Source: Pempheris klunzingeri (lineage: Eukaryota > Chordata > Actinopteri > Acropomatiformes > Pempheridae). From it: a DNA stretch of 64,000 nt. The stretch is taken from NCBI RefSeq assembly GCF_042242105.1, contig NC_092032.1:13999915-14063914 (forward strand), written 5' to 3'. A program made the translations under genes and the position numbers. Positions 1 to 64,000 of the stretch are shown here, piece by piece (within the stretch, counting starts at the first letter, position 1; every line of letters begins with the position of its first letter). The notes under the pieces were generated by a model. That model had not been told where the DNA came from. It worked only from the letters and a program-made list of their open reading frames with translations, and did not search any database.

Positions 1-1009
1 AAGAGGGCCAGATGTGGCGGAAGAGTTCATCCCATTTGCCATAGCAGCCCTGAATAATGCAATGTTGAGCTCTGTCTGTATAGATGTGGGGTTATACTGT
101 ATGCATAAACACAACTGTAGTATATTTCTGCATATGTGGCAAGTTGAATATTGTGCTTTTTAGGAGTGGGAATTATGAGGTTACATATCATGAGACATAT
201 AATTTGTTTACTGCCAGAGATTTTCCCATACCATTTGTAGCATGCCATTTATAGTATACATTTATGTCTCTGGGTGTGTTAGGCCATCATGGGAAATGTT
301 GCCAATCAATGAGAAGCACTACTCATCTTGTCAGGTAATTGGATTAGCCAAAAAACAGGTCTTTTAGAAACTTTCCTATATGACTGTATTACATCATCCC
401 TATCTCCCACCCTTAGAGTATGTGTATGTGTCCATGTGGAATATGTACGTGTGGAGGGTATGAAAACAAATTTGCCATTCAGACAAAAAAATATCTGTTT
501 ATAGAAAACTATTTTTTCAGGTATAATTTAAACAGGAAAAGACACGAGAGCGGCAGCAGATTATCAAATCAAACTACTACTATAGAAAACTTGTTATTTA
601 TGTCATTGTTTTTCTTTAATGTTGATGGAGCAGCGTCACCTCCATCCACACCCAGAAGGACTTCATTTCTCTAATGTATTGTGAAACATCACACTCAAAG
701 TAAATCTATTCATTTACATCATACTGATTATACTGACATCCTGTAATGCTCTTGTTATCGTGAATGCAGCACACACTTATTAAACACAGATACCACAGAA
801 TTATTATGTAGTCTGGGACACAAAAGTTAGATCATATCTCTTCAAGGCGATCCTGGAAAATTTTATTTAATGTGTGAAAACCAAAAAATTAAATATGAAC
901 AACACTGACACTTTAAAGTAGCTCACTGAGTTGTTTGTTTTGTTTTTGACTCACTTTTTTTCAAACCGATGTTTTCCTCAAGCAGTATTAAATAGTGTGC
1001 GTTGACGGG

Positions 1010-1060
1010 CTAAATATGGCTCTTCCCACCATGTTCCCACCCCTCATCACCTAAATATGG
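1010..1060 (+). promoter_or_regulatory. Paired CArG-like boxes
   Basis: The identical ten-mer CTAAATATGG occurs at 1010-1019 and 1051-1060, 41 bp apart (about four helical turns). It differs by one base from the SRF consensus CC(A/T)6GG and also resembles an MEF2 site. The pair lies in intergenic DNA next to the rnf32 side of the shh domain. Binding is inference. Confidence 0.3.
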
Positions 1061-2280
1061 ACTCATCCATCGTAGTACATGTAGGGTAGGAGGAGGAGAC
1101 AGCGGGGTCCTGTGCAGACATGGAAAGTCCCCAATTATGTGGTAATTCTAGAGAGTGGTTGTGATATTTATTCTTATTGCCCAAAGAACTTGGCATTTAT
1201 GAGACGTACCACAAACACATTCCCCACAGCACAGGCAAACTTCAGGCTCCTCGCACTCGTTCAATCAGCTGAAATAGCAGGTAGTGCTGATTTATGGTGG
1301 AGTTTGGAGGGAAGTCTCCTGCAGCCCTGCTTTTTTAATTCAGGCGCTCCTTTAAAAATATGAAATAAGTTAATTACATCTACAGTAGCTTATCTTTGAG
1401 AAGGTTGATTAATATGTGTGTAACTCTTCACAGCCATGTCAGGCACTGCTTTGTGTTTCCAGTCCAAGGATTATAGCTTCCTTTTTACTGTGTTGATTTA
1501 GGAAACATAATCAAATTCTTTACCGAGCATTGATGCATCTAGAAATTACACCAAAAAACACCAGCATCTTTTATTTAGCAAAATTACTGCCTCATATTGT
1601 GCCTTTAACACCCTACAAAGGTCAATCGACTGCACTCTGCCCTGACTGTGCTTAAAAGGTGTGATTTGAGTCGACTGGATGTGCATTGTATGTAATCAGC
1701 ATGGAGTCAAAATGTAAGGATGAAAGGGAACGTGTGGAAGTTGCAATGCCTCTCAGACGCAGCGGGGGTGGCTGGATTTTCAGTGCTCACGACTTCACAG
1801 GGCACAATTTATGGCCATTATGGTGGTCTATTTCTAGCTATAGTGATGGATTCTGCTCAATTATTGTCCATTATGGAGAAAGATGGCTGCACCACCATGC
1901 CAGAAGTTATCGGTTCCCGCTGCAGTGGCATTACATTGAAATCATTTCTGCATGTTCAGCTCAGCTAAAAGTAATCTAAACTATACTTATGGCCCCTTGT
2001 AACAGGTTGCATATCTGCATTTGAACTGTTTCTTCAAAGAATTATTTCCTGTTTTTCAGATTGTTTCATTTGAATAACCTTAGACGTAGTATCTCACAAG
2101 GCCAATGTGAATATTATATTGTGAATATTAGAGAAGGACCCAAAATAAATACATGTATATTTTATTTGCTGTGCTATTATTTGTTTCCCTAGTGTTAAAT
2201 AACCTGGTAAACCTTTACGTTAGTCTAAGGATTCCTTGTGGGGGTCCCTAATGCCCTGGTTTGCAAACTTTAGCATGACC

Positions 2281-2400
2281 GGCTACATCAAGTCAGTTTT
2301 ATTTATACAGCCCAAAATCACAAATCACACTTTGCCTCAGTGGTCTTTACAGTCTGTCCAGCATACAACACCCACTATTCTTAGACCCTCCAATAAATAG
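2281..2400 (+). repeat. Teleost interspersed repeat fragment
   Basis: The stretch reading TTTTATTTATACAGCCC, then AAAATCACAAATCAC, TTTGCCTCAGTGG and TTTACAGTCTGTCCAGCATA matches a sequence I recognise as recurring throughout teleost genomes. Class not assigned. Boundaries approximate. Confidence 0.6.
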
Positions 2401-2879
2401 CTTACTGTAGGAACCTAACAAAGCAGAACCATATCATTAGCTGACTCTGTTTTGCTTGTCGATGTACGCCGAAATTGCAATAAAATTATTTTTTTTATTA
2501 TAAGATTCATAGCTCCACACTGCTATACAATGAAACGCATGCTTAAGACTTTTTTTACAGGAGCATAGACCTTTTTATCCGAAACACGGAGCCAACGCTA
2601 GCTTAATTAGCTTATATAAATCTGCCGTGAAATGAGAAGCTGCTACCTGTGTCTGAAATTATGGACCTATTGTTTTTAAAAATAAAAGTTATTTCAAGTG
2701 GTTCATCTGCCGCTGTTATTATTATAAACTTTGTTAAGAGCTGTGGTAAAACAAAAAGTTGGCATAGCAACAGTAACTCGGGAAACTGAGCAAATTATGC
2801 ATAATTATTGAGTTATTATCTCAACTGAAATGCATCTCACAACATCCACGATCTTTGAGTGTGTTTTGGATCATCACAT

Positions 2880-3470
2880 TGCTAATTATCTAGCAATTTT
2901 CCAACACTGGTGCTGCCCTACACACTACACATATCCAATAAATAACCCTCCATAGCCATTCTCCTGCTTCCAATATGTTCATGTCTGAGTAATGGAGAAG
3001 AATTGGGAAATAGAGGGTGAGTATTATTCCTGGCATTGGGGCGCTGCAGTGGCTGTCGTCTCGCCAGAGCTCAGGCTGGCAGTCAGCACAAACTGGGGGT
3101 AATTGAGAGGGAGAAGTCCCGGCCAGTTGCACAGGGGGGCCTCCACGGGCCTCTGAATGCCACCGTAGCCCCCAGCGGACATTAATCAAAATGCCCGATC
3201 AATAACTTCTCAAGTGCTAATAAGCACTGGCACATTTCATGATATGTGAGCCCCTTCATCATTTCAACTACCCGGAGATTTATAGGAAATCCATTGTTAG
3301 GTCCAAAGTATGAGGTAATGTAGCACTTAGTAAATGAAGTAAAACCAAAAGCCTGAGGTGATTTGTATTTCATTTACAAAGGACATGTCTAATCATTAGG
3401 AGCTCCATCTCTCTGAAAAGCAACCAAACGGCTGTAATGAAGGCTGTGTTCTTATATAGCTTACTTACTC
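2880..3470. promoter_or_regulatory. Candidate conserved noncoding element A (shh domain)
   Basis: This block is more complex in composition than its surroundings and dense in homeodomain-type cores: GCTAATTATC near 2881, GGGTAATTGAG near 3099, CATTAATCAAAA near 3180, plus TCTAATCATTAG near 3390. There is no coding frame and no repeat signature. Its place, a few kb upstream of rnf32 on the shh side, is where mammals carry epithelial shh enhancers such as MFCS4. The assignment is inference; I cannot align it. Confidence 0.35.
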
Positions 3471-3479
3471 AGCAGTGAT

Positions 3480-3800
3480 GCAGGAGATAACGGCAAATAG
3501 TGAAGCCTCACCGTCCTCCACTCCTGATCGCTTCCCTCCCAGATAGCCATGGGGGACTCCTATCCACCATGGAGTGATTAAAGTCATGTTAGGGAAGCAT
3601 TATGGGTCAAGCCATAAAATAATTTGATTTCTGTCCCCCTTCACTGTCTCCTATCAAAGTGATTGGTCTCTTGGTCATCTCACTGGCTGACATAATTGTT
3701 AATTAACCATTATGGGCTGCCCTCTCTCATCTATATCTCACAGCAATTACTCATTTGACAACAATGTGATATATCACAGTGTATGATGTATGGACACAGA
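3480..3800. promoter_or_regulatory. Candidate conserved noncoding element B
   Basis: A run of AT-rich factor-like cores includes AAGTGATTGG near 3657, TAATTGTTAATTAACC near 3692, GCAATTACTC near 3743 and TTGACAACAATG near 3755. Non-repetitive and non-coding. It may be a separate module or part of element A. Purely pattern-based. Confidence 0.3.
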
Positions 3801-4309
3801 CCTGTTTTATGAGCATGACCTGCCTCAGTATCTTGAAAGTGTTGCACATTTACACATGTCTAGATGCGTCATTTACTCAACTATTGATTACCGTCATTTT
3901 GCTTCATCTGATGTTTTGTACAGGTGCCTGAGATGAATCGCAGTGGTTTAGCTTAAAGTCTCATTTAGCACCGCAGCATACAAATGAGCACTGAAGAGCT
4001 ACACGCAGCTTTTTTCTTTTCTTTTTTTAACCTTTCGCTTAAGTCATCAGCTCTTTGCACGTCAAGGTGAGTTGTCTTTTCAAAAATACCACAGATCAGG
4101 TAAAGAGGTCCAGGGGGAAGAAAGTTAAATAAAAAGCTCTTTAAAATGGTATTCATAGAGAAAAAGACAAACAATGTACTTGTTGAAAATAAAAGCGCAC
4201 ACTGAAATCCATTCTGATGACAGTTGAGAATGCAGGCTTTATGGGGGACTTGAGCCCCATCTTTGCCATATCTTTTAAGCATGATTATTTACTTAAAAAA
4301 ACAAACCAA

Positions 4310-4680
4310 AGCCCCAAGTCTGGCATTGTGGACGACAGGCCTTTGATTGAGCTCTGAGCTTGAATTCTTAACTAATAAATTGCTCCACGCCTTTGTCTGC
4401 GGCATTAACAGCAGTGGTCTGCGTTTTTCTTGCCCTAATCTCAAGAATGCAGCAGCCTCTTGAGAAGCTCAGGGGTTTCCTCCTCTCCCAGAGCCAGGTC
4501 TTCACTTTGTTTTCTTAGAGGACTCCCTGGATTGACAGGCCTCACCGTTAGCCCTCTCGTCGGCCATCTGTTTTCACCGATTCAGGCTGAACACATCAAA
4601 GTCAATCAAGGCTGCAAAGCATTTTAAAAGTCACACACCCCCACGCTGTGTGTGAGAAATAAAGCAAACTTTTCATCGGG
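4310..4680. promoter_or_regulatory. Candidate conserved noncoding element C
   Basis: Balanced-composition, non-repetitive, non-coding block containing TCF/LEF-like cores on both strands (CCTTTGATTG near 4339; ACATCAAAG near 4594) and homeobox-type cores (CTTAACTAATAAATTG near 4366). It sits about 1.2 kb upstream of the rnf32 promoter. Candidate enhancer by position and composition only. Confidence 0.35.
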
Positions 4681-4994
4681 CTCACAAAAAGAGACGTTTC
4701 GGGCTGTGTGTTTGTGTGCATGGTTTTCCATGTGAGGGTGACCTGGGAGGGATCCCTGAGCTCACAGCACAGGTATGAGCAGCTTAGCTTTGTTCAGTGC
4801 CTTCTCTGACGACAGCTTGGTGAGTCACCTAGACACATTGACTAACCTCCTTTGGTCAGGTTCCAACTATTCACTGACAACTCCCTGACATTAAAATAAT
4901 CATTAGTGAGATTGAGACAAGTTCTCAAAGAGCAAGAGTGTCTTTGCATGGTGATGGAAGGGAATAGACATAGAAAACTATGTAAAAATGAAAC

Positions 4995-5230
4995 TATCCA
5001 CAGAGGTATTCAGATCCTTTACTTCAATGAAAATGTGCAACATTGTAGAAAGACACAATTACAATTAAAAATCTGCGTCTTACCACAGCAAAATTACACA
5101 ACATACATTCATATCATAAGTGAAGGTATTCGTTATGTTGCAGAAGGTTGTTTTATCGTTGTTTTATTGTTACTGGGCAAGGGGGAGCACATTTTTAAAA
5201 TTCTATATACTGTTGGGTAGTTTATCTACA
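4995..5230 (+). repeat. Teleost interspersed repeat fragment
   Basis: GAGGTATTCAGATCCTTTACTT at the left end is the signature of a small repeat widespread in teleosts, in which the phrase about a ten-letter ATTCAGATCC core followed by a TTTACTT tract recurs. The body is decayed and the right boundary is uncertain. Confidence 0.55.
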
Positions 5231-5750
5231 ACCGTCCATAATATCTTATAAACAAATCTACAGTGTTAGTAACTAGTAAATGTAGCTGCCAGCCTGGAAA
5301 ATAGAGAAGAGTAAAGGGCCTGTTGCTGTAATTGTATTGGTTTGTGGAGAGCATGGAAGCAGGGTAAAGAGATGGAGAGGGTGCAGTGTTGATGCTCTCC
5401 TGTCAGCTGACAGCTGTCCTGTTTTCTCTCAGATTTTACTCTGGTTAATGTATGTGTAGGGTTATATAATATATCACTCATTCATGTTCTCTGTGGTATA
5501 CAAAGCCACTCCAATATAATTTTGTTCAAACCTCATAAAACATCAATAAAAAATGTGAAATATCACAGTAGTAAATGTATTTTGTTGCATTGTGAACATG
5601 AAAAATAATAATATAACATAATTAAAAACATTAAAAACCTCATAGGCACAGGAGACATCCAACGTATTACAGCATTATATAATCAGTTAATAAAGACATA
5701 AACCACATCACACAATTGAAGTTATGATGATATTTTGTTAATGTGGAAGA

Positions 5751-5866
5751 AATAACCAATCAGCTAACCCAGAAGTCTCAGCTCAGCCAATCAGAGGCAG
5801 CGATGAGGAAAGGAGGCGGGCCTTGACTTGGTTACCTGGTAACCTGTCAAACACTGTGTTGATAGG
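5751..5866 (+). promoter_or_regulatory. rnf32 promoter with two CCAAT boxes and RFX X-box
   Basis: Immediately upstream of the proposed start ATG (5867) lie CCAAT boxes at 5756-5760 and 5787-5791, a GC-box-like GGAGGCGGGCC at 5812-5822, and GTTACCTGGTAAC at 5831-5843. The last is a perfect match to the RFX X-box GTNRCC-N-RGYAAC, 23 bp before the ATG. NF-Y sites near an X-box are a known arrangement in RFX targets. RFX factors drive ciliary and spermatogenic genes, which fits the testis expression described for mammalian RNF32. Expression here is inference. Confidence 0.7.
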
Positions 5867-13607
<7,741 letters not shown>

Positions 13608-14014
13608 CCAGGTACAAAATTATGCAGGATGGTATTTTAGATTATCTCATGCAGTAATATTTGTAACCTCAGGTATCTTTTATTGTATGCAAAATGATCA
13701 CAATGTTTTACGGTGAATGACGAGATCAAAAGAGTAGTTCCAATAATTTAGGAAATATGCATAGTCACTTTATTACTGAGTGCCAGAGAGAGAGAAAAGA
13801 TCTAATGTCTGTGCATTAAGTATGAAACTGGAGCCAAGAACTAGCTTGGCTCTCCCAAAGTTCAAAGGTCTGAAGCTCACTAATTGAATGCCACATTATA
13901 TTTCATTTGCTTAATCTGCACATAAAAAGAAATGTAAACATGACAGTTTTTGGTTGTTGCTGTACCTATTTCTTTGCAAAGAGCTGTAACTTCCTGCAGT
14001 CTCGTCACCGTGAG

Positions 14015-14027
14015 GTTGCCAGGCAAC
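14015..14027. promoter_or_regulatory. RFX X-box at the centre of the palindromic element
   Basis: GTTGCCAGGCAAC is a perfect X-box and also the symmetry centre of the foldback element. Any copy of the family preserving this centre would bring an RFX-like site with it. Confidence 0.5.
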
Positions 14028-14373
14028 CAGTGGAGACTACAGAAAATCACTGCATCCTGCCTTTGGTAGTTACAGCATGTGACTTTCACACACTGATCTG
14101 TCTACATTATTGTGTGCAGATTAATTTTTTTTTTCAACTTTGGTCTACTCTGGCTTCCATACTTTATGCTAGGCTAAGCTAAGCTAATCGGGCCCTAGGT
14201 CTGGCTCCGTACTTAATGCAAAGACATGAGAGGTTTCAATCCTGTCATCTAACTCTTGGCATGAATTTGAATGATCTTATTAAACGGCTTTGTTGAATAA
14301 TTGATTCGGCATTCTACAACCTGTTATTTCTGTAAAACAAACCTACTATGGGTGCAGTTCTGATAATGGAAGC

Positions 14374-14379
14374 AATAAA
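14374..14379 (+). terminator. Candidate rnf32 polyadenylation signal
   Basis: AATAAA is the first canonical hexamer after the rnf32 stop (13605-13607), implying a 3' UTR of roughly 780 nt. ATTAAA near 14278 is an alternative. It lies in the segment inserted within the palindromic element. Confidence 0.5.
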
Positions 14380-14655
14380 ATCACTGCTTTATGTCAACAT
14401 ATTGATTTCTTTAGTATGAAACCGTGTAATAAGCAGGTTAACATATAGTGAGCCTGTGATTATTTCAAGTAATTCAAGGATGATTCAAGAGCCCTTCGCT
14501 TCATGTCAGGGACCTGCACTGTTTTGCAATGACTGGCTCACTGCACATTATCCTTAACATATTTCCCATAATGCCAAACTACTCCTTTACTCATCTGTCA
14601 ATCAGTATTGACGTCACAATGATGAATGAAAAGACATTGAAAGCATTTTTCTACT

Positions 14656-14661
14656 TTTATT
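14656..14661 (-). terminator. Candidate lmbr1 polyadenylation signal
   Basis: TTTATT on the + strand reads AATAAA on the gene strand. Cleavage would fall near 14635, about 260 bp from the convergent rnf32 end. Confidence 0.5.
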
Positions 14662-17310
14662 TGCAAACACACAAACATCAAAAATAACGGAACATACATT
14701 TAGCAAACTGAAAAATCGTAAAAAAATACATTCACAAAACATGTACCAAAAATGACATGCAGACCAACTGACATACAGACAGAAAAAAAAGCTGCTTCAC
14801 TTGCGGTACAGGCCAACTCTCAACTTTTGAAACCCCCACACAACACAGAGATGTACTGTAAAGGCAACCAGAAAAGCTTGCTTGAATATAAAATGGCCTT
14901 TTCAGGTCCTCAGAAGCTATTGGGGGTATGATTGTGAGACTGTATGATTGTTGCAGAGCCCGGTGTCACTACAGTCTGCAGTTGAATGGATGTTATGCAA
15001 ATCTATGATGAAGGTGGGGGGAAAATTGTTCTTGCATTTTATCCAAATAGTCTATTTGTTTTTACTTCCACTACTTTATCCAACAGCTAAAATTATTTTT
15101 TGCCAATTTACAGTATGGACTATCTTGATCATCCAACAGATCAGTATGGTCTTAACATCAATAAAATAGCTAAGAGACGCATTACACGAATAAAATGGCA
15201 CCCAATATTCCAGAGGGCCTACCATGTTTCTGCCATGAAGAGGCCTGCTTTGGGCTTCACATGGCAGGAGCTGTTATTTGTTTAGGTCGCCCTTCACAAA
15301 ACATTCTCAGGTCTAATTTGCTCAAAGGAAGATGGCTTCAGCATGAGTTTTGTGATTGTTGCAAAATCTTGTTTGTAATGTAGTAACAACCGATGGTAGA
15401 CAGCTTTGGTGTGAAACATTCCCTGTCTTAAGAAATAAGTTTCAAATGCATATATAAATTAAAAAGTCCTTACTCCCTTTTCTTGTCATCATCATGACGT
15501 CGCTTCAGTGACCATGAAGACACACATCTATTAACACCATAAAAACATCATTCGATCACTTAACCCGATTCTAGCAAGTGTGCAAGTTTTATGGGTCTGA
15601 AAATGGAGCCTCCCACTAGATAAGAGCTGCTGTGACGACATTCATGGCAAAAAGCAATGTGTATGTTATATCTAGCTGGCTTTAGACTAGAAACTCGGTG
15701 GCGTACAGGGGATCACAGTGGAACTGTCTAGAGACGAACCATGTAGATGTACACACATTTACATGTACATCAACAAACAACACAGAACAAGAAACAACCT
15801 TAACATTAAGCCTGCGTGACGCTTGTCGTATAAGGCATTTAAGGTGGTTCTGGAGACAAAGAACATCACAGTTCAGAAGATTATGCAGCAGTACACCAAC
15901 ATGTAAATGGGGCCTGAGTCACCAAGTCTTTCTACCGGCGGCAAAGTTGCACATTTTTCACTGATGCGTTCTGTATGTGAAGACAGTTACAGGTTTGCAT
16001 TAGATTTAGATGTTTATAAAAAAATATGTACAACAAAATACAGATTGCTTAGTGAGTCAGACCCTCAGTGGGCTCAGTGAGAGCCCAATATTTACATCCA
16101 AATAATGCAAAAAATGTATGAAACGTAATATAATATGTACATGTAAATACAACATTTACAAAACAATTGACAAATTTTTCTGTGCCCTGTGAATTTAAAA
16201 TAGATTTTTTTGGGATGAGCAAAAATGTGATGACATTTTCTTAACATGTGCATAATACAATTTTTGGAAATTCAACCACAGGACCAGCTCCAAATGCACT
16301 AAAGCATTCTGCTGACTGGAACCGAAGGGGATACAACTCCCACATACTGTAATTTCCCATTTGTAGAGTAGCTCAAGTCTAATCTAGAGCACCTAAAAAA
16401 AGTTCTTACCCTACTTCATATAATCTAATGACATCATCAATAAAGTTAAAGCGCACTTGAGTAAAGCCAAATAAAATACGAGTGCTAAAGTCTGAGGCCC
16501 ATCACTGATGACAGTGCCGATGCATATGATGTGAATAGTATTGCCGTGCAGTTTTTTTGTTGTTGTTTTTTTGGTTTTTTAATGTACTGGCTGTGATGGG
16601 TGTGAATAAAGGACTTCTTTCATGCTTCACTAAGCACATTTTGAATTTTTCACATTTTGAGCTTAAACAAATCAAAAATGACTAAATGACACCTTTTCAT
16701 GCCTGTTATCAGTTCACATTACAACCAAAGACCAATGATGTGAGACCAAATCTGTAAATGCTCCATGTATCACTGACACCGATTACCGTGGACATACTGC
16801 CATTAAAAAATGACTCACTGAATTGTGGAGCTCTGTTTACTATACCAAGTACAGAGGAGGAGCAGAAAGGTGATGAAAAGAACCCACTGCCTTTTATTTA
16901 GATGTAAGACGTAGAAAAAAGACAGGAGGTGCATTGTTTCACCTGCTACACCCTCTTGGTTTTGTCTAGTGCAGTTGTGAGGAGGTTGTAGGAGAAAAAC
17001 AGGTAGCGATGCCGGGGGGAGGAGAGCGCCCCTGAAGCAAGAGATGGGTGGTTTAAAGTCACAGTCGTGTTTGAGGTCAACATCAAGGTCACTGCAGTGA
17101 TGCCAGTCTATTTCACTCCTCAGTCTCATCCCTGGCTCTGTCCCAGCTTCCATCCGAGACGCAGAGGATGGAATGTCACGAAGCTAAATTGCTCTCAGCC
17201 TCCATTTGCAGCATCCATCAGACACTGCCTGGGTTTATTAAGTTCCTTCCAATCCCTTTCACCTTTCAGCAGTCAGGCAGTACTGTCGAAATCTCCCTTT
17301 GGCTGTGCTA

Positions 17311-17361
17311 AGGTGTGTGTGTATGTATGTATTTATGTGTGTGTGTGTGTGTGTGTGTGTG
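17311..17361 (-). repeat. (CA)n tract just after the lmbr1 stop codon
   Basis: On the gene strand, an AC repeat with ACAT interruptions begins about 17 nt after the TGA and is transcribed in the 3' UTR. Confidence 0.9.
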
Positions 17362-17378
17362 TTGATCTATCGTCCCTT

Positions 17379-20300
17379 TCACAGAGTTTTCTGATGCCCG
17401 TTGGCCGAGAGCTTCCCAGATTCAGGGTCTGTGGGGCTGTTTGACAGTTGCAATTTATCCAGACCTGGGCAGGGGAAGATAAGGGAGAGAAATCTCATTA
17501 AAAAGCCTCAGACTTTCACTTAGACAGAGGTATTGATGTGTTTTTTTCCCCTCACTGCGTCTGTGTGACATTTTCTAACTCCATCCCACCCTGTGTATCA
17601 AACATCCAGGGCCTGTCACCACAAGCCTTTGAGACTAGCCCCATCCTCTGTCACATGTCAGTCCCGCAGCACATTGGATCTTGCTGCAATTTCTTCCATT
17701 TTGTCACTCCAGGTCGTTCTGTCTGAGAGGAATAAACACTGTCTCCCTCCAAAGCCACAGAGTAGGCTGGTGCTGCCAGTGTTGCAGACCAAACCTTTGT
17801 GGATACTAGACTGGCACAAAATTATCTAAGTGTTATTGTAAAAAAATAGATTGCTTTATATTCTACAGAACATCTAGCATTGCAATTGCAGGATTTCAGG
17901 ACAATGAGAGTATGTGGTGGCCTACGGAATTAATTTGCTGTAATAATAAACGATAAGTTTACCTAAGGCCTTTAGAAGCTCTTCCCGTACTGCTGAGGTG
18001 AATTTTCTCACAAGACAGAGCGTTGTCACGACCGCAAACAGCAAGTTGTATGAAAGGACAATGTAAAAGTTTCCCAGCCAATTAAATCTCCCGAAGTCTC
18101 CCAAGAGATCAAACCTGGTGATACCTGTGAAGGGCAGAGATACAAGTCAAATAACTGGGTTAGAAAGCAAGCTGGCACTCATTGGGAACAATCTGATGTC
18201 TTGGTTGGGACTATTGGGACAATTTAGGCACGTGTCTTCTGTTTGTTGTGTGTCTGTGTGTCTCTCTCTAATGGAGCAGCTCTTTCAACATGTAAACAGG
18301 CCCAATCTGAAAGAAGGGCATACACACAACCATTTAATGTGCATTACCAGGCACAGTCTCTGCATGACACATGATTTAAAAAAAACTAGCATTAAACTGA
18401 GTGATCCTTGATGTTGTGTTACATTCTAGGTCCAAACCAGCACTATCTGCATCACGTCCATTATTTTCATATTAAAAAAGGTTCTGTTTGTGGTCTCTTT
18501 GGGCCAAAATACAAAGAAAATAAAAGCCCCTCCCAAGGCTACCACAGAATCAGTCACCTGTCAGGCACCAGCCGCTGAGCTAACGACATATTTAATTCAA
18601 ACCATAAACAGGCACAGAGATTACTCTTAAATAAACCTGCACCTGATCATTTTAGTGTCTTTAATCTAAACATACTTACTTTTTATGCCTGTCATCAAAA
18701 CATGGCAAAGCTAATGTATCTTATTTGATGGAGACTGAGACAAATCCATGCACGCACGCACACACAGATCCACTGCACTGCACAGTTTTTGCTGATTTCC
18801 ACGAGTTGGCTGTGACTTGGTTTGCAGTATTGTAAGGACTGTTCCCCGTGGAGTATGAAAGGATGGCTGACTAAGTATAGCAGCAAAGGTGGTATGCAGG
18901 TGGACTCCATCGTTCTCCCAGGACCTTCAGACAGAGATAAAGGAGTGGTTTCTCCTGCTTACTCCACTTAGCTCCACACTGCTAGACCAATTTCAAACCA
19001 TCTGTCACAGCTGATCTCATGCTGCCTGGAAAGCCATCAGCACCCTATTGTTTTCCTGCTTATCCGTTTTGGCCTGCCAAAACCGGTGTTCTTGCACTCT
19101 ACCGCGCGGGTGGACTAGCTGTGCCATCCAATAATAAAGTAAAGTAGGGGTATAATTAAGCTTTCAATAACCTGATGAGTACAACTGCATTTAATGCCAC
19201 TAATGGTATTTATGTCTTTTTTGAGATGTTAATTTTAAATGCAAATGACCAAATAAATTACTGCATCAATGTATTAAATCCAAGCACCACAAGAACTGTC
19301 TATTTCAGTCATCTGTATGCAGAAATTATATTCAGATGGGGCACAGCGGAGAGGCACGAGTCTCTACACATTCAGCTTCTCCTGTAACATCTTCACAACC
19401 TCTGTCGTCAATTAGATTGGGCAATCGATTCAGTGTCTGGAGAGATGTATTTACAGCCGCAGTAAGCAGTTTGCAAGCATCAAGGACCTTTAACAAAATT
19501 GCCTGTGAAGAGACAGGGAGAGAGATGATGGAGACCTCAGTCGATACAGCTTGCCACTGTGGTCTGGCTACATCCATTTCTAATGCCAAAGGTTTTGATC
19601 TTGGTTTGGTAATTTGAGAAAATCTAATTGGGGGTAAAAAGATGCTTGGCGTTTGAAATGTCAGGGGCACAGAAGCAGAGTTGGAGACATCAGCATGCAG
19701 CTGGTCATGCATCCAAGAGGCGTATGTAGGATTCATCAAGGTTGTATCGCACAGTGAGCTCATTTTTCGGGGGGGCTGCAGATTTAGGTGATAATTCTCT
19801 GTAGGCTCATCGCTTTGAGTGACTTGACATTGTTTTTTTTTGTAATCTGATACATGTTAATGTACGATTAAATGAAAACGTTCTGGGTCCCCTGTCCTGT
19901 ACTTTAAACCTGCCCCAGAGACAGAAACAATATGAGTGTCTGTTAAAACTCCATTAGCTTAAACTCCATTGTACTAAATTATGTGATTAACTTCAACCAC
20001 TCACCATCAACCAGTATGGATTTGGTCACTACATTATTAAAACAGACAGAATCCAGCATACTTTTTGTGTTGTGGTACAGTTCCCCATTGTCTCATACAT
20101 GCATATTTCCCACAGTGACGCACACAGAAAACACCTCACATCAACACACAGAACCTTTTCTCGTCTCTTAACATCTCACTTTGTCACCCTCAACTCTCCA
20201 CATGTCTTTTTCTTCTTTAACTGGGAGGCCTTTTCTCTTCAACTCTGCCTCATGCATTTATTCCTTTTAATCTATTCAGCGTCACAAAGCAGAACCTGTT

Positions 20301-23300
20301 GATATTTTGTAAAGCTCCCAATGAGTCACTGTATGCTCACGCCGTCCCATTTTCCCACTCCACTCTCTCACACACACTCCAATACACACACAGAGTAGTG
20401 CTATTTGAACAGCTGTGCTCTGCACTCTGCATGTTTATTAGTGCCATTGTGATGGTGCTACTCCTGTCATTTTTACCCCTTCACCCTGCACTCCTTTCTA
20501 ATGTCACTGTGGGAAACTATAGGAGAATTCAACTTCATGGTGTGCTATTGGTGGCAGCAATGCAAACTGTCATGGGGGAGGGGCATTTACTCTTTCTGTC
20601 TGTTTGTGGCGAGGTCGTTATGACTGAGATCTTAGTTTAGTCTACATTTCTGTGAAGGAAATAGTGTGACATTGTAGGAAATATGCATATTCTCTTTCTT
20701 TCTGAGAGTTACATGAGATGATGGTGTGTGTTTTTGTTTAAATGTAAAGCTACAGCAAGCAGCCAGTTAGCTGATCTTAGCAGAAAGACTTGAGACCTGA
20801 ACCTGTTTCCGGTCTTTATGCCAAGCCAAGCTAACCAACTGCTGTCTATAGCTTCTCGTTTAGCAGAAAGACAAGAGTTTGGTATTGATCTTCTCCTCAA
20901 CCTCAAGAAAACTAGTAAACCTATTTCTTAAAATACTTAATCTGTACTCAAAGGCTAGATGTGAATTGTGAAATTAGAAAGCCAAAACTCTCTCTCTCTC
21001 TTTACAGGCAGGCTGACGCACAAAAACACACACAAACACCTGTACTCACCTAGAGTTCTGGACATCACCGGCAGGGCTGAACTCAGGACCAAGATGGACA
21101 CACAGCAACCAATTATCTACAAATCAGAACAGATTATCAAACTTCAGGTTTCTGAACTCTCGAGCATATAACGAGTGAGGCAAAGGCACCCACTGCACCA
21201 ACCCTGTCAGCCATGACGTGCCACACGCATGCACACACCACTTGATGTTAAATTGGTTCCACATATTGTACAATTAGTACCTCTGAAGTTGCTCATTACC
21301 AGGTTCTCTCTGTTGTCCTTTCAAGCCCTTTCACTGGAGCGTCATGGCTAGTTAACAAGCCTCACCACTCCCAAACTCATTACCAAGTGAATAGGTGCAA
21401 CTATGGGCCAAGCAGAGCACACATCCTCCACCCCCCCTCAAAAAAAACCCTCTCTCCCTCTGATGTACGAGAAAGGGGCTTGCACTTTGCCAGTGTTTGC
21501 GCAACCCACAAACAAATATTGGACAGATCAACTAAAGCCATTGAGGGGCCCTGAGGAAAACATTAGTGAGCAGTAGGAGTTTGGAATAGAGAGGAAGGCG
21601 GGAGAGAGAATGGGGACAAAAAAAAAGAGGAAACAGATGAAACGCGGGGGGTCCCAAACACATCAGCACCTTAGGAGCAATCTTGGCACCCTTGCCCCCA
21701 CTTCACCCTGTCCATCCCATCTTTACCGTTGTCATGGTTGTGTCATCCTTCCTAGGAGTGAGTACCTCGAAGACTCGCAGGCTGTAGAAGCCAACGACAG
21801 ATGACACCATCAAGTAGCTGTTCAGCAAATCAATCAAGGACCAAAAACACTTTTCTGCTGGTAGCAAAGCAGCTTCATTGAGTCGTCTTTTTAAGTGTCC
21901 CAAGTCGGCACCTTTTCAGTAAAGATAAAAGGTGATGAAACTGCACAACATGTCTTCCGGAAGGTGTCCGGCTGAACTATGTCCTGGGTAAACAAAGCTG
22001 GCAATGTTGCTCTTGGCCATGGAGCATGCTAGTTTGGCCATGGACAAAGGAGGGGGAGTTGGGGGCGTCACTGAAAGGATACAACATGAGGATGATCTCC
22101 AACGCTGCCTGAGCCACGCCAAATGTGGACAGAGAGGTGTTCCCGATGCCTCGGTCCTACAAGACGAAGACAGAGAAAAACTGGGTTATTCAATGTCATC
22201 ACAAACCAATCTTGTATAAACACATCGCAAATAAAAAAAAAAGAAAATGGGAAACGACAGCACTGCAGGCAGTTGCACACACATGCAATTACAGAAATCC
22301 TGCAAAGTAAGTACGCAGTGCACGGAGAATTTCCCCACTTGAGAAAGACAGAATCAAATTGGCTAAGTAATGAATGGAACAAGATGAAAGAGGCTCTTTT
22401 CAAATCACTGTCGATCATACAATATGTGAACAGGTGTTCAAACAAAAACGGCACATTGCTTACGGTAAGAAGAGTGTACGGCCTGAAAGCACGCCAAAAA
22501 CATAAAAACAACAAAACAAATACTTCAGCAAACACACTAGGCGTACCCCCCCCACCCCCCTCCAACCCCTAAGGCCTTTTGAAACTGGAGCAGGAAAAAG
22601 ACATACATCTACATACGCTGCACATACCAAACATCTGTGCTGTGAAATGATAAATATTTGCTTTTGTCGGACTTGGCACCAGGACCGATCCACTAAAGGA
22701 TCAGTGTGTTGTACGTGGCACCTGCAGTACTATACATTATGTCCAAAAGTAAGACGGGACCATAGACTGCTCACTTATTTACAGATTTAAGTTGTTTAAA
22801 ACCTGCCTGAATCTATGCTGCATATTCAAATGTTAAAAAAATCATATGCAGCTACATAAAGTATATGATTACAAATGTTCAATATGTCTGTGAAGATTCT
22901 CAGTCATCCAGGTCATAGTTATTCCTTAGGAGTTGAGCAAAAGTCAACTGGACTTGTTCAATATATTCCCAATCACTAGTCTACAATACTAATCTAGCCT
23001 ATGTTCTGTCTCTGTTTCATGTAGCTGGATGTATTCAATATACCATTTATTAGTATAGAAGCACAATTCAAATACATCACTTTGACATACCAATGCATGA
23101 CACCAATGTATCCAATGTGTCCTTGTATACATAACTTTTCCTGCAATACCAATTTCTATATTAAGAGTAGAGGCCATAGTTTTAGTTTAGTATTTATGTT
23201 TTCTATTGTATTTCATTTCTTTCTAACCCAACTTGCCCTTATCTTGATTTGTTTTGTAAAAGAGCCTGAAGAAAAAAGGAAAGCCTGGCAGGTTGTTTCA

Positions 23301-26300
23301 TGCCTTTTTATGCAACTGTCATCCCTGGGAGCTTACTGCAGAGCCATGGTGCAGTGCTGTTTCTCTCTTACACGGGGAATTAGCAGACAGCATCTGATGT
23401 AATTTATTAATGGAGGGAGGGCGGGCATGCATTAAGATTGTGTGTGTGCACTCGCAATATGCGTGCGCTTAGGACAGCTAGCTTTCACAGTATGCCTCCT
23501 TTCAACTCTTACTTCTTTTCATTCCAGTAGCAGGAAGGGTGATGGAGTGTGTGTTTGTGTGTGTCAAAGAGAGGGAGGGGAGGGGTCGGCGCAGGCGGGG
23601 GGGGGACTGGTAGATTTGTCTGTGCTGCCTGCCGAGGCTCTTTCAGCAGACACATTGCATTTGTTGCTTGTAAGATTAACACCTCGCAATACCTGCGCAG
23701 TAGCAAGGCCATCAGTGTTGTTCTAACACAACTATGCCTCACGTCCTGCACATCTGACTTCAGGTCTGTCCCTGGAGTAATGCGACCATCTTTTAAAAAT
23801 GATTTTATTTAAACATAAAACTGTGTGAGAAGTAGAAATAAAAGTGTTAGAAAATAATGGTGACAGAGGTATTCTAAGTTTTTTTACTCCCTCCTCTCCT
23901 AACCCTTATCCACTTGCATAACAGATCATTTCCCCACCCATCACTCATCTTATCACTAGGGGAAAGAGGCAGTCATAAAAATGAATTAAATGTAATACAT
24001 AAAAGGTGCTAGCAACTTTAGAGTTCTCAAAGTGCATGGATGTGTGAGCATCTTTTCCAAACAAATTTTATTGGAACAAATGAATCAAAATTCTGATGAC
24101 ACAAAGTGTAATTTTGGGGCCTATGTGGAGCTAAGACAAATATTATTCTTTGTTTAACAGCCATTCCTTTTGTAATGATTGTGCATGGGAAGAGGTCTTT
24201 TTGGGCCACTGTGCATCCACTACATCAAATCTCCTCATAGCCCAGCGCTGTTCATGATTGACACTCAGTTTTCTGATGAATCAACAACAGACCCAATTTT
24301 TTGGAGGCAACTATCGCTGAGATCATCCTACAGGACTGGTACTGTTACAACAGAGAGCATATGGTACAAACCGGGTAGGTTTATCCTCTGCTGTGAGGAT
24401 GTGATTTAAAGAATTTAGAGGTTGGTAGTATTTTTGCAGACATTGATATATTAATTTATAAATTTCCCTCTGGATGTATGAATCAGAAATGGGAGGCATT
24501 CCAAAGGCACATTTAGACATTCTGTTTGCTCCGATACTGCTCATATTGTGTCTGTATCTTTAATCATTTAAGTGATTTAGAGCGATGAGTTGTGCTATCA
24601 ATTATTTTGGCCATAGAGGTTTCATGTATTTAATTCCACTTCATCTTGCCATAAAACTGTCAACATCATTTATCTTTTTTTTTTTCTTAACTGTAAAGCT
24701 AAGGACATTTATTGGCGAAGAGTGGAACAACAGTGGTCCCAGTGGTACATTCACTCTCACTGTAGGACCATCTTTTGAAATTGTTTCTTATTTCAAGAGT
24801 AAGTTTCCCATAATTAATTTGAGAGGTGTGGTGACATGGTTGAGATATTTCAACCACAGAACTGAACCTTTCCCTCTACTTCTGCTTTGTGCATTATGGC
24901 TGTAGATTTTAAGTTTAGTTCATAATGTTTAGCATGGCTTCAATGGATATATTTCACTTTCATTTTTATACGTACTTATACCTAAGGCATCCATGTCAGG
25001 GAAAGTCTGAAGGTGCTATTATGTTAAGTTTGTGTGTGTTTAGAGAAGGGCAACTTTAGTGAGGTGAAAATTGCAGTCCAGTTGCAGCTAATTATCCATT
25101 TTACAAAATACAGTGTCAAGTGTTGTGGCTACCAAAGAGGAGGGCCTGCAGTAACAATTTTATTGGTCCCTCTTAGTGCTTGTTCATCAAGCTGTAAAAC
25201 ATCATGTCCTTTGACAGAGGCAGCTGCAGTTCCCCACCTCCTTCTTCCCCTTGTTGTTTCTACAGCATCTGCATTCTCATCTCCATCCACCTGCATCTCC
25301 TCCCTTCTCTTTCACTTCCTCTCTCCTCATCATCATCCCTCTACACCTCCATCCTCTGCTCTGTAAAGGCAATTGGGGCACTGCTCAGTATGCTAAGGAC
25401 TACGGCGGGATGCTTAGTAGGAAGGGAAGACAAACATTGACAGGGCACTTCCATTGTGTTCTCCCCCCACAACAATCAGCGCATCGGGGGCCTCATTTGA
25501 CTTTCCCACAGTCTGAGTCTCTTTGCTCCGGCAGCACCTCCCTCCAGACCTGAGACCAGTCGCTCTCTCTACTGCTTTATATCACTTTCTCTCCTGTGTG
25601 CTTATCTTCTTCCAAACACTGTGCGGGTAACAGCGAGGGAATTTCTGTGCTAGAGGGGCAGAGAGTTCGAGAGCTGGAGGGTAAGGTGAACGGGGTGGAT
25701 AGATGGATATCATATCAGTATCGATTGTTTCGGAGGACAAGACCTGCCCCCACCCCTCGTAGTGCTGTGAGATCAGAGGTGTGGCATCCATCCAGCTCAA
25801 CAAACGCGTAAACCATTTAGTGGGGCCACGCTGTCATGGAGGACAGCTTCAAGCTGCATGACAAGTGTAATTTGGGGGATTTTCTGCGATGCGTCATGCC
25901 AAAGAAAACATCTCTGCTCAATAAAATAATTGGAATGTCGAGGGCAGCTCTGTCAGTTGCTTGCGAGACGCGAAATGAAATGAGGGAGAAATAGGATACA
26001 TTATGTTGCCCCCTCTCAGACAAGAATGCAACCACAAACACACAGACACATGCACGCACACATACACACACGCACGTACCTCTGTCACTGCAGATGAGAT
26101 GAGATAAGGAGAGCTTAAAACACATTGCATGTTAGGCGGAGATGAGAATCTCTGAGAGCCATTCCACACTCTCTTAGTCTGCCTCACAGTAAGAGCCCTT
26201 CACCTGGCCCTGCCTGCCTTTGCAGGCGGGAGGGAAAGCAGCTTGTTCACACACTGTGGACTTGAGACACGTAGCGAGCTCACTGAATCTGCACGCTGCT

Positions 26301-29300
26301 GTGAAATGACTTTCAATGAGCTTCCAAAACAAAACCAGAGGCACAAGGTTAGGGCCTGATTAACATCTGCTCGGGCCTTTTCTTCCAACATGCATCTGAG
26401 CATATCCGGAATTTGATTTATGTCTCCGCCAGGAACATGGCAGCTCTGATAGGCAAGCTCTTCTGCAGTTTACATTCTGGGTGTGTGTGGGGGGTAGAAA
26501 TGTGCTTTAGTTAGTAGGCTTACTGTGGATCCCTTGGGCATGGCAGTCTCATCCACTAGAAGGTAGAGGATATTCAATGCCACCATAAGGACTGAGATTG
26601 TCTGCAGACAGAGAGGAAGATAAAGATTTGTTTTCACATGGTATAGTTATGAAAAGATTGGTCAAATCCTCAAAGTATGCAGCATCATGATATAATTGAA
26701 TTGTTGGGGCCTTCCTGATCCACAAGTAGGGTAATGCATTATAACTACCTTGTGATTGTAAACTGTTTCAACATTAAGCTTCTCAAAGCCTGAACAATAA
26801 ATGGCCTTTCTGCCTTATCCAACAATATCAGGACGACGTAAACACTATTCACACACTATAATCTATTGAAAATCATAGTTGTTGCAGGCACTATTCAGCA
26901 TTGTGTTAAACAACTATTAAATGAAAGTAGTTTCCACACCCAGACTCTGTGGGGCAACTGTGAGAGGATGGGGTTTGAGGTGTTAGTCCCAGTGGCCACC
27001 AGCCAGGCTGTATACGCCAAGAGTAAACAGTTTGGGCTTAATGATAGGTCACTCACCGTTCCTGTGAGCAGGATCAGCATCACTATGGGATACAATAAGT
27101 TCTTCTCCCAACCTGACGCTTTCTTTCTTCTCTCTGAGCAGAAATCAGAGTCAAACAGAATGCGAAGTTGTTAGTCCTGACAAAATACACTGCATCTATA
27201 ACCAACTTTGTAATGACATGATTCAGAGATGAGCTAAACTCCTTCATTACAAACCACTTTCCACCTCTGGTTAATTAATATGTTCATCAAAGACAACTAC
27301 TGAAACCTCAAGCCCTCCAGCTTTATTTACAGGGTTTGTACAGTCTGATTTAGTAAAACATATCGTGAGTGTGTCTATTATAACACAATCTCAGCTCTCA
27401 TCGCAACCACCCCAGCTCCAGGTAATATACACACTTCATAACCTTCAAAAAATATGCTCTTTCTCTTTAATTAGTCATACTCATCATTGCCTTAATTAGT
27501 GGAAACAATAATAAATCCTGGATAAAAAGAGATGGAACAAAATTAATTTTGTGATTTATATTTTGGTCAGAATGTGTGTGTGTGTGTGTGAGTGTGAGTG
27601 TGTGTGTGAGTGTGAGTGTGAGTGTGGGGGGGGCAACTAATGTGCCTCATTCTTCCAGCCAGATGAAACATTTCAAGTTTATATCTTCCATCTTCCTCTT
27701 ATTTCAACAGCTCATCAGTCATGTTTGTAGACACTGCTGACAGCCTGTAGTCCACTTGCACTATGTCTTCTGTTATGAACATCCACGGCCCCCTTACAAT
27801 GTGTATCTGACTGCCCTCTAGTCCTTGCCATATTGACTTTCTTTCTCCATTTCCAACCTTGTTAGTTCTCCTTATTCTCAAAGTGCACCCACCCTGCCTG
27901 CCTGAGAAGTTTGCCAAGTGCACTTTATATGCACCATCCTTCTAAATTAATGACATCACTAAAAGGCTTGCTACAATATAAAGTTTGCATCTTGTCCAAT
28001 ATCCTAAGTGCCTTTGTGCTCTCCTCCCCCCACCAGCTCCCCAAAAGGCTCAGGCCTCATTTATAATATCCTAAAATGGATGGGAAATTATCAGGCAGTT
28101 CTGGTCCAAGTCCAAATTAAGAAATTAAGGCAGTCGGGGAGAAAGCGGCTGCCTGTCAGCAATATGTAAAAAGCAAACTTCTTGGCATATATTTCCATGG
28201 CAATTTGAGGTCTTACGACAAAATATATCAGGCCTGTCACGCAATACAAATACTTACCCAATTTATTCCTCTGATTTCTAATATTGTCCAGTTCTTTGTT
28301 GAGCTGGTGAGTAAAGCTTCCTCGAGTATAAGTGTGTGTGGACGATCCTGCGGAGTACAGAAAAATGGATATTAATGAAATCTGTTACATGATCAGATGC
28401 TGTTTAGGGCTGCAACTAACAAATTCTCTTTTTTTTTAATTAATTGATTATTCATTAAATCCATGAAATGTCAAAATGGTGAAAGGCTTGTTTTGTGTGT
28501 CAAACAGTCCAGAAACCAAAGTTTTTAAATGACAGTAAACACAGAAAAGATTAAAACTGTCCATCTGAGAGGCGTGAACCAGAAAATGTTGTTTTTTTTT
28601 GCTTGATCAAAAAAAACAACAACAAAATGATTTATTGATTTGAAAATAACCAATTATCTTTTTATTAATCGACTAATTGTTTCAGCTCCAATGTTGTTGA
28701 AACAGATAACCTACTAAAGCACCACTTTTGTGCATTATATGTGTGCCTATACTGCATCTCCCACACCACTAAAGAAAAAAACTCAGGCATTTCTCATATA
28801 CCAAAATCACCCAATCAGAAAAAATAGAAGATGATGTCCTAATTAAGAGGATGATAACTTTGTTAATGTGCTCGTCTTGCCTCAGCACATGGTATTTGAC
28901 TTATCTTTATTAAGAATTCCCATCAAAACAAGTAATCCTTCTCAGAAGACAACAATGTGATCTCAAACAAGTAAAAATAATCTCTTATGTCAGGAGCTGT
29001 CTCGCACATGCCACAACTGGTTGAGTGGGCTGGAGAAGACAGCAAGGGATTCTCCAGGAAAACCACAAGGCCAGCTCATTTAAGGCTGATTTATCTATTT
29101 TACTCTGTTTTCCTTCCAGCTTGACGCACCAGCGTAGAGGCCCCTCGGAGCCAAAGTGGAAGAGTATCCATTTGCATCCCCTGGGGTGATTGGCAGATCA
29201 AGACCAATTAGTTCAGTGTTACACCGTTACTAGCGTGCAATAAAAATACCATCTTTCATCTTTGTTACAGGAGTGAAGGACCAATCACTTTGATCAAACC

Positions 29301-32300
29301 CTTTTCTTCCCTCTGTTATTATGACACGCCCTGTCTGGATGGGTTTAAGTAGGCAAACGAGGTGAGATAGACGGGGAGAGAGAGTTAACAGTCTTGTCTG
29401 TGCCCTCGCAGATACCTGTCCCAGGATCTAAGCAGGGGAAAGTTTGAACCCTCCGAGCAAATGCAGTCACAACACAACAGGAAATGTCATGGACAGTTCA
29501 ACAGCTTTTTCTCCAGAGAACTGAACTCTCTGCCTCAAGGCAGCCAAATCTGCTCAGCCGCAAGTGAACTAATCTATCATTTTTGTGCATAACATATCCA
29601 AACTTGGCCTCATCCTCACCCAGGACAGATAAATTGTTAATCAGATGAACAGTAGATTCTTAATAGCCACAGATAAGTAGCAGAAGAACAATGTCATCAC
29701 TTGTTTGGCACTGTAGAGAAAAAATGGTGAGAATTTCAACTGCAGTGTCTTCAATGACATCACTCTAAACTGAAGTTAAATATATCCTTCTTCTCCTTCT
29801 GCTGGCAGCATCAAGTCAAAGACTGAGTTACAGCGAGGCAGAGATGCTGAGTGAGGCTTCTGGCAGCCAGAAGGGCCCAGAGTAATTCAACGTATCCTCT
29901 CCAACCTTCACCACAGTCAAAAGATTACGTCATCCACGCATATGCTAAACACCATGCTGAGACAACAGAGGCACTGGCAAGGTCATTGTGCCGCATAGCA
30001 TCTGGACAGGGGCTCTGTTGCTCTGCTATCAGTAGATCAGGGCCTTGAGAGGGCAGTCTGGACAAGTGTGTATGCTACATAGCCTGTACTGCAGTATACT
30101 TACATAGCCCAGTTACTAGATATTTCTTTTACAATATCTTCCAAGCCAATAACCCATTGAAATCAGAAACATAGTGGGTGCAGTCTGGAGTGGGGCTGGG
30201 CAATACGGCAAAACATATGATCACAGTAATTTTTTCCATTTTGATCAATATCATTTATCACAACATATAGTTTGATAATGCTGCCAGTTTGAAGGGTATC
30301 CTGATAATGACTGAAACAGCAAAAAAGGGTTAGGGCTGAATAAATCTGATGCTGCCATCTTTCTCTGTCTGTAGTCACCACTGTGTAGCCCCCCTCAATG
30401 TCACGTCCACAGCACCGTCTCAGATATCAGGTTGACTATGGTCCTTTACACTACCATGCACATACTGAGTTTTATTGTACTTTTATTTGTATTCTGTACG
30501 GCGACCTTGAGAGCCTTGAAAGGCGCCCTAAATAAAATGTATTATTATTATTATAGTCTTAATCTGTGCTTTATCGCTTTTCAGATATCCAAACCACGTC
30601 TATACAGCTGACTTTGAGTTACTTTTTTGCCAACAATTTCTTCAGGTTTGGAGGGTAACATGAGTTCACCTTAACCGTTGCTTTTGTATGTTTTAATTGT
30701 TTTGTATGTTGGTTGTCAGATCTATCTATGTCAAGAAAAACTTTATTATTAGAAGTATAGAAATTTTATCACAATATTGAGATTGTTTTATCACCCTGCT
30801 CTCAGTTTGGGCCTTTTTTGCCCCTACAGCCTGAATTTTTAAAAACACGAAGTTCTTCTAGCAGGGAAGATTCATCTAAAAGCTGTCTTCCTTGCTTAAT
30901 AGCTAGGAACTTAGCTTGCTCGAAAAATACATTTCAAAATTGCCTCTTTTTTCTGGGATATCTATAACTCACCACGACACAGCACTAAAAGAAGGGGTGC
31001 AGCAACATTAGGCACGTAAATTGTAAAAAAAAAAAGAAAAAAAAAAAGAGAGATTCTCGTAAATGAAGTGCTTCATTTTATCCAATAGTTCTGGGGGCAT
31101 GAACAACCCTTGACGAGGAAAACAGACACATATGTCCAATCAGCCAATTTGAGCCACAGTCTTCTGATCTGCACAATTTAAAATATCAACAATGTCATTA
31201 CAAATGGGTCATTACATGTAGAGGGAGGACAACACAGGACCAGATGTGTAAATCAACACTGACGCATCAACTGATGTGGCCCAACAGTCCACATCTACAA
31301 ACACAAACTGAGCCAGAGGATAATCTGTTAGAGGAGCTGGATGCAGAGCGGACACAGGTGAAGCAAGAAGACAACATTGCTCGCCTCTGGAGTGTGTCCT
31401 GTGAACTGTTCCTGAACTGCCGTCTACTCGGTGCTCTCAGCAGATCAAAGGACACCACTCTAGCCTGAGTGTGAGTGTCAAACGGTGAGTATGTGCATAA
31501 AAAAAAAATCATGTCAACATCCTCTTTTGCCTCTCATTCCCACCTTCCCAAAAGTGGATTACAGCTTGGCCTCTGCGTACACATTAACATGTTGACCATC
31601 TTTTTTTTTTTTTTTTTACCTCAGACTTGTAAAGATCAAACAGTGTTGGAGATGATAAGGAACAGATTACAATTATTCTATCATTTAGTTCAAAGCACGG
31701 CAGTGTGGAATGAGCCTTAAAGAACCATACGCATTGGTGACAGTCTATGGCGGTGGCCAGCGTAGCATTCGAAAACATGCGTTATCAGAGAATGATCTCC
31801 CTTACCTCCCTGGTTTGAAAGGACGCTCGTCCTCCTCATTTACTCGCATCTGTACACTTGGTTGCGTGCTTGACTTAATATTAAAGTAGGTTTTGGAACT
31901 TGGCCCAAATACTTCCTGCTTTTTGAGATTGTTCAACGTCAAACAAGGAATTTGGGAACACAGAGGGCTGGACATAAAGAGGAAATGCAGGCTAAAAAAA
32001 CATTTTCGCCTCACCATCCTTAAACTCTTTAAACTTTCCCTTTGTGCCCGAGAACAGAGAACAGCAGACGGCTCCTAGTCCTGGGCTTTCAGAAGCCACT
32101 GAAAAGACGCTTACTGTAAATGTCCACACTACTGAGCTAAAAGTTCTTGTATAAGATTTAATTTCCATCCTATTACCCAGGCTACCATTCTGGGCTTGAC
32201 ATTAAATGAGGCAATCAGTTTGAGGTGTCCTTAAAGACTTCCTACACAGAAGATGTGGTCCTTGCTGTGGTGGCTGCTTTGCCCTTTACCAGAAACTTAT

Positions 32301-35300
32301 GGGAGACAGCGGTGGAGACAGGCTAGTGTCAAGTGTGTGTGGATTTTTTTGCCAGTGTCTGTGAATGTCTGTCTGTGTGTGTGAGTCTGACTGAATTTTC
32401 TATGCTAATTGATTCCAGTGTGGCGCGCTCCATCACACCCAATAGGGCAGTCAAGCCCTCCCCTATAATGTGCCAACACGTCTCCCACAGACATACCGTT
32501 TAATCTCCTCTGAAGGGCTTCCTCTTGCAAATGGATGCAGTAAATCTGCTCATCCAGGTCCTCGAGGATCTGAAGGGGAGGGAGCAGAGTAGGAAGAGAT
32601 GAAATGGGTTATAATTAGGCCCAAAGTGGGACTGGAGAGATGGCAGATGGGAGGATGAGTTGGTGATGTATTTGTAGTCCTCTGTCGTGCATGTAAATGG
32701 CCGACTGAGACAGACATCTTTCAGAACAGAGGCGCAAAGTGGCTTCAAGTCTGAGCACAACTGTTCAGGTGTGTAATCTTTCACCTCTAGTTTTACATTT
32801 CTATAGAAAAAAACCATTTAAAGAGCGACCATAAATATTGATTACTTACTGTTGGCTTCACTAGTAACTGGCCCATGACGGTGAACATCCGGGATAGTCC
32901 AACAGGAGTGCACACTACATATGAGACATAAAACAGTATGATTAGCTCGACCGCTTAACTGTAATAAGGTGATCTACTTTAGTATTAAACTGTTAGTACT
33001 TAAATACCACATCAGCAAAGATACTTTTCTTTTTCAGTGTCTATAACAAAAAATTAAATGACTTACTGAGTAAAAGCAGTCCTCCCATCAGAGATATACA
33101 GGAGTAGAGGTATGGTAGGTAAAATTCCCAAAGATCTACAAAAAAAAAAAAAAAAACATAACACAAATTCAATAAAATATATACTTAAAAGGATAGTTCA
33201 TAAAATTGGGAAATACACAAGAAACTGTTCCAGCATGTGGCTCCTGATAAAACCAGCATTTGTTGTTTTTATAATATGGTTTGAGAAGAGATTGAACAAG
33301 AATAATGAAAAATCTTGAAAGCTTTAAAAGGTGCTGGTTGGCGTATTTTTGAACTTTGGACTGAACCAAGTAAGCTGCTTGCCACTCTGTGAAAAACCAG
33401 TCAAACTATTCCTTATAACTACAACAACAGATTTGCAAGCACAAAGGACAGAATCATTTGGAAACATACCGTAGAGCGACTCCATACTGGCTGCATCATT
33501 GTCAATGAGTGCTGATGCCACCCACACGATGCCCAGGATGAGCAAAGCCAGCAGGAAGAGCATCACAAAGGTCTCCAGAATACGTGCCTTAATGCCCTGA
33601 CAGAAAAAAGTGCACAGAAAGGAAAGAAATCTAATTAGATATGGCTAATGTGGTTGGAATCATTATCGCAATAAACATAAGGATTTCATATCAACATACA
33701 TGAAAAAACATATTAATCAAACACATCGAGCTGGGAGGTGATATTTCCTACATTTCATATCAAATTCTTACACACAGAACAATATTTGTTTTACAAAACA
33801 TCTCCCTCCTCCTCCATCCTGCCTTGCTCATATTAAACACCATCACTTCCATTCACAGCACACAAACATGACAAACGTTCCCATGGATTCTTGTCTAAAA
33901 CAGCGCCCTTATACTCATATATTGTGGTCTATAAAGTGGGTCTAACAGGGGCTGGTGGTGGACGAGGTGAAATTAAAAAGAGTAGAGAAGGGTGGCTGGT
34001 GGGGGGGTGGGGGGTGGGGGGTGGGGGGTTGCTGTAAGGAGCATGAAGCCTGGCTGGGTCAGCTACTGTCTGCGATCAAGAGCAGGCCTTCCATCTGGGG
34101 CCGATTAGGAGCTCCCTTTGCACCACGGTCGTGTCCCTGGCCGCGCAGACGAGAGGGTTTTGGGGTAATTTGGGTTTTCCGGGTCACAAACTGCTGAGTG
34201 GTTAATAAAGTCCTCCTCTACCTGTTCACACAGTTTCCATTTCCCCCCCTGCTGGAGAGCCAAGCTGTAAGATAGGCGCTCTCATACACATGTATGGTAG
34301 GCTACCAGGCACGGGATAACAAGGGCTCTCTGCTTTTGGAACGCTACTTAAATTGGGTACATATGAGCAATTTGTTACCAGCTAACATAATGGCTGTGCG
34401 GTTGCTGTTCAGTATTTGCCAACAGGTACATGATAGGGGGTCTCTCTTTGAAACTTCCCCCTGTTAATCATGTCACTTTATAGAATGGAAATGGTTTCAA
34501 TTCTACAGATTGAATCAGACAAGGCTTAGTTTTCTTTTAATTTCGCAACACAATTTATGATAATCATCCAAACCACCTGTCCTAAGTGTCCTTTACCATC
34601 TGCTTCACAATGTGGGTCACAGTTAAACAACTGCCTCCCTTGCAGCCTAAAATATAGATGCTTCTAACTTACTCTTGAGCTCTCACCTCTTTCACAGCAC
34701 TTTTTTTCACATGAGCATTCATGGGTAATAAATGTATTGGTAATTTTAATTCCACACATTACCACTGACCCATTCAGTCCATACCTTGGATAGTGTGATA
34801 AGGATTTTAAGCTCTCAGATTCCATTCATCACCATTGGTGAAATCCCTTATAGCATCCTTTCGCTATTACTGAGCAATCACTTGCCTCTCACATCCTCTT
34901 ATGAAGATACTCAGGTAAAGCCTCAGTGTAGAATTTTCTAGCATAACGGGGAAGAAAGTGGGCAGGGTCTGGAGTGCCCCAGTGTGGCCAAGATGGACAC
35001 TGCAGCCACTTGACAGGTAATGTTCAAAAGGGTGAGTGGGCTTTATAGAGTCTTTAGTCAGCACAGTCAAGCAAACCTAACAAACCTTTGTGATATAATA
35101 TGAATAAATATGTATATTAATACATACATTACAGTGAAAATACCTTAAGGGAGCCATATATGCATATTTGATGTTATACCATAAACCAACTGTAAATTCA
35201 CCACTCAATGCAGATCAATACACTAAAAACATAGCCACAAATCTGACATGGACATTCAATTCTGCTGACTGCCTCATGCTCTTTTGCACACACTTGCACG

Positions 35301-38300
35301 CCCTGAGTTCACGAGATGGATGCTGCAATCAGGCATCTCACAGCCCAGCTCAACTGGGCAGAGGGGAAAACACTCAACACCGGAGAATAAAAAAGGGCGA
35401 AAGGAATGGAGATGGGAGAGCAATAGGGAGAAATAAAAAGAGAAAACAACAAAGCGAGGGACTGGCAGAAGAGAAGAGTCAACATCTGAGCGCATCTCAT
35501 TCCCCAGAGGTAGGAGAGGTGAGAGAGGAATGCTTTCAGGGACTTCAGCCACGTCCCACACGCGCTCTCTTAAGGATGCATCAGGACAAATAGGAGCCGT
35601 AGGCAGGACGCGCGTCCACTCAAGCGCACCAGTCCACCTTAACAAGCTGCCCATGCCATGCTGAAGGTGTATTCCCTTTAGATAGGCCTCTCAATCATTT
35701 ATAAGACTCAAATCATTACCCATTCAGATCATTTAGGGCAAAGGCAATGCTTGTCACCTCCCTTACTATCATCCCTGGTTCCTGCCTCGCTGGAAGAACA
35801 ATCCACTGTGTCAGACATGATTTGACTGTGCAAGAGAAAGGACACTGAACTGTGAGCCCAGATTGGTTTCATTGATCGAGCCACATGCATGACATTGCAC
35901 TCTGAAAGTTTTGTCTATCCTTACCGCTTCTTCCAAGGGAAAAGCTAAGTCCTTTATTCCTCCTCACAAAGTTAAAGATGGGCGAATGTGTGCTTTGAAA
36001 AAATATGGTACAAAAATAGGAAAATCCAACTAAGCTCTTATCATTGATCAAAGATAACATTGTCAACTGGTGAAGGAAGGGAAGAAAAAAAGAAAAAGAC
36101 CTGTGCCTTGGCATTCAGAGCGCCCGCTGAAAGTTTCTATTCTTGCCATTCTAAATGTGTAACTACCTCTAAATATAGCAGCTCTGAAATATTCAGCATC
36201 CCCTGATCCTCACACCGACATCGAATGAGGGGCTGGTTAACTGCAGCTCTGCTCAAACAAGACTGGAGAGACTTCCAAGAAATGCGTGTAGTGGCCAGAG
36301 AGGAAAGTAACCGCTTCATATGCAGTACCAAACAAACATGCATGAATCCAAGTACGCTCACACATACACACATGCACACGACCAGCCAAGTAAATCAACC
36401 TCCAAATCCACCCAATTACGCAAAGCTGCAGAGGGCCTGGAAACGGTTCACAAGCTTTTTCGCCTAGCTTTTGCAGCGCAAAAACTAAAGCACAATCTGC
36501 CACTGTCTTTGATGTAGAGACTCGGCTGAAGAATCCAGCAGAGAGTTCACCTCTGGAAGTTGAATCGCACCGTGCAATGGTGGACAAGTGTGAGAGAGAG
36601 TGAGAGATAATACTTGGGAAGGTGTATGGCTGTGATGGTGCAGGGCTCTGTTGGGGTGAGGGGGGTCAGACAAAGGAAGAGAGTTAGGTGGTGCTGGAGC
36701 TTCCTAGTTGCCGCCATCAATCCTTAGCAGGTCAGCAGGCAGTGACAGAGATCATCCCGCAGACCATCTTTCTGCTCACTGTCAGGGGCGTGTGGAACAA
36801 GGGCCAAAAGTGTAATAAGTGAGGGAGGGGGCAGGGTCCTTTTTTGCTCCCTAGCAAAAGGACTGCCCTGTTTGCTAAAGACATGCCAGATGCCCAGGGA
36901 CCTTATTAGCGTATCCTTCAACCAGTCGGCCACAGCGCAATGACCGTGTCAAAGACAGAAAGCAGAGGAGAGGGACACTCCCCTGTAAAGCTGCACAATG
37001 AACTTCTAAAGACTCTTAATAAGACTTCTTAATAAAGCACCAATGACACGAGAGCATGGAGAATGATCAGCATCACATCGTATCGTTCAAACTGAGGGCA
37101 GGGGGGGTTTGGCAAGAAAAAGAAAACACAGTTGTGTAAGTTCAATAACTTGGTTTTTGGGATGTGAATTAAATCTCCTGTTTCCCTGCTGGTTTCCTGA
37201 CTGATTCACCAGATGAGTTAGAAAACAGAAGAATTTAAATGAAGGAAGCAGCTTCAGGGCTTTCTGATGTTTGCCAAGTTTTATTTGACATCCTACAGTG
37301 ACGACAGCTTGTTCTGATTACAGAAAGGTGTCAGACTGATGAGTCTTCAAAGGATAAATGACTGTATCCTGGGTTTATCGTCAAGCAAAAGCTTCAGAGC
37401 CAAGTACACCTAGTGGCCTATCAGCATAATACTCCACCCTACTTAAAGTTATGTAAATAAGTTTAAATGTATGATAGATAATATCTTTTTATAAAACCAG
37501 TAAAAACAGCAAAAAATTTGGTACAGAATTGGTTAAGCTTTAGAGCTCATCATTTAGGTTAGAAAAACTGAGTCATGAGAGGAGGGGAGAAGAAATCCTG
37601 AGCAACTCACTTGTTCTTTTTTAAATTCCCAGCTCAAACTAATATGTTGCCATGGTAACAAACATTGTAACAGGCAGCTTTAGGGAGACATTGTGACCTT
37701 AAAGGAAGGTATGTAAACACCACTTTATATTCTCCGGCTGGCCCTGCCCGAAAGAAGGCCTGGGAAAAATGTCTGCATGTGCAGGAGATTTGAAATAAAT
37801 ATCCAGGCCCCCATTGTGGAGCTCCAACAAAGACGAGTATCTTAGTAACACCACGCGGGTTTGCTCGGCGAGACGTTTTCTCTCTTTCCCCTCCCCACCC
37901 TCCCCTCCTCTCCCTCCACAATAAACACACTTCTCATCATTGGCGGGTTAGGGCTTAGGATGAGATTGATGAGGAGTTTCTTTAACTACCAGATGAAACC
38001 TGTTGGCCCTTTGCTGGGTCAGCCAGGGGGTCAGACTCGTTCCAACTCGTTTCAGGATCAAACACATTTCAATACTGTGGGTAAGACCACAAGACTATTC
38101 ACTGCAGAGCATACTTCCCACAATTTATGTTGTTTCTTGACATAAAAACCAAAATTTTTAAAACTTTGACATTCTGGTTACTTCATCATACTTATGTTAC
38201 AATAATTGTTAGTGACACAGGCTGTTGCATTAAATATATATTTTTAGCTTGAGATTATAAACATCTGAGTGTTGGTGCTACGAAAATTAGATTAGACTGC

Positions 38301-41300
38301 ACTAGATAAAGACCAGAAAATTGTCATTATCAAAACTTTCTTCTTTTTTTTTTTTTTTACTTTGATCTACTTGTTTAAGTAAATATAGTTTCAAGATATC
38401 ATAAACGTCATGCATTATTATTAAGCCAATATAAGTCCCTTGATACAAATAGAAGTCTGAACAAAGGCTGGTGCTGATGTCTTCACAGAACGCACTGATC
38501 ATCTCAATAAGAGTGACAGGAATGGCACTCATCATCATAATGCCATCTACTGGTGGTGTGGAGACAACTATAACAGATTTAGAAATGCTATATTGGGCTT
38601 TATAAAGAGGAGATTTTTATCTTTCCAGCAGCCAAACAACACATAGCACTTCATTTTAGAATACTACTTTATATGCAAGACACAACTGCAGAAACACGCC
38701 TTGGTAAAGAGGTTTTTAAAACACCATCAAGACCAAAAAACCCAAACTACACAACAACCTTTAGTGGCCTTAGTGATGCACTCTTATGCAAAGATTAGAG
38801 TACACAGCAGTAAAGTGGGAGACATTTTACAGCAGCAAATAAAGCTAGATCATAACATCTGACATCAAGACCCTAAGTCACTCTGATTCATCCACAATTT
38901 GGACAATTTGTTAAACTATTAATCACTCAGGTGACAGAGCCTCTGAAGAGCTGAACAGTTAACATCAGCAAAAAAAAGAAAAAAACATTCACATTTCCAT
39001 CTTTATTCTGGTGGCGTCTTTTAGTACATCGTCAAAAGTAAACACAGCCACATGAAAAGGCTGACTTACAACGTTAGTAGTGAAATTCATCATTCACTTC
39101 ATTTCCGCAGTCAAAAGGACCTCGCAGTGCCATAACATTAGCCCAGGAGGTTAAAATGCCACATAAAACCTTACGACATTGTGGTCTAATGCTGTTATTG
39201 GAGAAAGGGATAATATCACATTATAAAATCTGGGATCTGTGTTTTATATTCCCCTTGCTGTCAGCCACATGATCGACTCTGCAGGCAGCTCAGTGTTTTA
39301 GGTGAAACAGGAATATCACCTCCACCCCTTCCATAACAAACACACAATATATACCTGGAAGTGCAGCTCAACATTGAACAGTGCTTCCTCTAAGCAAATT
39401 TATGGAAGATCAGTAGCAAGAAACAGTCTTGCAGAAATGAAAAAGAACAAAAAGGACAAATGTGAAAGAGGCCCTCATCCTGCGCCCAACACATCACTGC
39501 CTTCTACCGAAGAAATCCAACCGAAACAAATTAGTGGGCTGAGGAAGAAAGAAGTGGCTATACGCTACAGTACAGACTAATTTTTATGTGCTTTTGCCAG
39601 GAGGGACATAAACCAGAGAGGTTTCAAACTGTGACACAGGATAGAGGTGTATTAAAAGTAAATCTTTCCCCCTCCATTTTGCGAGGCTCTATTGTGCTGT
39701 CATGTTGCTGCGACTTTATGGACTTTTGGAACACGAGCCCCCAGCCTCTTTTTTGGGGGGTAATCAATTAAACGAGGAAGTTCGCTGAGCCTTACAACTC
39801 GATTATTAGCCTGTCCTTTTGAAGTTTTATTTTAGGGGGCTGGGGAGGGGGTGACAAGGAATCAGGCTTTAAATCAGTGGGGCCGATACAGCAGTGTTGA
39901 AGCGTTTGCAGCCTATGGCCTTATTGGAAGGGTTTGTCAGGATGTGGCGCTGGGCGAAGTCCAGATTCAGACTTTCATGGTTAATGAGGTTTCTGCGGTG
40001 GCAGTTACAGTCAGTGGCGTGAGTCAGAGAGAGGGCAAAGACTAGGCACCTGCTGCTGCTTTGGCTGTTAAGACAGAACCCCTTGCATGGATAGCAAAGC
40101 ACACAAATACATCAACATAAAAGACAGAAAATAAATAAGGTTCCACGTTTTCCAATTAAGTTTCATGTTTTTTCAGGCCTTAGTTTTAAACATTGCAGAT
40201 TGTCTAGTTTTCAACTCTGACTCACTGACAGTTACTTAAGTATCAGAATCACAAAAACTATTCTGAGGAATTTTTAAAGTTTGTGTCAGACTTTAAGAGC
40301 CCAACAAGTGTCAGATTCATTTTCTACTTCCAACGCTTTCTTGAGGTTAGCCAGTAACTTTGCGAAACATGCAAAGAAAAATAAACGAAAACAAAAATGA
40401 AGCATATCAATTTAATATTTAAGGCAATGTACCTTTTTTGATCCCGCAAATCCCTCAGACTCCAAGAAGAAATAGGCAAAGGGCATCAGGACAAAGAGGC
40501 AAAGGTTGGAGAACAGTGACACCAGGTTCCACAGACCTGCAGAAACCAAGTATACAGTATGTGAGGGTACACATACAGCTGTACGCAAAAAATATATGTA
40601 ATACATCAAAATCCAGTGCTATTTCTAATGTGAGTGGACACATTTTTCGGGCTTGGTGAGGTTTTGATAACAGGTTTTCCCAGAATGTTCAATGCTTTCC
40701 CTTGAATTTTATTATGTAGTAGTTGTGAAGTGAGGTGCCAACACAGGGCTTTATCTGGCAAGTGTCTTCCTCCTATGTCCAAGTCATGGACTCTAATGCC
40801 CCCTGGTGGCTCTCGAACCACCCAACACCCTTCTGGTTGTTGACAGACTGCATGACTGACAGACATTCTTAAATCTCACATGGTTTGGTTTTAAATTAAG
40901 GAAAGAAACTGGCTTACACCATCACGTTAATACACATTTAAGATTAACACGATCGTCTGTGTTTAGCTACATCTTGATATGACAATAGTTTTTCCCTCAG
41001 AAACACGTATTCATCCCAAAAATGTTTCAGTGAAGCTCTGAGCATTGTTACTAAACATTGCAAATACTGTTTTGATCATAAACTGTACTGACAACAACAA
41101 AGAGAACCACAACAGAAAAGTCAACAGATGGTGTCAGTTTTGAAAAGTGAGACAAAAAATGCTGCATTCTACCAAGAATGAAACAAGATGGGACTCTTTT
41201 AACCAAAGTCAAAGTGAGGCAGATCCACACCCCAGTTTAGTAATATACTGTTTTAATCTATTTTGTGTTTAAAAGCTTGAAACTGCAACCATGCCTTTTT

Positions 41301-44300
41301 TTTTGGAGTACCTCTACTCCTGTCCTGTCTGCTCCACCTCTGGGGGTGTGGAGTTGAGAGACACCAAGATACAAAGAACAACTATGCCAATGGGATCATT
41401 TCATTTCAAAAAGAGAAACTGTGCTGACTAAACACAAGATTATATGTGATTATATGTTAATTCAGGCATTTTTCATGGAACATTTTCAAATTGAAGCATA
41501 TTATTTACCTTGAAGATATAACGCTTAAAATTAAGCATTTTTATGCATTAAGAAAAAAAATCCCACTGTATTTAGAGAACACATGATAATCTTAATTTTT
41601 TTTAATCATATGGTGTGGCAATAATTTAATATTGTCAAACATTATCCAATAATGTTTGGCTGTGTATTCAAATTTCTGTGAGCAGAGTTCAAACTTTTAA
41701 AATTGTTTTGATTTAGAACTTAATAATAACAGTTATTGGTGGTAAATCAAAGATTTTTGACACCACTTTAACATATAATGTAATTTAGCTGTTCAAATGA
41801 AGACTGTGTTATATGACCTACATAAAAATACTGTTTATTGAACCAACGTTTCTGTGGGTGTTATTGCACAGCGTGTTAAATAATACATCGATTGATTGTG
41901 ACATTCATGTAAAAAGCTAATTATGATTATAATCAATGTTAGAAGACATTTACTTTAAAAGAGCAGAAGAGCTGAGAGAGAGAAAACCAGTTAATGAAAT
42001 AAGACACGTGAACTGTGGGACCTACTGACCGTGAATGAGGGAGCCATTGAGCCACTGAATGTAATAGTTTTTGGGGAAGGAGAGGAGGATCTCGTTACTA
42101 ATGATCGAGAAAGGCAGCAGGAAGACGGCACCACCCGACACTGCCAGGGTGAAGGTGCACAAGTATAATCTGCAAATGGAATCAAACACACACAAACAGA
42201 CCAAAAAAAAAAAACACACACACACCTGTTAGGACTAGTCGAGACAAAAGCAAGTGCAGTATCAAAACAGGCTAATACTACCTTTTTTTTCTTTTTCCAA
42301 GTCAGATTACATGTGACAGACAATTACTGGAGGATTAATTTTGGATTACAGGTTACTTTATGAAAGAGTCACTTTGTTTACAGCGTAACAAGAATTAATA
42401 AGCAAAAGCCAGTGAGGAATTAACTTATTTAGGAAAGCAACCACTTAAATAGCAAGGATTAAACTGCTAGCAAGTTCATTGTCAACCTATACTTGCAATC
42501 ATCCTTCTACTCCTCAATTTAATCCACAATCTTCCCCAGTTGTGGGACAAAAGACGTGGACCGGCTGGGCTGTAGAGACTCAGAGGCTGTAGGTCCTCAG
42601 ATTGGGCCCAGGGGAGTGACCATCTGCTCAGTGGTCCTCAGAAGGGCAGCAAAAAGTCCCCACTGGACCATATCACTAAAGGAGCTCATTAACTGAAATG
42701 CTTTCCATTATTTAGCGGGACCCTTAGGTACCATTTTGCTTAGCTGGACCTAAACATGCTTGTGGCTACAGAAGGCACCCTGATAGTGAAGTGTACTGTA
42801 ACTCTAAACTGAGTGACATGGGATACTTGTCACCACAGTTCTAGCTAATGACACAAGCTGTAAGATGTTCATGGTGTCAGTGGTAGTCAGAAAAGTAATG
42901 CAATGCGTTTTTTAAATTTAAGTGATTAGCCATTAGTAATAGGGCTGCAACTAATAATTATTTTTGTTATTACTTCATCTACTGATCATTTTCTAGGTTA
43001 ATCAATTTCATCCTAAAGCCCAAGGTGACGTAGTCCAATGTCTTTTTTTATCCAAACAAACTCAAAAACCCAAAGATATTCACCTCACTATGATATAAAT
43101 GAAAAAAAGAAAATATTTATATTTATTAAGAGAATATTTATCATTTTTGCTAGAAAATATGGCTTAAATCATTATGTTGACGTATAAAAATAAGTTAATA
43201 TCAATTAATCATTTCAGCTACAATTAGTAACATTTTACTGAAACGCATTTTAAATATACTGTATACAATAATTAAAAAAGATACGATTACCATTTCCCCA
43301 TTAACTAAATAAAGAGTTACTCTTGCTTCACTCAACGCACCAACTTCTGTAATACTTTGTTCTAAACAGAAGAGTTAAGTGAAATATCAGCTTTACTCAC
43401 GATATTCTGTTGACAACAGCATCTTCATCCTCGTGATCATCTATAAAGGAAAACCAAACCACTTCAGTCACAGGGTGGTTAGAGTGTGACCTTTTGAGCC
43501 GTATAAAGTCCACATTTCATACATCACATCTTACATCAAACATTACTGGGAAGAGCAAAGCATTGGGTACATTTTTTATTCAGGACAAGCTGATGTAACT
43601 GTTGAAGCCGGGTCAAATATCTGATATTTTCCCACCCACATCAGCAAATAATAACAAGCTTTTGTGTAGGAGTTACAGGGAATCAGGAACAAAACATCTT
43701 CAGTATTGGAGACATACCTAAGTATTTCTTTCATCTGTAAATCTTTCTAAAACTATGTAAACCATGAGACCTTTCCTCCACTGCTTTTCATATATATTTT
43801 ATACACCCAGCTGCCAGTTTATTAGGTACACCTTGCTAAAACTAATGTATTCTAATACAACAGTAGCCCTGAAACGAATCCCCCCCTTCATGAAGACTAT
43901 ACTGTTCAGTTTTTGTTGAGGGGACGTTGCCTTCGTTTTAGCATGGTATAGCTAATGCAAATGAGTATATATTTATATGAGGCATATTTTTTTTATTAAA
44001 AAAAACCTTTTATAATAATTTCACAATATCAGTTTTGACATTGGGATCATTTCATATCAGAAATAGAAATTACATGGCACACGTACCGATTATGTTTTTA
44101 CATATAGCTGTCATCTCTTATTGTAATTTTTTAAATCAGTCAAAGTACATATTCGACAGTGACAGATAAAATAGTATGAAAGGAATTGGTGCATGAGCTA
44201 ATAATCATAAAAATATGTAAGACAGTGTACAGTATGCTCAAATAAACTGTATTAAGTACTGCTGTAAGGCCACTTTATATCTCACAATTAATCTCTACCG

Positions 44301-47300
44301 CATGTGAAAATATTAGGCTTCCATACCACTAGGTGTAAGGAAAAGAGCAGCCTAGATTTCTACTGTACAAAACTCCAGAAGGGATCTCTGGTGCAAAGTG
44401 GTCTACTTTCAAAATGAGACAAGGGAAGCCTAGATGACCTGGACGTACTAAATTTGTCCTGGGAAAATGGGATAAAGTTCATAGTGTCTGCCTAAGCCTT
44501 CTTGTTTTCAGCTGTTTTCTCCTTTGTAACTCGGTCAGACTTTTATCTGCAGTTAATTTCTGCCTGCTGCAGCTCAAATGCTGCGTCAGAGATGGCACAG
44601 ACCAAAACACATGATTCTGTTAAATAAACCTTTTGAAATCCAGACTTTCCTTGAGTCTATAGTGTTATTAATATCATTCAGCAGGGTGAACAGGCTATGT
44701 CAGTTTTAGACCAATTGTTATGATGTGACAGATGTTATTCATTTTCCCCACGGCCCAAAAAGAAATGTGGGGCGGATACAGTTGACGCTGATACAAAGCT
44801 GACTGTGGCAGATTACTCTACAAGCATGGGTGTGGTCTCTCACTCACACACACACACCTAAAGCCTTCTTGGCCGACTTCCTTTCATTCTAAACACAATG
44901 AAGGGCTCTGTCTATGAGCAAACAGCATAACCTGACAGACAGACTAACCTCTACAAGGTTTGCTGTGAAAATGGGTCCCGCCATGGACACATTTCTGCTG
45001 TTTAAGTGTTACAGATGCTTTGAGACGAGTCAGGGTTTCACTGTGGCACATGCCAATTTCTCTTCCCACGGAGTGAGAATCACTTTACAGAATCACTTAC
45101 CAGTCTTCCTCTTGTATCGGGTTATGATGCAGTAGGACACAATGTAGAGGACTGCAAACAGGAGGAAGCAAATCTGAAACGACAACATAAGAATCTTATT
45201 CAAGGATTTTCTACAACTATAGTTGAATCAACACATTAGCAAGCAGCTAGTGACATTTCACCACTTCCTGCTTCTGTATGTCCCCTTCAACAGACTACGG
45301 GATTGTTAAACTTTACTGTGTGTGTATAATCTCAATGCTTACTATATGCAGGGCCCACAGGTGGGTGGTGCAGCAGGTGACAACGCTGGTTCAGTAATAA
45401 ACAAGTCAAACAGAGGTTTATGGATAACTTATGTTTATGGAAACAATAACACTCAAAATTAATCGCTGTGTCATGTACAGCTGACACGTGCATTGTCTTG
45501 TGTGTCTTAATTGACAATAAAATTGAAATACAAATGTTCTACCTGTGTTGGCGACCCAAGTACAGGAAAGACTGTATATGCAGTATGTATGTAGTCAGAT
45601 TATATATTAAATGCTGCAAGACCTCAGTGTAGCCTCAGTATTTACCCATGACCAACAGTCTGATGTGAATGTAAAAGCTGTGTATGTACTGCACTTTTTG
45701 GGGCGATTTCAACTACATTATGCCTGATAAGTTGTGTTTAAACAATGACTAGTTTTTAGATCCACAACTGAAGATTATTCTTATTATCAATAAATCTATG
45801 GATTATTTTCTTGATTGAGCAATGGATCATCTGGACAGCAGAACATCAGCAATTAGCCAAATTTGCTCATCATGAATAAACATTTCATTTTGTCCGTACA
45901 ACAGTCCAAAATCAAAAAATACGACTGAGATGGTGAAATCAGTTATTTTCCCAATTTTTGCTGAAAACATTTACCTAAATGATTTAACAACAAAATAATA
46001 ATGAACTAATTCAATCAGATAATTGTACAGTAACTGTAATAGTGGATTATGTTTGACTGAAGAGTGTTTGAGTCCAGCTCAGGCAGGGTATCAGAGTGCA
46101 CACAGACTTACCAACCTGTAAATTTCCTCTTGTGCTCTAATATGGTTGAAAATAATACTTAATCACTTCATATTTGTGCAGCATGTAAATGTAATTTTTT
46201 TAACATTTGGGTTAGGAGTGTTAAAGCGAGCAGTATCAAGAAAACAAAATAATTCCCACACAAATCATCAGCTTCTAAGCAGTGTAACTTAACATTGAGC
46301 TTCCTTGATCTTAATGTGAGTACACCCACGGAGCTGTCTCTGAGAGGTAGGATGGGAGTAGGCAGCCTCTTGTTATGAACAGGCAGGAAACGGAGCAGAT
46401 CACTCACTTATAATACTTGGGAACAATCACTGACGCTAAACTCACCATTTAAACCAATGACAATGTCTACACAAGGCAGCGGCTTTCTCTCCTAAAGAAA
46501 CTGAGGAGCTTCAACGCCAGCAAACACACCCTGATCATAGTCAAAGGTCACACACTGGGAGTATTCTCACCCACAACATTGTCTTCCACTGAGGGATAAC
46601 TGAGGGAGGGAACCTCTCAGTTACACAGCAGGAACAAGCTGACCCAGGTGGTTAACCAGGCCAGCAAGATCACTGGAAATAAACAACTGCAACTCCAGAG
46701 CTTATACAAACGGTCCATAAACAAACAGGCAGCCGTGGTCTATAATGATCCCACTCATCACTCCAGCTGATGCCATCTGGGGGAGACTCAAGGTCCAACT
46801 ACCCTGGAAAAATGGCACAAGAAGTTGTCATTTCTAGCTACTTAAATGGAGACATAAAAAAATAGCATAATAATTTGGCTGTCATTTTCTTTCTGTTTTA
46901 CACTGTGTTGGAGGAATGTCAGCAAATTTCTGTTTAATGTCACGGACAATAACGTTTTCTTATCTTATGACCCATTTATTTGATTCGAACAAAAGTGAGC
47001 AAAACATCATTGTTTTCAAATGTCTGCTAACAGTAATTAAACCAACACTACATGCAAACTACAATAGAAGTTACCAATGCATGGAATTTATTATCAGGTA
47101 ACCATGGCCTCAAAACAAGCTGGATGGTCTTACGGAAAAGATCACATTTCACTTTCCCCCCCTTCTACTGTGACAGTGACCGGGCACAACTAATGTTAGA
47201 AGCTCCCACTTCAGCACTTTGCACCCTGTCAACATTGCACAACTCATCATGTCCAAGCTGGGATTACCAGATGACTCAGCCAGACACCAGGCAGACCGTG

Positions 47301-49905
47301 CACATTCCAGACGGACAAACTGGTGTAAAAAGAAATGTGAAACCTCCTCAGTCAGTCTGGAGATATATAGTGTTTTATGATTGCTGTAGCAAAAAGTTTC
47401 TCTTTTCACTTAGAGTCGCCTTCCAAATGAGAGACAGCTGACTTTTACTCCATTGACAATCTACAGAACTGTTTCTCTGCTTCAGCAAAGGGGTGAACAC
47501 AGAATAACTCAGGTGTATAGAGCTGATAAACTGGCACAGACAAAGATACAACGGTTTGGGAACAGACCAGTCAACACCAATGCCAGCGCCAAAGTTATTA
47601 CTCAGTTTTTCCTCAAATAATGTGGAGCAGAACTGTAAACAAAGGAACAGGAGAGGCTAATAACAAGGCAGGCGTCTCACAAAGCGGTTTGCAAGCATCC
47701 CCAACCAATTTAGGAACAGTATTTCACACCTTTATGATAGATGACCACAAGCTGGAGGAGCGGGAGAGTAATTACGTTTTTCTGAAAGGGGATCCTAAAA
47801 TTCCTGCAAGTGCATGATCAGACTGGTGTGTTTTCATGCACTGTAGTGTTGCTACTATTGATGGTCATGATGCACCAACATGCAACACAGGTTTATTCAG
47901 TTTAAGTCACAATACATTATAAGTTAAATGCATTTTAATCATAAGTAATTGACTGACACACACAAACACCCAAATACCTGGCCATATATATCATTAGCAG
48001 GGTTTATGTAAGTGTGTGAATTACTGCAGAGGAGACTGTGGATAGGAAGAGTAGCATGATATTGGGAAGTCTGTTGTAAGTACACATTATATTGTGTCCT
48101 TATAGTAATAATAGTTTGTACCAAAAAGTGGCTGTCCATGCTGGGATTTCAAGTATAAATTGTTCAACACAGTAAATCTCTGTTTGCAAAAACATGTGAA
48201 AGCATGATAATGATGTTAGAGGTGGCAGTAGAGAATGTAATTACTGACCAAATCACATGTTAACATTATCATGTGTTAACCCAATTGCTCGCAGTAACCT
48301 GGTTTTCTGTGCATTCTTCAGTCACTCTTTACAGTAGGGCTCTATGAACGGAAGAAATACTTTCCCACCATTCAGGTCTAATAAGCGTGTACCACCTTGT
48401 CACTGAGTCATGAGGACCAAGTTACCTCTGCTACAAAATAATCACGCGCCACAATAAATATATTTTGATGCCTGTAGGGATTAATCCACAAAGTGACTCT
48501 CTGTGGACGTTAAGGTTAAATGATAGTGCCATTACAGCATCATGCAAAGGGATCTTAAGTACAGAATGTTGATATGGGATACTAAGAGGAGGCTTAGGAC
48601 AAAATGTGCCAGCTAAAGCTAAGATGTTGAGCTCGGCTGCTGATGAGACATTTGATAGTTTCTATATTTCAGACGTGTGTATCAGGAATAATTGAGAAGA
48701 CCTACATCAGATAAAGTGTCCCCTCTTGAACTTACTCACCCATTTTGTTTTTTTTCTAAAATCATGGCTAGGCATCGAGACACAGTAATGTGATGATCAG
48801 CAACAGCAACTTTCAAGGTGGTTTGCAACTAGGCCAGCCCACTGGGACTTATAAAACACCAAACATAAAGATGCAGTGAACAAACATTTGTCAGACAAGA
48901 ACATTACTTCTTACATACAATATTACACTGCTAACAAAGAACTCAGACTCCTGTCCTAAACTCTACAAATAATCTCTGCCACAAAAACTCTCAAGCAGTA
49001 ACTAAAGTTTTTATAATCTTCCAAGCAGAAGAACTCATCTGGAATTTGTACATTTTACTAAAGAGTGTGGACTTTAAATTATCATAAGGAGTGCTAACAT
49101 GAAGAAATAGCCCACACTTTGTTTTCACTAAATATAATAACAAACAATGAATGCTCTCCTTATGGTAACCTAAGGACAGGAACCTTAGATAACTTAACAT
49201 ATCTACTGACTACTGATCTTTAACTTTTCTGCTGCACATGTTTAGTTATTTTACATGACACATTATGGTCTTAAATTAGGTCTGCACCAAACAACAACAG
49301 GCTGCTACCTGACATATACACTGTGACCTTTATTGGACAATATAATACATTTAGGGACATTACATTAGTGAGATGTACTAGTGCCCACTAGGAGGGACAC
49401 TAGTTTAGTGAGGATTGGGACATTTTGTCCATGTTCATGTTGAAACATGTGAATCGCAGGCATATTTAATAAAAGTCTGCTGCCATTTCACCAGTCAATA
49501 CACGAACTAAGTTACACTGCTGTAATCAGGTAGTTAATGTTAGCCATAGATATACTGATCACTATCATGGTAGCTAACGTCAACATAAGCTAACTTTAAT
49601 TAGCGCGTTCACATAATGTTTATAATTTAAACATGGTTTGGCCAATAACTTCAGTACACATGCAATAAGACATTTATTGGGGTGTAACATAAAATGAGCA
49701 ACTTTTACCCAGCTTAATAAAATCTTCCGCGTCAATCTGACAGCTGAAGCTAACGTTAGCTCCCGTTAACGTCCCTGTGCAGTAGAGGACGTTGTTAGCC
49801 TGCTAGCCTCGGCTAGCTGCTCCGCACGTTAACGTTACTTACGATGTACTCTCGAACTTGGCTGTGGAAATTCTGCTCTCTGATAGTAACGTCGTCTTCT
49901 TCCAT
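17379..49905 (-). CDS. lmbr1: Limb region 1 protein homolog (17 coding exons)
   Basis: Exons in gene order: 49905-49843, 45173-45101, 43440-43401, 42169-42030, 40536-40433, 33596-33470, 33135-33067, 32914-32850, 32569-32497, 28347-28258, 27130-27057, 26601-26524, 22156-22083, 21817-21727, 21116-21050, 18124-17963, 17464-17379. The joined frame is 1476 nt, 491 aa; human LMBR1 is 490. It is a multipass membrane protein of the LMBR1 family. Recognisable blocks are LPFSIISNEILLSFP, LGIVWVASALIDNDAASMES, RMFTVMGQLLVKPT, YLMVSSVVGFYSLR and FDLLGDFGRFNWLGNFYIVL; the tail NGHQKTL matches human NGHQKAL. The loop after exon 9 diverges most. Exon 11 uses the AG ending at 27131, giving KLEERKAS, one residue shorter than human; the AG 4 nt upstream breaks frame. 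Intron 13 is U12-type. Function of the protein is poorly known; the gene is best known as host of the shh limb enhancer in intron 5. Confidence 0.95.
18430..18680. promoter_or_regulatory. Candidate noncoding element in lmbr1 intron 15
   Basis: Non-repetitive block with CATATTTAATTC, CATAAACAGGC and CTTAAATAAACC, and with balanced composition unlike the flanking AT-rich DNA. Candidate only. The rest of intron 15 holds a MITE-like copy at 20665-20945 and otherwise nothing I recognise. Confidence 0.25.
20665..20945. mobile_element. Palindromic teleost MITE-like element, shorter copy
   Basis: Begins GACATTGTAGGAAATATGCATAT and contains AGCCAGTTAGCTGATCTTAGC, GTTTCCGGTCTTTATGCC and AAGCCAAGCTAACC, the two arms of the 13732-14586 element without its core. 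It ends in a decayed form of the inverted terminus (CTATTTCTTAAAAT). In lmbr1 intron 15. Confidence 0.65.
21818..22082 (-). other. U12-type (minor spliceosome) intron 13 of lmbr1
   Basis: On the gene strand the donor is TT/GTATCCTTTC, matching the U12 GT-AG consensus GTATCCTT. TCCTTGAT, matching the U12 branch site TCCTTRAY, lies with its A 16 nt before the end of the closing AG (GCTGAACAG/CTAC). The intron is 265 bp and splits a Phe codon after base two. It is the only lmbr1 intron here with these signals. Confidence 0.85.
22157..26523 (-). other. lmbr1 intron 12
   Basis: 4.4 kb with no recognised exon. It includes a C-rich stretch (22547-22569, G-rich on the gene strand) and an eight- to nine-G run near 23598. 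26150-26420 is a balanced-composition block containing GCCTGATTAACATC, possibly regulatory. Nothing else is supportable. Confidence 0.6.
27572..27633. repeat. GT/GAGT simple repeat with terminal G run
   Basis: TG units interrupted by GAGTG, ending in nine Gs, in lmbr1 intron 10. Confidence 0.9.
28406..28690 (+). repeat. Teleost GGGCTGCAACTA repeat, copy 2
   Basis: Starts TTAGGGCTGCAACTAAC, interior has CAGTCCAGAAACCAAAG, and ends TTAATCGACTAATTGTTTCAGC, giving matching arms. In lmbr1 intron 9. Confidence 0.8.
29090..29420. promoter_or_regulatory. Candidate enhancer block in lmbr1 intron 9
   Basis: Contains a perfect POU octamer ATTTGCAT (29170-29177), GACCAATTAG near 29200 and the palindromic TCF/LEF-like CTTTGATCAAA (29288-29298) next to CCAATCA. 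Non-repetitive and non-coding. lmbr1 introns are known hosts of regulatory DNA for shh; the claim for this block is inference from motif density. Confidence 0.35.
30193..30802. mobile_element. GGGCTGGGCAATA-ended repeat with a nested insertion
   Basis: The left end is GGGCTGGGCAATACGGC with AAACATATGATCACAGTAAT and TCATTTATCACAACATATAG. The right end is TTATCACAATATTGAGATTG followed by TTTTATCACCCTGCTCT, an eroded inverted copy of the left end. This is a common teleost element. A LINE/SINE-type tail (30425-30555) interrupts it. Confidence 0.65.
30425..30555 (+). mobile_element. Retroposon 3' tail with ATT repeat, nested
   Basis: TTGTATTCTGTACGGCGACC, then TTGAAAGGCGCC and TAAATAAAATGTATTATTATTATTA, is the shared 3' tail of abundant fish L2-type LINEs and their SINEs. 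The tandem ATT marks the end. Only the tail remains. Confidence 0.6.
34001..34028 (+). other. G-quadruplex motif
   Basis: Four G runs of 7, 6, 6 and 6 separated by single Ts, on the strand opposite lmbr1 mRNA. One-base loops predict a very stable parallel quadruplex. Two shorter GG runs precede it (33991-33999). Confidence 0.85.
37560..37860. promoter_or_regulatory. Candidate element with perfect RFX X-box, lmbr1 intron 5
   Basis: GTTGCCATGGTAAC at 37646-37659 fits the X-box with a two-base spacer and is close to the palindromic ideal. It sits in a non-repetitive block that also has CTGAGTCATGAG (AP-1/bZIP-like, 37569-37580) and GTATGTAAACACC (forkhead-like, near 37711). Regulatory role inferred. 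Confidence 0.4.
39590..40060. promoter_or_regulatory. Candidate ZRS (shh limb/fin enhancer)
   Basis: This intron 5 block begins about 370 bp past the intron's 5' end. It has low repeat content, long balanced composition and the factor classes known to act at the ZRS. HOX-type cores are TTTATGG (39715-39721) and TTTTATTT (39826-39833), a homeodomain palindrome TAATCAATTAA is at 39761-39771, and ETS cores are AGGAAGT (39775-39781) and AGGATGT (39940-39946). A TTTCATGGTTAATGAGG block is at 39973-39989. The intron is the established ZRS host; which part of it is the ZRS is my inference, and I could not align it. Confidence 0.5.
42941..43220 (+). repeat. Teleost GGGCTGCAACTA repeat, copy 3
   Basis: Starts AGGGCTGCAACTAATAATTA, interior has AAGCCCAAGGTGACGTAGTC and ACCCAAAGATATTCACC (the family hallmark), and ends ATCAATTAATCATTTCAGC. 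In lmbr1 intron 3. Confidence 0.85.
43800..43920 (+). repeat. Teleost CCAGTTTATTAGGTACACC repeat
   Basis: CAGCTGCCAGTTTATTAGG, TACACCTTGCTAAAACTAATG and TTCTAATACAACAGTAGCCC form a phrase that recurs widely in fish genomes. In lmbr1 intron 2; right boundary uncertain. Confidence 0.65.
45750..46030 (+). repeat. Teleost GGGCTGCAACTA repeat, copy 4 (decayed)
   Basis: Interior hallmarks remain: TCAATAAATCTATGGATTAT, ACAACAGTCCAAAATC and AACTAATTCAATCAGATAATTG. The left terminus is eroded to CCACAACTGAAGATTATT. In lmbr1 intron 1. Confidence 0.6.
46405..46840 (+). pseudogene. Decayed LINE ORF2 C-terminal fragment
   Basis: Despite stops and frameshifts, frame pieces read YLGTITDAKLT, then LSLLKKLRSFNASK, then LTQVVNQASKITG and LQSLYKRSINKQAAVVYNDP. 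This order is the C-terminal part of the reverse-transcriptase protein of fish L2/Rex-type LINEs. No intact frame; inactive. In lmbr1 intron 1. Positions 46841-49842 of the same intron show nothing else except TAACGTTA-type motifs near the promoter. Confidence 0.75.
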
Positions 49906-50292
49906 TCTTCATATTGCAAATACAAAAAAAAAACAGACTCACTACATGCTAGCTCGGACAACTGGCAACGACAGCAACAACAACTCCGGCGTCTTCCCTC
50001 CTCTCTGTAATGAGTGCTGACTGGTTAACAGACAGTTTACATGGCAGGAAAACCGCTCCGTGATAAAACTAAACGCCCCAAAATAAAGTACGTCATCACC
50101 ACACGACAGGACGTTGGCGTGCCCCGGAAGTAAAAGGTCACGTGCTGTTGTCCTCATGGAGATACATGTGCAGTTTAAGGTATTTATGTGTTTACAGCAG
50201 GCGAGTTTCCTTTTTGTAGCGCAGTAGCTTGTTAGCCTAGCTGAGCGGCAGTGCTTTTTAATAGACAGGTATCGTGAGTTTAAGGTGTTGCG
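49906..50292. promoter_or_regulatory. Bidirectional lmbr1-nom1 promoter
   Basis: The two start codons face away from each other across 387 bp. Inside are a CRE-like TACGTCA (50089-50095), an ETS/GABPA site CCGGAAGT (50124-50131) and an E-box GTCACGTG (50137-50144; core CACGTG). There is no TATA box. ETS plus E-box motifs and head-to-head spacing are typical of shared housekeeping promoters; the CACGTG would suit MYC/USF control of a nucleolar gene. Shared use is inference. Confidence 0.75.
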
Positions 50293-53200
50293 ATGAAGGG
50301 AAAATGGAAGCAAAACAGCAAAAAGAAGAAAGGAAATGCAATGTTGCAGAAGTACAGGGTAGCAGTGGATGACTTTATCAAAAGCAAAAATGACCCTGAG
50401 GAAGCTGAGGATGACCATGGCTTGAGATTTGTAAAGAAGAAGAGCAGAAAGGAGTTGCGCAAAGAAAAGCGAAAAATGAAAAAAGCTAAAATGAAAAGTC
50501 ATTATGAAGGCAAAAAGACCCTCGGTTCACCCATTGGTGATGGTGAAAACTCGGAAGCACCAGCTGACACACAGCCCCAGCAGCAGCAGCAGAAGAAGAA
50601 GAAAAAGAAGACGGAGAAAGCAAATGAAGAAGTGTCAAAGTCCAGTAGTGCCCCTCCAGAGAAATCAGACAACTCTAAAACACCCAAATCGTCCAAGAAA
50701 GGCAAGAAAGCCAATAAGCTTCAAGAGTCAAGAAAAATGGCACTTCTGGAAGCAAATGAAGACGAGGACAGAGAAATAAAGAAATTAGAGCGACGTCTGG
50801 GATTAAATAAGAGAAAAAACAAGAAAAGTCTCCCTCAGTCCTTTGTGGCTGATGGACTTGATTACATCCTTGGTATGCTTGACTCTGGCTCGTCAGCGGT
50901 GGGGATGTATGATGATGACGATGACATGGACATGGCCAAGGAGAACTTTGAAAAGCTTGATGAAAGCGACTCTGCGCTGTCAGACGAGGACGAGGAACAT
51001 GGAGAGGAGATGGCGAGTGAAGGCAGTGATGAAGATGTGGGTTCATCTGATGATGAGGAGGAGGAGGATGGCGGTGATGGTGATGATGATGGTGTTGATG
51101 ATGAAATGGCTGAAGAAGATGGGGAGGAAATGGAGGAAGACGAGGATGAGTTGGACGAGAGTGATGCAGCTGACTCGGACAATGAAAATGAAGAGGGAGC
51201 AGAGGAGGAGGAAGACACTCCTGACTTAAAGACATCAGACTCACACTCAGAAACTGTGAGTTCAGACGTTCGTTAATTATTGTCATAATATTGACGTCTT
51301 GTCTGCCGTATAATGGATCTAATTGTAAGTTACAATACTCAGGTCGACCCTGCAGCTGGTAAGTACGTACCTCCTCATCTGCGAAACACTGGAGATGATA
51401 AGCGCAAAGCGGAGCTGGAAAAACTGAAGAGGAACGTGAAAGGCCTGGTGAACAGGTAACAGTCTGACATAGCACACATCCTTTCTCTTAGAAATGTAAA
51501 AGTTGTATTCACAAACACACCATTCTCAGTTTAATACGCTCTGGTGTGCTAGAGAAAAGCATTTTACCAGAGTCAGTATTAAAATCGTAACTCTTTCCTT
51601 TCTAGAAAGTGTAAGTTTCCCTACTGATGCTTCAAGAAGCGAGCCCTCACATTTGGAACCAGAACCAATGTTTGAATAGTAATAGATTTGTTCTTGACTT
51701 GAGTTAGCCCTCTTAGAATCATCCATCCTTCTTCTAACTTGTTCAGGCTGAGTGAGCCCAACATGGCGTCCATCAGTGGTCAGCTGGCGGAGCTGTACAT
51801 GAGCTGCAGCAGGAAGGACATGAATGACACCCTAACAGAGGTGCTGCTAGCTGCCTGCGTCACCCCGACCCTGATGCCTGACAGACTGCTGATGGAGCAC
51901 GTCCTACTTGTCAGCGTCCTCCATCACACCGTGGGGTTAGAGGTGAGCAAACAAGAGCAGAAGGCAGTTTTGTAGGTCAGGTCTGCAAAATAGATGTGAG
52001 GTCGTATGAAGCACTTAATCAAAGAAAGTGTATTACTTGCAGTAGATTGCGTTCGGCTTGCCCCCAGTTTGGAGAAGCAGGCAGGAGTCGTGACACAGAT
52101 GCTTAGCAATCTACTGCTGTGGATGGGGGCAGATGAAATGCATAATGTAGCCACCTGAAAAAGGCCTAACTAAAGAAATCAGTGTCACCTGAAGTAATAT
52201 TTTCACTGCTTGCATTGCTCCATTTCTCATGGGGAACTGAAGGTGTCCTCTCCACTCTTTTCAAAGCCACCAGACTTCATTGACAAAAATAGCAATTTTA
52301 CCCCACAGAACTTTGTAGTTGCCGGTCTACCACTGCCTTGATTGGTTAGTTTGTGCCTTTTGTGTTATTGTGTGACTTTGGCGTCTTAGATGGTTTGTTC
52401 AGATCCAAACTAATATTTTAGTTTATTGACTGCGTTAGCTGTAAACCAGCAACTCCCGTCTTCTGGAAAAATGACTGCTGTTGTGAATGGAGTCCGGCGG
52501 CTTGGAGGAGAGAACGCGTAAATAAAGAGAAATATTTTAAATATTGCAGACACTTTGCTGAAATATATTTTGCTGCTGTCCCCGTCTACAGCAGTACTTA
52601 GTGCTGGGACTAACTATGGATAGTCACCATATACCCCATATCATAAAATCTGAACTATCCCTTTAAGGTCACTGTCTTTTGCTGAGTAACAGCAGAGGTC
52701 AAGTAACCTTTGGTTTTACCAGCCTGTGTGTGAGAAATAAGAACCACTGACCTGACAATTTACATCAGCTCTTTGATTATTTATTGGAGGCACTTTTTCA
52801 AAGGGATGAGCTGCTTTCGCACACCACACCTGTGGGCTAATGTTCTTTTAATGAATTGGAAAGTGATATCCAACGCCTTGGTTTCCTCTGCTGAAAGTGT
52901 AATAGAATTGTTATCTCTCTGTTGTATTGACTCTCCCATCGTGTAAATGACCTGAAACACGACCATCAGTAAAATAAACTGTGGTCCACAATGGGCTTTC
53001 AACACAGTTTGAGGGATCTTTGAAATTATTTAAGAAAAATTTTGTACCATCATGTTTTACACTTATTTGCTGAAATCTGAAGTTGAAGTAGCAGTCTTAG
53101 AATAAATATTAGAATCAACATTGACTTTTGTGGGTCTGTTTGTGCTAGAGTTTTACAATACGCAATAGATATTTGTAATTTATAATCCATTACAACATGA

Positions 53201-56200
53201 ATCACAAGACTCTAATATTCTCTTTTGATCACTCCCCAGGTGGGAGCCAGTTTTCTGGAGACGGTCGTGCGTAAGTTTTACGAGTTGTACAAGAACCCAA
53301 CTGAAGGCAAGGAGTGCGACAACCTGGTGGCCATCACCGGCCATCTCTATAACTTCCAGGTGATGCATTCACTCCTCATCTTCGACATCCTGAAACTTTT
53401 GGTTGGAGCCTTTACGGAGAAGGACGTCGAACTCATTTTATTTGTGCTGAGGAATGTCGGCTTCGCTCTGAGGAAGGACGACGCTCTGGCTCTCAAGGAG
53501 CTCATCTCTGAAGGCCAACGCAAGGCCATCGAAATGGGGTCGAAGTTTCAGGATCAAACCAGGGTGGGCCAACAGAAATACTTTTTAATTTGATATTCTC
53601 AGTGACATCCAATTTTTGGGTGTTTGCCACAGTATTCTGTAATTTATTTCTCAGTTATGTGTCAGTTGTGGAATATCAGTTGTATGTACACATGTTCTCA
53701 GGTGCGTTTCATGCTGGAAACCATGTTGGCTTTGAAGAACAACGATATGAGGAAGATTCCAGGCTACGATCCCGAGCCAGTGGAGAGACTGAGGAAGCTG
53801 CAGAGGACTCTGGTGGGTGATTTTCACAACATGACCATATCTCATTAAAAATATCCTTATTTTCTGTAGATTTTCAGTGTCTAACTTATACACACTAATT
53901 CATTTGTCATTCTGAATAATATTCTCACAAGATAATGTGGTTTTATAGCAGCTTCCGCTTTAACCACCAGATGGCATCAGAGTGTCACTTTTGCAGACCC
54001 AAAGTCCTCAGTGTTGCTGATGCTTTTAGCCTAACCATCAGCATGGCTGTTTCAACAGTTGACTACCTCAGGAATGTTAATTTGGCGTCCTTCTTTGGTA
54101 TTTTACAACTGGTGATTGCCTCCTAACTGCACTTGAGGCTGATTCTTTGTAAATGTGCTGCTCAGATCCACCGGAGCGCAGGAGGCAGTGACATGAAACT
54201 GAGGGTCTCTCTGGACAATCTCCTGGCAGCAGAGCAAGTGGGCCGCTGGTGGATCGTCGGCTCCTCATGGAGCGGAGCCCCCATGATCAGGGAACAAGGG
54301 AGCGCTGCGTCAAAACAGAGTACCGCGGAAGGACAGGTAGAGTATTGGAACCACAGTGCTGTGTCCATCCCAGTACAGATCTGCATGTGTTTAAGCCATG
54401 CGGTGGTACAGAAAGCAGATACTGAACTGATCATGTCCCATTTAGTCTGTGCTGCAGTATATCTACTATTTGTAGTATTGTACTTTTGTGCTATTTCAAA
54501 ATCCTCAGATCTAATTTTTTACAGTTTAAAAGTAAATCTTTTGTCACTTTACATTAATCATTCATCATCACCATCATATGAATTACATTTGTGTGCACAG
54601 TACCAGCAGGCTACAATGTATTTTAGTGCTTCAGAAGGTCAGTATTGCCCTTATTGGTCAACACAAATTGTCAGTATTAAGTCTGGGTGTCAGACCTCAG
54701 TACTTTTTTGGCACTAACTGAACCGTGGTAGTTGCACCAAATATCAAAAGCTGTCAGTTTTCTATGACACATTTGTAATCTCACTATGTTGTTCCGATAG
54801 TTCCGAACTTGCATTAAAATTTCACCACATTTTATTACGTTCTTGTATCAGCAGGAGCATCAAAATGATTTTTTAATGGAACCCAAGTCTAGTCAGTATT
54901 ATTCAGTAATGTCAGCGCTTTGATGAGTGTACTTGGCCTCAACAGCGTTTCTCGCTCAACTGTTGTCATTGTTTTATTTGATTCAGTTCAGCGCCAAAGT
55001 CTTAGAGCTGGCGAGGAAACAGAGGATGAACACTGAGGTCAGACGAAACATCTTCTGTGTGATTATGACCAGCGAAGATTACCTGGATGCATTCGAGAAA
55101 CTACTCAGGTTTGTCATCACTCTCCTCCTCCTCCACAGTGTGTCACTACGTTAACTTCGCTGACCAAAGAGGAAAATAAGGCATGCTTATTTTAGCTTTT
55201 GTTTATGTTGTTGATATTCTAAAGCCTTTGCTCTTTGCTCTGTGTGAAGGATGGGCCTGAAGGACAAGCAGGAGAGAGAGATTGTTCACGTTCTGATGGA
55301 CTGCTGCCTGCAGGAGAAAGCCTTCAACGCCTATTATGCTGTGCTGGGGGAGAAATTCTGCTCCCAAGACCGTCGCTTCCAGGTACTCTAGCTGGTTAAT
55401 GGGCTACCACCACAACTACAATCAGATTAGTTCATTCAATTAATAAAACAGTCCTTCTTCTAGACAATCGTTTGATGTAAACACATGAAATTATTATGTT
55501 GAAAGCACTAAATAGTAAATAAAAAGTGCATGCTGAAAAAGCACATAATATCTAATTACTCACCTAATTTGCATGATCAGCGTCAGAAATGTAATCTATA
55601 TAAATATAGTAGCTATACCAATACTGTAAGTTTTAATTAGTTTCTTGATTTATTAATCTTTTAGTCTACAAAAGTCATAAAATTGTGAAAAATGCCAAAT
55701 AATCAATCTTCTGGCTAGTCTCAAATTATTATTTTTCAATCAATCGAGCAATTAATTAATTGACTTATCAGTTCACCTCTAGTCATGTTTCAGTAGTCAT
55801 TATGTTACTGCAGAAGCTAAATAAATACATGAACAAATTTCAGCTCAAGTAATTATCATAATCAGATTAGCGGAACTAAATCTCTAATAGTTTATATAAA
55901 TGTTGCGCTCATTAAAGGTACCATTTAAAGCTTTATTACACTCTGTACATTATCTGAAAACGACTCGCATGGACTGGAAATTGTATCAAACACCCATCAA
56001 AGATGGCAGTTTTAAAGTTAGAGAAGCCAGTTGACTGTTCATTTCATTACGAGAAAATGAGAACAGTCACATTTATGATTGAATTACCTGCTGGACGTGT
56101 GTGACCACCCAGCCTCTTAAACTGTGTGTGACCTGCGTGTGGCCTGCAGTTCACCTCTGCAGTGTGGGAGCCTCTCACACCTCACCCCTCTGATATTATT

Positions 56201-57440
56201 TGACTGTGACTACAAACAATGGGGGTGAGACCACACTTCCTCCTTTGCTGCCATGTAGGCCACGGGTCCATATCAGAAACCGATGGCCATTGTCCTCATC
56301 AAAGAGCTCGAACCAGAGCTGGCGGGAATGTTTGCTTTTCACATGTAAACTGGATCTGGATGAGAGGATTACCTGTGCAGGGAGGCTGGTTTCTGTTGTG
56401 GGTCGTTTCTACCACCGTTTTTCAAAATCATCTTTGTATCATTCAGTTGTGCAATCAGTCAATTTGATGTCCTGTATTCCACAAGATGACTTTCCAGTTC
56501 AGCCTATGGGACAAGTTCAGGGAGCTGTCCAACCTTACCAGCAGCACCTTTAACAACCTGGTCCAGCTGGTTACCCGCTTCCTTCAGAGGAAGTGCCTCT
56601 CACTGTCCATACTCAAAGTAAGTGGCATGTCGTGTGCAAGTTGAAGCATTTACTGTATTACATTTATACTGTGTGTTTGCTATGATAAAACTAAATTAAC
56701 TCTAAAATCATATTAATTATGGTCACCTCTATGTTTTTCTGTGTAGGTTATAGAGTTTGGGGAGCTAGATAAGCCCACGGTGCGCTTCCTGCGTCAGGTG
56801 CTCACCAAACTGCTAAAGGAAACTGATGCTGAGGACCTAGCCAGCATATTTGGAAGGTGAGCTTCGTTGTCAACATAATTAGCAATGAACATAGCTAAAC
56901 AAGTACAGCTGAGGCTGATGAGAATCTCAGTACATTTGCAGGTATTCAGTTTTTGGTGCTAGATGAAAAGTCTATTTGGGGGACACCACAGTGAATACAA
57001 CTCATCCTTTGGGGAACATGACTGTCTGCACAAAATGTCATGGCAATCCATCCAATCGTTGTTGAGATATTTCATTTTATAATGGTGGAGAGACCAAAGT
57101 TGCCATCCATGGATTCAGGCTGCTAGCGTGGCGAAAAAATCTACCATAACATTTCAGCAAAGTTAACCGCCATTAGCCAACATCTTGTAAAATCGCTCCT
57201 CATTACAGCTTCGCACCACGTGAATATCTGAAATCAATGTCCCTCATTGTTTCCCGTCCGCCAGGATTTCAGGAATTCCCAAGCTAGGAATGCTGCGGGA
57301 GGGCTTGAAGCTTTTCATCAGCCACTTCCTGCTGAAGAATGCCCAGTCACAGGGACCAGCTGAGCAAGCATCGCTGCTGTCAGAGCGAGCCCAGGTCGCC
57401 ACCAAAGCCATGGAGGCCAAAGAGGCCAAACTCAAACTGT

Positions 57441-57442
<2 letters not shown>
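50293..57442 (+). CDS. nom1: Nucleolar protein with MIF4G domain 1 (11 exons)
   Basis: Exons: 50293-51255, 51343-51455, 51747-51942, 53240-53563, 53702-53812, 54166-54336, 54987-55108, 55250-55382, 56486-56617, 56747-56856, 57265-57442. Joined frame 2553 nt, 850 aa (human 860). Order of parts: lysine-rich N-terminus with KKKSRKELRKEKRKMKKAK, a Q/K run near residues 96-107, LEANEDEDREIKKLERRLGL, a long Asp/Glu/Ser tract (about 200-320), PPHLR, a MIF4G domain (about 350-560, with SRKDMNDTL and YNFQVMHSLLIFDILK), NDMRKIPGYDPEPVE, GRWWIVGSSWSGAPM, and an MA3 domain (about 635-765, with TSEDYLDAFEKLL and DKQEREIVHVLMDCCLQEK). NOM1 binds eIF4A and PP1 and acts in nucleolar ribosome biogenesis. All joins keep frame. 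The first ATG of the long exon-1 frame is used. Confidence 0.95.
52190..52670 (+). repeat. Teleost interspersed repeat in nom1 intron 3
   Basis: CAAAGCCACCAGACTTCATT with GACAAAAATAGCAATTTTACC, GATCCAAACTAATATTTTAG, AATGGAGTCCGGCGGC and a closing CTGAACTATCCCTTTAAGG form a recognisable teleost repeat, often ending in that ACTATCCCTTTAA phrase. The rest of intron 3 is unremarkable. Confidence 0.65.
55600..55795 (+). repeat. Teleost GGGCTGCAACTA repeat, copy 5 (partial)
   Basis: TTGATTTATTAATCTTTTAG, then GTCTACAAAAGTCATAAAATTG and GAAAAATGCCAAATAATC, then TCAATCAATCGAGCAATTAATTAATTGAC, are the inner part and right arm of the family. Both ends are eroded. In nom1 intron 8; the rest of that intron has no supported feature. 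Confidence 0.6.
56945..57100 (+). repeat. Teleost GGTGCTAGATGAAAAGTC repeat
   Basis: GGTGCTAGATGAAAAGTC, CATCCTTTGGGGAACATGAC, AATGTCATGGCAATCCATCC and AATCGTTGTTGAGATATTTC make up one of the most frequent short repeats in fish DNA. In nom1 intron 10. Confidence 0.8.
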
Positions 57443-57445
<3 letters not shown>

Positions 57446-57482
<37 letters not shown>

Positions 57483-57485
57483 CAC
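57446..57485 (+). repeat. (CA)n tract directly after the nom1 stop codon
   Basis: The CA repeat starts within 5 nt of TAA (57440-57442) and has one CG interruption. It is transcribed in the 3' UTR. Confidence 0.95.
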
Positions 57486-57847
57486 CAGAAACCAAACATA
57501 CACGTGACACAACATTTTTGAACAGAAGAAGACTTGTTAGTGGGAATTGTCTCTTTAAACAAAGAACCCGAACCTACTGATTTCTTCATAGAAGAAGAAA
57601 TGTTTTTGCTATTAAACTAATGTTTTCATTTTCAGTAGGTCTTGTACATAATTATCATGAAGATTTTTAAATCTGGAAGGTGCCGATGCCTTTAGAGACA
57701 CACCCGTCTTGGCACAATGTATGTTATTTTAATACACATTGGTTCAACTTTGTTATCGTGCAACAAATAACAGATTAGCTAATCTGATAGCAATTCTTTA
57801 TTTTATTTTATATATTTTACTTCCACGATGGTGCTTGTACATTTGTT

Positions 57848-57932
57848 AATAAAACAGCAAAATATGTAGGAACTGGAATGTAACAAATGTTTATACAGTG
57901 TGTTCAACATTGCTCATAAAATCTTCAATAAA
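57848..57932 (+). terminator. nom1 polyadenylation signals
   Basis: AATAAA occurs at 57848-57853 and 57927-57932 after the nom1 stop, giving a 3' UTR of about 430-510 nt. Which is used cannot be told. Confidence 0.65.
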
Positions 57933-58139
57933 TCAGACATTTTGCTTGAAGCTTTGACTCCTTTGTAGAGAGAACTGCCCTCATGGAGGCAGTGTACAAC
58001 AAGAGTTAATATTGTTGCGTTCACACAGCTGGAACCATTCTTCTGGGCTTTACTGAGTCTATTTACACTCTTACACAAAATAAAGCACATAATAATAAAG
58101 TCTTTCTCTGCCTTAAACACAGCTGATTAGCGAATATTT

Positions 58140-58600
58140 GTGTGTTGTTCCTTTTCTGTTGATATTTCCACCTGGCTCCTGTGAGTGTGACACAAACGAG
58201 AGCAGTGAGAATAGAGAGGCGACGGCGCTGTCGTTCATTCAGTGTTTACACACTCTGGCTGAAATGACCCGGGGGCCTCCAGTCTAGCCTATTCTGTTTG
58301 CTCGCTGACACCAGCGGCTGCCCGCGTGGTTAGCATAGCAGAGTCATTCTGTTACATTTGATACTTGCTCTCATTAATTAGCTGCATCGGTGCGGCCTGC
58401 ATCCATCTGAGGCCGCGGCGTGGCCTGAGGTCAGGAATGGGCCACCAAGGTCAGCCAGAGGAAATGTTCCCCAATGGTCCACAAGCCACTGCAAACTCAT
58501 GTTGAAGGGACCACAGAGTCATTTTAATTACATGTTCCATTGAAGATGCAGATCACAAGAGTTACAGAAGACGAACTGCACACCACGCTTGAGTATCAGT
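58140..58600. promoter_or_regulatory. Candidate conserved element downstream of nom1/mnx1 (1)
   Basis: Complex, GC-balanced, non-repetitive block after the nom1 end, with CTCTCATTAATTAGCTGC (58370-58387), TGAGGCCGCGGCGTGG and GACCACAGAGTCATTTTAATTACATG. It resembles developmental-gene enhancers far more than its AT-rich flanks. mnx1, convergent 2 kb away, is the likely target. Inference. Confidence 0.4.
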
Positions 58601-59489
58601 GGTGTTTTTTGTTGAGAAGTGATGGACAAAAACTGGAGAATTTGTCAGTTAAAAGGTGGACATAGTGGGATCAATAGGCTCACTGTGCAGTCCATAGACT
58701 GGCCATTGTCTGCCGCCGTGAGCCAGCGAGTTGCCATCAGCCTCACCTGGTGTACTCTGGTTGGGCTTGACCCTCAGCTGAACTTTCATTTAGTCTGCTA
58801 AAGCTAAAGCAAACAGCTGAAGATAACCACCAGATCTCAGTAATCCTGTTACAAATGGGACGTTATCAGTCAAGCTCTGCTATAGTTTGATGCTGATGAC
58901 TGCGGGAACAATGACAAGTGAGACCATTTTGTGAACTCCCAAAGTAACCATTGCATAGTGTAAACCTAGGTACAGATGAGTTGTTACACTGGCACCATAG
59001 CTCAGTCTCAGCAGGTAGATTTTTCCCAATTTAATGAAAAGATTACAGCACAGGCGGGGCTGAAAGATCATATTGGATTTCAACATATTAGGCAAATAAC
59101 ACACCCTGAATAAATACATGTTTTGTTGATGCAGGAAAATAACGCTGATGGGATGTTTTGTTTGCATTTGAGGAACTCCTCTCATTTTTCTGGTAATATG
59201 CGGAGGCCATAGCACAATTTTCATGTGTGTAATGTTTACAGGTCATTGTGGCTACATTGTTTTTGGTTTAAAATCAACAAGAATGGCTGTTTTTAATTTT
59301 TACGTGCAAAAACTCAACAAAATAAGAGTTGACAGTCTATGTCTAGGCCTATATTTGTCCACAAAACACAGGAGGCTCCAAGCAAATGAGTAGAATATTA
59401 TCATTGATGCTTTTATACTATTTAAATCAGCTCAAAGTGTGTTGTGAGTTGTTCTTTAGGCTAAATGACTTTAAAATGATTTCAGCCCT

Positions 59490-59720
59490 GAAAATAGTGC
59501 CTGAGCAGCCAAGTTGTCGCTCAACAAGCCCTTTTAAAGGGTTTATTAACGCGGGCCCATTGCTAGTGTGGTGTGAAATGTTTCCACCGTCTGACTGCCT
59601 GCTCGCTGTTTGCTCTCGCTGCACGTTTGCATAGATCCGACAGCGCTATTAACAGTAATTCCCATGACCCGACCTGTCAGAGCAAGGAGAAAAACACAAG
59701 CCTCTGTCCGCATCAGCTGC
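59490..59720. promoter_or_regulatory. Candidate conserved element downstream of mnx1 (2)
   Basis: Non-coding, non-repetitive block with CAACAAGCCCTTTTAAAGGG, TTTATTAACGCGGGCCCATTG, CACGTTTGCATAG and GCGCTATTAACAGTAATTCC. It lies just past the proposed mnx1 3' end. A weaker candidate covers 58610-58800. The rest of 57950-59810 shows nothing I can name. Confidence 0.35.
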
Positions 59721-59830
59721 ACCACTGCCAGTCAGTCGTAAATCAAGGGGACTATATTCTTAAAAAAAAAGAAAAACACACACACACAAGACCTGCGCCA
59801 AAATGCCAACTGAGTTTTATATAAAATCAT

Positions 59831-59836
59831 TTTATT
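59831..59836 (-). terminator. Candidate mnx1 polyadenylation signal
   Basis: TTTATT on the + strand (AATAAA on the gene strand), about 560 nt after the stop. Nearer alternatives are at 60214-60219 and near 60278. Confidence 0.45.
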
Positions 59837-60394
59837 TCACATTGTTTGCACCTAGAGAGACGCTAAACAATAATTTAGCATGCACTGGTATGACCATTTT
59901 ATAAATACAGTATAGAAAAATAAACAGAACATTTTTTCCCAGTGACATGACTCACTGCGGAAGAATAACACCACAAAGAACAAAATAAGGCCAAAATAAG
60001 ACAAATGACAGGCGAGTATTTACTGTAGTGTGGGCTATAGGATATTACTGACAGATTATTGCTGACAAACTAACAATCACAGCAGGGAAAGACTGCAAAG
60101 TCCTGAGCCAGTTTACAGCGTTTGCATAGAAACCATGCAACATGTCACAGTTTACCTACAGCCGAGTGCTGAATAATGCTCCTATGTGTATTATAAAACT
60201 GAAATCTCCTGCTTTTATTGCTTGTTTTTCATCTATTCTTGACCTAAATTGTATTCTTTCCATGATAAAAAAAAAGGTTTATTAATTCCATGGAGGTGAT
60301 TAGAGGTTGGATTACATGCAACTGCATTTTTATAGCGAAAATCCCCCCACAGTCATTTAGAAATGGAGATCGCCACCTTCGCCCCTCTTCAGCT

Positions 60395-62461
<2,067 letters not shown>

Positions 62462-63030
62462 TGGGCCCCCGGTGCGCGTCCTTGTCGCCTCTGCTGCCGT
62501 CAACGAAGGAGAAGTCGGTGCCGTTTTCCCACCTCTCAAAAGTTATGATGTGGTCCGGAGTGTGAGAGAGGAGCTCCGTGTGACACTTAATCCCTGTCAG
62601 ATGGAGGCGATTGGTGCAGCCGTCTGTAGGGGGCTGGCCCAGGCGTCACAGACCCAACAACGCCTCTCTGCTAGAATCACTGTACAGCACGGTGTTGGCT
62701 GCGTTATTGCTTTCATAAAATACTGCTATTATAGGAAAAATGACGCAAACGTTTGAAATAAAACTTACGGTTTTTTTGATGAATTATAACTGGATGCTAT
62801 TTTCGCCTATATATATAATTCACTAACAGTGGCTTTATGGAGCAAACGTTTCCAACGTGACTGAAGGACTTTATTCGTTTTATGATTATAGGAGTAAGTT
62901 TGCTCCTCCTGCTGTACATATTTGAGGATTGGCTCACTGTGTACGTCACCAATTTGACCAAGGTCACAGGAGAAGGTAACATTTTATTAAACACAAGCAC
63001 TCCAGAAAGTTCCTCTTTATATAAAAATAT
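62462..63030 (-). promoter_or_regulatory. mnx1 5' UTR and core promoter region
   Basis: On the gene strand, TTTTTATATAAAG (63015-63027) is a good TATA box. A start about 30 bp on would give a 5' UTR near 520 nt. A reverse CCAAT (62926-62930) lies inside that UTR, so another start is possible. The sequence next to the ATG is GC-rich. Start site not determinable from sequence alone. Confidence 0.35.
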
Positions 63031-63819
63031 TTAAAAATGCATCCAAATGGTCTATTTTACAATCTCATTTTTTCTTGATATGAAAAAATGCAATGGACTG
63101 AGATAGTTTAACTTAATTCTTTACTGTGTAAGTCCAGAGTTTCTTTACATTAAAACAAGCGGGATGATCTCTCCTGGAGCTGCATACCTTGCGGCTCACC
63201 TGAGGATAGGAGATGTTCAAGCAATGTTTTGTTCGGCCTTTTCCTCAAAAAGAGAAAAAAAATAGTGTTTTACAAGAAAGGGGGAATATTAGGCCTAGAT
63301 GACAGCACAGATCAAACCATACTGGATGACTGTTTTTCCATTAATGAAGAGCATATTTTTATTCCTACCAAGTGCTGTGTAAGGTTAGCAGGGTCATCTT
63401 CTCATGCTGAATTTAGATAGCAAATGTAATGATTATACAGTCTGAAACAAAACAGCATGCGCAAAGAGTGAATTCATATGTTGAGCTGAAGCCCCTGAGA
63501 GGCCAACAGGGAAATTGAAGTAAAAGCTCCTTCTGTCGCTCTCCAAATCTGAAGGTGACAGACTGGCCTGTTATAATGAAGCTGTTCCCCCAGATTGATG
63601 AAAGTAAAACCTCTCTGCTTCTGACGTGATGCTTTCAGCAAATCCAGTTTTGGTTTGGATATTTTTTTGCCTATTGATTTTCGTAAATTAAAAAAAAAAC
63701 TTTTTGCTCTGTAATACTGAAATATTGCAGGTATTTTTCTTATTAAACCAGAAGTATCGTTTGGGAGAAGCATTTTTATTACTTCCAAGAAAAGCTGCGA
63801 GCAGCTGTCAAAATAAGTG

Positions 63820-64000
63820 AAATTTCGGCGCAATCCGTGCGCAACGAGACGCAAAAAAATTGGAGTAACTGAAAGGCTGAAAGTGTGATGAGGAGGGAGA
63901 TGTGGCTAATAGGCCCGTGGCTCCGGGTGACTTCGGTCTAATAAGCCACTTAAAGTTAATGGAAGAGGAGGTCAAAATGAGAATTATTGACACCCAGTTG
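63820..64000. promoter_or_regulatory. Candidate mnx1 upstream element with NKX2-type site
   Basis: Balanced-composition block at the window edge with GCTAATAGGCC, GTCTAATAAGCCACTTAAAG and AGTTAATGG. CCACTTAA (63946-63953; reverse complement TTAAGTGG) matches the NKX2-class consensus TYAAGTGG exactly. Nkx2.2 is a known regulator in neural tube and pancreas, where mnx1 acts. The link is inference. 63031-63819 shows nothing I can name. Confidence 0.35.

Follow-up and report, generated by a model that had tools for sequence, protein, structure and literature searches.

The ZRS (MFCS1) is the shh fin/limb enhancer of lmbr1 intron 5, and in mouse and human it activates posterior limb-bud expression of Shh across a distance of 800-1,000 kb (PMC5561167, cited here in extract, as are the other accounts of ZRS structure and function). 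The excerpted text of the same paper describes four CATAAA Hoxsites, three of which lie inside a 110-bp deletion around the Werner site, and Hoxd13 site 1 is given elsewhere in the form [CT]AATAAAA (PMC12263586, in extract). The ETS1 site is required for reporter expression of a shortened mouse ZRS, according to the extract of PMC3978833. A probe for this site, ETS#1, which holds potential HOX sites and an E-box within 20 bp, is bound by ETV2, HOXD13 and HAND2/E47, and the available part of that report gives no sign of direct interaction between them (PMC9304341). In axolotl, the limits of the ZRS were set by aligning it to the sequences of human, mouse, chick and fugu; a reporter built on it labels Shh-expressing limb-bud cells (PMC12176643, in extract). 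Among teleosts, a ZRS and a shadow ZRS (sZRS) are described as shh/shha fin elements in medaka and zebrafish (PMC8673081, PMC12714565), and in zebrafish the repression of either one leads to pectoral fin defects (PMC12714565, both papers in extract).

To place the present element, we analyzed the window, that is, the whole 64-kb stretch of fish DNA, in which an earlier note had located a candidate ZRS within intron 5 of lmbr1. This location is borne out by the flanking exons and splice sites. With human LMBR1 as query, tblastn recovers lmbr1 collinear on the minus strand, residue 4 falling at 49899 and the C-terminus at 17382; residues 256-279 find no tblastn match in the window, and scattered weak matches elsewhere in the window (E 1.8 to 8.5) were set aside. 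Five coding exons lie upstream of the intron, which runs from a donor at 40432 to an acceptor at 33597: exon 5 ends at 40433 and is followed by gtacat, and exon 6 begins at 33596 and is preceded by ctgtcag, both of which fit splice sites. Independently of this query, the joined lmbr1 exon pieces 4-7 match the Pfam family LMBR1 at 1.9e-26, and a PRA1 match at 5.5e-4 on the joined exon pieces falls under the family cut-off; a PDB search with an Lmbr1 piece returned 0 matches. The shh gene itself lies outside the window. Features of the locus are collected in Table 1.

Table 1. Features of the lmbr1 intron 5 locus, in window coordinates; the putative Hoxsite numbers follow the text description in PMC5561167 (in extract)
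Feature	Position	Strand	Remark
lmbr1 exon 1, coding part	49849..49899	-	tblastn limits; ATG at 49905
lmbr1 exon 2	45096..45173	-	tblastn limits
lmbr1 exon 3	43400..43441	-	tblastn limits
lmbr1 exon 4	42028..42168	-	tblastn limits
lmbr1 exon 5	40433..40536	-	GLWNLVSLFSN...GSKK
lmbr1 intron 5	33597..40432	-	splice sites and flanking exons
lmbr1 exon 6	33470..33596	-	GIKARILETFV...
Right half of the block first reported	39830..40060	.	unique sequence; no ZRS similarity found (axolotl compared)
Very probable ZRS ortholog (shh fin/limb enhancer)	39357..39829	-	homology to about 39361; 5' (ETS1) end at 39829
TTTTATTT (AAATAAAA), HOX13-like	39825..39832	+	about 20 bp off the position where axolotl has TAATAAAA
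Composite TAATCAATTAA-ACG-AGGAAGT	39761..39781	+	ETS1 site with adjacent homeodomain cores
HOX core TTTATGG (CCATAAA)	39715..39721	+	in axolotl as CCCATAAAG
HOX core CATAAA, putative Hoxsite 1	39607..39612	+	present in axolotl
HOX core TTTATG (CATAAA), putative Hoxsite 2	39583..39588	+	axolotl: ACAATAAAA
Position aligned with axolotl TATTTTATGG, putative Hoxsite 3 / Hoxd13 site 2	39558..39567	-	fish has TAGCGTATAG
HOX core TTTATG (CATAAA), putative Hoxsite 4	39399..39404	+	in axolotl; human primer ZRS 2r matches here
ETS3-like stretch AGGAAGCACTG...AATGTT	39361..39396	-	1/500 shuffles in the placed test, 10/500 in the wider test

The axolotl ZRS (821 bp; PMC12176643, in extract) is the only full reference ZRS that was compared, and BLASTN with this query finds a single significant place in the window, at 39829-39397 on the minus strand, with 284 identities over 458 alignment columns (113 bits, E 2e-27). 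The runner-up match reaches 26.8 bits (E 0.42), the best of 500 dinucleotide-shuffled axolotl queries 41.1 bits and the reversed query 28.3 bits, and nowhere else in the window is there a sequence similar to the fish ZRS. The similarity extends along the element: axolotl sub-blocks 154-275, 276-440 and 441-590 score 18, 64 and 23 at the matching place, where the shuffle maxima are 14, 15 and 19 (n=500 each), and a run of 24 bases, TCTATCCTGTGTCACAGTTTGAAA, is identical in the two species. A glocal alignment over the whole axolotl ZRS produced apparent matches at both ends, which were then tested separately. The axolotl 1-153 end, compared with 39830-40432, was rejected as chance (74 of 500 shuffles were as good), and 36 bp of the far end were kept. 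These 36 bp, which contain AGGAAG, appear when axolotl 591-660 is compared with the next 97 bp of the fish sequence; the element is therefore carried to about 39361. The same match is found, more weakly, between axolotl 591-821 and 39396-39000. The outer ends of the axolotl element (1-153 and beyond about 636) have no counterpart in the fish. Because it is homology that carries the case, motif density alone being weak evidence, we regard the minus-strand sequence at 39357-39829 as very probably (a probability of roughly 0.97) the teleost ortholog of the ZRS. It would be a further, ordinary ortholog, the ZRSs of medaka and zebrafish being already known; from their descriptions, in extract, as teleost fin elements these two are its expected direct orthologs.

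The limits of the element differ from those first suggested. The earlier note had taken the block 39590-40060 as the ZRS and had proposed an alignment of the intron with known ZRSs as the check; with axolotl, conservation is present at 39590-39829, and at 39830-40060 similarity does not rise above chance. The identity of the block thus stands, and of its borders half was right: the 240 bp at 39590-39829 are ZRS, the left border cuts off about 230 bp, and the 231 bp on the right are unsupported. Since homology spans 39829 to about 39361, these positions give the approximate extent of the ZRS. It is nevertheless conceivable, if unlikely, that the block as reported is the functional unit, with its right half serving as a teleost extension of the ZRS or as part of the shadow ZRS. 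This half is unique, free of tandem repeats and directly adjoins the ZRS, and a 3.4-kb deletion in medaka takes out the ZRS and the sZRS together, so that the sZRS is close by in that species (PMC8673081, in extract); yet the similarity of this flank to the axolotl end is at the chance level given above, and the reported left border runs through the conserved core. The description of the block as non-repetitive holds, as none of the 12 tandem arrays listed overlaps it, and a search with the block in two pieces found no second copy in the window except a 16-base match (E 0.62). A literature search with six sequence strings, of which three were taken from the right flank, one from the composite site described below and two from 37.6-38.1 kb, matched no paper, and scans of viral contigs and genome contigs for a conserved 21-mer had 0 hits. 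With the ZRS as delimited by homology, the fish element is placed to within tens of bases and its borders are corrected, which would allow cuts for deletions and reporters to be made in the right place.

A second, weaker line of evidence for the ZRS comes from primers. We compared 16 primers from papers on the mouse, chicken and human ZRS with the window, each against the maximum of 40 shuffles, and the three that beat this maximum all fall within the ZRS block: mouse P4-reverse (PMC3886911; 21/23 at 39689, shuffle maximum 18), a chicken primer (PMC5425009; 18/21 at 39685, shuffle maximum 17) and human ZRS 2r (PMC9149355; 18/22 at 39396, shuffle maximum 17). None of the remaining 13 rose above chance in the window; among them are the chicken ETS1 primer and human pre-ZRS 1f (at ETS3), which in the aligned part of the axolotl ZRS match at 23/23 and 21/22. 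Compared by primers and descriptions, the mouse, human and chicken ZRSs share with the fish element the position in lmbr1 intron 5, the ETS1 sequence AGGAAGT and the CATAAA cores (PMC5561167, PMC12263586, PMC9304341, all in extract), and the mouse and human elements are conserved over about 770-780 bp, whereas about 470 bp are alignable here (to axolotl).

The individual words are less telling than the alignment. All the motifs named by the earlier note are at the places it gave (TTTATGG at 39715, TTTTATTT at 39825, TAATCAATTAA at 39761 and AGGAAGT at 39775). Over the whole window, AGGAAGT occurs 11 times against 10.35 expected and TTTATGG/CCATAAA 18 times against 12.65, both of which we call near expectation; TTTTATTT is in excess (26 against 7.2), as is TAATCAATTAA (2 against 0.12), the other copy of which lies at 28440. 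Their grouping is rare and exceeds chance: both HOX words share a 471-bp window with AGGAAGT in 351 of 63,530 cases, all in a single run of starts at 39365-39715. We also counted motifs in 475-bp windows sampled every 5 bp. The one covering the block contains five HOX words (at least as many are present in 0.9% of these windows), one ETS word (15.9%) and one homeodomain word (62.7%), without any CAGATG, and 2.4% of the windows attain its summed motif score. It is only in HOX words that the block is dense. That AGGAAGT and TTTATGG singly stand near their expected numbers could be taken to mean that these motifs came together in the intron by chance, a reading to which we attach a negligible probability, as it is refuted by the axolotl alignment and its shuffle controls.

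Within the ZRS, the composite pointed out by the earlier note lies at the ETS1 site. In the fish, TAATCAATTAA at 39761-39771 is separated by 3 bp (ACG) from AGGAAGT at 39775-39781, which bears out the claim that an ETS core stands 3 bp from a homeodomain element. The further claim that TAATCAATTAA is a palindrome does not hold exactly, its complement being TTAATTGATTA; two homeodomain cores lie inside it. A single TAATNNATTA in the window has AGGAAGT within 20 bp, and such a pair is seen in 0 of 60 shuffles of the window. The fish AGGAAGT is aligned with axolotl ETS1 and resembles the chicken primer, and the 3-bp spacing recurs in both, as TAATTAATTAA-GCA-AGGAAGT in axolotl (PMC12176643, in extract) and as TTAA-GCA-AGGAAGT in the chicken primer. 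Because binding to the ETS#1 probe is published (PMC9304341, in extract), the compact composite is already known: it is the ETS1 site of the ZRS, laid out in the same way in axolotl and chicken. The likeness to axolotl extends to about 470 collinear bp, the ETS3-like stretch and the HOX cores CCATAAAG, GGTTTATGTCC and CCATAAATT (PMC12176643, in extract). Differences from axolotl include the E-box CAGTTG near ETS1, which is absent in the fish, the substitution at 39558..39567 (Table 1), ETS3, which reads AGGAAGC in the fish and AGGAAGT in axolotl, and the outer ends, which are not alignable. ETS1 with its homeodomain neighbour, the HOX cores and the 24-base run are thus common to fish and axolotl, and the shared and absent sites are a start at separating the common parts of a fin/limb enhancer from those of axolotl only.

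CATAAA cores are found at four places in the fish element (39399, 39583, 39607 and 39715), of which the one at 39583..39588 falls left of the border set by the earlier note. From the cluster of Hoxsites 1-4, the cores taken as 1, 2 and 4 are present and 3 is absent; the extra CATAAA at 39715 is common to axolotl. At 39558..39567, the presumed Hoxsite 3 / Hoxd13 site 2, there is no HOX core (axolotl TTTTATGG, fish GCGTATAG). Where axolotl has TAATAAAA, at the place of Hoxd13 site 1, the fish reads TAATAAT, and as AAATAAAA stands about 20 bp away, turnover of a HOX13 site within 39802-39832 is possible. The only CANNTG within 39357-39829 is CAAATG at 39457, off the axolotl-aligned E-boxes, and at the places aligned with E-boxes 1-3 of the tetrapod ZRS the fish has no CANNTG. 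The axolotl ZRS has CANNTG only at 20, 239 and 816 and is without CAGATG; because it works nonetheless, such E-boxes are not a condition of membership. The two sequences compared are compatible both with loss of the HOX core and E-box sites in fish and with their gain in tetrapods.

These missing sites would fit a ZRS that has decayed and lost its function, as in certain lineages without fins or limbs; ZRS sites or function are lost in some lungfish and snakes (PMC13121165, PMC5561167, in extract). We consider decay very improbable here: the ETS1 sequence and its spacing to the homeodomain cores are kept and axolotl has the 24-base run unchanged, both signs of lasting selection, and the axolotl ZRS itself works without the CAGATG E-box. 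With neither a canonical HAND2 E-box nor a HOX core beside the Werner site in the fish element, a teleost ZRS that runs on ETS and HOX input alone can also be envisaged, with HAND2 perhaps acting via the shadow ZRS or 39830-40060. We hold this reading to be quite unlikely, although HAND2 acting elsewhere would fit medaka, in which the pectoral fin is only mildly affected when the ZRS alone is lost.

For a ZRS that is kept and working, published work on other vertebrates suggests a mode of action. By analogy with mouse, chicken, axolotl, medaka and zebrafish, ETS factors and 5' HOX proteins would bind the sites present here in the posterior fin bud. The element may then contact the distant shh promoter in cis and would drive posterior fin shh expression, a task that it probably splits with a nearby shadow ZRS. 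A shadow ZRS is expected near the ZRS, and motif counts across intron 5 single out no candidate for it. Two other parts of the intron, 37640-38060 and 36700-36960, are unique and appear by eye to be candidate conserved elements; they lie within about 3 kb of the ZRS, a range in which one might expect a shadow ZRS, and are among the sequences that motif counts do not single out.

Beyond lmbr1, the right part of the window holds two further genes. An acidic, lysine-rich open reading frame at 50284-53593 on the plus strand matches no Pfam family, and its next exon carries a MIF4G domain (Pfam 2.6e-09); from the gene order, this is probably nom1. About 390 bp separate the first ATG of this gene from that of lmbr1, the two genes being divergent, and because of this arrangement the two genes may have a common promoter. 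At 60395-62542 on the minus strand there is a multi-exon homeobox gene, with Pfam Homeodomain matches of 6e-12 and 1.1e-06 in two exons and none in a third open reading frame. A PDB search with the homeodomain matched many homeodomains, none of which gives the gene a name; it is presumably mnx1. Both nom1 and mnx1 are usual neighbours of lmbr1, and an lmbr1-nom1-mnx1 order would match that of tetrapods.
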